Assembly: GCA_036172665.1 (NCBI GenBank)
Contig: CM069875.1
Coordinates: forward strand, 19,189,806 to 19,253,805
Reading direction: 5' to 3'
DNA: 64,000 bases
Source of the DNA: Prosopocoilus inquinatus
Lineage: Eukaryota; Arthropoda; Insecta; Coleoptera; Lucanidae
Shown here: positions 1 to 64,000 of the stretch, piece by piece
Layout of the letters: each line of letters starts with the position of its first letter
Numbering within the stretch: position 1 is the first letter of the stretch
Notes under the pieces: generated by a model
Told to the model about the DNA's origin: nothing
Seen by the model: only the letters and a program-made list of their open reading frames with translations
The model's database searches: none
Made by a program: the position numbers and the translations under genes

Positions 1-855
1 AAGAGTTCTTGATGTTTGGCCAATATAAACAGAATCACAATCATAACAAGGAATTTCATAAATAGAATTAATTTGTTTGAATTTGTTAAATGGATCTTTA
101 ACTTTTGTAAAAAGAGACTTAATTGTTAATAAATTTTTAGTTGCAATCTGAATGTTTTTGTTTTTTAGTACTTTTATTAGTCGAGATTAAAGATTTAAAA
201 ACTTTACCAACATTAATTGTTTGTGAATTATTATTAATTTGAGAAATAGGTTCTATTCTTTATGGAGTATTGAAAATTAACTTATTTAGCATTGCAAAAG
301 GATAACTATTTTTTATGAGAATATTTTTTAATTTCTGCAAATTTTTGTTCAACAAAGAAGGATGAGAAATTTTTTCTATACGATTTTTTAATCCTAAAAT
401 CATGTTAATTTTCATTTTATATGGATGACAAGAATGAAAGTTAATATAACGCCCAGAACTAATAGGTTTCGTGTACCAATCAGTAATGATTTTATTGTTT
501 TCTGAACGAATAACTTTCGTGTCCAAGAAAGGAACACTCCTGTCTGTTTCCTTTTCAATAGCAAATTGAATATTAGGATTATAATTGTTAAAAACCGTTA
601 AAATCTCATCAATACCTTCTTGGGGAACTACACAAATAATATCATCAACATATTTTTTGAGCCAAGGAATTTCAAATGATAACTTTGGTATGCATTCAAT
701 TAATAAATCATCCATAACATATTGAGCAATAATTGGAGATATATTAGCACCCATAGGTGTTCCAAGAATTTGTTTATAATAAATATTATTGAATTTGAAA
801 TAAGTGGAATCAAAAGAAATTTTATTATTAATATTAATTTTTCTTTTGATAAGTT
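1..855 (-). mobile_element. Penelope-like element remnant (RT plus GIY-YIG endonuclease), cut by window edge
   Basis: The minus-strand frame from about 850 down to 260 reads as the palm and thumb of a Penelope-like reverse transcriptase: YKQILGTPMGANISPI, the catalytic YVDD, then a FLDTKV and SSGRYINFHSCHPYK segment. Further left, about 1-100, a second frame reads IYEIPCYDCDSVYIGQTSRTL-like residues, the start of the GIY-YIG endonuclease that PLEs carry after the RT. Stops and at least one frameshift lie between about 100 and 260, and a stop near 853 ends the open RT frame upstream, so the copy is dead. The 3' end lies beyond the left window edge. PLEs insert by target-primed reverse transcription and usually carry hammerhead motifs in their terminal repeats, which is relevant to the ribozyme repeats elsewhere in this window. 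Confidence 0.85.
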
Positions 856-959
856 ACTTACCAAAGATATTTGTTCCCAGTTTTGTAGAAACCTTGATAA
901 AGGAAATAAATTTTCCGAAAGCTCGGTTGAACTTTAAAAGAGTATTATTATCAACCCCC

Positions 960-1769
960 CTTTTTTGACTGCAGCCCAGTTATAGAATAGATAACTGATA
1001 ATGATATGAAAATGTTTAATGTTTCATTTACAACTAAACAAGCAGTAAAAAAAAGCAATAAGGGATGGGAGTATTATTTTCGCAGAATTTACTTTTTCGC
1101 TCCCTTCGAATGACAGTTATCTCTTCAATTTTTTTTGAAGGAAAGTAACGCATTTTAATATCAACGAACAAAATTTTAAAATTAAATAATTTAAATCAAA
1201 TGGAAATCATTTGATTCTTGATAAAACGTACAAACGTATGTTACGTGATGTTGACTGTATCTAATAAGTAAAAATTATTATCGTGCAAATGTGATGAATA
1301 CAAATTTATAAGTGTTTCAAGCAAATGCAAGGCTGGGGTAGAGTAGCCTTAAAATTTTTCAAGCAAATGCTTAAAAGAAAAAGCAATTACTCCTTTTAAT
1401 CATACAACATTAAGCAAATACTTGAAACTTTTAAGCAAAACCTTTTACTATAAGTGTTTTCTTAGTGTCGTAGCAATTGCTACAAGGTCAAGTAATTGCT
1501 AAATATTTTATTCTTTCGATATTAAGCATTTACTAGTAAATTTCAAGGAAAAGCAAATGCTTAAACTTTATTCATAAGGCCCATTAAGACAGTGTTAAAA
1601 TCTGGTTAAAATCGATGTAGCGAACGTAGTGTTAAAATAATATTATGTTTGTTTCATTTCAAACAATTTAACGATTGAGTTTTCATTCACCTTTAACGTA
1701 AACCCTATTTAAGCCCTTTGAACATGACATGCTTGAAGTCAAAACATGTCGGCATGAGGCCTCAATATA
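960..1769. other. non-coding stretch with AAGCAAATGC-like motif cluster
   Basis: No gene is seen. Between about 1310 and 1570 there are repeated short motifs of the type AAGCAAATGCTT and AGCAATTGCT in both orientations, possibly an eroded palindromic element. The rest is AT-rich and unrecognised. Confidence 0.4.
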
Positions 1770-3296
1770 CAGTTCTGGACAAAACTGTGGGTTACGGAAA
1801 AGAGTTCTATCGTATTTGAATATATACATAGAATTAAAATATAAACAAAAATAATCAACTGAACAGTTTATTGACAACTAAATATAATATTCTGTCAAAA
1901 AAAGTGCAAAGATAAATGAAAAAACAAGTACTTTATTATAATAACTTAATAATTTCTGAAATAAGAGGTGGACAAAATTATGGATACAATTTCTTTTTTA
2001 AATTGCTATTACATAAATTTTACCAGAATTAATATTTAGTATGTCCTCCCTTGGCTGCAATGACTGCTGAAGGTCGCCGTGGTATGCTGTCAATTAAATT
2101 TCTTATTATTTCTGCTGGAATTTCTTCCCAAGCAGCGATCAGCTTGTTAAAGTAAGATGTGGCATTTGTTACTCCTCGTGAAATTTTGCCGTCTAAGTAA
2201 GCCCACAAGTGTTCAATTGGGTTTAGATCCGAACTTTGAGGCGGCCACTGAAGGACTTTAATGTCATTTTCTTGGAAATAATTCTTAGCAACTCGCGAAG
2301 TATGCTTAGGATCATTGTCCTGTTTGAAAATAAAGTCGTCAAGGTCCATCTTTTCGAACGAAGGATACAAATTTTCTTCCAAAGTTTGTACGTATGACAT
2401 TCGTGTCATCGTACCTTCTATTCTAGCTAAATTGCCTAGACCGTTTTTACTAAAACAACCCCATACAAGAACATTGCCACCTCCAGGTTTAACTGTAGCC
2501 TCTACCATTTTAGAACTTAAGGCTTCTCCTGCTCGCCTCCATACTCTACCTCTTCGTTTTCACCCAAAAAGTTCAAATTTACTTGCATCCGACCACACCA
2601 CTTCTTCGCAATACGCTGGGGGTTTATTTACATATTGTTTTGCATATGCTAATTTTTTTTCCTTAATCCTTCTTTTAATTGTTTTAGTAGAAACGTTTAT
2701 ATTGACACTTTCCCTCACTTGGCGAGCACTTGCACTAGGATTTTTTGTCACTTCCCGCACAATTCGGGCATCATCTCTTGGTGTGGATTTTCTTTTTCGC
2801 CCTCGACCAGCGATATTTTCAGTACTATTAGTGGCTTCAATTTTTTTACAAATACAAACAACAGCGTTTTTTGATAATTTATACTTTTTTGCTAATTGTC
2901 CGTAATTTATACCCACTTTTCGGTCTTCGTGTCTTCGTCGACAATACGTTTTCGAATTTTCAAAGAGATTTCTTTTCTGGGAGCCATGAGAAATTTTTAG
3001 TTTAAAAACGAACTTTCTTAGGATATTTCACTATTAATTATTAACTCTATAAAAATGCCGTTCTTCAGATTAATCCACTAATATTGTGTGCACTAACTAA
3101 AAACATCTATAAAATAAACAAAACAAACCCCATCACTAAGGTATTATTCATTTATGAAATAATACCCAATAAATGTTATTTGCACAGTTTTAAGACGCTG
3201 TTGTCGATTTATGAATGCTGCAGATATAAAGGGATAAACGTTTGCGGGATATAACCAGTAATATAAATGACGTACCCACAATTTCGTCCCCGACTG
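1770..3296 (-). mobile_element. Tc1-family DNA transposon, nearly full length
   Basis: The two ends are inverted copies of a terminal repeat of about 30 bp: CAGTTCTGGACAAAACTGTG at 1770 and, on the other strand from 3296, CAGTCGGGGACGAAATTGTG. Each end abuts a TA dinucleotide (1768-1769 and 3297-3298), the canonical target duplication of Tc1/mariner. The length of about 1.53 kb and a single minus-strand transposase gene are typical. The TIRs differ at several positions and the transposase has disabling changes, so this copy is inactive but not ancient. Confidence 0.88.
2029..2987 (-). pseudogene. Tc1 transposase (DD34E), disabled
   Basis: The start codon at 2987 opens a basic N-terminus (MAPRKEISLKIRKRIV). 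A frameshift near 2916-2925 then moves the reading into the helix-turn-helix region (YGQLAKKYKLSKNAV) and an AT-hook-like GRGRKRK. The catalytic triad is present: D in VVWSDASKF, D in KQDNDPKHTS, and E in DLNPIEHLW, with exactly 34 residues between the second D and the E. An in-frame TGA at 2560-2562 interrupts the ORF just after KFELFG. Reading resumes in the same frame 17 codons later at VKPGGGNVLVWG. So there are only two visible lesions, one frameshift and one nonsense codon. Confidence 0.9.
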
Positions 3297-4401
3297 TATG
3301 TATGAAGAATCGCTGAAATTTTGCTTTTTTAGTAACATATTAAATTTGTTCTGAAATTTCATTGTTCATTTAATATTTGGTTACTTATATCAAAGTATGT
3401 TGATTATCACAAAAACTTTCTTTACTTGTATTTTTATTTATAATTCCGAAAGTATTGTTACAGTCTAGTCAACCGAATCTTTCGGAGTTTGCGCGACTGT
3501 TCTGTTTTCTTTTGCAGTGTTTTCGTACGAGTCACGCCACCTGGGCGTCAATCGAATGTTCCACAGAATACGCGATGAGTTCTCGGTGATTCCATGGTTT
3601 TGTGGTTCCACGCGTACCTGAAAACGGATGAAGTTGCTAAGCGAAGTTGAGCGCAAAGTTTAGCGAACGGTGTTGGTGTTTTGAAATTAGACCACAGTTA
3701 CTATTTGCGGACCCGAATTTGTACAGTACTAATCCGGCTGCGCATTTTGTTTATTTAGTGCAACTTTATTGAGCATATACGCAAGGTTCGGAAATGCTCA
3801 CTCATATGCGCTCATGAACCAATGAATCTACTCACAGTACACCCACAGACGTTGTTAAACGCGAAGATGACCAACACGTTCTTTCGCTTTTGTTCGGTTT
3901 CATGAGCAGTTCGTAGACGCTCGCCGCGCTCATTCCGATAGAGATGACCAGCCTTAGTAACGACCTTTTAGTTTTCTTTTTAAAAATTTACGAATCAATC
4001 TCAATAAAATTTGGGAATATTTCTTCCCGAATATTTCTCTGTCACAAAAATATATAAGCCGTTAATATCTTTTTGCGGGAAAAGCCTATTATTTCATATT
4101 ATAAAACGGCTTATTTTGCTAATCAAATTAATGATTAATGATAATTATTGTGTGCTGGTTTAAATTCGAGAAACGAATTAAAACTATCCAGGATTTTTAA
4201 TGGCTTGCCTGCACACTGCACGTAAACATTTCGCCCGTACAAAACTACATATGTAAGTATCTCTTGAGCAACTCGTGTGCGGTTGTCGTCCGCTCTGATT
4301 CATACTTATTTTCTTTAGTTGATTTTATTTTTCTTTTCTTCAAGAAAATTATATTACTGAATCGAGGAAAATACGCTTATTTGAAAATTTAGTAAACGGT
4401 A
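3297..4401. other. intergenic, nothing recognised
   Basis: Only short chance ORFs are present. I see no splice-supported gene, RNA gene or element ends. The right part runs into the 3' side of the mariner remnant. Confidence 0.4.
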
Positions 4402-4750
4402 TCATTGTTTTTCGAAGCATTCGTCTTTGGCGTCAATACACTTTTGCATACGCTCGAACCAATTTCTAAAGCACGTTTTCCACTCTAAAGATGGTACCTC
4501 AGAAACCAGTGTCCGGAATGTTTCAACCGCTGCTTCAGTCGACGAAAATCGCTCACCACGCATTTTATTTTTGATATTTGGGAACAAAAAGAAATCATTA
4601 GGTGATAAATCAAGTGAATATGGACAATGAGTCATTAATTCAACATATCATCTCCAAAAGCCAAATGAAGCCGAGGCATTGTTTCGGCATTAAACCACAT
4701 TTGAAATCGAAAAAAATCATGGCACGAAAATTTTCACGCGAGATTTTCAT
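4402..4750 (-). pseudogene. mariner transposase, internal-deletion derivative
   Basis: From the ATG at 4750 the minus strand reads the typical mariner N-terminus (ENFRAMIFFDFKCGL), and it breaks off after about 30 residues. Then, starting at 4635, it reads the mariner C-terminus: HCPYSLDLSPNDFFLFPNIK, followed by a conserved FxxWxxRMxKCI block and an FEKQ ending. The DNA-binding domain and the first two catalytic aspartates between these blocks are missing, so this is a deleted, non-functional copy. The third acidic residue region (PNDFF) marks it as mariner (DD34D type) rather than Tc1. TIRs were not located with certainty. Confidence 0.8.
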
Positions 4751-4816
4751 GTTTACACAAAACTATTTTTTCTCAAATGCTGTACAAACAAAACTAGTTC
4801 ACTTAGACAGGAACTG

Positions 4817-4831
4817 TCAATAGAATTATAG
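4817..4831. repeat. target-site duplication of retrozyme A, left copy
   Basis: TCAATAGAATTATAG here is repeated exactly at 5820-5834 on the other side of the ribozyme array. It is not part of the repeat unit at other loci. Confidence 0.8.
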
Positions 4832-4878
4832 AAAAATTTTGTGCAAATCGTTTTTGATTGCAGCGAGAACCTCGAGCA

Positions 4879-4927
4879 GCCTCTGGACAGCTGTTTCAGC
4901 CCTGCTTGGGGCTTCTTCAGCAGAGAC
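4879..4927 (-). ncRNA. hammerhead ribozyme motif, retrozyme A unit 1
   Basis: Read on the minus strand: stem I 3' strand GTCTCTG, core CTGAAGA (fits CUGANGA), stem II AGCCC/GGGCT closing a 6-nt loop, GAA, stem III ACAGCTGT (self-complementary, no loop), cleavage site GTC, then stem I 5' strand CAGAGGC. Seven stem I pairs form, one of them a G-T wobble. All invariant core bases are present. Confidence 0.85.
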
Positions 4928-5188
4928 GTAGCTCGACATTCCCGCTGCAAACAAAAACGACTTGCCCAATTTATTCGCATTTGCGATGTAAGAGTGATGA
5001 ACAGATAAAATAGCGACATCTTACTATCGCTTTTTGACCTGACATTGCAGTAGGGTAACAAATTGAAGCGGGATTTGCTCCTAATAAGTTCCCCATGCAA
5101 GGCGGCCATGCTTGCTGTCAAAGCATAATGAAAGACTTTAGAAAAATTTCGTGCAAATCGTTTTTGATTGCAGCGAGAACCTCGAGCA

Positions 5189-5237
5189 GCCTCTGGACAG
5201 CTGTTTCAGCCCTGCTTGGGGCTTCTTCAGCAGAGAC
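5189..5237 (-). ncRNA. hammerhead ribozyme motif, retrozyme A unit 2
   Basis: This is an identical copy of the motif at 4879-4927, displaced by exactly one 310-bp unit. It keeps all core and stem bases. Confidence 0.85.
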
Positions 5238-5582
5238 GTAGCTCGACATTCCCGCTGCAAACAAAAACGACTTGCCCAATTTATTCGCATTTGCGATGTA
5301 AGAGTGATGAACAGATAAAATAGCGACATCTTACTATCGCTTTTTGACCTGACATTGCAGTAGGGTAACAAATTGAAGCGGGATTTGCTCCTAATAAGTT
5401 CCCCATGCAAGGCGGCCATGCTTGCTGTCAAAGCATAATGAAAGATTTTAGAAAAATTTTATGCAAATCGTTTTTGATTGCAGCGAGAACCTCGAGCTAT
5501 TTTATCTGTTCATCACTCTTACATCGCAAATGCGAATAAATTGGGCAAGTCGTTTTTGTTTGCAGCGGGAATGTCGAGCTAC

Positions 5583-5631
5583 GTCTCTGCTGAAGAAGCC
5601 CCAAGCAGGGCTGAAACAGCTGTCCAGAGGC
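5583..5631 (+). ncRNA. hammerhead ribozyme motif, retrozyme A inverted unit
   Basis: Plus-strand copy with GTCTCTG, CTGAAGA, AGCCC/GGGCT, GAAA, ACAGCTGT, GTC and CAGAGGC in order. All positions that define the catalytic core are intact. Confidence 0.85.
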
Positions 5632-5819
5632 TGCTCGAGGTTCTCGCTGCAATCAAAAACGATTTGCACAAAATTTTTCTAAAATCTTTCATTATGCTTT
5701 GACAGCAAGCATGGCCGCCTTGCATGGGGAACTTATTAGGAGCAAATCCCGCTTCAATTTGTTACCCTACTGCAATGTCAGGTCAAAAAGCGATAGTAAG
5801 ATGTCGCTATTTTATCTGT

Positions 5820-5834
5820 TCAATAGAATTATAG
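5820..5834. repeat. target-site duplication of retrozyme A, right copy
   Basis: This is an exact copy of 4817-4831. The unit ends directly before it with ...CGCTATTTTATCTGT. Confidence 0.8.
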
Positions 5835-7027
5835 GCGAAAGACGTCAAATTTTTCAAATATGACAGTTGATAAACGCTAACAATTCTAGACCTACTAGAT
5901 TCCAGAAAATTTTCCAGCAGCCCACGTAAGAACTCAAGAGCAAATTTGATTGTTTTACATACATACATACTGCTTATGGATATAAATGAATAAGTTAACC
6001 ATGCGTAAAAGGTAAGTACCAAATGTTCATTTACTTCTTCACATCTTGAGCAAAACTGAGAATATCGAAAATCTTTCGTTCTTCGAGATACTAGTCAGTA
6101 GAAAATTTTGTCTGGCAATCAAGACACACATTTTGTAAATAACTATTGAATCCTACTAAAATTATGTCCAGCAATTCCAAATTACATTTTTTTAATTTTC
6201 GTATCGTAAATAAGTGCTATTTTTAGCAACACTAGAAGTTGCTCACCAGCATTGTCCTACTTATACTTGGTTATCGAACATTCACAAACTATTGCCGCAG
6301 TTAAAAAAAAATCAATAATAAAAAATCTTCCTATATGGTGCGAACTTTTTGGCGGTCACTGTATAATTTGTTGACATTTGAAAGGGCCGTTCGTGATGTA
6401 GTAAGTTTAAAATATCATCATAATGAGTTACAAAAGTTCTAGTTGACTGTTTTAGGTAGCAAAAAAACAATAGAAATTCGAATACTGGACAATGGATTAA
6501 TAAATAAAAAAACAAGATTCCAGACCGCCTTAACATTTTAAGTATTAATTTGTTGATATTCTAACCTCAAATATTTCACAAAAGGCGCTTCCAAATATCT
6601 ACATATTATATATTTTTGAAATCAGGAAAATAAGATCTTTCTATTTAAAAAAAAAAACAAAAATTATATTTTTTTCTCCAATTTGCGATACGCTTCTGTT
6701 TCCTACGGTAACTCGAAAATATAGACATAAAACCATACAACTTTTGCATTTAATGTTAAGTACGTCAAAGCAAGCGTTGAACCTTTTGTATTACACATTT
6801 TTTCACAACTTTCCAAATAAAAAAGTTACAACTAATATTTGATATTTTAGTTCCACCCTGTATAAACGTTGTGGTATAAGTCCAGTGGGAATAAGTGTTT
6901 AGTGTTACTTAATTACTTACAAATTACAAACAAACTAGTATGGAATAATTTATTTCCTAACAGTAACATTAAAAAATTACTTTTTAAAATCAATCATTCC
7001 TTCCTGTGTATTACATAAACACAAAGT
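5835..7027. other. non-coding, includes 3' flank/UTR of eIF3d
   Basis: No coding region is seen. The right end must contain the 3' UTR of the minus-strand eIF3d gene. Around 6330-6362 the sequence CACTGTATAAT preceded by a GTTCGCACC-type stretch (minus strand) resembles a lone Tc1/mariner end, but no partner was found. Confidence 0.4.
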
Positions 7028-9936
7028 CTAGTGTTTTGTATTACTATAGGGATACAATGTTTGGAAAGTATTTGAATCAGGTGGTACCTCATCATCAGAT
7101 TCTGATTCCCCATCTGATTCGAAGGTGTTGTCAGGAATGTCGTATAACCTGATCATAGGCTTGTTTGGATCTTTCATGATCAAATACTTGCCGTCTTTCT
7201 GCTTCATTACAATGTCGACGATGCACCTCAAAATACCCCAGGCATTATCCATATTCAAGTTGATCTGAGTGGCAAATTCATGTGGTTTATACTGTTGGGT
7301 ACCCAGAATTACGTGGCGGCTGTTATCACGAACGTGTGATCGAGATACGTAGCCGAATTTGATCTGATCACTGCCAGCCAGGAGAGCTTGCACAGTCCAT
7401 TTTGCTAGCTTGCAAGCGTTGTTGCGCAGTTCATTTGCAAGAACAGCACCTCTTTGAGTGTCAAGCTTTTGGCGCCATTCTACGCCATTAGCTAACTTTG
7501 AGTCCCACTCATTTAAAGCTTTGATAGTTAAAAATTGAAGCTCGCCACTGGGTGACTGTACTACTGCATCATGTTCACAACGAGCCACCAAAACTATTCC
7601 TCCACCTAAGTCCCATTTGCGATATCTGTATGCAACACTTGCAATTTCGCCATCTTCTTCTTCTGATATGAAGGGATTTGGGCTTTCAAATTTATATTTT
7701 GGTTCACCTGTACCAGTGCGTAATACCTATGAAAAATTAAATTATTCAATTTTTTTATGATTAAGAAAACATTTTTTAATTTAATTTTTAAATTATACTG
7801 AACGAGAGTCGCTAAATCAAAATAAGACGATTTATAAATTGTCTATATCAAATGTGTTTCATTATTCTACTTCGAAATTTTAACAGAAGAATGTTTCAAT
7901 CAATTTGGATATTAGGTATCAAGTCCCAAAAGATTACAGACACATTTACAGATGGTTTCAGTTATCAGCAGTGAACTACTTGTATGAAAAACAGGGCTGC
8001 CACAACACAGAGTAATTTTAACTTATCTATCACATGTAATACTGGTGATACAAAATAAGGGATCCCTACATATAGAGTTTTAGGCTATACATATTTTGAA
8101 TGATGCTTATACACTTTATCAGACACATAAAAAAAAAACTATTTTCTTAAAAAATAAAACGATCAGAAACGTTACAAATGAATAACGAATTTATTATTTT
8201 AATTTTTTTTTTTTATTTTAACGAAGGTACTTCTCTCTTAATTCCAAAAATATGTAGTATGCCTGTATTTGGTTTCATATTTTTTGATTTATGTACTTCA
8301 GTAGACGTTTCTAGATAATTCTATTAACTGACAGTGAAACATCGAGTGCTATTTCCTATTTTAATACTGTCCATTTAAAGTTTAAAAACCATTTATTTCC
8401 AAAAATTAACACATTATGTTGGATAATTAAACTTTAAAGTTCATTTTGTTTTGTTATTTTTTGTTACTTTGTTAGAAGCTGTAAATTTTTTAGACATAAT
8501 CTGTATACGATTTGAAAGGCTCAAGATTGCACTTTCAAACAACAGGTCAGGTTGAAATTTGAAAGTGTTGTAAATACGTTCCCTTAAACGAAAGGTAATT
8601 GCAATATTTTCTTTTAACTACTCCTTAAAAATATTTGTTATTGTAATTTTAACAAATACATTAACAGAGTTAATCATTATTTAAACTTAATCAGTGTTGG
8701 TGTTGGTTTTATGAGTTTTGAAAACTGAAGTTTCTAAAGCTATATTTAAAAAAATAATTATTTCTCAGAATGTCATGATTATATTTTAAATAGTCATAAT
8801 GTGCTCTTCTTTAAGTGGGAGAAATGTTCTTTTTAATGGAGAAATGCACCTCTTAACAGAAAGAAATAAATTTTAAAGAAAAATGCAAGTATGGAACGAC
8901 GGAAATCAGTCACACTTAAAGCATACCATTTCCTATTATTTGAAAATCCATGCTTAATTTATAATTTAGTTTTCTATTCAGTGACTTGGCTAAAACCTAT
9001 TAATCTTACAATATAAGACTAATACTTCTTACTTGTTGACTAAAGTTATGGTTAATGAATGTAGCTTCCAGAGCTAAGTTACGTGGTGAATTCAAAGAGT
9101 TTCCATCATCCTGGGGTGGCTCGACTGAAGTCTCATTTACTGTCAATAGATCAAACTCGGTATTATCACGTTTATCAAAGAACAGTTTGTCACCTGTAAA
9201 ACAACAAAATCTTTGTAAAATTTGTTTTTAATTTTTGAAAATGCAATTCACCAATTTTTTCAATGACAATATCCCAAGAATAATTCGAACGAGTGCAACA
9301 CATTATGGTGGCCAAAATTGCATCAGTTGCATAAACATTGCCCTCAGTTTTGGACAAAACACGAATTATTGGATCATCAGTTGTAGTCACCTAAAACATT
9401 CACAAGAAAAAACAGTGGTACAAATAAACTTGAAGTGAAAGAATTACCGTATGGAAAATGCGATTGACACTCTGCAAAGCTTTCTCATTCTTCACATTAA
9501 CACGATCATAAGATTTATCGTAATATTCTAGTTCGCCACAGCATGTAATATCATCTCCTGAAATATCACTTATAGTGTGTGTGTGTGTTTATATATATAT
9601 ATATATATGTTAATCCGTAGGCTTCCGCGGGTGTTGAATGCTGTAGTATTCTTCCGGGTAGTCCTCTGCGTTGAGTTCTCTAAAGAACTATTTGTCTTCT
9701 GACAACGTTTCGGCAAGATCTCACTTGCCATCATCAGGTCTTCGCTGCTGCTTGCCTGCTTCTGCTCCTCGTCGTTACTCGAGTCACAGTGACTCGAGTA
9801 AAGACGAGGAGCAGAAGCAGGCAAGCAGCAGCGAAGACCTGATGATGGCAAGTGAGATCTTGCCGAAACGTTGTCAGAAGACAAATAGTTCTTTAGAGAA
9901 CTCAACGCGGAGGACTACCCGGAAGAATACTACAGC

Positions 9937-9975
<39 letters not shown>

Positions 9976-10693
9976 TAAAAATGTAATTCATTAAGTTTAC
10001 CGTCTTTAATGTTAGGCAATGATAATTTTCCCAATCTAGGAAAATCCATTTCTTCAATGGTAACCCAATCAGGACGGACAGTAACTGAAGCATCTCTTAT
10101 TTTAATTTGAGGCTGAATCAAAATATGTTTTATAAAAACTTTATGAAACACTCAATGTAAGAAATAAAACACACCCGTCCTTGTCCCCATTTCTTGATTT
10201 GTCCCTTCCGGTCTCTGTCTCTGCTCTTTAGGCCTTTACCAAGGGCTTGCATGCCACCAGTTTGCTGGCCTCCCCTTCCCCCACGACCACGCATATTACG
10301 CTGATTGGTCCTAAAACGACCACGTTGATATGGTGGTTTCTGAACACGAGTGGTATCAACAAGATGAAAAGTACTTTCATCTTCATCGTGGTAATAAGCA
10401 TACTGACTCCCAGAACCAAACTGTGATGCATATTTATCTGGGAAGTGCAAAACTTAATTCTTCTTTCTGTGAAGATAACTGTTGTACTTACTGGCGTATT
10501 TCTTATCTTGAAAAGCAGCCCCGGTCCAATCGCTTATCTTACCAAGACGATCTCCCTTACTGAATGGCTGATAGGGCATATCCTTAAACTGGTCGGGCAT
10601 TTCGCTAGGTCCCCAGCCCGTTGGGTTGTCCTGAATTATGGGGGCCGTGAAGTGAGGCACATCGCCTCCAATATGGCCGTCAGTCATTGTCAT
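7028..10693 (-). CDS. eIF3d: eukaryotic translation initiation factor 3 subunit D
   Basis: Seven coding exons on the minus strand with GT-AG introns: 10693-10492, 10437-10175, 10112-10001, 9557-9448, 9390-9252, 9193-9033 and 7726-7028. They total 1686 nt, i.e. 561 codons plus stop, the normal length for this protein (about 550-565). Reading frame is kept across all six junctions. Recognised blocks: N-terminal DNPTGWGP and [19 protein letters not shown], the [19 protein letters not shown] segment, an Arg/Gly-rich stretch, [40 protein letters not shown], and the C-terminal [18 protein letters not shown] followed by an acidic tail. eIF3d is a cytoplasmic eIF3 subunit that contacts mRNA and has cap-binding activity on some transcripts. 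I chose the ATG at 10693 as the first in-frame start; a second Met lies two codons on. Intron 3 carries a hammerhead palindrome. Confidence 0.96.
7727..9032. other. intron 6 of eIF3d
   Basis: This 1.3-kb intron is bounded by a GTAAGA donor and a TTCATAG acceptor on the minus strand. It is AT-rich, and I recognise no element in it. Confidence 0.8.
9701..9740 (-). ncRNA. hammerhead ribozyme motif, PLE type, left arm
   Basis: Minus strand: GAC before core CTGATGA, stem II TGGCAAG/CTTGCC, then GAAAC. Stem III can be the 2-bp palindrome ACGT with cleavage after GTT, which lets the following GTC pair with GAC as stem I. Stem I is short (3 bp). All core bases are present. Confidence 0.75.
9836..9875 (+). 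ncRNA. hammerhead ribozyme motif, PLE type, right arm
   Basis: Plus-strand mirror copy: GAC, CTGATGA, TGGCAAG/CTTGCC, GAAACGTT, GTC. It is identical in core and stems to the left-arm motif. Confidence 0.75.
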
Positions 10694-11882
10694 CTGGCAC
10701 AGAAATTGCCGAAAATGCAACACAAAATCTGCAAAACTAACGATATACTAACACGAAACCACGGAATCTGGCTAGACCGGATGTACGCAAAACGTCAAAT
10801 CAGGAACCCGATCAGGAAAAGAAAGAGCAAGCACACCCTGAGCAGGGTCGCCAACATTTTCATAGCATAAACCGCAAATTATCCTAACTTTACCGAGAAA
10901 ACCCGCCAAATTTAAGTACTTATCGTATATACAAATTGAAACTAAAACATATTACAAGTTTTTAGAAACTAAACATATTTAAATGATCTTGTTATTTAAA
11001 GGGGTCATTCACGATACACGATAAGCCTCTGCAACCGTTTGCAATTTGCAAATTCAGGAAACTTAAATTCATTAAATTCTCAGCCAAATGAAAGCATTAT
11101 TAGTGTAACCATGGGAACAAGTAAACATCGATGAGGTAATTTTTCAAAAAGATTTGCAAAGTGTCGTTATAGGTTTGTAAATTGCACCTGATCACAGAGG
11201 TTTATGTCTGTTGCCACAGTTAATTTTTATTTGTTTCATATTCTCTGTTGCCATAAAAAATTTTTGTTGCAAATGGTCAAAAAGCGATCTATTCTGTTGC
11301 CATAGTTTTAAACGTAATTATAATTCCCCTCAGGTCGCTGGGATTGCACAGTATTTACAATAATCTGTAATTCTTGGCATATTAGTTACCACGGTTACCT
11401 TTTATTGATTTTTATAAGTTTGAAATCGGTTGTCAGAATCCAAAGTCTTAATTCGATTTTTTCTTTAATTAAACGTTTATATTTCGTTTGCGACCATTCC
11501 AGGCGAACGAGGATAATTTGTGATAAAAATAAGGTAAAAACGAATGATGAGCAAAAAGTGCAAAATGTTTCGGCTACCACGGCCGCACGACCTTATTAGG
11601 CTCGAAAAACGATCCGAGCAAACGTGGTCGTAATTTATAGAGAGAAAATCACAAATTGTCCGTTTATTCTTCTGGATTAGCCCTAAACTAGTATCTGGGC
11701 AAGAATGCAACTCAATGTATTAGATTGTTTAATTTCCTGTACAAAATTTAAACTGTTAACTGAAATATTTTTAAATTACGCGGCTTTTTTTATTTTAATT
11801 CCCCCATGCCGCATGAGGCGCGCATTTTGTTGCTCCACATATTCAACGTTGGCTTTTGCACCTGATCTTGACGTCCTGCAAC
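10694..11882. other. 5' flank of eIF3d and intergenic
   Basis: The left part should contain the 5' UTR and promoter of eIF3d, but no clear TATA box or initiator was recognised. No other gene is seen up to the retrozyme B duplication. Confidence 0.4.
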
Positions 11883-12083
11883 GATATTTACATGAACCGA
11901 TAAAATAGCGACATCTTACGATAGCTTTTTGACCTGACATTGCAGTAGGATAGACAAATTGAAGCGGGATTTGCTCCTAATAAGTCTCCCATGCAAGGTG
12001 GCCATGCTTGCTGTCAAAGCATAATGAAAGAATTAGAAAATTTTTATTCAAATCGTTTTTGATTGCAGTGAAAACTTCGAGCA

Positions 12084-12132
12084 GGCTCTGTACAACTGTT
12101 TCAGCACTGCTTGGGGCTTCTTCAGCAGAGAC
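12084..12132 (-). ncRNA. hammerhead motif, retrozyme B, degenerate
   Basis: The core CTGAAGA and stem I strand GTCTCTG remain. Stem II is weakened (AGCAC side), stem III reads ACAGTTGT, and the 5' stem I strand has a mismatch (CAGAGCC). It is probably weak or inactive. Confidence 0.6.
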
Positions 12133-12278
12133 GTAGCTTCAATTTGTTTATCCTACTGCAATGTCAGGTCAAAAAGCGATCGTAAGATGTCGCTATTTTA
12201 TCTGTTCATCACTCTTACATCGCAATTGCGAATAAATTGGGCAAGTCGTTTTTGTTTGCGTTGGGAATGTCGAGCTAC

Positions 12279-12327
12279 GTCTCTGCTGAAGAAGCCCCAA
12301 GCAGGGCTGAAACAGCTGTACAGAGGC
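12279..12327 (+). ncRNA. hammerhead ribozyme motif, retrozyme B
   Basis: GTCTCTG, CTGAAGA, AGCCC/GGGCT, GAAA, ACAGCTGT, then GTA as cleavage site instead of GTC, and CAGAGGC. GTA still satisfies the NUH rule. Confidence 0.8.
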
Positions 12328-12390
12328 TGCTCCAGGTTTTCACTGCAATCAAAAACGATTTGCACAAAAATTTTCTAGATATTTACATGA

Positions 12391-12857
12391 TATAGAAATA
12401 GGTCATATTCTATTTAATTTTATTTAAAAAGTATTTTCATATAATAATTAAAACTATAGTAAATCTGGTAAGTGTTAATTTGCGTGAAAATTTTTATACA
12501 CACAAAAATATTTTTTAAGAGAAAATAGTAAAAGGTTTGATTGAAAACGATGTGACAAGAAGAACAAGACTTTCGAAACCTTTTAACGTCGGTACTCCAT
12601 TATATTTACCTCTTCCCCTTCAGTCTGATATGCAAAAACTGCGCAAAAACTGTTTTGGCCATGTAGTTACTACGACAATGTCACTGCATTGCAAAGGATT
12701 TTCAATTTGCATCGTCGGTAACGACTTGCAAGTCCTTTTCGTGAATGACCTCCTAAGTAATCTTATGATACGAATAGTAATGAAGCCCTTGCAATATCAT
12801 GAATGCTATAAAATTTGAGCATGAAAATCAAAGCCACGCGACCGTTACTTAGTAAAT
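12391..12857. other. non-coding spacer between retrozymes B and C
   Basis: An ORF at 12537-12818 on the plus strand shows no recognisable protein features. I see no gene here. Confidence 0.4.
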
Positions 12858-12867
12858 ATTATTTTTT

Positions 12868-13082
12868 AAAAAATTTTGTTGCAAATCGTTTTTTATTGCA
12901 GTGAAAACCTCGAGCAGCCTCTGTACAGCTGTTTCAGCCCTGCTTGGGGCTTCGTCAGCAGAGACGTAGCTCGACATTCCCACTACAAACAAAAACGACT
13001 TGTCCAATTTATTCGCAAATGCGATGTAAGAGTGATGAACAGGTCAAAAAGCGATCGTAAGATGTCGCTGTTTTATCTGTTC
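12868..13082. mobile_element. retrozyme-like hammerhead repeat, locus C
   Basis: One minus-oriented partial unit with a hammerhead motif switches orientation at about 13041 (short shared sequence CAG/GTCA) and ends in plus orientation with ...CGCTGTTTTATCTGTTC. A 10-bp direct repeat, ATTATTTTTT, flanks it (12858-12867 and 13083-13092); being T-rich, it is weaker evidence than at the other loci. It is the shortest of the four loci, with the same termini. Confidence 0.75.
12917..12965 (-). ncRNA. hammerhead ribozyme motif, retrozyme C
   Basis: Minus strand: GTCTCTG, core CTGACGA (variable position is C), AGCCC/GGGCT-type stem II with one change at its base, GAAA, ACAGCTGT, cleavage site GTA, CAGAGGC. 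All invariant core bases are kept. Confidence 0.75.
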
Positions 13083-13092
13083 ATTATTTTTT

Positions 13093-15579
13093 GCCATTGA
13101 CCACACTGAGCAATTTTTTTTAGTAAAAATTTCATAACGATTACTTTTTGAGCAATGACATATATCTTCATAGATGAATTTATTTTATATTAGTGTAAAA
13201 TGTGATGCCTGTACCGATGCATAGTAAGTGGCATTTGTTTTCACGTCGACTGCGAAATCCGCCCAAAATGCGGTTACCGCAATTTTATATTTATTCCCGC
13301 AAAAGTAAGATTTAATACCCCCAAATTGGTAACCCTAGCGCTAGTAATATTCTTTCTCTCTCATGTAAGTGTATTTGTGAATTTTGCTTCTCATTTTAAA
13401 CTACAAGTGCTTCTCTGATACAGTTTCTGCACGCGTCCCAGACGCGACAGAAATGTCATACTGTCACGCGCCAATTTTGAATTCTTTAAATAATGGACGT
13501 GTTCGTTGTGCTTAAGAATGTTATCACTGGATTACTAACCGTTCAAACAAAAATTAACGAAGTTATATTGATTTAGCTAAATAATGTTAAAATAGAATAA
13601 AATACGTTGTTTTACAGTAAAGCGATGAGTAGATACTTCTTTTTGACTAGTATTGTAATGTGATTTGTCGTCTGTAGTCAATTTATGAAAGAGGCCTTTA
13701 AAGGCCACTTTTTCACTGTGGAAAAGTCTTTCCCACCTGTCTGGGGAGCGTAATGCCTGTGACCCCGTGAGGCACAAAACTCGGAACTCCTTGGAGCTGC
13801 TCTGAATACTTAGCAAATAGAACACGAAATTTTATGCTCAAGATAACACATTTGATTTACAAGTCAGTTTAATCAATTAAACTTGATATTTAAATATTTT
13901 CCGCAAACAAATGATTAGCAAAAGTATTCAAAGTACTCATTTGTGCGCCGATAAAGTTTGGCATAATTTCGAAGATTAAGAAAATTATCACTGGAGCTTC
14001 ACGCCTCTAATCAAAAGCTGGTCCTCTAGGGAAAAGTGGAAGGAACTCATTGAGACTTGACAGCCCGGTCGCTTTTTGAAATGGAACAGACTCTTGTGTC
14101 CCAGAGCTGCACCTAAAGGCAAATGGAAAGCAGAAAGTACATACAGGGCTGGGTTGATCAATCCACGATCGATCCACCGATACATATTTTCAGCTGTATA
14201 AATGAATAATTAATATTTTTGCAAATGACTAGTCTTAAAAAAATGTCATAATTTTCGTTTTAAACCTCTGTCCAATATTTCTAAACATATTGATACAAAT
14301 CGGCCCGATATAATCATCGGTAACCCAAATTCGATACGTATCGATGAAATTTGATATACAATTTCCCGTATCGCCCACCTCTAATTATAACTAATTCAAA
14401 CAGGGCGTCCGTCGTTGGTTATGAAGATCTCCCAGGTTGAGTGGCCTATTAAAAGTTCTCGTGGAAAGGAACATACAAATATTCTGAAAATTAACGCGCT
14501 GCCCTAGGAGGAAGTGATCGTTCAGACTAAAATATTTTCATTTTTATATCACTTCCGGTTATACCGGAAGTTGCCATTAACTTTCTTATTTTAAGTACAA
14601 TTACAATTTCCATCGGACAAGAACCAATTTTAATTTCTTATTTTAAACGGAATGCTATACTTTTTATTGCCAATTTCGATTCTACACATTATTCCACGTA
14701 AAAATTATTGAGGCTTCCCTATACTTAAATGTAACGGTTTTTGAGAGATCTTCGAATTTCTGAAAAAAAAATTATTTCGGTGGCCTTTTATTTAAGAGAA
14801 TGTGTATCAAATTTCAATATTCAAGTTGCCTATTGTTTAAAAGAATAATGTTCACCCTTTCAGATCATATTCTAATCATCCTTGAAAAATTCACATGTTG
14901 GTCAAAATATGGCGTCAATTTTTTAAATGGAACACCCCGTATATTTTTATATCATGAGATGCAGAATCAAATTTTACATTGATTAGTACATATTAGCATT
15001 CCCTATTCCTTATTCCATTAGTTGTTTGTTATCAATTATTGTTTCTTATAATGGCATAAATTGGTAAAATTATGGTAATTTTTTGCAATAAATGTTGACA
15101 AAACAAAAATATTTATTGAATTACAAGATTTATTAACAGATATGCACAAATGAAAAACAAAGGAATTGACAAAATTAACACAAATTAAATAAAACGGAAC
15201 CTTAATGTTTAATCGTCAAGGACTACGACACGATGGTATTTTTTATGCAAAATTTCTACAAAGTGAAAGATATAGGTTACCATTATTAATATTTATTAGT
15301 TGATTTGACTCTTGTCTTAATTATTTGCAAATTTTATACAGTATATTTACGACCGTGTCATACGGACTCTAGAATAATAAATAGAACTATTTAATTATTT
15401 TTACCACTTTACCAACTATAAGTTTTGCTTTTGCTTTTTTTAACAAAAACGTTAGCCTGATAGAGAAAATTGTTTTTAAAGTAGGTATAGTTATTTTCTT
15501 AAGACCCTTGTTTATGAAAATAGTAAGTATAAGGATATGTATTTACCTATAGCTTTATTTCAAGATGTAGGACAAAATA
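13093..15579. other. intergenic, little recognised
   Basis: No gene could be supported. A short perfect inverted repeat, ACTTCCGGT and ACCGGAAGT, lies near 14552-14572. GGAACACCCCGTATA near 14930 is reminiscent of fragments common in insect genomic repeats, but I cannot assign it to an element. Confidence 0.35.
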
Positions 15580-15583
15580 ATAT

Positions 15584-15800
15584 TGTTAGCGCTTAATTTG
15601 AATTTGAAAGTGGCGCGCTCAGGAAGCAACGTTGCTGCTGCCTGTCCGTATCGACGGCGAGGGAGGGAAGCACACACACGGTCACTCTCGCTCGCACGAT
15701 CGTCGGCCTGGGAATCACAGCCGCTTCTTTGTTGTTAATTTTGTATTAATAAACTGTTCCGTTTGTGTTTAATTCGGCTCAAATTTTTCTTAAGCTAAAA
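15584..15800 (+). repeat. 5' LTR of gypsy element A
   Basis: 217 bp, matching 30601-30817 with no difference noticed. It contains a GC-rich centre and a TATTAATAAACTG stretch that could supply the polyadenylation signal (AATAAA). Confidence 0.88.
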
Positions 15801-15899
15801 GCAGCGGCGGGATCGTGTTCGCGTTCTCTGATAAAGCTTTTGGGGCCATCTTTGGACATTCATTTGTGTGTTTGTGCTGTGCTGTTTTTGACCCCGGAA

Positions 15900-16289
15900 A
15901 TGGAAGATTTATTAGCAGAAATACTGAAGACATTCAGAAGCAGCCGGATGACACCTGATCAGATTGACCTTCCCGTTTTTCACCCTGATTCTGACGATGG
16001 GAAGACTTGGATCGGTCAAATACGTGAGTTGAAAAAAGAGTTTGCCTGGAGTGATCTTTAAGTGCTGGTAAGAGTTGGCCGTTTCTTGACGGGCGAGACA
16101 AAACTTTGGTTTGATAATTGATTTCCAATAACTCGCGATTGGGCCACTTATGTGAATGATTTTTTAGAAGCTTTTCCCGCAAAAAAAAAGATTCTCGGTC
16201 GCCTCATGAGCGAAGCATGTGCTTGTAAAAGCGCCGACTTTAATACATGCAGTGCGTATGTGCATAAAAAGGTTGCACTGTTAAAAAAA
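15900..16289 (+). pseudogene. gag fragment 1 of gypsy element A
   Basis: The ATG at 15900 opens MEDLLAEILKTF, then a typical retrotransposon Gag stretch (FHPDSDDGKTWIGQIRELKK). A stop follows FAWSDL at about 16061. A shifted frame continues with LWFDN and YVNDFLEAF until LTR element B interrupts it at 16294. Gag proteins form the cytoplasmic particle. This one is broken by a frameshift and by the insertion. Confidence 0.8.
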
Positions 16290-16293
16290 CCTG

Positions 16294-17443
16294 TGTTGGC
16301 TAGTTTTTTTTTTGTTTAAATATTATCGGCAAACAATATTATCTGAGGACGGAGTTACAATAAACATTCACTCACCATTGGTTAGGTCTCTCATTCCTAA
16401 TGTTCTTTCTTTCTTTCTCGCTTCCCTGACCGCAACAGTCGCTGAAGGTAAACGTCTTAGCCTCGGGGCATCGCATTCCAATTCGATAAGGACCATGCAA
16501 ATTATAAGTAACCCTTTACGAATATCTATTCAATCAAATGGAACAGTCCACTCACCGGGGCCGCTTTCCCGGCCCCACCTGCTCCAGCGGCGAATCTAGA
16601 AGCTGTAGTTGCCTCAGGATGATATTGGACACTGGGGAAGTCATCCTCGCACGTTGACTTCTTATCTTCGCATGCATTAACCCTCATATTCACCTGTCGA
16701 TACAAAACCCACCCTTCCCGATGGATATTAGCATACCTTGCCTCCCGAGCATACGTTCTCAGGATCAGTTGATGCACCGACTGCGTGAGTGTCAAGCACC
16801 ACTCCGTACCAGTCCAATAACATCATCATGTCAGATCTTTCTGGATAGCTCAATGCCATCACCTGGTCAGGAATGCAATCAACCGAATTCCCACTCACAA
16901 AGAATGCAGAATACGGCTAATAGCTTTGCCGGTACCGTGCTCTTCATCGGCGCTGCTTGCACGCCGCGGCAAGAGCCCCGATACCGTATGCTGGTGCACG
17001 GTAGCATTCTCTGGCAACACCCCGGATCGCGTCCCGGACAATATTCTGCTACCAGAATACCTCCGCCTAACTCATGACTCATGACCCTCAAACCGTATTG
17101 CCAATAGTGAGAATGTACCGCCCTAACACTTCTGCCAGAACATACCATCACAGGTCGTATTCTACAGACACCCTATGAACTAGATCATGCCCGGCAACAC
17201 ACCGCGGCCACTCCGTATATCACCAGGCCCAACCGTGGCCCCGATTACCGACACGTTTCGCCTTCCGCGAAGCCCTTGGGAGACTGTCGCCTCTGCCGTT
17301 TCTTTTCAGCCAAGACTAAACACACGCCCCCATATCATATTACCAAACTAATAACGTAAACAAATATGCAAGTGCTTCAGAGATACCTCGAGAATGCATA
17401 AACTTTCTTAAATTCTAAACTTGTAAAATAAATAACTACAACA
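16294..17443 (-). repeat. LTR of element B, left copy (3' LTR)
   Basis: 1150 bp, TG...CA bounded, with about seven substitutions and one T-run length difference from the right copy by eye. Several short ORFs on both strands occur in both copies only because the LTRs are alike. Confidence 0.85.
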
Positions 17444-19749
17444 TTCGGCCAACCTGCAATTATTCTCGCCCCCGAGAATGTGGTACAATATGAAACTTTC
17501 AGAAAATTTATATTCTAAAATATCAGAAGAAAATTAGTATGTATACGAAATGTATTCAATTCGTTCATAATCACTATCACAAATACCATTATAATGTGCA
17601 GTTGTCAAATTTTATAGGGGAGACATTACTTAGAGGCAGGACTGTACACTATCACTTAAAAGCAAGACTGTACACTATCACTGTACCCTCACTTCAACAG
17701 CCGGTTTCAGGTAAGGTTTGTGCTGAAATCGCTCCATACGGTCTATAGCGATAGGTATATTGGTTTACACAACGGTCGTTGGGTAATAAATATTTCTTTG
17801 ACAAGCATCGGTCCGTCATATTTGAGTAGAAATGTGTATCTGGAATCTAATTCGGCTTCCTAAACATACTTAAATCATGTGGCTCATTTTAGAAGTTCCT
17901 CCTTTTTTTTATCAAATCACTTTGTTTTGTGTATTCTAATGTTCTCACCCATTCCATCACAAGTGGTTGTCAAGTCGTTCACCGCCCCTTGTATTTAAAC
18001 TTCTACAAGCAGTGCCTCATCGTTAAGGGATTCTGATTTACAACCCGTTATACTTTTGTTTAGTGTTATTTATCAAAGATGCAATTTAGTTTATTGAATA
18101 TGTTGGTCCCACAAATTTATATCTTTCGTCGTGTCGTGCATAAAGCTTCAAAAAAAGGTCCACTTGAATCTCTCTGCCTGACGGTTATAAATGAGATTCC
18201 ACGCTCATCAATATAACTCGTTAGTGCAACATTCATAATATTATCTTTCTAAGAATTTAATTACATTTTTTTTTGAGTTGATCATAAACGCATATTTTGT
18301 CAATACGTTAATTGCAACAATTTAAGTAAACGTACCTGTCTCTTCTCAATTCTCTCAAATGTTCTAAGTTAACTTATGTTTAGCGCACGAAAATGTACCA
18401 CAACTTTTCAATCGGATTTAGGAAATTCGGTGACTTTTTATCACCTGATACTTTTGCGGAAGGGTACAGAATACAATAAGAAGTGTATGACAATATATTT
18501 CTTGATTCTGAGAATCGATAATTATTTTCTCTACAGAAAAGTGTTGGTTTTATCTTAAGTGTCCCGAACTATTTCGCGGCGCATCCCTTTCGGTACAATC
18601 CGTTTTCTACCTACCGTTATCTGGTATTCCGTACGCACCCATTCCTTAGCGCATATTTTTTAAATAGATGTTCCTGTCGCAATCGTTTGCCGCTGTTTCC
18701 AATTAATTGCCATCAATGTATTTCACGTAATTTTGAATATCTAAATTGGACGGACAAAATTCCATCGACATGTTCAATTTTATTAATTGTACAATCAGTT
18801 CGGCTCATTGTCAGATACTATCGTGTGATAGCTGTATTTTAGCTGTTTCTTTGTCGAAGATAATTTTAGCGCAACAGAGTCTGTAAACTTTTTCCAAATT
18901 GAATAAACTAACTTAATTTTTTTTTTTTTTTTTATTTTAACGGCCGTCATTGTTTCCCATTTACATGAATGATAGTGCAAATCTTGACGGTTAATTCCGC
19001 AACTAAATACAGATTCAAATCAAAATTTTGTTTGTAATAAAATTCCTGCAACACCGGCTTAATCGCTAACGAATTCTTTTTAAAATACGAAAAGAAGTTT
19101 CTTGTGCTGACCCTAATTAATTCCATTCATTGAATCTTTTTAATAATATTGATGGTCGCGCTACTAGTGTATAGTTTTCAACATATTATCGAACACAATA
19201 ACTCAAACTTAAAAATCGTTTCACCCGCCGCATGTTTTGAACGTCGGAAAATAAATTACACTTTTAATTTCGTCTTCACTAGATCGCACACTCTGTCCCG
19301 TCACTTCTCACCCTAAACAAACTCTGTCACTTCACACTTCTTACTGAGAAAACATATTCCTTAAGATTAGGAGTGAGTTCTTTGTTTCTCAACCCTTGCA
19401 AAATTACTTTCATTCTTTAAAATTGTTTTTGTTGTTCTTGATTAGCATTAAAGTATCATCTAAATACATATCGGCTATTCCATGACAAGGAGTTAATTTT
19501 ATTTATCCATTATTGAAACACATTCAGCGCATTATCTAAACTGAATGGGGTTTGGACTGACTCGTTACGTCCTTTCATAATAACAAATGTGACACAAGCC
19601 CTTCATTATTATTATTTTTTTTTGTCTCCTGGTATCATCAGCTTACCTTTGAGCTTTAAAAATATTTCCCATTACAATTATTAACTGACTTACAATCACT
19701 ATGCACGTCAAAATATGTAAAACACTGTTGTCAATTTAATATAGTATCT
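17444..19749. other. decayed interior of LTR element B
   Basis: No intact frame is present. On the minus strand near 17850-18030 short stretches such as NDEALLVEV and HDLSMFRKPN vaguely suggest an integrase C-terminal region, but stops are too dense to be sure. A long T-run lies near 18920. Confidence 0.35.
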
Positions 19750-20535
19750 TCTTTTACCTTTGTCGTTTCCGAGTTTGCCATTATTCATTTTGGCTATTCA
19801 ACACTTTTTCTTGAATACACTTTACTTACTTTACCTTCTGACCACACATTTGCGTCATGGCCTAACTTGCTACAAGAGAAACATTTATTTCTATTCGATC
19901 AACATTATTTTTGAATAACTTAAAAAGCAACATCCTGCGATCGCTTTTGACCCGTCATTACGATCAAAACGACTTGCAACATTTTTTTGACATTTTTTTC
20001 TTTGTGTCTTTTTGTTGCAATGCCTACATCGCAACCCGTAGTGTTTATTAACCTGAGCAGGGAATATCGAAATTTGTTAAGGCGTACTTGATATCCAGAA
20101 GCCACAACATTATCCGTATTGTCGCATGACTCTAGGAACATTAATAGCGCTTGTAGTATTCTCTAATAATTTGCTTTGTTTCTTTCGTTGATCATTGAAT
20201 TATTGCATGATGATAAATTGAGACTACCGGAAATGCATCTGTTAATTTCTGTTTACATTTTTCTCAATTAATTCAATGTCGACAGCGAGTTTTACCATTT
20301 TCTCAGAACTGTTTGTAGCTTATTCAATGCACGGTAACCAATTGTCCCATCACCCCAGTAAAACATTTTTTTAAGTCCGTCGATTACGTTAGACCAGTGA
20401 TTAATGTCATGTTCCCGAGTTTCTGAATCAAAATCAGTTAGAATAGGATTATTTGAGTGTATTCATCATTCCATTCAGTGCCCGTGGATCATTCATTGCG
20501 TGCTTTCTTTGCAGAAGACATTTTATAAGTTATTA
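19750..20535 (-). pseudogene. degenerate gag of LTR element B
   Basis: Minus-strand pieces read MSSAKKARNE, then in shifting frames INHWSNVIDGLKKMF and GYRALNKLQTVLRKW, a pattern of gypsy-type Gag (W...L.RI...Y.W.D...YYALNKL..A..W). Farther down comes a CCHC-like knuckle with the last Cys replaced (CFSCSKLGHDANVW). Stops interrupt every frame. Assignment to a specific clade is not possible. Confidence 0.6.
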
Positions 20536-21286
20536 GAATAAACGTCACAAAACACAAAACTAAAACAAAGTAAACACATAACGTTTTCTATAAAAACGAA
20601 AACATTCACCAAAATCCCACGCTGATTGATTCATAATTTAAAATCTGCATCTCACGATTACGAATTTACCACTGTAAATCAACTATTAGCTCAAAGTTTA
20701 CATTACTGTCATCTGCATTTACTTGGTACGATATCAAACAATTAAAGTAAACTGATTCTTAAGTGGGAAAAATTTCGCTGAACAGAACAAAGATTAACCC
20801 TTAAACTCGAGGTAATAATTTTAGGCAGGCAGGCTTTTTGTATATGTAAACAAAAGTGACTGAAATTGCTTATCAACTCATAATATTCAAACTGAGGCTT
20901 AAGTTATGCACCACAACATAAATCTGTAACACGAGCATCAAGCTTTTCGGCCCAAATATACAAATCCGGCATCGAGGGCTAATGACAATAAATCAACAAC
21001 TTGAGCCTTTTCAAGTGAGCATATCGCCCAACGGTTACAGTTCGTTTTAAGAAAAACCTAAACAAGGCGTCGCGTCAGCCTCCCGTGGTTTCACACACAA
21101 AAATTTCATAAATATAAGAATGAGTGTTTACTGTATTCAATGCCGAAGTTACAGCAATTGCGTTCAACTACGCAACGCCGGCACTATGTCCTCTGATCGT
21201 CTAATTGCATAATATACTTTAATTAATTATTATTCTCTAAGTCTGATTGTTGTCGTGACTTCCGTTCAGACCCCACACCTGACAGA

Positions 21287-22435
21287 TGTTGGCTAGTTTT
21301 TTTTTGTTTAAATATTATCGGCAAACAATATTATCTGAGGACGGAGTTACAATAAACATTCACTCACCATTGGTTAGGTCTCTCATTCCTAATGTTCTTT
21401 CTTTCTTTCTCGCTTCCCTGACCGCAACAGTCGCTGAAGGTAAACGTCTTAGCCTCGGGGCATCGCATTCCAATTCGATAAGGACCATGCAAATTATAAG
21501 TAACCCTTTACGAGTATCTATTCAGTCAAATGGAACAGTCCACTCACCGGGGCCGCTTTCCCGGCCGCACCTGCTCCAGCGGCGAATCTAGAAGCTGTAG
21601 TTGCCTCAGGATGATATTGGACACTGGGGAAGTCATCCTCGCACGTTGACTTCTTATCTTCGCATGCATTAACCCTCATATTCACCTGTGGATACAAAAC
21701 CCACCCTTCCCGATGGATATTAGCATACCTTGCCTCCCGAGCATACGTTCTCAGGATCAGTTGATGCACCGACTGCGTGAGTGTCAAGCACCACTCCGTA
21801 CCAGTCCAATAACATCATCATGTCAGACCTTTCTGGATAGCTCAATGCCATCACCTGGTCAGGAATGCAATCAACCGAATTCCCACTCACAAAGAATGCA
21901 GAATACGGCTAATAGCTTTGCCGGTACCGTGCTCTTCATCGGCGCTGCTTGCACGCCGCGGCAAGAGCCCCGATACCGTATGCTGGTGCACGGTAGCATT
22001 CTCTGGCAACACCCCGGATCGCGTCCCGGACAATATTCTGCTACCAGAATACCTCCGCCTAACTCATGACTCATGACCCTCAAACCGTATTGCCAATAGT
22101 GAGAATGTACCGCCCTAACACTTCTGCCAGAACATACCACCACAGGTCGTATTCTACAGACACCCTATGAACTAGATCATGCCCGGCAACACACCGCGGC
22201 CACTCCGTATATCACCAGGCCCAACCGTGGCCCCGATTACCGACACGTTTCGCCTTCCGCGAAGCCCTTGGGAGACTGTCGCCTCTGCCGTTTCTTTTCA
22301 GCCAAGACTAAACACACGCCCCCATATCATATTACCAAACTAATAACGTAAACAAATATGCTAGTGCTTCAGAGATACCTCGAGAATGCATAAACTTTCT
22401 TAAATTCTAAACTTGTAAAATAAATAACTACAACA
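21287..22435 (-). repeat. LTR of element B, right copy (5' LTR)
   Basis: 1149 bp copy of 16294-17443. It ends at the CCTG duplication, after which the gypsy A gag frame resumes. Confidence 0.85.
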
Positions 22436-22439
22436 CCTG

Positions 22440-22824
22440 CGTGCTAATTGGAGCGCCGCCGATCTGGTAGAATTAGTAGTTTACGGCGTTCAGGATGCCA
22501 AAGTACAAGAATCTCTCTATATGCGAAATTTCGAGTCTATTTCCGATTTGATTGCGTATGTCAGTTCGTTAGTTAAACCAGCTTTCGATAACGCTAGTAC
22601 ACGTACTCCTGAGTCATTAACAATCGCATCATCGAAGAACGCACGTTCACGTTTTGAACGAGTTGATGTATCGAAATCCAAACTAACTTGTTTCAAGTGT
22701 GGGCGGATAGGTCATAAACAGAACGCTTGTCGTCAATATCAATTTCATAATAACAAATCGAACTTGCGGAATCAACAAAAACCGGTGAAAGAAAAAACTG
22801 CATCATCGTCGGAAGCAATAAAAT
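22440..22824 (+). pseudogene. gag fragment 2 of gypsy element A (with zinc knuckle)
   Basis: After element B the gag frame continues (LRANWSAADLVELVVYGVQD) and reaches a CCHC knuckle, CFKCGRIGHKQNAC. It is cut at 22825 by gypsy element C. The second knuckle (CNFCLKTGHLESNC) resumes at 28189 on the far side. The AAAT duplication at 22821-22824 and 28185-28188 marks the insertion of C. Confidence 0.85.
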
Positions 22825-23054
22825 TGTAAACGGCTTTATTTATTAACTCAAAAAGTATCTAAATTAAACACTAATTATACAACGAAAAGATTTAATAAAA
22901 AGAACGCTAGTGGAAATATTAAAAAATACGTCTGCTCTCATTTACTACATAGATCGCACTAAAAAAATGTTAAGTGTTTTCCTAATCGACCAGAGGGATG
23001 CATCCTTGTCGCTGTTGGGTCTGGCTGACTCCTTCTAGGCGACGAGTATTTACA
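22825..23054 (-). repeat. 3' LTR of gypsy element C
   Basis: 230 bp. It differs from the right copy at two sites (GGAAATATT versus GAAAATATT, and CCTTGTCG versus CCTTATCG). Confidence 0.9.
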
Positions 23055-23141
23055 GTCGGCCAATCCTGACAGCTTCACGTCCTCGGGAAGCCAGAGGCGG
23101 CTGTAACCAAAGAAGAATAAGTGACACAAAAGGAATGTCAG

Positions 23142-23495
23142 GTGCGCAGCACGTTGCTTGCACCATCTAGATCTTCCTCAGGCGTATTAGAGGAATCCGA
23201 ACTGGCAACAGTCCGAAATTATTTCATCGTTTCAGAGGGACGTATCCCGTCGTATGCTTTCGGCGAACGTCTTCGCACCAGACATACCTACTGGTATCGT
23301 AACAGATGTTCACGTAAGAACACGTTATGTGCCTAGCACGTTGCTTGCACTATCTGAATCACCCTCAGACGTATCAGAGGTATCAGAACTTACTACCGTA
23401 TGAAACGGTTTCATTTTGTCAGAGGGACATATCCCTTTATATGCTTTCTGCGAACGTTTCGCACCCGGCATATCTTCAACAACGTACCGATCGTT
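23142..23495. repeat. imperfect tandem duplication at the 3' end of element C pol
   Basis: The sequence from GCACGTTGCTTGCACCATCT (23139) through the ACGAGCTTTCGGCGAACG region recurs about 190 bp later from 23337 (GCACGTTGCTTGCACTATCT), with roughly 75-80 percent identity by eye. The second copy includes the stop and last codons of the integrase frame. The first lies between the stop and the 3' LTR and has drifted. Confidence 0.7.
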
Positions 23496-24266
23496 ATCGA
23501 GAACCTTGGTTACAATAAATGGCCCGTGATATCGTGGCTCAAGTTTCCTGCTCTTACCATCTTGTGAGCACTTTGCTCTTTGGACCAACACATGCTGCCC
23601 AACCCTATAACATCGTGGTCTAGCGTGTCTAGCATTATATAGTCGTTTCTGCACGTTTTGCTGATCAACTATATGTTGCGATACATTAGCGCGTACACTA
23701 CTTAGATCCACGGACTCCTCATTGCTTACCTCGATACTGAGGAATGAATCGTTAACCCCCCGGGGCCGGTACCCAAGAAATACTTCGTAAGGTGTCTTAC
23801 CAGTAGCAGAGCTGATAGTCGAGTTAATTCCCCATCTAACCTTACTTATAGCCTCGTCCCATCGCGTTTCGTCCTCCGTTGATGATGTTAACGCCGAAAG
23901 GATAGTGCGATTCATCCTTTCTACTTGACCATTTGCACGGGGAGTAGCAGTCGCACATAATACTCGCTTTATACCTAACTCAGAACAAAAATTAGTAAAT
24001 ATTTCACTCGTGAAAGCGCTTCCCCGATCACAGATCAATCGTCGTGGAACACCAAACGTGTCGATAATGTCAGTTAAAAACTGAATCACAGGTGCTGACT
24101 TTGTAGATGCAACTGCTTTCATAAAAGTAAATTTCGTAAAACCATCTATAGCTACGATTAAATACGCATTCTTCTTGACACTTTTAACAAACGGCCCTAG
24201 ATGATCCAAATGCAGGGTATCCATAGGCACAGTTTTCTTTTCAATGCAGTTCAAGTCACCTGGTCG
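23325..24266 (-). CDS. integrase core and C-terminus of gypsy element C (downstream of the TAA)
   Basis: The frame is the same as the upstream gag-pol ORF. It reads RPGDLNCIEKKTVPMDTLHLDHLGPF, split here by the annotation at the TAA, then the DDE residues: D in DTLHLDHLGP, D in LICDRGSAF, E in NGQVERMNRTI. After the core come KTPYEVFLGYRPRG and a GPFIVTKVLDNDRYVVED segment, the usual C-terminal chromodomain-less end of insect gypsy integrases. The tail is acidic and Ser-rich. An in-frame Met lies at MDTLHL, but translation probably depended on read-through or on the unmutated ancestor. The tail-coding DNA is duplicated downstream (see 23142-23495). Confidence 0.88.
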   Translation of the reverse strand, partial: RPGDLNCIEKKTVPMDTLHLDHLGPFVKSVKKNAYLIVAIDGFTKFTFMKAVASTKSAPVIQFLTDIIDTFGVPRRLICDRGSAFTSEIFTNFCSELGIKRVLCATATPRANGQVERMNRTILSALTSSTEDETRWDEAISKVRWGINSTISSATGKTPYEVFLGYRPRGVNDSFLSIEVSNEESVDLSSVRANVSQHIVDQQNVQKRLYNARHARPRCYRVGQHVLVQRAKCSQDGKSRKLEPRYHGPFIVTKVLDNDRYVVEDMPGAKRSQKAYKGICPSDKMKPFHTVVSSDTSDTSEGDSDSASNVLGT

Positions 24267-27200
24267 TTATCCGGATGGTGTCTTATTATAAAGACACCCC
24301 AAACATGAAGCAATATAATTTCGGACGTAAGTTCTCATTGAAGGAAACCAGTAGCGGTGATTAAGCGCTTCCAATGTTTTATCGACAGCAAAATGTCCCG
24401 CTCCGTCGTGGTAAAACATTAGGAGCCTCCGGCGAGCCGTCTTCGGTACCACCCATCGGAGTCCTTTGTTTGTTTTACGATACAGTCGATTATTTTGTAA
24501 AACATATTCATCGTGTACATTTCGTTCTTGGTCGGTGGTTGCAATTCGGGACAATACTTCGTATAGGTATTTGCAACGTTTGTCGTTAAGTTGTGCCGAA
24601 AGAACCCAATCACTTTCTTCGACGTTAACGAGCATGATTGGAATATCATCGAATCCTTCCGAGCTTTCTACAGGGTTTCTACTAAGTGCATCCACATGGC
24701 TCATCTTCGTTCCCGGACGATACTCGATTGTGAAATCATATTCTTGTGTTGTCAACCACCATCGAGCAATCCTAGGAACCAAATCCCTTTTCGTTAGTGT
24801 GCTTCTCAAAGCGTTGCAATCCGTTACGATTTTGAAAGATTTTCCTATCAAGTACACTCTAAATTTTTGAAGGGAGTTAACCACCGCTAAAGTTTCTAGT
24901 TCATACGAATGATATTTTTGTTCGTCAGTGGTGGTTGCTCTACTGAAATACTGCACCGGTTTTAATTCTTCGTCACGTTGCTCTTGTAGAAGTATACCTC
25001 CTATGCCCCACTTACTCGCATCTGTATGCACCTCGGTTCGAGCGGATGGATCAAATAAAGCTAAAACCGGACGCGTGACCAGCTTTGCTTTAAGCTCATT
25101 AAAAGCTTCTGACTCTTCATTGTCCCATTTGAAACATGCATTCTTTCTAGTTAATTTGGTCAATGGTCTTGCAATCTTCGCAAAATTGTAAATAAATTTT
25201 CGAAAATAGCTGGTAAGTCCTAAAAATTGTCTAACTTCATGTACATTCCTGGGTGGAGGAAATTCATTAACGGCGTTGATTTTGTCCGTCCCCGGTTTAA
25301 TACCATTACCGCTGATTTCATGTCCCAAGTAATGTATTTCACTCCGTAAAAAGTGACATTTATCAAATCTCAAGGTTAAATGAGAATCGCGAAATAGCTT
25401 TAATACCGTGGCTAAATGTGCTAATCCATCCTCAGCAGTCGATGACGGTATGAGGACATCATCGAGGTAAGCCATGGCAGTCGTAAATCGGAGTGATCCA
25501 AGTATTCTGTTCATGGTTCTTTGAAAAATTGCCGGTGCGTTAACTAATCCAAACGGCATTCGTAAGTATTCGTAATGACCGTCCGGGGTCACGAATGCAG
25601 TCTTAGCAATGGAGTCACTAGCGACCGATATCTGATGATAGCCGGACGCCAAATCCAAAGTTGTAAAATATCGACATCCCTTTAATCTATCCAGTAAATC
25701 GTCGATACGGGGAAGGGGATATTTGTCCTTTATAGTTTTACTATTTAATGCTCTATAGTCAACGCACATTCTGAGTTCACCGTTCTTTTTCTTTACCAGC
25801 AGAATTGGGCTGGCGTAGGGCGAAACCGATTCACGTATGATTTGGTTATCGAGTAAATCTTTAACTATACTCTGAACCTTTCCGCGTTCAGAATACGATA
25901 AACGATATGGGCGATAAGTGATAGGTTTATCATCCTGCAAAGATATCGATATTTCACTGCTCGGGCAGTTGCCCAACTCATTTAGTTCATTTGCAAAGCA
26001 ATCACGATATTCATTCAGTAAAGTTAGCAACTTCATCTTAACTTGATCGTCTAATTCATTACCTGATTGATTTTGTATGTCCGAAAATTGAAAACTACGA
26101 ACAGACTTAGATTTAATTTGGAGGCAAGTCAGTACATCATTGGACTCAGCGACACACGTCATTCCTCTCGCAACAACTCTGTCTTTCTTGTATTCTATAG
26201 GGTGATTCGATAAATTCATAACTGGTATCACGCCTCCCGATTCGAGATTTACAACGCATCTTGGAAGTATGTGAAATTGGTCGGGCCAATTTCGATGTTG
26301 CAAATCAACAAATATATTTCCCGGTTCATCGTTACTATAAAGTGATATGTGACCTATGTGCAGGGGAGGGATTACCACCCCTTCTTTTGCCAGTAAAGTT
26401 ATCTTTCTGGAAGGCAGAGACTCGAGTTCAGGCAGCTGCACATCTTGTTTATTAAACAACCTCACTTGGCGATCCCGAACAACTAGAGTCACGTTATCAT
26501 GATTTATAAACGGTTGTCCAACTATTATAGGTACTTGCTGTACATCATCAGGAACGACTAATGCATCGACTTGGGCGAAAGCTAAATCAACATGAAGATC
26601 AACGCGAACTTTCGAAGTAATAGTAACTGAGCCTCCAGCGAAACCGCATAAACGTATACGAACAGGTTCTCGTTTTAGATTCAACTGATTCACAATAGAT
26701 TCGCGCATTGTCACTGCATTACTGCCACAGTCTACGTAACCCCTCAAAGGTATATCGCATATCACGCAATCGATAAAATAACAGTCATTGTTCGAGACAT
26801 TTTCGCTTATATATAAAGAATTCCACTCACCCTCGATAGTCTTGGTGTTTCCAGCCGAGTTCCCGGACTTAGTGCAGTTGGACGTAGCATGACCTAGGAG
26901 ATGGCACTTCTTGCATTCCAAACGGGGCTTGAAACACTTGGCTGCAATGTGACCTCTTTGATGGCAGTTGAAACATTTCACATGTCCATCCTCCCCTCGT
27001 CTGTCCTGCACTCTGCGAGCAATGACGCTTCTCAAATCAGTTCGAGACCCATGCCGAGATATTTTCCCATTATCAGAGGTACCCGAACGTGATGGCATAG
27101 AAGATAAATACTCTTCGAACAAAAGTTCTGGAGTTTCGTATCGCCCAGCTCTAGCACCTTGTTGATCAACAGGATCATTTAGTCCATCGATCAGACAGGC

Positions 27201-27887
27201 CACTGCAAATTTTCCTGTAATTTGGCACGGTCGAAGCAGTTCCATTTTTTTAAAGTAATAAGTGGTCATTGTTTCCGAAGCACGCTTTTTACGATCGAGC
27301 ATTTGTCGCAAGGCCGTGGGATAGTCAACGTGATTAGGAAACGTTTTCTTAATCAGCGCTTTCCATTCGTTCCAGGTATGATTGTAGTCCGTAAGACTGT
27401 GATACCAATTTTTGGCCATCCCTGTCAACCTCGATTGCATATGATACACCGTAGTGATGTCGCTCCAACCATTTATTTCTTTTATTTGATCGACTTTTTG
27501 TAGCCACTGATCTGCGGACAAATTTAAATTGTCGGGAGAAAATTCGGGAATGCAGTCACTTCGCACAGCAAATTGCAAAATTTCTTTTCTGGTATCGGGC
27601 TGCACATTTTGTCTGGACAATATTTCAATCATTCGTTCCAAATGATCTACTCTGTCGTTTACGGATACAGAATTTGTTGATGTTGATTGCGAAGGCGTCT
27701 GCGAACGTCTTTGCAATTCACGACCGCGTACAGGTGAAGAATCTTTTTCTGTGCGATGCCTTTTTTTCTCACGCGTTACTTTTTCCTTGCAGCGTCTGGA
27801 ATGTTTCTTCGTCCGCCTTTTAGCCGAACCCGTTGAGCTTTCCGAATCACTCGAAGCGCGACGTTTATCTTTGCTTCGTTTTACCAT
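24267..27887 (-). CDS. Gag-Pol polyprotein of gypsy element C, ends early at a TAA in integrase
   Basis: 1206 codons from the ATG at 27887. In order: a Lys/Arg/Ser-rich N-terminus, a Gag domain at about 110-240 (WLQKVDQIKEINGWSD, MAKNWYHSL), two CCHC zinc knuckles near 305-338 (CFNCHQRGHIAAKC, CKKCHLLGHATSNC), a retropepsin-like domain with an unusual DCGSN active site near 380, reverse transcriptase with YLRMPFGLVNAPAIFQ and the catalytic YLDD, RNase H (EVHTDASKWGIGGILLQEQ), and the integrase HHCC zinc finger (HDGAGHFAVDKTLEAL...CLGCL). It stops right after NKTPSG. The integrase core continues in the same frame four codons beyond the stop, so the TAA is most simply a nonsense mutation in an otherwise intact polyprotein. 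Confidence 0.94.
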   Translation of the reverse strand: MVKRSKDKRRASSDSESSTGSAKRRTKKHSRRCKEKVTREKKRHRTEKDSSPVRGRELQRRSQTPSQSTSTNSVSVNDRVDHLERMIEILSRQNVQPDTRKEILQFAVRSDCIPEFSPDNLNLSADQWLQKVDQIKEINGWSDITTVYHMQSRLTGMAKNWYHSLTDYNHTWNEWKALIKKTFPNHVDYPTALRQMLDRKKRASETMTTYYFKKMELLRPCQITGKFAVACLIDGLNDPVDQQGARAGRYETPELLFEEYLSSMPSRSGTSDNGKISRHGSRTDLRSVIARRVQDRRGEDGHVKCFNCHQRGHIAAKCFKPRLECKKCHLLGHATSNCTKSGNSAGNTKTIEGEWNSLYISENVSNNDCYFIDCVICDIPLRGYVDCGSNAVTMRESIVNQLNLKREPVRIRLCGFAGGSVTITSKVRVDLHVDLAFAQVDALVVPDDVQQVPIIVGQPFINHDNVTLVVRDRQVRLFNKQDVQLPELESLPSRKITLLAKEGVVIPPLHIGHISLYSNDEPGNIFVDLQHRNWPDQFHILPRCVVNLESGGVIPVMNLSNHPIEYKKDRVVARGMTCVAESNDVLTCLQIKSKSVRSFQFSDIQNQSGNELDDQVKMKLLTLLNEYRDCFANELNELGNCPSSEISISLQDDKPITYRPYRLSYSERGKVQSIVKDLLDNQIIRESVSPYASPILLVKKKNGELRMCVDYRALNSKTIKDKYPLPRIDDLLDRLKGCRYFTTLDLASGYHQISVASDSIAKTAFVTPDGHYEYLRMPFGLVNAPAIFQRTMNRILGSLRFTTAMAYLDDVLIPSSTAEDGLAHLATVLKLFRDSHLTLRFDKCHFLRSEIHYLGHEISGNGIKPGTDKINAVNEFPPPRNVHEVRQFLGLTSYFRKFIYNFAKIARPLTKLTRKNACFKWDNEESEAFNELKAKLVTRPVLALFDPSARTEVHTDASKWGIGGILLQEQRDEELKPVQYFSRATTTDEQKYHSYELETLAVVNSLQKFRVYLIGKSFKIVTDCNALRSTLTKRDLVPRIARWWLTTQEYDFTIEYRPGTKMSHVDALSRNPVESSEGFDDIPIMLVNVEESDWVLSAQLNDKRCKYLYEVLSRIATTDQERNVHDEYVLQNNRLYRKTNKGLRWVVPKTARRRLLMFYHDGAGHFAVDKTLEALNHRYWFPSMRTYVRNYIASCLGCLYNKTPSG

Positions 27888-27954
27888 CGCGTTTTTTTTT
27901 TCACTTAATCAAAATTGTAAGTTATTAACGGCACGTGTCACCCCACACCTGAAC

Positions 27955-28184
27955 TGTAAACGGCTTTATTTATTAACTCAAAAAGTATCTAAATTAAACA
28001 CTAATTATACAACGAAAAGATTTAATAAAAAGAACGCTAGTGAAAATATTAAAAAATACGTCTGCTCTCATTTACTACATAGATCGCACTAAAAAAATGT
28101 TAAGTGTTTTCCTAATCGACCAGAGGGATGCATCCTTATCGCTGTTGGGTCTGGCTGACTCCTTCTAGGCGACGAGTATTTACA
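27955..28184 (-). repeat. 5' LTR of gypsy element C
   Basis: 230 bp, in plus-strand reading TGTAAACGG to TATTTACA, so the ends form a short inverted repeat TGTAAA/TTTACA. The AAAT target copy follows. Confidence 0.9.
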
Positions 28185-28188
28185 AAAT

Positions 28189-28977
28189 GTAATTTTTGTC
28201 TTAAAACCGGTCATCTTGAATCTAATTGTTTTCTCAAAGCGACGATTAATGAAAGACGGAACGTCAACATTATTTCGGGTGGTAAAACTACGACGCCCAG
28301 CCCCCATTAAAATTGATGGACATCATTTCATGGGATTGATTGATACAGGGGCGGATGTTTCTTGATATCTGATAGGTTTCTGGAATGTTTTTTTGCAAAG
28401 TTGGAACCGCATTGTCTTGCAATTGGTGATATCACTGCCGGAAAAAATTTCTCGAATTACAAATTCAAGGCCAAGCTTGAAATTACGGGTCAACGTGCGA
28501 AACTTAACTTTTTTATGGTTCCCGCCAAACATCTGGATTCCGATGTTATTGTGGGCTGTGATCTTTTTCAAAATTGCCGATTGGCCGCAGTCACTGACAG
28601 CGCTGGAACTCGCATTATTAACAAACAGTTACCAGGCGTAATGCGGGTTACGGATGATCAACTAAGTACTGTTGTTGTACCTGAAGAATATGCTGATCGA
28701 CTGCGCTCTCTGCTTGAGAACTTTTCAGATTTAATTGTAACGGGGTTAGCCCTCCCGCAAGTGAAAAATACTCTTGTGGAGACGTTGGCTAATGTAAATT
28801 CACTAAAACATTTTCGGGTTTACCTCCTTGGGATTAAATTTTTAATTGTAACCGATTGTAACTCAGTCAAGGCCACAGTAAACAAGAAGGAGATTGTACC
28901 ACGGATTGCGAGATAGTGGACTTATCTTCAAGGTTTTGATTACGAAATAACTTTTCGAAGAGGTTCTTCTCTCAGTC
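28189..28977 (+). pseudogene. gag end, protease and RNase H fragment of gypsy element A
   Basis: The frame begins with the second zinc knuckle (CNFCLKTGHLESNC), then the aspartic protease active site LIDTGADVS, where a stop follows at once. A shifted frame (28362-28916) carries the rest of the protease (DVIVGCDLFQNCRL) and, after KNTLVETLANVNS, the end of RNase H (LKHFRVYLLGIKFLIVTDCN, VPRIAR). No reverse transcriptase motifs lie between them, so several hundred codons are deleted. Confidence 0.8.
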
Positions 28978-30110
28978 ATGTTGAATTTCCTCAGTCGTAA
29001 TCCTGTATCGGTAATGCGAGCTTCGAATCATGAATCCTGGCTTCACATCGGACAGAAAGGTAACGCGGAAGTCCAACAAATGCTGACTGATTTACGAGAA
29101 GGGAAACTAGACCCGAAGCAATACGTGGAGGTCAACGAATTGTTATGTCATCAGAAGGTAGTAAACAATAAAAATATTATTCGATTCTTTGTCCCTCGTC
29201 AAAGTCGACTTGTCTTCTGCGGATATTCCATGACGAACAATGCCACGTCGGTGTAGACAAGACACTTCACTCGATCCTCAAACATTTTTGGTTTCCATGT
29301 TTACGTCAGTTTGTCTGCAGTTACATCAAGCATTGTCTTATTTGTGCTGTAAAAAAAGACTCACACTGAACCACTACAAGACCCTGTTTTGTTACCGCAT
29401 AAGCCGACAGAATCTGCAAAGATTTATTTCCTGTTTCGGTACTGCAAAAGTCGTAATAATGGACAGCGGTACAAATTTCCACAATCTTTCCGTATGTAAG
29501 TTTTTGGATAGCTGGAACATTGAGTACCACTTTATCACACCGGACGTTCACCGTCGAGAGATACATTCGCACAATCATGAACCTGATTCGAATTGAAACA
29601 GCTGTCAGGGTAGACTGGCCGAGCGTGTTATGGAAGATCCAACTTGTTTTGAATATCACCATCCAAAAAGCGACGAATATGAGTCCTCTCCGTGCTCTAA
29701 TTGGAATTGAATCTACCACTCCGTTGATTCAAGCCGTTGTGAATGATTTGTCGCATGACCTACATTCTGTAAGGAATCTAGAGGTTGACAGACAACGAGT
29801 GCGTGAACGGTTACAAACCACTACAAGTGATTTTGAAAAACTGAACAAGAAACGCTGCGACACAGTACAGTTTGCAGTTGACAATTTTGTTCTGTTACAT
29901 CGCGAAAGTAAATTGCATGCCAGCAAATCAAACTTTGAGTTTTTGGGACCGTACGAGATTATGAGTATTACCAAAGAAGGTCGATATGAGCTGAAAAGAG
30001 TTGGCGCTCGAAAACATAAAATTGTTAAAGCGGTCAAAGAACAACTCGGCGGCAAGTGTCCGAATGGACACTTGCCGCCGAGATGTCAGATCTATTGGAC
30101 ATGCTCGATG
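28978..30110 (+). pseudogene. integrase remnant of gypsy element A
   Basis: Fragments in several frames: MLNFLSRNPVS, an HHCC finger piece (HVGVDKTLHSILKHFWFP...CLICAVKKD), then a core remnant with stops, and a long C-terminal frame (29520-30170) with WPSVLWKIQLVLN, KATNMSPLRALIG and FLGPYEIMSITKEGRYELKR. The order is that of a gypsy integrase. The first catalytic aspartate region is not readable. The frame ends in the perfect hairpin at 30045-30082. Confidence 0.8.
30045..30082. repeat. perfect 17-bp hairpin at the end of element A pol
   Basis: Arms CTCGGCGGCAAGTGTCC and GGACACTTGCCGCCGAG with a 4-nt loop GAAT. It is GC-rich in an AT-rich setting. It coincides with a frame change: past the hairpin, another frame reads MSDLLDMLDAE, the usual end of such polyproteins. 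Confidence 0.85.
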
Positions 30111-30248
30111 CTGAGTAATTGTAAGGTAATTTTAATTGATGTATTGAGTTTTGATTGTTTTCCAAGATAAGCTTTAGTTTTTCCTGATGGTTGCTTTCCA
30201 GGATAAGCTGTAGCCTTTCCTGATGGTAAGTACGTATGACATGACAAA

Positions 30249-30510
30249 GTGTTTTTGAGTTCCGGGACGAGCTTTAGTCTTTCCCGAAGATGCATTTGGC
30301 ATGTGTTTTTGAGTTCCGGGACGAGCTTTAGTCTTTCCCGAAGATGCATTTGGCATGTGTTTTTGAGTTCCGGGACGAGCTTTAGTCTTTCCCGAAGATG
30401 CTTTTGGCATGTGTTTTTGAGTTCCGGGACGAGCTTTAGTCTTTCCTGAAGATGCATTTGTTATGCATTGTTGAGTTCCGGGATGAGCTTTAGTCTTTCC
30501 CGATGATGAT
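30249..30510. repeat. 54-bp minisatellite near the 3' LTR of element A
   Basis: GTGTTTTTGAGTTCCGGGAC starts at 30249, 30303, 30357 and 30411, and a fifth, diverged copy begins about 30465. The unit is exactly 54 bp, a multiple of three, so an 18-residue repeat stays in frame on either strand. Related but weaker copies (GATAAGCTTTAG, TTTCCTGATGG) lie at 30165-30240. Confidence 0.9.
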
Positions 30511-30600
30511 AACGATGAGATTTTGAATGAAATTTTATTTTTTGTGTTTTGTTCAATATGTGCAGGTGTTCCGAGAGCGTACCACCCGTCAGTCTGGCCG

Positions 30601-30817
30601 TGTTAGCGCTTAATTTGAATTTGAAAGTGGCGCGCTCAGGAAGCAACGTTGCTGCTGCCTGTCCGTATCGACGGCGAGGGAGGGAAGCACACACACGGTC
30701 ACTCTCGCTCGCACGATCGTCGGCCTGGGAATCACAGCCGCTTCTTTGTTGTTAATTTTGTATTAATAAACTGTTCCGTTTGTGTTTAATTCGGCTCAAA
30801 TTTTTCTTAAGCTAAAA
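30601..30817 (+). repeat. 3' LTR of gypsy element A
   Basis: 217 bp, identical to 15584-15800 as far as I can see. Its last bases and the ATAT duplication form part of the 11-bp duplication made by retrozyme D. Confidence 0.88.
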
Positions 30818-30873
30818 ATATCTTAGAAAAATTTTGTGCAAATCGTTTTTGATTGCAGTGAGAACCTCGAGCA

Positions 30874-30922
30874 GCCTCTGGACAGCTGTTTCAGCCCTGC
30901 TTGGGGCTTCTTCAGCAGAAAC
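30874..30922 (-). ncRNA. hammerhead ribozyme motif, retrozyme D copy 1
   Basis: Minus strand: GTTTCTG, CTGAAGA, AGCCC/GGGCT, GAAA, ACAGCTGT, GTC, CAGAGGC. Relative to locus A one stem I C-G pair has become a T-G wobble. Confidence 0.84.
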
Positions 30923-30993
30923 GTAGCTCGACATTCCCACTGCAGACCAAAAACGACTTGCCCAATTTATTCGCAAATGCGATGTCGAGCTAC

Positions 30994-31042
30994 GTTTCTG
31001 CTGAAGAAGCCCCAAGCAGGGCTGAAACAGCTGTCCAGAGGC
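30994..31042 (+). ncRNA. hammerhead ribozyme motif, retrozyme D copy 2
   Basis: Plus-strand copy with an intact core. It is joined to copy 1 through a shortened 5' part (TGCGATGTCGAGC). Confidence 0.84.
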
Positions 31043-31127
31043 TGCTCGAGGTTCTCACTGCAATCAAAAACGATTTGCACGAAATTTTTGTGCAAATCGT
31101 TTTTGATTGCAGTGAGAACCTCGAGCA

Positions 31128-31176
31128 GCCTCTGGACAGCTGTTTCAGCCCTGCTTGGGGCTTCTTCAGCAGAAAC
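31128..31176 (-). ncRNA. hammerhead ribozyme motif, retrozyme D copy 3
   Basis: Minus-strand copy, exactly 254 bp from copy 1. Its core is identical. Confidence 0.84.
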
Positions 31177-31247
31177 GTAGCTCGACATTCCCACTGCAGA
31201 CCAAAAACGACTTGCCCAATTTATTCGCAAATGCGATGTCGAGCTAC

Positions 31248-31296
31248 GTTTCTGCTGAAGAAGCCCCAAGCAGGGCTGAAACAGCTGTCCAGAGGC
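31248..31296 (+). ncRNA. hammerhead ribozyme motif, retrozyme D copy 4
   Basis: Plus-strand copy, 254 bp from copy 2. It begins the run of head-to-tail units. Confidence 0.84.
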
Positions 31297-31559
31297 TGCT
31301 CGAGGTTCTCACTGCAATCAAAAACGATTTGCACGAAATTTTTCTAAAATCTTTCATTATGCTTTGACAGCAAGCATGGCCGCCTTGCATGGGGGACTCA
31401 TTAGGAGCAAATCCCGCTTCAATTTGTCTATCCTACTGCAATGTCAGGTCAAAAAGCGATAGTAAGATGTCGCTATTTTATATGTTCATCATTCTTACAT
31501 CGCATTTGCGAATAAATTGGGCAAGTCGTTTTTGGTCTGCAGTGGGAATGTCGAGCTAC

Positions 31560-31608
31560 GTTTCTGCTGAAGAAGCCCCAAGCAGGGCTGAAACAGCTGT
31601 CCAGAGGC
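31560..31608 (+). ncRNA. hammerhead ribozyme motif, retrozyme D copy 5
   Basis: Plus-strand copy 312 bp after copy 4, with an intact core and GTC cleavage site. Confidence 0.84.
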
Positions 31609-31871
31609 TGCTCGAGGTTCTCACTGCAATCAAAAACGATTTGCACAAAATTTTTCTAAAATCTTTCATTATGCTTTGACAGCAAGCATGGCCGCCTTGC
31701 ATGGGGGACTCATTAGGAGCAAATCCCGCTTCAATTTGTCTATCCTACTGCAATGTCAGGTGAAAAAGCGATAGTAAGATGTAGCTATTTTATATGTTCA
31801 TCATTCTTACATCGCATTTGCGAATAAATTGGGCAAGTCGTTTTTGGTCTGCAGTGGGAATGTCGAGCTAC

Positions 31872-31920
31872 GTTTCTGCTGAAGAAGCCCCAAGCAGGGC
31901 TGAAACAGCTGTCCAGAGGC
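31872..31920 (+). ncRNA. hammerhead ribozyme motif, retrozyme D copy 6
   Basis: Plus-strand copy 312 bp after copy 5. The array ends about 195 bp later. Confidence 0.84.
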
Positions 31921-32125
31921 TGCTCGAGGTTCTCACTGCAATCAAAAACGATTTGCACAAAATTTTTCTAAAATCTTTCATTATGCTTTGACAAGCATGG
32001 CCGCCTTGCATGGGGGACTCATTAGGAGCAAATCCCGCTTCAATTTGTATATCCTACTGCAATGTCAGGTCAAAAAGCGATGGTAAGATGTCGCTATTTT
32101 ATATGTTCATCATTCTAAAAATATC

Positions 32126-33041
32126 ATTTATTTACAATTATTTATTTCTTAAAAAGGAGGAATTCAATATCTACTTCTTTTCTTTCAAAGTTAGATACGA
32201 ATAGCTGTATTAATGTCACTAATTAGCACAATAAAATAAACAATTATTAATAACAAGAAAAGTAATGGAAATAGGCATAGAGAATGTTAGTACTAGTCGA
32301 TGTAGAATATGAGTTTGCATCTCATGATGCAAAACAAGGTGTTCCATTTACGAAAACTGAGTTTTGAGCAGCTGTATACAAGTTTGCAACCTTTCGGAAA
32401 TCGGTAGAATTTAGACCTCGAATTATAGAGCAATTGCTTGGACATTCGGTGACGTACAGATGGTGTAACTCATATAAAAATTGCATAAATAGCTTTATTG
32501 GTTTATTGCAGGTCATCACCAGTCATCGTTGTAACAATTTATTTCATAACCATACTTGTACGAATAAAAAAACATGATTTTGCTTTGCAGTTAGGCAACA
32601 GAAAAAAGATTACGTAAAAACAAAGTTGAATTAAATGCTATTAAAAACACTAGTAATAAAAATACCTAGCTGGAACAGTGGACTAGAAATAAACATTGAA
32701 AATTTCGATTCATCCTGCATAAGTAGTTAAGTGCTTAAATTTATGTGTGTAACAATAATTGTGAATACACTCAAATCATTCCATCAAGAAACAACCTTTT
32801 CACTCAAACAAAAAATTCTTTACATAAACTTTATTAAGAACAATTAATATATAAATTTCTGTTTCTCTGCCATTAAAACTAAACAGGAACAACGAATATT
32901 GATAAGTATTTAAAAGCAGTGTACCAGTGAGTCAATACCAGCAGTCTTTTTATATACCTAACACCTACATAAGCTTTTATATAAGTTTCGTTTACTGTTA
33001 AAAATACTGGAACAAGATACAGCTGGATTTACAATAAGCTC
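32126..33041. other. 3' flank of the threonine aldolase gene
   Basis: AT-rich, with no element or second gene recognised. Part must be the aldolase 3' UTR. A minus-strand ORF at 32322-32519 shows no known features. Confidence 0.4.
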
Positions 33042-36000
33042 TCAACTACGAACTTTCTTCTTTGTATTCAGTTCAGACACGACAATCTGTAACTTCTTAA
33101 TAGTTGCTTCCACGTCTTCATCCGTGATCTCCCAATATAAAACAAATCGGACGCAACTGCTGTCCCTCGAAATCCCTTTCACGCACACTTTAACACTGTC
33201 CGTCTCTGTTACTTCATATAAACGCTCAAGCACCTCCTTCGCAGTTATGCGAGTCGGGTCAAGATATAACATGAGTATGTTCGTTTGTACTGATGATAAG
33301 TCAACGCGAATAATACTTGACTGCATATCATCAATTGCTGTGGACAAAATATATTATTCTAAAGTCATGATGTATAAATATTTTAATACAGACCTTTTGC
33401 TATTTTATAAGTGTGGTCATGATCAATTTGTAAACGACTGACCATTTTTTCTAAAGCCACCAAACCAGCGGCTGCAACAATACCGGATTGTCTCATGCCA
33501 CCTCCTAATACTTTTCTGTACCTTATTGCCCTAAAATAAAATTTGTAATATAATAATAGTATAAGTGATCATAATTAAAAACGTACTGTTCTATAAAACT
33601 TTTACTACCGAGCAGGAGTGAACCAATAGGTGCACCGAGACCTTTACTGAGACAAAAACAAACACTATCCATGTCTCGAGCAATTCGACTCGCTGGGACC
33701 TTACTTTGGACAACAGCATTCATTAAACGAGCACCATCCATATGTACAGGAATATTATATGATTTTGCGATGTTAGACAACTTATCAATCCAATCCAAAG
33801 GAAGCACCTAAATGCAACATAAAAAAAAAATTATAAAATAAGTCAATGGATTTAATATTTAAAAATATTTCAATTAAGTTGAAAACTCCCAGTTTCTCAT
33901 TACATTTACTTTTTTTGCTTTATAACAAACGCTTGTATACAGGCTGTTCTGGGAGGAAACGTCAATATTTCGTGGGTGCCCGGAGTGGCTTATTATGTGA
34001 AAATTGTTTTTATTTATTTTTTAATTTTTGTGATCGCAAGGTTCGAATAGCCTCTCGTAGTGGTCATTAGCCAGTACTCACTTCTACAAAATTAAATTTA
34101 ACCTCTTAGTATCAATATATATGTCAGAATCCAACAATAAAGGATGTATTTTCTTGACTTATAATAACCCACTCTAGACCCCCTTAAATATTGACTTTTC
34201 CTTCCAGGACATCTGGTAAGTATATCGAGTAGTAAACTTTGGTCCTGTAAATCCGAGTTTTACTGCATATTGATCATAATATATAAATTAAATAGCAATA
34301 TTTATTAATTATTAAAGCAGTTTTAATGTACTAAAAATTATTATTTTGCTAATCGATGTTAATTTATAAATTCGAAATGTAGGCACAAGAAGCACATGTC
34401 TATGCATATTATCAAATGATAAATTTTAGTGATGCAACAATTCTCTTTTTTTCAAAAGACTAAAAACCAATTAATTAGAAGATAAAAGCAATAAATAATT
34501 AATTCTTAGATATCATAGCGAAATATTTACATCAGATTTTGATTTCCTGGCTTTATTGCTCAAGTGTTTACTTAACGCAAAATTTTATTTCACATCAGAG
34601 ATGAAGTAATTAGCTCATCATACGACAAGATACACCTATCAGAATCTTAAATACACATATGATAATGAAGTAAAAGATCCGTACGTATTTTTAATAATCA
34701 AAATACAAAAATAAAACAAAGTAAGATAAAAAAGACTGACACATTATACTTTTATTAACACATGATTTTTATTTATAAAAAGAATGATACAAATTGCTGA
34801 TTGAACTTGACCTTTTGCTTTGTTTTATTAGAGTAATTTAGGTTTTGGAATGACGCAAGAGGTTTTGTTCGGACTTGGTAACTCATTCTTTCTCTATTTT
34901 GTTTCTAAGTATATGCTTATGCACTAACTTGTTATTGTGTAATGAACACTAAAAATAAGAATTTCTCAATCGCATGTGCAGTGTATCTAATTGTTGCGTT
35001 ACTAAAGTTAATGGAACTCTTTCAATCTATAAACATGACGGAACAAATATTTATGTTTTGTCGTTTCATATTATGTGCTCTAGCATGAGCACGTTTGTTT
35101 TACAGCTAACTGTACTTACTTTTCCTCCACACATATTGTGGGTATTTTCGATTACTATCAAAGAAGTGTATGGCTCATGACAATCTGGATCTATTCTAAT
35201 CCTAGAAACCATTTCGTCAAGACAGAAAGTACCATCCTCTTTGTTCTTTACTATTGCCAATTGGACACCAGCAATCTGTGATGGACCTCCTAGAAGGAAC
35301 ACACAAAACAACAAAGTGTCAATTAAGAGTATTACTTTTTCTACAACTTGAAAATGAATACTGCGTTGTAAGTTCAAAAAAGAATAGATGATGATTCAGT
35401 TCTTTGAAAACATTTGCAATTTAATTATAGCTGTCTTTAAGTATTTTTCAGAATTTCAAGCAAATATGGTTGCCTTGGAAATCCCACAAATGCACTGAAA
35501 CTGTAAACAAATTATCTTACTTCAAATAAAGAGAGCAAAAATATTTTCTGTATTAGACAAAAGGGTTAACTTTAGTTTCATTTCAATCTTGTTATATTAA
35601 TTTTAAATTCAATTTTCCTTTTTGTAGTTCGGATTTCGTTTATTTTTAAATTACTTTTTTGCATTCACTCTTTAATGCTCGGTTTCCAAAAACTTTTATC
35701 ATTAGATAAAATAATTATTAGTATGGTTACCTATGTTAGAAGTATATAAATTTTTAACTAGTGTAATGATAAAAGTTTTTAGAAATCGGGCACATAAAAC
35801 GAGTATTTTAATTCCAAACACGCCACAAAATGGAACTTTAGGAGATTAATAGCATAGATTAAAGAGGCTAAAATTGCTATGGAATATTTGCATAGTTACA
35901 ACCAACTCAAAATTAACTATAAAATGTTCATAAATGTTCTGTCTTAGAATATTTAAATAAATTTTAAATTTAAAAAACCGGTGATGTAAGCTATGTAAGT

Positions 36001-39000
36001 GTCTCACATAATTATTTTTTTAATACATCTTTTTTTTAACGGACGTTTTCCTTTTTGCATAATGTGCTTATTTAGCTATGTTTTTGTGAAAATATATTTA
36101 CATTATTTAACATTGTACTTTCATTTTGGATAATTACGGTAAAATGAATAAAAAATCATTACTTTTTTTAAATTATTTATTTCCATATTTTTCAAAATGC
36201 GTGTGTGTTAAATTTATGTCATGTAACTATTTTACAATGAATTCGAATATGCCGCGTTTTCTTAAATTTACCATTTCAAATATCCCGTAAATAAATTAAA
36301 TTTTTGGAGCCTCACCTGAAAGTTGAGAAGGAAAATTGCGATTTTTGTGGAGGGGAAAGTATATCCAAAAATTTACGCGCACTCGGCTATCTCTAATGGG
36401 GTAATCGGTGGTATTGCTATACCGTAAACGATTCGAAGCTTGGCAAAACGGCCGTTTTGACGTTGTACTGCCGAACCCTGTCCGACATGTTAAAATGTCA
36501 ATCACATCTAGGGACCCTAGTCGATACAAGCTATTGGGCCATTTATCGGCCAGAATACACGTTCTTGAAGATTTTGTTCAAAGCTGCTTCTAAGTATTTC
36601 AATTTGGTTTGCTAATCTGTGGGCAACAGCGAATTGGCTCGGGCGCTAACTCCGTCACGAGCCGGGAGTGTCGGAAAATATGTGCGTTTGTGGCGAATTA
36701 ATGTATTGATTCCAGAGTATTTGAGTCCAATTTGAACTCTTTAGTCAGAAATAAACGTTAAAAGTTGAGTATCCAATTGCCTTACCCTTACACTAGGATC
36801 GCTAGATGTAAGCTGCTTCTTTTGTTTAAAAATTTGAATCTGGTTTCGAATAGTTTGAATCTGGATTCCGTAGTTATTGCAATAAAACACTTCAGATTTG
36901 AATTATTGATTGACAGTTCGCCTGTAAATAACTGCAATTCAATCCAAATGAAACATAAAAATAGTTTGATTCGAAAGGGAAAAGGGATTATCGATCGGGA
37001 CTGAATTTTCAGGGAGAGTGGAAATTAATCCGTTTGCAAAAGAACGTCCGTCTTTGAATCTAAATGCGTATGGGCCACGTTTTTATAAGCGAAAGAAAGC
37101 ACCTTTAATTGACGCTTAACTTGTGTGAGAGGGTTTCCAAACCCTCCAATGAAAGACTGCATGAAAGACTTCTTTATTATTATTATTTATATCTACTATT
37201 AGACTACTTTATTTTTATCTGTGATACTACATCTTTCTTATGATAATTTCAATGTCACATCCACTTCATTTATTAATTATATTTTTTATTTGATCTTGAT
37301 TTTGTGTTACTGATTTATATCCTTGTTTTTGAACCTTACACTTCTCAAGATGGCTATTCATTTTAGTATGTTTATAATTTATTTACAGTCATCACTCCCA
37401 TATTATTACTTTAAATGCGTTAGCATATTAATTGTTCATATTCTTTGATATCGTTAAATCACTGAATTTCATGTTTTGTTTATAAGTGTCTTTTCTATGT
37501 TTAAAAAATTACATTGTGTAGATGAATAAAATATGAGAAAAAAAAACACGTGCAATGACTCTTGCGTTTGTAAATGTGCAACAATTAACATACCAAGCTA
37601 ACGGCGATTCTGAAATGCAAAACGCAATCCTTTGAATCGTAGAACAAGTTTTTCACATCTCTCGCCAGTTAGACTTGATAGCGCCTTCGGGCAGTAATTT
37701 GCAAAAGAAAAAATCAGGAGTTACTCAAAGGCTCGCGAAGTTTACATAATAAGTGAATGTAACTTTACGTTAGAAAAAAAAAATGTAAGCAACGTTTTTA
37801 AACGACTTTCTGCACAACACTGTATAACAAAATCTATATAATATAACTGCGTGCATTGGAATGATTTGCTAAAAACATGCAAACTTTACAAATTCCAGTA
37901 TATCTCCGGCTCGGAATAATTTGCGAAACTGTAATTATCTCAAAAACATGATATGATGAAATACACACCTTGTTCGAATTTAAATGTGTGGCTGTTGTCG
38001 CCACAAATCATTTCACTTCCTCTCTCTCTGCAGTGAACCATAACTGAAATAATAAAATAATTAGTTCAGATTTCAGCAAGTTCTAAGAGCGCAAGTTTCA
38101 TCAGCTTATTAAAATAGCATGCTTTCCCTTAAAATATTTGCAAAACTTTCACAAAAGTTTTTACACTGTTATTTTCTAACAAATTAAATATTTAGTCTGT
38201 TCTCTAGTTCCTAAAAGAACAACAGGGACAAATCTTTTATTTCCCAAAATTAAAATTATGTAACAGAAACAGTAAACTACCAAAAAGAAAAAATAGGCAA
38301 AAAACTATAATTCGTCACATCATTTACTTCTATTATATTGTAATAGCTTTGTTCCTGCACAGTTATAAACAGTTGGGAACTGTACTGCTCATGCGCTTCT
38401 GCTAATAATGTTGTGTGTGTGGAACAAAACTATTACTTTTTTAAGTCTGTGTAAATTTATATTTTTATATTTGGAAACGTGTTTATTTAAACTTCATTCC
38501 ACTTATAAATCATTTGATTTAAGATCAATCGAGAAATTAAAATCTTCGTCCCTGAAAAAAAAAACATTTTAATCAACGAAATAAATTAGATAGCACCGTA
38601 AAACAGAAAGTGATAATACACAATTCGCGTAAACAACTAAGGCACCGATAATTATAGGTAACTGATATCTTTGTACCCACGTGGCATCAAAATAGATGTA
38701 ATGTTATCTGGATTATCGTTTTAAGAGCACGGCATTGTTAAAATCGAGTGCACCCCAAATATAATCATGTACCTGAATTGTTTCGTCACGTCATTAGCAA
38801 AGAAAAGAGTTTGGCATATCGGGTATTTCAAAGGGGGCCAATTTGCATTCTATGAAAATAGATAAAACTCGCAATATTTCTACCTAGAGATTCAAATTTT
38901 TCAAAACTGAAGTGCAATGAACTTACTTTTAACAAGCACTGGTTTTAGCGAGACCACAAATATAGTGAACAGATTAAGAAGTTTCTCTTCTTGATATGCT

Positions 39001-41011
39001 ACGTACAGTCTCTCTGCTCTTTAGTAAAGTCTTCCCTACAAATTTCTTCTGACCATTACAATAGGTAAACAGACAAGAAAATCAGCAAGTAGGTAAGCAA
39101 ATACAAAATAAACACATGAAGTAAAATTCAACGCGTTTGTTTACCTGTTAAATAGCGACCTAAAGTTTTATTGGGGAGATATTATTTCTAATTATGACTG
39201 TACATGCAACTAGCCCCGGTTAAAACTTTCACCCCTAATATCTTTGTTACTTATCGATGAATTTCCTTTGTTATTAATTGATAGAGCTTACTAAAATTTG
39301 GCAGGGTACCTTCAATAAAAACTAAATATTCGTTTAGTATCATCAAACACCATTAAGAACATGAACATCGGTAAGAGCACCGAATTTATGGCTTCTCTTT
39401 ACTAGTGTTGACTGGGACACATTGTATATTTTTTCCTTTACTACAATACTTGCATTTAACGAGCAGTAACTACTTGCATAAGCTTTTACATCACATCGTC
39501 ATACAAATTATTTCAATAATTAACACGAAATTATCTTAATTTTCAGCTTTTGAGATATTCCAATTTAGACATTTGAATGAGTAGAACAGATTCAGGGAGG
39601 TCTAACTTAAGAAATTAATTTTTTATTTTTATGAGAAGAATAAATTCTAATAATTTGATCGCTTATTTTAAAATACCCTACATTTGATTATTTCATTAGT
39701 TTCGATAACGTGTATTTTAATTAGCGTTAAAAATAAGCATACACAAACATTTGCAAAATATTGAAACATATTGCGTACTGGGTTCAAATAATACTGCAAA
39801 TAATCTTATTATTTCTACTTGAAACTTAGTATACCAACAGAAAAACGATCGAATTTTTAAGACTTCAAGTTCAACCTTAACTGAAAAATAAAAATCATGT
39901 TATTTCTTTGAAAAGTAATATTAAAGATTACAAGTATTTATTAAAATATTTACTAATTGCTAAACAAAACACTACTGAAATTTTACGATAATCGAAAATT
40001 GCTCATGTTACTCTTAAAAAAAACAAAATGATATTTTATTGACTGATATTTAGAAATTTAAAATGTATTAACAAGTATTATGCATTGTGATGAATTAATA
40101 AAATCATATTATTATTATTACAACAATAATAAGAAATCTGTAAAATACAGTACCATAATAATACTTTGTAACTACAAAACAATAAATAATAAAGTTATAG
40201 CATAAAACACACATGCAACAAATAAAGTAATAACTTTCTGAAGGCTTTTTATGTAAAGAAAAATAAAAATATGTGAATAAATGAGATAAATTTATATTAT
40301 CACAAGATGTATATAACTGCTGCTATATTCTTCTAACAATTCACAGCATAGCAGATTTGCCCTTTGTAAAAGTGAATACCAAATATTAACTATAATTTTG
40401 TTCAGTTGTTAAAAGATATTTATTTGCTTTTATCACGAACAAGAATATTTCTGACAAATAAACAATTAGGTACGTAAATATTTTGAAATGCTCTACACAA
40501 AAGCGAATAATAAATTTTGGTAGAAGACTCTTGTCCACTGAAAATTGTCTGTTTAATTTTGCTTCATTTTTAAATGCTGTTTATAAATATCATGAACAAG
40601 AAGATTCTTAAAGATTATATTGAAAATCATAGTAAAATATCAAAGAGTATAATAAGAAGTTAAGTTCAAGATAAAATGGGAAAAAAATTGTAATAAAAAA
40701 ATAAACAAATTTTTACTTGCTATCAAGTTTGCCATGGTCCCAGAGGGAATAAAGACAGCAGCTTCTTTCTGCAGGAGTTCGCAAGATTTCATTTCCAGCA
40801 TTCTAACAGTTGGATCTTCCCCATAGACATCATCCCCAACAGGTGCAACGTACATAGCATCCCTCATTTCTTGGGTCGGTTTGCTAACGGTATCACTGCG
40901 TAAATCGACCACATGGATGTCGCCGCATCCATTGGTATGTCCATTGAGACTGCCGTTGATAATTTCGTAAGGCATTTTCACCACAAGTTGCTCCTGAAGT
41001 AAGACTGACAT
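33042..41011 (-). CDS. L-threonine aldolase (PLP-dependent, low-specificity type)
   Basis: Six coding exons on the minus strand, all with GT-AG borders and matching phase: 41011 (or 40975)-40717, 38043-37969, 35289-35120, 33807-33587, 33530-33394 and 33337-33042. The product is 385 aa from the Met at 40975 or 397 aa from the Met at 41011, the usual size for the family. Recognised blocks: [82 protein letters not shown], and [11 protein letters not shown] (Asp for the PLP ring nitrogen). [12 protein letters not shown] supplies the Schiff-base Lys. The enzyme splits threonine and allo-threonine to glycine and acetaldehyde in the cytosol. Introns 1-3 are long (about 2.7, 2.7 and 1.3 kb). A possible TATA box, TATAAATAT, lies just upstream of the first Met. 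The two in-frame Mets cannot be separated here. Confidence 0.93.
33808..35119. other. intron 3 of threonine aldolase
   Basis: 1.3 kb, AT-rich. Nothing recognised. Confidence 0.7.
35290..37968. other. intron 2 of threonine aldolase
   Basis: 2.7 kb. Between about 36300 and 37020 the composition is less AT-rich and includes CGAGCCGGGAGTGTCGG, possibly an old element, but no ends or coding motifs were found. Confidence 0.65.
38044..40716. other. intron 1 of threonine aldolase
   Basis: 2.7 kb, strongly AT-rich. No gene, RNA or element was recognised. Confidence 0.7.
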
Positions 41012-41391
41012 GCTTCTTTCCACCACACATATTTATAGGACGCGCCCCCATACGTAATCGTCTGATCTGTATACAAAAAAAGATGCAAGGTCACTCTTGC
41101 AAATAATATTAAATCCGAACGATATCTAAGTCCCCCCGCAGCGCGCATATTTCCAACCATCTCGTTTAGGTTAGATTACAGAAGTGTCAAATGAACTTTA
41201 AATCAATATCAACAACCGCAGCCAACTTCAGGTAACGAAAGCAACTACAATGTAGGGAATTTCATTGAAAATCATCTTTATTACTCGTGCCAGTGTGCTA
41301 ATTTGTCATGTTAGCAGTAATTTTTCACGTTTACTGAAGACAAAATGCATCATTCTCGTTAATTATAATAATTTTAACCTGTCGTGAAAAA
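41012..41391. promoter_or_regulatory. shared upstream region of two head-to-head genes
   Basis: 380 bp separate the aldolase start (minus) and the FAM104-like start (plus). The minus strand contains TATAAATAT close to the aldolase start. No TATA box was noted on the plus side. That it acts as a bidirectional promoter is inferred only from the arrangement. Confidence 0.5.
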
Positions 41392-41896
41392 ATGACACAG
41401 AACAGGTAAGTCCTTGTAGTAATTTATAGGGTGTATACCTTCTGGAACTGCTAGTAATCTTTCTGCCATAAGGTCGAAAATTGCTTGCAAAAGTGCTCAG
41501 CATTTAAACCAGCTGATTTAAATGTTTTTTTTTTTTGTACTTTGCCGTAGGAAACGTGGACGAAGTATTCATGAAGATGAAACGGAGTTCATGCCCCTGT
41601 CGAAAAGGATAAATAACTTGCACATAAACAATAATCTCTTGATGAATACCATGGTACCTCATCAGCCACTTGCGATAAATTCCGCAGAATGGGGCCCTGG
41701 ACCTCCCTACCTCCAAAGCAACGTGTTGAATATTCCAACTCCACCTGAGTCCGTGCAAAGTTTGGAATGGAATAGCTCGGCACCACGTTATTCTCCAGAA
41801 TTAAGTGAGACGGAGAATCCTTACTATTTTAACATAAACAAACTTTTATTTGAAATGTACGTAGAGAGACAACAGCGGAACGGAAACGCCATGTAA
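41392..41896 (+). CDS. small two-exon gene, possible FAM104/VCF1-like nuclear VCP cofactor
   Basis: Exon 1 (41392-41405, ATGACACAGAACAG then GTAAGT) joins exon 2 (41551-41896, after TTTGCCGTAG). Together they make 360 nt, i.e. 119 residues plus stop. The protein starts MTQNRKRGRSIHEDE, has a PLSKRINNLHINNN segment, a Pro/Ser-rich low-complexity middle, and ends in a helix-like YYFNINKLLFEMYVERQQR. A basic nuclear-localisation-like start plus a C-terminal YxxIN..L...H/Y..R..QR helix resembles the FAM104 (VCF1/2) family, whose C-terminal helix binds the AAA ATPase VCP/p97. The likeness is from memory of short motifs, so family membership is tentative. The intact splice sites, frame and downstream poly(A) signal make the gene itself likely. 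Confidence 0.62.
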
Positions 41897-44049
41897 ACCC
41901 TAGATTAGATTTATGTAAAAATCTTGAAGTACTGCCTGTTTTTATAACCTATTTTTCTATTGAGTTTGTGCGTAGGTATACCTGGATTTTTATATATTTA
42001 TTTTAAGGAGAACGTGCGTTAGCGGTTGATATTTAATTAAAAATTATGATGTGCATGTAAGGAAATGATTATTATTGTCCCTTGTGAATTGTGTGTGGAT
42101 TTGTTTCTAACAGCAATCGAATAAATAGTACGCATTAAGTACGAAGTGGTTTTTATTGAAAGTTGAAAGAGAAATTTAAAATTCCCGCGGAATTTGATTA
42201 GAGCGCCATCTGTTAAATTTTAATGAAAGGCCTTGGCAAGCGAACAGATCTGGGCATTGATGCTTGCGTAGTGTACTCAATTGATGACGAAGTGGTGCTT
42301 TCTTGCTGAAGAAGACGTTGCACGAGCGTCCACGGCGGTACACTAAAGGTAAGATTTATCCCTGGCTATTTATAAGCTTCATGTAGTTGATAAGGGCCGT
42401 TCGCGACCGATCCAGACGATTTCTCGTATCTTTTCGCGGGTCGCGGGTGTTTTAGGGTAGGGAGCTTCGTCGCTGTGATGTAGAATTTGTGGAAGGGGTG
42501 CTCATAGCGTATTCTGGTAGGATATATTCATCCCCACATTCTTCCTAAACCACCACCACTTCCCTCCACCACGTTAGACGACGTCATCGCCATAGATACG
42601 CCTAACGTCGTGGGCTTCGAACTTAATTTTAGTCCAAGGTTGTTAACCTAACATTTCCTTTTACAAAAAAAATGTCATCGTTTCGTAGCATGTATTATCA
42701 GTTTTCATATGTTAATAGTTCCTCGGTGTAAAATCAAAAATCACGTATGTGTTGACCTAGGTTGTGTTCCGAGTTCCAACGTCCTGAGTTTTCCATTTTC
42801 TAAACCGCATTTGTTGGGCATTGACTCCCCAGTGTGAACATCTGCCTCGTAGGGTTTATTAACCTTTTATATTACCGTATTGTAATATCTACCTACTACG
42901 GAAGGGAGACGACACTACCGTCACGTAATTTCATCTGTATCTAACAGGTTTCCGTCATATCATAATACTTAAAACTGATATATAAATGATCTATAAGTAT
43001 ACTTCACTTTATACTGCGAAGTATAATATATGTAATTGTGAAATCGGGAAAACATCTATAATCAATTTTAAACTAATGATTTTGAACTTTTAAGATTACC
43101 TGACAAATTTTAAATGTTACGGGAACAATAAATTCTATTTTGTATTTTTCTGATCGTTGTAGCAGATGTTTAATTTTCTGCCATATGTTAAATGGCCTGC
43201 TTGTTAGCGGATTAAATATGAGTATGACCATAAACGCTGAAGCTTCTCTGAATTCTTAAAGCCGCTTTACACGATCTGATTTTCTATCTTTTCTTTGTCA
43301 TTTGGTTCTTGTTGCTGTGATTGTTTACCGGTTTCTTTGTCTATTTCTGTAAGTAAATCAACTAATAGGATACAAATATCTTCGCCTCATTAGCATTTTA
43401 CCAACTCTGTTTAAATTATTTGAAAAAATAATACCCACGCAGTTGCAAGATTGATTTTGAATTTAACTTCAGAAATATACAGTGTGTCCTAGATTGAGTA
43501 GGCTACCACGGGTAACATTCTTATTACTGATGATAGAGATTGGGTTAAATAGGCAAGCAATCTTTTATCAATACCATAGAGAAAATTTGAAAATTCCGAA
43601 TAGTTTCGATATCACAGAAAAAAAATGAAAATCGCCATTTTCTTTAATGTATAATAACTTCGTAATTATAAGAAATATGAAAAATAGTTTGATATAGAAG
43701 TTACTAGATTTGAAAAAATACAACTCAAAGTTAAGTCAAAATAAAATTCAAGATGGCGACTTTCAAGATAATAGGTGTGTTCGTTTTACTTTCGTTTTGC
43801 TGAGTTATAACTTCTAAAAAAAAAACAAGTTAATTCCACTGACATCGAGCAAACGTCAAACGAAACTTTTATACGATTAAATAGCATTTTCTCTTCTCGT
43901 TTCAATCGTGTATCACAACCCACATCTAAAAGAAAAAATATTAAAAAAGATTTTCAAATTTTTATTTTAAATCCAGCAAGCGAGGAAAAATTACAAATTG
44001 CTTTTACTTACAAAACAAAAAAAGGTTATAATGAATGCTTAAGTGCTTA
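41897..44049. other. intergenic, possible first exon of a further gene
   Basis: After the poly(A) signal, 42230-42354 has a higher GC content and ends in CTAAAG with a consensus donor GTAAGATTT. It could be a 5' UTR exon of a plus-strand gene whose coding part is outside the window. A CpG-rich stretch follows (42400-42460). From 43480 an unassigned AT-rich repeat-like stretch begins with CAGTGTGTCCTAGATTGAGT. Confidence 0.35.
42120..42125 (+). terminator. polyadenylation signal of the FAM104-like gene
   Basis: AATAAA lies 224 bp after the stop codon and is followed by a T-rich stretch (GTGGTTTTTATTG) about 25 bp on, the usual layout of an animal 3' end. Confidence 0.6.
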
Positions 44050-44324
44050 ATTATTAACGAGCTTAGACGCATTTTGGGCGGAAGGTTTCGTTAAATATAC
44101 GAGGCACTACTAATATGCTGAAGCGATCATAGTCGAAAAAAGTTCTAATCTTTAACGCGTCTGCCCCGTAAAAACAAAACAATAAACCAGTCGAAGCTCG
44201 AGAAGTCTGTGCGGCACGCAGTAACCACTACAGTTCTGGTCGACTGGATATAAGAACTTGTTTACATAACCGATTCATTCCCAAATAAACTTGCATTCTT
44301 TTTGCAGTGACTATAATTGATATG

Positions 44325-44857
44325 TAAGGGTCGGACATTCTTAGGATATCTAGTAAAAACCAGTATCAAGATAAACAAAGCAGCGGCGTAGATTTCAACG
44401 TCGCCGTTGAACGGCTTTTATGCCCGAAGCACTCTCACCCTCGCCAATCTCACGCTCCTTGCATCAGAAACAACCGTTTCATGTGAATTACGTGTGTAAC
44501 ATAATTGCCTTTATAGTTTCTTTCAAATTAATGATTAGGAAAACATTATAATTCTTTACTGTAGCTTTGAAAAAGACTGACATAATACATTTAATTCATA
44601 TCAATTATAGCGCCGTCACTGTAAAAAGAAAGCGAGTTCATTTCGGAATGATTCGATTATGTAAATAAGTTTTTATATTCAGTCGACCAGAACTGTAGTG
44701 GTTACTACGTGCCGCATAGACTTCTCGGGCTTCGACTGGTTTATTGTTTTGTTTTTACAGGGCAGACGCGTTAAAGATTCGAACTTTCGAACAGCATATT
44801 AGTAGTTCCTCGTATATTTAACGAAACCTTCCGCCTAAAATGCGCCTAGGCCTGTTA
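44325..44857. mobile_element. element X, inner copy inserted into X in opposite orientation
   Basis: 533 bp starting TAAGGGTCGGACATTC and ending CCTAGGCCTGTTA, flanked by ATATG on both sides (44320-44324 and 44858-44862). Its left part pairs with 44863-45126 and its right part with 44055-44319 as inverted copies. That order fits one X inside another X, not a simple hairpin. Identity of the arms is roughly 85-90 percent by eye. Confidence 0.72.
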
Positions 44858-45120
44858 ATATGAATTAAATATATTATGGCAGTCTTTTTAAAAGTTACAT
44901 TAAAGAATTATAATGTTTTCATAATTATTAATTTGAAAGAAACTATAAAGGCAATTATGTTACACACGTAATTTATATCAAACGGTTGCTTCTGATGCAA
45001 TGAAGACGAGGGTGAGAGTGCCTCGGGCATAGAAGCCGTTCAGCGGCGACGCTGAAATCTACGCCGCTGCTTTGTTTATCTTTATACTGGTTTTTACCAG
45101 ATATCCTAAGAATGTCCGAC

Positions 45121-47481
45121 CCAAAGATAAAGGATCTAGGAAGATGTGACACTTAATAAAATAAAAATGGAACGAAGTTTAGTTTGCAAAAGTGGCTCCA
45201 CCTGGATTTTGGGCACAGCAAAGGCGGAAGTTTTAAACTTTACTGCTTTAAATAAATACTTATTTGACAAGTTATAAAGCAATAATATGCGTTTTAAATA
45301 TTCATACTGTAAGACTACGGTTCAAATCAAATGCGAAATTGAATCAATATTTATTTCTTTTGTTTATTTGTCACAGAATAGCAATATTATATGACTAACT
45401 AGCTGGATTATGTAAATGAACCACTGAAGTATTTTTCCGAAATCAGAATTTCATAGACCGATTACTTTAATCATTATGTAATGTACTGGCCGGTTCAACC
45501 ATTATACAACAACTTCACCTGCTTCTAATATCGCTAATGAATACTGTTCTTTGTATAAATGTGCTCCTCTAGGCTAACCTTCGCTTTACACAGGAAACGC
45601 CATTTCGGTAATCAATGTAAGTCAATCAACTTTCAGCAGTAACTAAAGTCAGGCTTCCATGGTGGTAACCGTGAATCAACTAGTTTACGTTCAGAAACGC
45701 ACAAACCTCCACGTTCTGCAGGGTCAACTTAGAAAATAACTATCATTAGCATTCCCCGGCTAGGATAACCATAGCCCGCTGTAGGTAGTGCAATGGAACC
45801 AAGGGAAAACGCACGAGGTTCCCTCCTCACAGTCTACTGGGGGAAAACGCACCCAGTAGGTTTCAGGAATCTAATCATAAACTTGTAAAACAGACTAGCA
45901 TTCCCCGGCAAGGATAACCATAGCCCGCTGTAGGTAGTGCAATGGAACCAAGGGAAAACGCACGAGGTTCCCTCCTCACAGTCTACTGGGGGAAAACGCA
46001 CCCAGTAGGTTTCAGGAATCTAATCATAAACTTGTAAAACAGACTAGCATTCCCCGGCTAGGATAACCATAGCCCGCTGTAGGTAGTGCAATGGAACCAA
46101 GGGAAAACGCACGAGGTTCCCTCCTCACAGTCTACTGGGGGAAAACGCACCCAGTAGGTTTCAGGAATCTAATCATAAACTTGTAAAACAAACTAGCATT
46201 CCCCGGCTAGGATAACCATAGCCCGCTGTAGGTAGTGCAATGGAACCAAGGGAAAACGCACGAGGTTCCCTCCTCACAGTCTACTGGGGGAAAACGCACC
46301 CAGTAGGTTTCAGGAATGCCACGCAACGACCCGCCCGCATAACGTGGATTAGCAAACAGTTAACTGGTATCAGTCAACGACTGCACCGACTTTTTAACCA
46401 TCTGATTGATAAATTGTTACCAGCTGTTCATTCAGCGATATTAGCAGTGTAAAATCGTTAGACTCTATGTAAATAATGAACCCCACACTAACCTGGATTC
46501 TAATTTCTCGACCGGTGCACTTCACAAGCTCACACCACCGATGCTAACATTACACTGACTTACGATCCCTTACTTTTATTTTCCTTTATCTTGCCACTTA
46601 CATAACTGACAATTTATAACGAGTTTTGGGCTAAATTTTCTTGAGCGGTGAATCATTTTAAGACAGGGACAATGTCGCTCTAATTGCACAACGGATGTAC
46701 TGAAGTTATTTCTGATTAAATAATCCCAACACCCAAAATATTTAGTGTAAACAAAGGAAAATAAACTTTAACGAAAGAGAAACTTTATGTAACTCCACAA
46801 TACTTTATTTCAAACTAAGAAATTGACAGATACAAAAACGAGAAGCAAATTTCGGGACGATTCGCCTTGATAATCACACTTTAAACGATTCCTTGTCTTT
46901 TATATTTGTTGTTGCTGCAACAATCACTGAACAGTGAATTTTCTTGGACCTGAATATTTATATGCAGCTACGATGTTAATCGAAATATCGGCCGGTATCT
47001 CTGAATTGTCATTAATTTTTCACCATTGTCTCCATTTACAATAAAACGTATTGTTTTCTCTGTTCCTTTCCCTTTTTTTAAAAGTATCACAGTCACTGCG
47101 TACTTTTAATAGAAGTAAAATATTTTTATCTGAGTCCGGGCACGTTAACAGTTTTTCGGTGCAGCGATACCCGATACAAATTTTACGAATTTCACCAACA
47201 GGCTGTACAGCAAATTATGAAAACAAACTAAACACGAAATGCACTAAAAGCATTTATAAAAATGCATATAAAAACGGTGGAAATATTCAGGTTAAACATA
47301 AGTTATGACAGAAACGTAAATGTCATTAAATTTTTTCGTAGTTTTGTTTCAATCAAACATGGAATTATTTGATTGGTTGTTAGTAAAACACTAGCGCCAG
47401 CTAGGTTTTTGGCGAAGAAATGAATTCGGTACAGTGTTCCTAGATTCAAGTGCCGAATCTTCTTAGATCCTTTATCTTTGG
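45121..47481. mobile_element. non-autonomous TIR element Y, 2.36 kb
   Basis: Terminal inverted repeats of about 33 bp: CCAAAGATAAAGGATCTAGG at 45121 and, on the minus strand from 47481, CCAAAGATAAAGGATCTAAG. The flanks TCCGAC (45115-45120) and TCCAAC (47482-47487) suggest a 6-8 bp target duplication; the exact length is ambiguous because of neighbouring C residues. No transposase frame is present. It contains the 149-bp tandem array. Confidence 0.75.
45748..46317. repeat. 149-bp tandem repeat, 3.8 copies, inside element Y
   Basis: AGCATTCCCCGGCTAGGATA starts at 45748, 45897, 46046 and 46195. The copies differ at only one or two bases each. The unit contains the internal direct repeats GGGAAAACGCACGAGG and GGGAAAACGCACCCAG. 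The fourth copy stops after TTTCAGGAAT. Confidence 0.95.
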
Positions 47482-47509
47482 TCCAACCCTTAGTTATTAA
47501 TTATTAAAC

Positions 47510-47887
47510 ACAATTGACACCGTTTTGTGACACTTCTGGTTACACTTTGCAGAATATTTTAATTAATACTATGAATTGCCTGTAACACTGCTTCACGTAA
47601 TTCTTCATTGTTGTTATAGTTTAAATACTACCATATTTTTTACTCCTATATGTTACTGTGCCTCAGAAATAAAAATGAAAGCGTGTTAAATCCGGGAATC
47701 GGGGCGCACACTGCTTAATTGTAACTATTACCCTATTATTAAAACGATGATTCAAACGATGATATATTTGTGGGCACAAACAAAAACAACGAAGAATTAC
47801 GTGAAACAGTGGTGCAAGCATTTCATAATATTAATCGAAAAACCCTGCAAAGTGTAACCAGGAGTGTCGCAAAACGGTGTCAACTGT
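47510..47887. mobile_element. fold-back MITE Z
   Basis: The left end ACAATTGACACCGTTTTGTG is inverted at the right end (minus strand ACAGTTGACACCGTTTTGCG). The match continues inward through CTGGTTACACTTTGCAG and further to CGTAATTCTTC, so almost the whole 378 bp can fold back. A target duplication was not clear. Confidence 0.78.
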
Positions 47888-49049
47888 ATTTTTATCCAGG
47901 CACTTTGAGCACTCCTTATCATTTTCTTTTGTTTTGCAAGTGAAAGCAATTTTTCCTTGCTTGTTTGATTTGAAATAAAAATTTATTACACATGGGTTGT
48001 TATTCATTTCACAGAAGAAAGTTGCTGTGAATAGGCGAATTCCTATTACTAATAAACTGAGCTTAGACTAGTTGAGATGAGTGGCTCAGCTCACATAAAA
48101 ACCATATGATTAATTTCCCCCACTACTGCGGGACGAACACTCATTACTAATGAAGGGTTAGCGGTTCCCAAAGTTAGTATATGATCTCATCATATCTCAT
48201 CCGCTTGAATTTACATGCTTAAAGCCGAACGTCTGGTCGCGCTGGTGGGGGTATTCGTGCGGTCTCTGGTGCGCGTCAGACCATACTGCCGAGATTTTAA
48301 TTGGTCAGGATCCACAGCGCATGCACAGTCGATGCCGTTACCATGACAACGCAATTATTATAATGATTTTAAATGGAGCTTCGGCTCAGTCGAGTGACGA
48401 GAGACCCATGCGATAAATGTCGAATCCGTCCGATATTGTATGAGGCAACTTCCCATATACTAACGGAGCGGTTCCTTCAAATCGGTGAGGGGGGGGGGGG
48501 ACAACTTCCTCAGTTCGAAGTAAAAAGAACGCGTAATTTCAACCTTGGAGGGAAGTGAGATGAGATTATCTGAGAATCGGTGCAAAAGGAACCTCGATCA
48601 AACTTACTAACTTTTATTTCATATTTTTTATAATTAAGAAGCTACTAAAAATTAAAGAAAATTGCAATTTTCAGTTCTTCTGCGAGAATATCGGAATTTT
48701 CAAATTTTCTCTACGGCACGGCATCTGAGTCAGCACATAAAACTGCGAAACATTGCCCATTTAACCAAAACTCTATCTTCACTAATAAAAAAGTTACCCT
48801 TGGTAGCATACTTAACCTTAACCGGGAAAAACTTACTCGGACCCTAAAGTCTAGGAAGATGTTGCGCCTGGAGAGTGATGTCTGGACCCCTACGGCTGTG
48901 ATCCGCGGGCCTGGGGAATTTTACCCCATCGTCTCCTCTCCTTCACGCCCTTGAGTGCACAATACACAATACAAATTTAAACTCACTGTTAAAATTTGTG
49001 ATGGGCACTATCGAATAAAATGAGCTATGGAATGATTACTAAATGAATG
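47888..49049. other. non-coding, with 12-G run
   Basis: No gene is recognised. A run of twelve G at 48489-48500 stands out. CTAGGAAGATGTTGCGCC near 48850 resembles the inner part of the element Y terminal repeat, possibly a relic end. Confidence 0.4.
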
Positions 49050-49054
49050 GAGCC

Positions 49055-49517
49055 TGTTGGGGCTTTCACGTATTTTTTGGCGTGAAAGAAAAGTTCTTGT
49101 TGCTTTTCACTTATTTTATTTAGCTAATAAACACTAAACACTAAACAAGTAAAGAATAATAGAGAAATGTGTGCTGTTGCACAATAATGAAAATTGAAAT
49201 GAAAATTGCGGCTTGTGTCGCCGTTTCGAGAACTGTTGTTGACTCGAATGAAAGTGATGACTGAATGTGTTTTTAAAATATTAGAATTGCCTTTTTAAAC
49301 CGAACCCTTGATAGTGGGTACGGTGATGACGGCGTTCTATCCCGGCTTCCTCGAACATCATCGGTTACGCTGAACTGCAAAGACTTGCTTTCTTAAGTGC
49401 TTCATGCGACCCAGAATTTCGAAGAAGTTCGGATTTTAATATTTGTTTGCATGAAATAAAAATGAATATTACGTTAAATATCTTACATCTAACATCTTAT
49501 TAACTAATGTCTGTACA
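49055..49517 (-). repeat. 3' LTR of BEL/Pao element
   Basis: 463 bp. It differs from the 5' LTR only at AATATTTGTTTG versus AATATTAGTTTG. Confidence 0.95.
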
Positions 49518-49584
49518 TGCCGCCCGCCTTGAAAGGTCTCTTTCAAATGAATTGTTTTTAACGCGGCTCTTAAATATTATATTA

Positions 49585-52500
49585 TTAGTCTATGGGTAAT
49601 GTACAAATTTTAGACACTGCACGTTTGTAAATTCCGGTAGCAGTTTTTACGGACGCAACTCGCACTGCACCGTCTTTACCGGGATGCACTTCCACTACCC
49701 GACCTAGACTCCAATGAAGGGGTGGTTTATTATTTTCCTTCAGGATAACCATGGTCCCGGGTTGGAGTTGTTGCGACGCGGTGGTTTTCCATTTATGTCG
49801 CTGTTGTAATTCAGAGACATACTCCTTAGACCATCGCTCCCAAAAATGTTGCTGTAGCTGTTGAATCTTTTGAAAAATATTTAGTCGAGATTCTGGAATT
49901 TGTCGCAGATGTACATCCGGAATTGCAGTCAATTTTTCGCCGATCAAGAAGTGCGCAGGAGTAAGAGGGTTTGTGTCATTAGGGTCACTTGACAGCGGGG
50001 ATAAAGGACGTGAGTTAAGACAGGCTTCTATTTGCACTACAACAGTGTTAAATTCTTCAAATGTTAATTTAACATTACCTAAAACCCTTTTCAAGTGAAA
50101 TTTGGTACTTTTAACTCCTGCTTCCCACAGGCCGCCAAAATTAGGCGATTTCGGTGGAATGAAATGCCACGAAATGCCTTCGGCGCTTAATGAGTCATTT
50201 ATTGCTTTCGATTTATTTGCCAGAAACTGATAAATGTCTAGTAATTCACGATTTGCTCCGATGAAATTAGTCGCATTATCAGAGTAAATATCTGTACACT
50301 TTCCTCGTCTAGAGAAAAATCTGCGTAATGCACTGAGAAACGTATCAGTGCTCAAATCACTGACCAACTCTAGGTGAACTGCTTTGGTTACAAAGCAAAT
50401 AAAAATACATATATAAGATTTAATTAATTTTGCTCCTCGACCTTTGCGATTTTTTATGAAAAATGGACCCGCAAAGTCAGTTCCGCATTTTAGAAAAGGT
50501 CTACTTGGAACCAGTCTAGCGCTAGGTAAGTTACCCATAACTTGGTTATCAGGTACTGGGTTCGTCTTAAAGCAAATGACGCAACTTCGGGTGATTTTTC
50601 TAGCTAAGTTTCTTCCGGAAATCGGCCAATAATGATCTCTTAAGGAGGCTAAAAGTGCTTGAGGCCCACAGTGAAATAATCGTATGTGCTCATTTCGAGC
50701 AATTAAATTTGTGACTACGTGACTTGCCGGCAATATTGCTGGATGTTTTTTCTGATAGGGATATGATGAAAGCTTTAATCTTCCACCTACGCGAATTATA
50801 CCGTCTTCATCCAAGAACGGATGTAAGGATAGTAGTTTACTTTTGTTTCCGACACAATTATTTTTTTGCAAATTTACATAATCTTTCATAAAACAATGCA
50901 ATTGTGTAAGTTTTATAATTGTGTTTAGCGCGATATTTAATTCTTCCACTGACAAATTATTACATTTGCGCTCTGAATTCATAGATTTGCAGTTATTAAT
51001 AAATCTGAGCACATAAGCAATTACACGCTTTAATTTATTAAGTGATGAATATCGTTCTAGAATATCTAGCACATCGATTATTGAGCAAGTTAAAGCGATT
51101 GTGCGAATTTCTGTTAGATCAGCAGTTTCGCTGTAAAGATTTTCTTGGGATGGCCATGATAATTCTGTTTGTTGAAGCCAAGAAGGTCCCAAAGTTTTAG
51201 AGTCTTCTGTTAACTTAATTTTGTGTTCTTGAGATGTTGTGTTTGAATCGGAAATTGTTTCCAAGATTTCCATGTCGTTTGATGACCATTTGCGCAAATC
51301 AAAACAACCTTGTTGTAATATAGATATAACAGTTCTGTAAATTTGTAATACTTCTTCTTTGGAATTTGCACCGGTTAATAGGTCGTCGACATAAAAATCT
51401 TTTAGAATAATGTCGGAAACCTTTGGATGAATTTCCGCATTCTCCAAAGCCAGCTGTTTTAAACATCTCATGGCGAGAAAGGGTGCTGACGCTGTACCAT
51501 ATGTGACCGTGTTTAATGTGAAACATTGAACAGGTTCGTTGGGACTGTTGCGCCATACAATTCTTTGCAAATTGCGATGTGAATCGTGAACAAGAATTTG
51601 ACGGTACATTTTGGTAATGTCAGCTGAGATAACATATTGATGCATGCGGAAACGGATTAAAATAGATACCAAATCTTGCTGCAATGCTGGACCTACTGCT
51701 TGAATGTCATTGAGAGAAATCCCTGACGAGGATTTTGAAGATCCATCAAAAACAACTCTGACCTTGGTGATGCTCGTGTCTTTGACTACCGCATGATGAG
51801 GTAAATAAAAATGAGTATCATCGAACGAATCTGGGGAAAGGATTTTTGACATGTGACCTAACTCCTCATATTCTTTCATGAATTTTTTATATTCAGTATT
51901 TAATTCTAGATTGTTTTCTAACTTCCGTTCCATGCTAGTTAACCGCCTGATAGCCGTCTGCTTGGATTCACCAAGTTCACAAGGATTCTTGGTTAATGGT
52001 AATTTAACAATAAATCTACCATCGCTGTTTCTTTGAGTTGTAGTTCTGAAGAAATTTTCACAAAATTGATCTTCTTTTCTAATTGGAGATGTGTTAAAAT
52101 TCTCAATGTCCCAAAATTTTTTGATTTGTTCCTCAAGGTGAGTGAAACTGCACAATGTATTGGAAAAATTTAATCTCGAAAGAAATGGGATATTTCCTGA
52201 GACAATCCAGCCCAATTGAGTTTTTTGAAGAACTGGTTTCTGCTTCCCCAGTTTGATTTGTCCCACAGATAATAATTGCCAAAAAATCTCTGCGCCAAGT
52301 AGCATATCGATTTTCGCACATTTGTAGAATTCTGGGTCAGCTAAATGAATGTTTTTAGGTATGTTGAGAATCTTTGGATCGAATGATAAAGCCGGTAACG
52401 ACTCAGTAATTTGATTTAATACTAGGCAAGATACATTTGCTTTAAACGAGTTGGAATTGGATGAAATATTGACTGATGTCTTATACTTAATTGATACTGG

Positions 52501-53967
52501 TGCTTGTTGAATTCCTGATATGAAAGAATTTATCGGAATTTTCTCGCAATGTAATTGTTCGACCATATCATGGGTTATAAAATTTGATTGAGAACCGGAA
52601 TCTAAAAGGACTCGACAGTTATAATCGTTACCCTGATTATCGTACACCTTGACTAGTGCTGTAGATAATAAAATTTGCATTACACTGCTTGATGTGGCAT
52701 GATGTGACAGTGTCGATGCAGAAGGTACTTCAGAAGATGCTCCCGAGGTACCGGTGTTATTCTCAATGTGAAGAAGAGAATTATGACGTTGATGACATTG
52801 TTTACAAGAACCTGCTTTGCAATCTTTACTGAAATGACCTTTTCTTAGACAATTGTTGCATAAATTGAGTGTTTTGATTCTAATGATTCGATCATTGATT
52901 GACAAATTCAGAAAATTCTTGCAGTTATAAATAGAATGCGATTCCTTGCATATGGGACAATTGAAATTATTGCTGAGAAGACAATTGGAATTTGATTTAT
53001 ATGAACCTGGCTTTTTATCGACTCGATGTGATTTAGGATCAAGTGATAATGTTTCTAAAAATTCGCATCTTTCGCGCAAAAATGTCATTAGTTCGTTAAA
53101 TGTTGGTAATTCGTTTTCTATTTTTAATTGTTCCCAATCGCGTCTCGTAACTGGATCTAATTTATTACTAATTATATGAATAAGTAATGTGTCCCAATGT
53201 TCAGTGGGCTGCTCAAGTGCCTTCAAAGATCTTAAATGCTTTAAAGTATTATCGTGAAGTTGCCGTAATGCGCGATATGATTCTGACGCTACCTGATGTA
53301 AACTAAAAATTTCTTTAACGTGATTATGAATAATTAGGCGCTTATTTTGAAAACGCTCGCGTAATAACTGCCATGCAACTGAATAATTTGTCGATGATAC
53401 TTCTAATGATTTGATCACCATAGCGGCTTCTTGTTTTAAGCACGATCGTAAATAATGAAATTTTTGAATGTCGGAAATAGAAGTATTCCTGTGAATTAAA
53501 CTGTTAAAAGTATCATAAAATTCGGTCCAGTTTTCATAATTCCCGGAAAAGGTGGGTAACTCAATTCTCGGTAATTTAACCCCAGGTATATCTTGACCGC
53601 TACTCTTCGGTTGTTCAGGCGACGAAATTTTAATATCTGAATTAATTACTTCGCTATGCTTATTAATTAACATTTTAGCAGAAGAAAGTATTGTGTAGTA
53701 TTCTTCTTCAAAATGATTTCTTTCAGAGTCATGCATTTCAAAATCAATTTCTTTGCTATTAATTTCGATTTCACTCTGTATGACATTAAATTCGTCTAAA
53801 ATTCCCTCAATTTTTTCTAGGCGAAATTTCAACTGAACAAATTGTGATTCGTCTTGTGACGTAGCATTGAAATTATTTAAATAATTTGAAAATCTAGTAA
53901 GTTGAGATTTTACCTGACCGCGTTTTGAAATTAGCTGCTTTTGTTCAGCCATGATTAATAAATGCAA
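49585..53967 (-). CDS. Gag-Pol polyprotein of BEL/Pao element
   Basis: 1460 codons without interruption. An N-terminal coiled-coil-like region is followed by a DUF1759-type Gag (LPRIELPTFSGNYENWTEFY near 130-150). Zinc-finger motifs lie near 335-395 (CNNCLRKGHFSKDC and a related CxxC-H-C cluster). An A17-type aspartic protease has VLLDSGSQSNFIT near 455, and reverse transcriptase shows VVFDGSSKSSSGISLND and the catalytic YVDD. An RNase H-like region comes next. The integrase has an HHCC finger (HCGPQALLASL...CVICFK) and a DDE core (CGTDFAGPF, YSDNATNF, GGLWEAGVK), then a DUF5641 C-terminus (ERWSKEYVSELQQRHKW). Start: Met at 53967 or, more likely, MAEQKQLISKR at 53952. Its role is self-mobilisation through a cytoplasmic particle and genomic integration. 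Confidence 0.96.
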   Translation of the reverse strand: MHLLIMAEQKQLISKRGQVKSQLTRFSNYLNNFNATSQDESQFVQLKFRLEKIEGILDEFNVIQSEIEINSKEIDFEMHDSERNHFEEEYYTILSSAKMLINKHSEVINSDIKISSPEQPKSSGQDIPGVKLPRIELPTFSGNYENWTEFYDTFNSLIHRNTSISDIQKFHYLRSCLKQEAAMVIKSLEVSSTNYSVAWQLLRERFQNKRLIIHNHVKEIFSLHQVASESYRALRQLHDNTLKHLRSLKALEQPTEHWDTLLIHIISNKLDPVTRRDWEQLKIENELPTFNELMTFLRERCEFLETLSLDPKSHRVDKKPGSYKSNSNCLLSNNFNCPICKESHSIYNCKNFLNLSINDRIIRIKTLNLCNNCLRKGHFSKDCKAGSCKQCHQRHNSLLHIENNTGTSGASSEVPSASTLSHHATSSSVMQILLSTALVKVYDNQGNDYNCRVLLDSGSQSNFITHDMVEQLHCEKIPINSFISGIQQAPVSIKYKTSVNISSNSNSFKANVSCLVLNQITESLPALSFDPKILNIPKNIHLADPEFYKCAKIDMLLGAEIFWQLLSVGQIKLGKQKPVLQKTQLGWIVSGNIPFLSRLNFSNTLCSFTHLEEQIKKFWDIENFNTSPIRKEDQFCENFFRTTTQRNSDGRFIVKLPLTKNPCELGESKQTAIRRLTSMERKLENNLELNTEYKKFMKEYEELGHMSKILSPDSFDDTHFYLPHHAVVKDTSITKVRVVFDGSSKSSSGISLNDIQAVGPALQQDLVSILIRFRMHQYVISADITKMYRQILVHDSHRNLQRIVWRNSPNEPVQCFTLNTVTYGTASAPFLAMRCLKQLALENAEIHPKVSDIILKDFYVDDLLTGANSKEEVLQIYRTVISILQQGCFDLRKWSSNDMEILETISDSNTTSQEHKIKLTEDSKTLGPSWLQQTELSWPSQENLYSETADLTEIRTIALTCSIIDVLDILERYSSLNKLKRVIAYVLRFINNCKSMNSERKCNNLSVEELNIALNTIIKLTQLHCFMKDYVNLQKNNCVGNKSKLLSLHPFLDEDGIIRVGGRLKLSSYPYQKKHPAILPASHVVTNLIARNEHIRLFHCGPQALLASLRDHYWPISGRNLARKITRSCVICFKTNPVPDNQVMGNLPSARLVPSRPFLKCGTDFAGPFFIKNRKGRGAKLIKSYICIFICFVTKAVHLELVSDLSTDTFLSALRRFFSRRGKCTDIYSDNATNFIGANRELLDIYQFLANKSKAINDSLSAEGISWHFIPPKSPNFGGLWEAGVKSTKFHLKRVLGNVKLTFEEFNTVVVQIEACLNSRPLSPLSSDPNDTNPLTPAHFLIGEKLTAIPDVHLRQIPESRLNIFQKIQQLQQHFWERWSKEYVSELQQRHKWKTTASQQLQPGTMVILKENNKPPLHWSLGRVVEVHPGKDGAVRVASVKTATGIYKRAVSKICTLPID

Positions 53968-54238
53968 GATTAATTTAACACGTTAAAAACACTGTTTCGT
54001 GCAAAACCTGCCTTATACAAACTATGAATGGATAATTAGGAACGCACTTACGTTGTTTGTCGTAGTTGCTGTCCGATTTCTGATTGTTTGCTTGATTGCT
54101 TCTTTTTTGATTGCTGATGAGCTTTCCGAAACTGTCTTTCGCATCGATGACCAGTGTGGCTGCGATGAATTCACTTTCGGATGAGGCTCATTTGAAGGAT
54201 CAATGCAGCTGCGATTAATTGACTTGTGTATCCGGCTC

Positions 54239-54252
54239 GCTCGAAGGACCAA
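54239..54252 (-). other. probable primer-binding site of BEL/Pao element
   Basis: TTGGTCCTTCGAGC directly follows the 5' LTR on the minus strand. A degenerate copy of the same stretch, with GGCTCATTTGAAGGATCAATG on the plus strand, lies 48 bp further inside. The tRNA used was not determined. Confidence 0.6.
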
Positions 54253-54715
54253 TGTTGGGGCTTTCACGTATTTTTTGGCGTGAAAGAAAAGTTCTTGTTG
54301 CTTTTCACTTATTTTATTTAGCTAATAAACACTAAACACTAAACAAGTAAAGAATAATAGAGAAATGTGTGCTGTTGCACAATAATGAAAATTGAAATGA
54401 AAATTGCGGCTTGTGTCGCCGTTTCGAGAACTGTTGTTGACTCGAATGAAAGTGATGACTGAATGTGTTTTTAAAATATTAGAATTGCCTTTTTAAACCG
54501 AACCCTTGATAGTGGGTACGGTGATGACGGCGTTCTATCCCGGCTTCCTCGAACATCATCGGTTACGCTGAACTGCAAAGACTTGCTTTCTTAAGTGCTT
54601 CATGCGACCCAGAATTTCGAAGAAGTTCGGATTTTAATATTAGTTTGCATGAAATAAAAATGAATATTACGTTAAATATCTTACATCTAACATCTTATTA
54701 ACTAATGTCTGTACA
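54253..54715 (-). repeat. 5' LTR of BEL/Pao element
   Basis: 463 bp, followed by the GAGCC target copy on the right and by the primer-binding site on its left. Confidence 0.95.
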
Positions 54716-54720
54716 GAGCC

Positions 54721-57700
54721 AATTATCGAGTAAATACATTCATTATTTAGTAGAGACTCGAATAAATAGTATCGAATAATATTTGTTTTTTATTTATTTA
54801 CCATCAAGTAGGTTGTCATTTTATTTTATAAGGTTGGCTATTAAAGTAAAATTAGACAAATTAATTTCATGTCATTATAACATGCCAAAATGTGATACTT
54901 CAAAGCAGATAGATCAACCGTTGTTGTCAACTCTCAACTTTAAGAAATATTCCTTTTTATAATTCTACAAGTTAATTATTTTTTAAATAATAATAATTAT
55001 TACAGATGTCACAAGTGTATAGGGACGAAAAAACGAGACGAATTGGAAAGTTCTTCTTCTGACAAATGTACTGCCACTGACAAATTTTTAAATTACTTTT
55101 TTAGAAAAGATTTGCAACGACTAAACGACTAATTAGACCATATAATTTGAGAAATGAAACCCACCTTGTGACGAAAAGAAAATATTGCAACATTGCTGCG
55201 TTCGCAGTAACCTTAAACTCAAAATCAAAATGACTTTCATTGTCAAAGTTTAGTTACTTGCATAAGTACCACTTTTTCCTTAAATTTTCACGGCATACTT
55301 CGATGGTAAATAAATAAAAAAATAGATATTACGTAAGCCCTTTGATAAACGTGTGCAGAAGATGAGAAAAGTATTCGATCTGATAACTAGGATGTCTACC
55401 TTCGACTATGTTTTTCAAGTAAAATCTCTTACGTGTACTTTATTTTGTACACAGGTAAAAAGTACCTTCAATTTACATAGTATTTTCACACTGATGAAAA
55501 TGCTCCAATAAAATATTATGAGTACTTATAAAAAATAAGGTAATAAAAAGAAGAAATATTTTTCATGTCAGCGTCGACTCGATGATGGTAACCCTACAAT
55601 CGATTGAAAAAAAATGTGGAGCAAAAAGTCTAAAGCTAAAATCTCTCGTTAACAGCATAATCTGCTGCTTCTTTGAATAAGAAATAAATTAAGAATTGCG
55701 ACGTTAATTAACGTCACAGTTAAGTAATATCGAACATCATTACTGTGAAACCAAAACTGGGTTGATGGTTAAATTTGGCTAACACCAGATTATTTAACTT
55801 ATTTTTGTTTTTGCAACTGTACGCCCCGGGTCTATACATGCGAATAATTATTACGAAACCTTGTTTGGAAACATGTTGGCTGAGGTTAGCAGCAAATTAA
55901 ATTTCAATAAAATTTATACAACTCCATTTCTCGATAAATTTAAAATTTTAAGGTGCATGGTTTGAACTTTCTTAGTCTGCTTCTTAAATTTCTTTAAAAA
56001 TGATTTATGAGTGAGTGTGTTTCCGTTGGGTTTTCCAATTCTTCTTTATTTTTGACACTGCAGCCCACGGTGAACAATACATATATTAGGTGACGCCACA
56101 AGAGCACTCTCCCGTGTGTCGATTTGTGCACGAGATCACTTGCGAGAGCGACAGCTGGAAAAAGGTTTCAAATATCAATACCCGAGAGAGAACGGTGTTT
56201 AATCCTTCAGCATGAGATAACATTAAAGTATTTCTCGCAGTTGCGTGCACGATCCGAAAGTCAGCGCTGCTACCTATTGATTGTTTACTGTGCTGCAGCC
56301 TTACTATAGAGACCCTCTAGTTACAGTCTGGCAGAATGCCATGCATTTTTAATTGGTTCCGCCATATTTCAGCTAATCATAAGAAGGAATGGAAGTGGTT
56401 GACAATAATCTTTTTTTTTTTCGTGCGAATTATTTCACATTAAATTCATGCTCTCCATGACCGCAGAAATGAGAGAGTTATAATCTAAAAAGTATTTAAA
56501 AAACATCTAAATTAGGCAAAACAAATATTGACAACGTAAATTTTAAAATTAAAAATTTGACGCAATATGCACACGCATTGAAAGTACGTCATTTGAATAA
56601 TATTTTTTAAACTAAAAATTATTAAGCAAACGATATAAATTATGAGCTTATTATTACTGCTTGTTTATCTTGTATATACAGTAAAATTGTTGCATAATAA
56701 CAAAACAGTTCGATTTTGTTGTTAATTCAAAGAAAAACAAAATGTCGAAATTTGGAATGTCATCGTGTATATCACGTGTTACATTTATTACGAAGATTCT
56801 ATTTCGTACACAGATTATTTAGTCTGAGCAAAATTAAATAACCGGATGTTCAAACCGGATTTATTGATAACAACTATCATTTACAAAATAATTACAAAGG
56901 ATTATCTAATTTAAGGTTAACTGTTAGCTAATTCGATTCAAAAAATAGGTCAAAAGTAATTGACAAAAAATTATTCTCTTGACAGGATTACGCGAATGAC
57001 TGTGAAAATGAAAAGAAAAAAAAATTAAATAACGACAGTTTGAAAATGTGGCAGCTGCCATACTTGAGTATTTGAAAAATTCAATAATTAGTTTACGTAA
57101 ATAATCAAATAAAATTAAAATATGAGTATAATAGTTTCTAACCACAACAACAATATACAAGACGTTCATTTAGAAAAAATATGTTGCCATTTTACAGTTA
57201 TTCTACGGAACACACTGTATATGTCACAATAATTTTAAATTATACAGTGTGAGTAAAGTATGGAATTATATTTAATTTCTAAATTGCGTTTATTTTAAAG
57301 TTTCTTATGTGACCATATTAAATGTTTTTACAGATATACTTAAACATAATTACCCTTTTGATATTCGTAATAAAAATGGGAAGTTCCATAAAAAATATTT
57401 TTGTAGTCGCCGCTGTGTAATGGTGGTTCATTTAACACTTTTCAAGTTTTTGCAAAAAGAAAATACGTATTTTAGGAAACACAAATTTAGATCCATACTA
57501 TGGTTTCGAATAGGCAGAAATTTCATAAAAGAAAAGTCTGTCTTATTTTACACATAAACGTTCGAAGAGGTGCTCCGTGATGCAGTTTCCATAAATTTTA
57601 AAGCTTCTCGATTATTACAATACTGTATATTGTAAAAAGAGGAGTATAGATTTAACGTTGAGTTTCCCTTCAAGATCGCTAGTCGCTAACGACTGCGACC

Positions 57701-58824
57701 GAGAGTCAACGATCAATTTAACGACACTTCTATCCATCCTGTCAATATATTTAAACGTGTTCCATTTTCCTAGCAACACAAAGTTGTAGCGACTAATCTT
57801 CCAGTCGACAATCCTGCTGCTCCAAGAGCAGACAAGCGACTGGGCAACGAAGAATTTTTTGTATGCGCATGTCTGTTTTGCACTTTATGTTGGGATGGTT
57901 CTGCATTTTTGTTAAATATAAATAAAATTAGTTAATTTTATTCATTATAGATTTTTTTCAGGACTAAAACAATATACGTATAACGACTGTTTAAAGTTCA
58001 TCAAGTTGGTTTTGACGATACTTTTCTAAGATATACCGGGTGGAAAGTTTCAAACCCGAACATAGCAAACTTACATTAAATTAAGGCCAATATTATCGTG
58101 TTAAAATTATTCCTATTGTTTTAATACTTTTGATATATAAATTCAATTTTTACATTTGAAATAAAAAATGTGGTCGCCTTAATATGTCAGATTAGAAGTT
58201 TGCAATTCAATCAGGACTATTCTGTAACATTGATATGCATATCAATTGACATGATCTTCAATACTTGAAGAGAATTTGTTACGATTTCATAACATTTCAC
58301 GTCGATTGCCGACCGCAAATTGAAGAGAGATGCATATTAGCTCGAGCTCACACTTGAAAAACTATTTATAGAATACCAATTTTGCACGGTCACTTTGAAA
58401 CATAGCAATATCAAGTCCATATCAATTAATGATGTGCCAGATCGTTGAGAATCCGCGGATACGGATATGGATATTCGTATCTACATTCGTCGATGCGGGT
58501 TCTTTGTTTCTAGGTCCGTGGATACTGATACGAATGTACGCACCAAATAAGGTGAACGGAACAGCCTAAAAGTGCATCGTTTTTCTTCGCGAATATCCAC
58601 GGATACGAGTACGAATATCCGGAACATCACTAAGGCGGATTTACAAGAAGCATTGGGTGCGTTCAGAACGTATAATCCCTTTTGTCAGTGCTTGGTACTC
58701 TTTCATGCCTACCAATGAAAGTACAATAAAACAGAACAGTATTTCAATTTTCATAAAATATGGCAGTCCGAAAATTTTGAGTGGATTTTGAAATGGCGTC
58801 CTGATTACGAACTTTTCAAAAAGA
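54721..58824. other. long non-coding stretch, little recognised
   Basis: No exon with both splice signals and protein similarity was found in 4.1 kb. A less AT-rich segment at 56030-56330 and an unusual run of GATATTCGTATCC-like motifs in both orientations at 58450-58625 stand out. None could be assigned. Confidence 0.4.
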
Positions 58825-59076
58825 TAACTTGATCGGGTTTAAGACAACGAGAAAATGATTTTAGTCATTCAGCTGACAAGTTTCGGTGAACCTTCATCAG
58901 AGCCTGGAAGAAGTTACAATTTAGTCCGATTAATCAGAGGTAAACTTTTCCTAATTTTGTAATGTTAAGCTAAAACTAAATTGTAACATCTTCCAGGCTC
59001 TAATGAAGGTTCAGAATAAAACCGACATCTGAATGATTAAAATCATTTTCTCGTTGTCCTAAACCCGATCAAGTTA
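58825..59076. repeat. inverted repeat with Penelope-type hammerhead motif
   Basis: Arms 58825-58925 and 58972-59076 are inverted copies: TAACTTGATCGGGTTTAAGA on the left, TCTTAAACCCGATCAAGTTA-type sequence on the right. The right arm has drifted. The left arm contains a complete hammerhead core on the minus strand. Layout and motif order resemble those at 9640-9935, so it is probably a PLE terminal-repeat relic. Confidence 0.72.
58871..58904 (-). ncRNA. hammerhead ribozyme motif in inverted repeat
   Basis: Minus strand: GGCT, core CTGATGA, stem II AGGT/ACC with a bulged A, GAAAC, a 2-bp stem III (AC/GT) with loop TT, cleavage site GTC, then AGCT. GGCT and AGCT pair as a 4-bp stem I with one wobble. 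The right-arm copy at 58996-59032 has lost the core (CTAATGA). Confidence 0.65.
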
Positions 59077-59113
59077 CCATTTTGAGTAAAGTCATGTTGG
59101 TCGGTCTTGTCAG

Positions 59114-59248
59114 TTAGGTCCAGTTTTACAAATGGGGTTCAATTTTGAGCTGAGGCTTAAACCCTTAGCAACGATTATTTCAACAATTGTTGTGAAGAAT
59201 TTAAGCTTCGGCTCAAAATTAAACCGCCATTGTAAAACTGGGCCTTAA
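59114..59248. mobile_element. fold-back MITE with TTAA-type ends
   Basis: GTCCAGTTTTACAAATGGGG on the left is inverted on the right (minus strand GGCCCAGTTTTACAATGGCG). The match continues through CAATTTTGAGC.GA.GCTTAA to AACAATTGTT near the middle. The flanks are TTAG on the left and TTAA on the right, hinting at a TTAA target. 127 bp between flanks. Confidence 0.65.
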
Positions 59249-62143
59249 TGTTACTAATTTATTTTAACAAATTATTCAGGCAAGAATGTTCTAGAGCGTG
59301 TTTACTTAATTGAATGTTATGGAATTTCGAATTGTTTGAGGCTGCAAAATCCCAAATGAATTGTTTAAAAAGAATCCCGTAATTGAAAAAATTGTTTAAA
59401 AAAATTTGATGGAAAAGACCAGTGTTAAAAAAGAATGAAGTTTATCTTAAGGCTGAGGCTACTATTTTGCCAATGACATCAATAGCACCTGGCTTCTCTT
59501 AACTATAAGGAATCGACGATTTAAATTATCTACGATTTAAAAATATAGGAGTCCCAGAGCTCCGTACAAGTTCTTTCTTGTTATTCCGGGTACCGACTCG
59601 AATTTTTTTATATAATATGAGTGCTTCTATTGCACATTTTAAAAATATTTTGGTTTGTGTACCGGGTGTCCAAGCATTATAAAAATAACAAAGATTTTTT
59701 TTTAATTGAAACCCCATTTTAACTTCACTTTTGAATTCTACACTAAATTCTGCGTTAAATTTACTTGAGTAATTTTTACCAATTTATTTATCAATCATAC
59801 TTTTTTTTGATATGAGTCAATTTTTTCTTGAAAATTCACAGATGCTAGGTTCCATTCAAAAATTCGTAATTTCTAAACCACTAAAGATAACGCAACCGAT
59901 TTTTTTTCAGTCAATGCCCTAGACCTAGGCTGGGGTAAATCTTTCGAGATATTGTGATAAGTGTGAAGGGATGTTCCAAGGCTTGCTAAGATTTTTTGAA
60001 TTTGAATAAGTAAAATTTTAGCATTTTTGATATTATGATAACAAACATTTTAATTCATGACAAAAGCAGTACTCGGTGAGGTGAGGTGATTTTACTAAGA
60101 AAAACTAGATTTTGCGAGAGTTTTTAATTTTTTTCGGTTATCAACCAATATTGACCATATTGGTTGATTTTTTTTGAGAGTTTTAGGATAAGCAAAATTT
60201 TTTATAAAGAATTACTTTTTCTCGAAAACTCAAAAATTAAAAATTTTTCCTGTTGTGAACACAATCCGTGGACACAATGTATAATATATTTTTGAAATCA
60301 GAAAAGATAAAAATAAAATCTACAAGGATATTTAAATTCTACGTCAAAAAGTACCTTAAGAAAGTGCAAACAGATATAAAGTATCTGAAAAAGTTATTAC
60401 AGAAAAAAGAAATGGGAAATTTTTGTTTTTTTTTTACTATAAGCTATAACCTTCGAACCCAAGGGAATTTTCGTAACTTCAAAGCAGTTCGTAACTCCTC
60501 AAATGCTTAAGATAAGAAATTCATCTATTTTAACTGAATTCGTATCTCTTATAGGACTGGTCAAGAAAAATTATTTTTTTTTTTTGGGACATGGATAAAA
60601 CAGGGTATATGTTATGTAAGATTTCACAGAAAGCAGAAAATAACCAAGGATTTTCTTTATCATCCATACTTTGTTTGCTACGAAGTCTTGCGTTGTATAG
60701 AAATACATCAATATCGGTATGATCTTAGTGTTACATTTACTTCAAACTGACGATATTTTGTCTCTGGGGCATTCCGATCAATGTCCAGCAGTAATCAGCA
60801 AGGAAACTAGGATTTATCGCTTTTCTTTGGTTGCAACGTCTTGGTGAAACCGTTTCCCATATTCGTTATTTACGGCACCCTAATTTTCCGGAAAGAAATG
60901 AAGATAATTTGGCTGTGTACTTCTTGCATGTAATAGACAAAAATGACCTTACCCTAACACGGTACTTACATTTGTTAGTGCTGATGCATTACACCAAGTG
61001 TTTTTTTTTAATTTGCATGTTTTTCATACTTGCAAAATATAAATGCTTGGTACTAAAAGTTGTTGGGTGATAGGCAATTTCTGTTTTCAGATTCGTTTTT
61101 AGGGTGCCGAAATACATGAGAAACACCTGTCACAAAATGTGTGTTTAAAAGTGTAATAAGCGAGATCCCGATGCTGGAAATGTTATTTGGGCCATACTGT
61201 ATAGATAGGGCGCAAAATATAAAAAATCTCTACATTACATGCAAAAAATCTGAGAAGTATTTATTATTATCAATTACACGTGTGGGATTAATTTAATTAC
61301 ACGTGTTTGGGATTAGTTTTTTGTTATTTTGAAAACAAAATTTCATAATCCAATGCACACACAGCAGCTCGTGTGCTTCGCAATAACAAAAAAACAGTTG
61401 CGCGTCATTTTTGCGCCTTATTTTGAGAACATATTTTTTCACAAAATTCTTAACAGAAGTTACAGAAACGAAACCTTGAATTTAATTGAATTTTGTGTAC
61501 AAATAGATAATTATCGATTCCAAGCGGTCTTCTTATTTTCCATTGTGTATGAGAGAAACCGTTATATTTACCACAACAGCCGGTAACCTTGTGGACAGGG
61601 CGACCGCGGAAATGAATGGAAATCGTGTACAGGCTGTTGGTTAAACGCTTCAATCGCACAAGTCTAACAAACAATATTTCTTAGATTTTGTTAAATGTTT
61701 AAACAAGATGACATTTTTTAAATTACCGTTAATTTTTTTGATTATTGCAAATTCAGCTGTTCCAGGTAACTGTTCTAACCTTTTGTCGAAAACATGAAGT
61801 GATCAACAAGTTCGAAAAAAATAACAAAAAAGTTTACCATAAATTTCACATTATCATAATTAGAGACATATAAGAGGAACATAAAAAGAATAATGGTTTT
61901 AAAACGAATAAAAGCAATAAATAAGAAATGTAATTTATTTAATTTTATTTCTCTAATTTGATCCAATTTGCCCATGTAACGTGTGTTAATTCGTTTTTCA
62001 TGCACTTTTATAATCTTCCCTACTCTATTTCTAACTTTTCCGGTTTTTGGAAAAGTAAATGCACCATAATACCTTTTAAAATTTAATAAAACAAATTATT
62101 CTAAAATAATCACAAAGCAACACAAAACCTGTGGCTGTAATCC
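59249..62143. other. non-coding, nothing recognised
   Basis: No gene, RNA or clear element ends were found in this 2.9-kb AT-rich stretch. A short direct repeat, AATTACACGTGT, occurs at about 61273 and 61296. Confidence 0.4.
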
Positions 62144-62310
62144 AAATAAATAGTGAGAAAACCCCTCGACCACATTAATTCACTGAAAGCGAATACGTAT
62201 TTCGGTAACGAAGTTACCATCTTCAGCGCTAAACTGATATATCAGTTACCGAAATACGTATTCGCTTTCAGTGAATTAATGTGGTCGAGGGGTTTTCTCA
62301 CTATTTATTT
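62144..62310. repeat. perfect 66-bp inverted repeat with hammerhead motif
   Basis: Arms 62144-62209 and 62245-62310 match without a mismatch; the 35-bp spacer holds GAAGTTACCATCTTCAGCGC. A complete hammerhead core exists in one orientation only, because the other arm reads CTGATAT where the core should be. Probably a PLE terminal-repeat relic. Confidence 0.85.
62189..62229 (-). ncRNA. hammerhead ribozyme motif in 66-bp palindrome
   Basis: Minus strand: GCG, core CTGAAGA, stem II GGTAAC/GTTACC with a 3-nt loop, GAA, stem III ATACGTAT (self-complementary), cleavage after T, then CGC pairing with GCG. All core bases are present; stem I is 3 bp. Confidence 0.7.
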
Positions 62311-63206
62311 AAATTATTCTAATATCGTTTTATTCAAAAATACGAGGGCCAATATTTGCAAACATTTTCATGTTCACTTGAACATGTTCCCTTCTCTGAA
62401 AAATGAATCCACACATTGTAAAACAGTATTTAAAAGAACCAGCACTGATTGAACTCATTTGTATCCACCTATTCGCAAAATTCTTTCTGGAACCTTAGGT
62501 AATAATAGGTCGTTGAAATTTTATTTCTTTTGATTCTTTCTATTCGCAGCTCGTTTCTTTCACTATTCATTTTTCATCTTTATTTTCTCATTTTCTGCTG
62601 TCTGCAGGCACTTAGCCCTGGGTCACCCTACCTACTATCAGTTTGTTTTAAAGTTGTTTTGACTAATTCTAAACGGAGGTGGAAATTTGTAAACAACTAC
62701 TCTTTATCATAATATTTTATTTAAAAAACAGCCTGCATATTTATATAACCGTATAACTTTTAGAATTGATTTACATAATTTGAATCTAAGATTTAAAGGT
62801 ATGATTACTCCACCTGCTCACAAAACTGCAATCTATGACAGAAGTTGCTCCTACCAAATAGCCAAAACATAAATTCTGTACCGCTGCATGTACGCAACGG
62901 TTGTTCAGAGTGCCTTTAATAAATAAATACATTCACTCACTAACTTAAATTTTGATGCAAATGTTACTTTATTTTTGTTTCATTCTATTAAATGCAACAC
63001 TTCACGATTTAGTTTAGGGATTATTTCAATTTATTTTTGTTTTTTAAAACTTAGGTTATAGTGGAAGAACAATCTAGCAGTAGTTAACTACTGCTAATTG
63101 AACTATCGCCTAAAGATTTTCAGTCTCTTATGTTAGTAGACAATTACTGTTCTCTTGTAAATTGATGGAGCTGAAATAAAGGCATTTTTCATCGTTTATT
63201 TTTATA
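62311..63206. other. non-coding, nothing recognised
   Basis: No gene is supported. At the right end GGGTTTTCCAATAAGG after TA at about 63205 may be the terminal repeat of the transposon that follows. Confidence 0.4.
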
Positions 63207-63318
63207 AAGGGTTTTCCAATAAGGTCGGGTCGATCTTGGCAGGCTGCGGCGGCAATGTTGTTTTAGCGACGTCTGTCAAATCTGTTGTTTATTATTCTGT
63301 CACTGATGCCAAATCACC

Positions 63319-64000
63319 ATGGCAAGTTACACGACTGAGCAACACGTCCAAATGATAAAACTTTATTATCAAAACGAGTGTTCGTTTGCGCAAACGTTGC
63401 GCGCGTTGCGCCCATTTTACGGCAGACGGGGTGGCCCTTCAAAGTCGACCCTCCAACGCTTGGTGGCCAAATTCGAGAAGACCGGCTCGGTAAATAATCA
63501 GCGAACACCCGTACGTCAAAAGAACGCCAGATCGGCCGAGAATATCGCCGCTGTCCGTGAAAGTGTGCAGGAGAACCCGAGGCAGTCAATTCCTCGCCGT
63601 GCACAAGAACTTGGCCTTTCGCAGACTTCAGCTTGGAGAATTCTGCGTCGGGACTTGGGCCTGCACCCGTACAAGATCCAACTGACCCAGGAGCTCAAAG
63701 TCAATGACCATACACAACGCCGTTTGTTCGCTGAATGGGCTTCGGAGCGTTTGGAAGAGGACCCCAGTTTTGGCCAGAAAATCATCTTTAGCGACGAGGC
63801 GCACTTTTGGATGAACGGCTATGTTAATAAGCAAAATTGCCGTATATGGGACGACACCAACCCACACGAGGTTCAGCAGGTGGCAATGCATCCACAAAAG
63901 GTTACCGTTTGGTGCGGATTTTGGGCCGGCGGTGTCATTGGTCCGTACTTCTTTGAAAACGACGTTGGTGAGGCCATTACTGTCAACGGCGAGCGCTACA
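63319..64000 (+). CDS. transposase of Tc1/mariner superfamily (DUF4817-type), runs off the window
   Basis: From the ATG at 63319 the plus strand stays open for 227 codons to the last base. The N-terminus MASYTTEQHVQMIKLYYQNE is a DUF4817-like helix-turn-helix, followed by STLQRLVAKFEKTGSV, a second DNA-binding part (ENPRQSIPRRAQELGLSQTS, WRILRRDLGLHPYKI) and the first catalytic block KIIFSDEAHFWMNGYVNKQN, with VTVWCGFWAGGVIGPYFF after it. The second and third catalytic residues lie beyond the window, so the subfamily cannot be set. Base composition (about 52 percent GC) is clearly higher than the surroundings. No lesion is seen, so this is a young copy. Confidence 0.9.
   Translation, partial: MASYTTEQHVQMIKLYYQNECSFAQTLRALRPFYGRRGGPSKSTLQRLVAKFEKTGSVNNQRTPVRQKNARSAENIAAVRESVQENPRQSIPRRAQELGLSQTSAWRILRRDLGLHPYKIQLTQELKVNDHTQRRLFAEWASERLEEDPSFGQKIIFSDEAHFWMNGYVNKQNCRIWDDTNPHEVQQVAMHPQKVTVWCGFWAGGVIGPYFFENDVGEAITVNGERY

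Follow-up and report, generated by a model that had tools for sequence, protein, structure and literature searches.

The 64-kb window of Prosopocoilus inquinatus DNA analysed here (the whole stretch, 64,000 nt) contains four insertions of a hammerhead-bearing repeat unit of 310–312 nt, and all four (4/4) consist of a head-to-head inverted pair of arms lying within their own exact target duplication of 10–15 bp (Table 1). In every insertion both outer ends are 3′ ends in the RNA sense, and they recur at two points of the unit, ∼310 at the end termed L and ∼144–151 at the end termed R; the inner ends are scattered. The sequence features support assignment of the elements to a family of animal non-LTR retrozymes, which is a published class. 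We propose that the insertions probably arise from hammerhead-cut circles or multimers that are copied from two primers, at fixed sites, by the enzyme of another element, with inverted pairs as the product. Self-cleavage, circularity, two-primer synthesis and a Penelope-like enzyme are the parts of this explanation that we infer; together they would account best for the anatomy described below.

Table 1. Coordinates of the four insertions (A–D) and of their hammerhead motifs. Positions are those of the window; unit numbering is based on window 4832-5141, minus strand.
Feature	Position	Strand	Remarks
Insertion A target duplication, left, TCAATAGAATTATAG	4817..4831	+	15 bp exact
Insertion A L arm	4832..5497	-	2.15 units, 666 nt; outer end ∼310, inner end 265
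Insertion A R arm	5496..5819	+	unit 128-310, then 1-141; to 144 with bases common to the target duplication (327 nt)
Insertion A target duplication, right	5820..5834	+	15 bp exact
Insertion B target duplication, left, GATATTTACATGA	11883..11895	+	13 bp exact
Insertion B R arm	11896..12138	-	unit 209-310, then 1-141/145
Insertion B L arm	12136..12377	+	unit 73 to ∼310
Insertion B target duplication, right	12378..12390	+	13 bp exact
Insertion C target duplication, left, ATTATTTTTT	12858..12867	+	10 bp exact
Insertion C L arm	12868..13042	-	outer end ∼310, back to ∼126; inner-junction overlap CAG at 13040-13042
Insertion C R arm	13040..13082	+	unit 101 to ∼145
Insertion C target duplication, right	13083..13092	+	10 bp exact
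Insertion D target duplication, left, CTAAAAATATC	30812..30822	+	11 bp exact
Insertion D L arm	30823..30985	-	outer end ∼310, back to 153; hammerhead 30874-30922
Insertion D tandem duplication, 254 bp, of the L-arm/R-arm junction	30828..31343	.	holds 30994-31042 (+), 31128-31176 (-), 31248-31296 (+)
Insertion D R arm	31236..32114	+	unit 203-310, two full 312-nt units, then 1 to ∼151 (∼880 nt); hammerheads 31248-31296, 31560-31608, 31872-31920
Insertion D target duplication, right	32115..32125	+	11 bp exact
Hammerhead motif, insertion A	4879-4927	-	GUC site
Hammerhead motif, insertion A	5189-5237	-	GUC site; 310 nt from the 4879-4927 copy, same strand
Hammerhead motif, insertion A	5583-5631	+	GUC site; Rfam Hammerhead_1 match 5584-5630, below gathering
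Degenerate hammerhead copy, insertion B	12084-12132	-	fails structural descriptor
Hammerhead motif, insertion B	12279-12327	+	GUA site
Hammerhead motif, insertion C	12917-12965	-	GUA site
Hammerhead motifs, insertion D, minus strand	30874-30922, 31128-31176	-	GUC sites
Hammerhead motifs, insertion D, plus strand	30994-31042, 31248-31296, 31560-31608, 31872-31920	+	GUC sites

An ungapped scan and blastn located 12 copies of a 49-nt hammerhead motif in the 64-kb window, six per strand and all within the four insertions, which confirms the twelve copies at four loci reported in the initial annotation. Read from its sequence, the motif is a type I hammerhead with three helices that is open at stem I. 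Its core is CUGAAGA (CUGACGA in insertion C), and stem I is formed by GUCUCUG/CAGAGGC, in which a C-to-U change in D retains a U-G pair. Stem II is AGCCC/GGGCU with the loop CAAGCA, followed by GAA. The stretch after GAA, ACAGCUGU, comprises two pairs and an AGCU loop, which is a realistic form of stem III and replaces the one originally drawn, and it is followed by the cleavage triplet, GUC in nine copies (loci A and D) and GUA in three (B and C). The cut is predicted directly 5′ of CAGAGGC, after GUC/GUA; the hammerhead occupies unit positions 215–263 and cleavage is predicted after unit position 256.

A structural descriptor (CUGANGA core, stem II with 4 bp, GAA, A15.1-U16.1, NUH, 5 bp of stem I, and a stem III of 3–5 bp with a loop of 0–8 nt, so that a loopless stem III is permitted) matched 11 of the 12 motif copies and no other site in the 64-kb window, and it gave no match on either strand of 400 random 64-kb windows generated with a first-order Markov model. 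The copy that fails, on the minus strand of insertion B, is 4 of 49 letters off the reference and has lost one stem II pair. The initial annotation would have been refuted by the absence of any hammerhead covariance hit, and such a hit was obtained. In a 131-nt search the Rfam model Hammerhead_1 aligned end to end (1–45 of 45; 25.8 bits, E 1.2e-4), but nothing in the whole window reached gathering, the score for Hammerhead_1 being 25.8 bits against a gathering score of 34, which is a curation threshold and not a structural feature. When 2 kb were searched, Hammerhead_HH9 was the sole hammerhead model to appear (16.3 bits, E 1.4). Matches of the unit to microRNA families (MIR851, MIR397, MIR3627 and others), some of which outscore the hammerhead models, reach gathering in no case and were discarded as reflecting a long hairpin. 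The hammerhead core, searched as an exact and as a looser pattern, gave no match in viral and genome contig collections, as expected for an animal element; the window's own genome records may lie outside these collections.

Motifs on the same strand are spaced by 310 nt in A and by 312 nt in D, besides the 254-bp tandem duplication in D, and insertions B and C each contain less than two units. The GC content of the unit is 44.5% and 43.6%, in both cases <50%, and that of the window is 36%. The unit is non-coding at the ORF length examined: a Pfam scan of seven stop-to-stop ORFs of at least 100 amino acids in or overlapping insertions A, B and D gave none above the cut-off (best E 0.014), and no LTR was seen in the insertion anatomy. 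In the predicted fold, stem I continues into a hairpin of ∼130 nt (unit 173–303). The circular minimum free energy of the first unit of insertion A (A1) is −119.9 kcal/mol, compared with −75.7 (s.d. 4.8) for 200 dinucleotide shuffles and −94.4 kcal/mol for its antisense. An alignment of 8 of the 12 copies (7 distinct rows), from which the degenerate B copy and three D copies of the duplicated stretch were omitted, has 98.2% of 327 cells in 47 pairs of the long hairpin paired, a figure that the omission of the degenerate copy favours. One pair is altered on both sides, being C-G in A and U-A in B, C and D. Shuffles matched the real alignment in 14 of 500 cases for pairing percentage and covariation score, equalled its number of double-changed pairs in 456 of 500, and its number of pair types in 500 of 500. 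Since most pairs are invariant, support for the hairpin pairing is modest, and structural selection on the long hairpin is only hinted at by the sequences.

According to the initial annotation, the units were tandem copies spaced by 310–312 bp and flanked by target site duplications. The spacing (310 in A, 312 in D) and the duplications, which are exact and 15, 13, 10 and 11 bp long in A to D, were borne out. All loci are, however, inverted head-to-head composites and not plain tandem arrays, and the inversion and the two fixed ends had been missed. A 10-mer or longer common to a random pair of 20-nt windows arose in 0.06% of 20,000 draws, the weakest of the four duplications being the 10-bp one of C, which consists of A and T only. 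Insertion B is flipped relative to A, and in the orientation of A its duplication reads TCATGTAAATATC. As the four target duplications all differ, the insertions were separate events, even though B and C have subfamily letters in common. The 254-bp duplication in D places hammerheads 254 nt apart on both strands and could free a 254-nt snap-back RNA from either strand. It is scarcely credible that the loci are ordinary satellite DNA which recombination turned into inverted arrays and whose hammerhead is there by chance or as a relic. Such an origin would suit short tandem repeats like these units, and animal satellites are known to contain hammerheads (PMC2837043), but four dispersed insertions with differing exact target duplications and conserved ends speak against it, as does the fit of 11 of 12 copies to the hammerhead descriptor.

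The exact match to the unit extends to 313, 309, 310 and 316 at the L end and to 144, 145, 145 and 152 at the R end (A, B, C and D, with the values for D in its own 312-nt numbering). In a simulation with uniformly placed ends (n=4), an outer-end span of ≤7 nt at L has P 4.8e-5 and one of ≤10 nt at R has P 1.5e-4; the corresponding values for the inner ends, P 0.87 and 0.17, are those of scattered positions. The L and R sites lie 145 or 165 nt apart round the circle. Microhomology amounts to 2, 3, 4 and 3 nt at the inner junctions (P 0.0014) and to 3, 4, 2 and 2 nt at the R end (P 0.002), and is weak at the L end (3 nt in A, 0 in B, 0–1 in C and 0 in D). An argument from the accessibility of the start sites was abandoned as inconsistent: predicted unpairedness is favourable in units A1 and A2, middling in D1 and absent in D2.

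The same retrozyme family could instead be moved by a LINE enzyme through ordinary twin priming, in which synthesis of one cDNA begins at the 3′ end of the RNA and that of a second begins anywhere through microhomology, giving 5′ inversions. Twin priming of L1 gives rise to inverted pairs, target duplications of about the size seen here and junction microhomology, and the inverted pairs, the duplication sizes and the 2–4 nt of microhomology at the inner junctions match these products. Inversion affects only a minority of L1 insertions, in contrast to the four of four found here, and the position of the second start is no less constant than that of the first. Furthermore, no poly(A) and no simple-repeat tail is present at the outer ends on either side. 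We therefore regard LINE twin priming as unlikely, although 15-bp LINE-like duplications are reported for Nematostella retrozymes (PMC4918200).

Alternatively, the growing strand could fold back on itself or on a neighbour and be copied the other way, forming the inverted junction by self-priming, which is how head-to-head Penelope copies with junction palindromes have been interpreted (PMC3846280). The 2–4 nt of microhomology at all four inner junctions could prime such a fold-back. Nevertheless, a simple fold-back predicts mirrored arms, and the inner ends of the two arms differ in each insertion (265/128 in A, 73/209 in B, 126/101 in C and 153/203 in D), arm lengths are unequal (666 versus 327 nt in A), and the fixed point at which an arm ends on the outside is not the same for the two arms. 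Self-priming is very unlikely to have made these insertions, and alone it would leave the fixed end of the second arm unexplained.

The arms are up to 2.8 units long, and at 666 nt in A and ∼880 nt in D they are longer than one unit and run across the cleavage site, so the RNA that was copied must have been a circle or a multimer. Within A, one pass of the unit departs from the next at positions 6, 301 and 302 (window 5136, 5461 and 5150), each of them next to the L start site; the A-to-G variant CACAAAA/CACGAAA at unit position 302 also distinguishes passes within D (31081, 31335). The pass differences in A argue against a single circle that was read repeatedly; they would be accounted for by a template of several units, by a switch of template, by editing or by copying errors where synthesis starts. 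Editing as the source of the A-to-G differences was not retained, the cases being too few. The pass differences would also suit the priming of two linear RNA 3′ ends, one after the T run at unit 306–310, possibly a pol III terminator, and the other near 145, for which no circle would be needed and the hammerhead would be incidental. A T run of 4–5 does adjoin the L end, and the Penelope protein of Anolis (PAc) takes unprocessed RNA, the hammerhead being dispensable in vitro (PMC11167929). We consider linear ends rather unlikely, however, since the R end has no T run, and copying continued past the T run in the arms of A, B and D and also past the cleavage site, as expected of multimer or circle templates.

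In the mechanism that we favour, two-primer copying of hammerhead-processed RNA, the type I hammerhead would cleave a transcript spanning two tandem units behind GUC/GUA and so release 310-nt monomers, whose circularization by a host ligase is inferred from PMC7229834. Two of the insertions could release monomers themselves: A, with cuts 310 nt apart on the minus strand, and D, where cuts 312 nt apart occur twice on the plus strand. B and C each have a single descriptor-fitting motif and could not. A reverse transcriptase/endonuclease from another element would cut both strands of the target 10–15 bp apart, and each of the two target 3′ ends would prime on the RNA at a site of its own, ∼310 or ∼144–151 of the unit. 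The two cDNAs would then extend round the circle or along the multimer for variable lengths and be joined head-to-head through 2–4 nt of microhomology, so that target duplications enclose an inverted pair. Two cDNAs primed by the two target strands would be expected to leave such head-to-head arms within target duplications.

The best candidate for the enzyme is one of the Penelope type, on the grounds of inverted copies in Adineta vaga and the two-strand, two-site activity of the Anolis protein. In A. vaga, several Penelope copies have inverted pLTRs arranged head-to-head, with target duplications of 8–10 bp and a 31-bp tail that is optional at one end; in some families the pLTRs are all direct, and target duplications are missing from some copies, and the inverted copies were attributed by the authors to self-priming on an antisense template and not to two-primer synthesis (PMC3846280). 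Purified PAc cleaves both strands of the target, extends both, and begins synthesis at two sites inside the RNA (PMC11167929). The signature of Penelope-type insertion, inverted head-to-head arms with short target duplications, is present in 4/4 insertions (n=4). Penelope-like elements have been put forward as strong candidates for the target-primed copying of retrozyme circles into tandem cDNA, with shared hammerheads, tandem copies and co-existence as the argument (PMC7229834). The anatomy described here supports that proposal by analogy, with n=4 and an incomplete fit. No Penelope domain was found in the 25 ORFs scanned with Pfam (51 stop-to-stop ORFs of at least 100 amino acids were listed in the window), and no reverse transcriptase with a GIY-YIG endonuclease was found in the seven ORFs of insertions A, B and D, the units being only ∼310 nt long. 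More tentatively, and with somewhat less than even confidence, we suggest a symmetric two-primer reaction in which a dimeric Penelope-type enzyme grips the RNA at two fixed sites flanking the hammerhead hairpin and each cut strand primes at its own site, so that head-to-head inversion would be the normal product of animal retrozymes. Insertion anatomy is an independent test of which enzyme moves animal retrozymes: two fixed starts and inverted arms can be counted in any retrozyme-bearing genome, and the purified Penelope protein (PMC11167929) allows a trial in vitro.

Other repeats and genes lie in the same window. A Gypsy-like element (23325-27908, minus) has gag, protease, reverse transcriptase and RNaseH together with an integrase ORF, and a BEL/Pao-like polyprotein lies at 49585-53982 (minus); both have long open frames and are possibly young insertions. 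The closest named relative of the latter among the best 120 of 418 matches is from the beetle Trypoxylus dichotomus (62% over 30% of the query). Remains of a Tc1-like transposase (2029-3027, minus) comprise two open frames with DDE_3 and HTH_Tnp_Tc3_2. Two host exons were recognized on the minus strand, one of the beta-eliminating lyase family (40640-41032) and one for the C-terminal part of eIF3 subunit D (7028-7591). Among the best 120 of 667 matches to the eIF3d exon, with full-length proteins left out, there are relatives from arthropods, with unnamed proteins at up to 97% and, among the named ones, Penaeus monodon at 85% over two thirds of the query. A 54-bp tandem repeat of 4.8 copies (30249-30508) lies just upstream of insertion D, amid open frames. 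A 149-bp tandem repeat of 3.8 copies (45747-46317) has no Rfam match up to E 5, and each copy contains two hairpins, GGAACC..GGTTCC and CTACTGGG..CCAGTAG, which have the inner stretch GGGAAAACGCAC in common.

The initial reading of the elements as retrozymes is upheld by comparison with the animal non-LTR retrozymes of Cervera and de la Pena (2020; PMC7229834), insects being among the listed hosts. Tandem units in the range of ∼150–450 bp with a type I hammerhead (A and D), a GC content <50% and target duplications >4 bp are all found here. The likeness extends to a stem III of two base pairs and a tetraloop, to non-coding tandem units (170–400 nt there, 310 nt here) and to strong self-pairing. 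What sets the present elements apart is that each of the four insertions is inverted and has two fixed ends; the main text of PMC7229834 uses none of the words inverted, inversion, twin or head-to-head. Inverted retrozymes were likewise absent from passages of PMC4918200, PMC7761336 and PMC11722881, and from the titles and abstract openings of the retrozyme and Penelope literature searched, a body of text that leaves most subscription papers outside. The class is thus already known, and the literature searched contained no instance of insertion as inverted pairs with two fixed sites, four insertions being a small sample. Plant LTR retrozymes are similarly non-autonomous and hammerhead-bearing, with a proposed circular RNA template, but have type III hammerheads, LTRs, PBS and PPT and 4-bp duplications (PMC4918200), in contrast to the type I hammerhead and 10–15 bp duplications found here.

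Among other animal repeats, the W-elements of Schistosoma mansoni are satellite-like, some with functional hammerheads, and have target duplications and intra-element inverted repeats; these inverted repeats flank miRNA- or snoRNA-like parts, however, and fixed outer ends or head-to-head unit pairs are not among the features described in passages of PMC8490949. The pDo500 repeat of Dolichopoda cave crickets also places a hammerhead in an insect repeat but is described as satellite DNA (PMC2837043), unlike the dispersed insertions with target duplications reported here. Elements of the Penelope/Poseidon type resemble the present ones in their head-to-head inverted terminal repeats and short (8–10 bp) target duplications, in two fixed internal start sites of reverse transcription with use of both target strands, in a hammerhead upstream of the start sites, and in AT-rich targets; they differ in that the element described here has no ORF and carries a complete hammerhead instead of a minimal variant. 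Finally, the two start sites of PAc are 30–40 nt apart with no strand difference in their use, and it starts without homology to the cut DNA (PMC11167929), whereas the sites here are 145–165 nt apart, each side has its own site, and the R end has short homology to the target.
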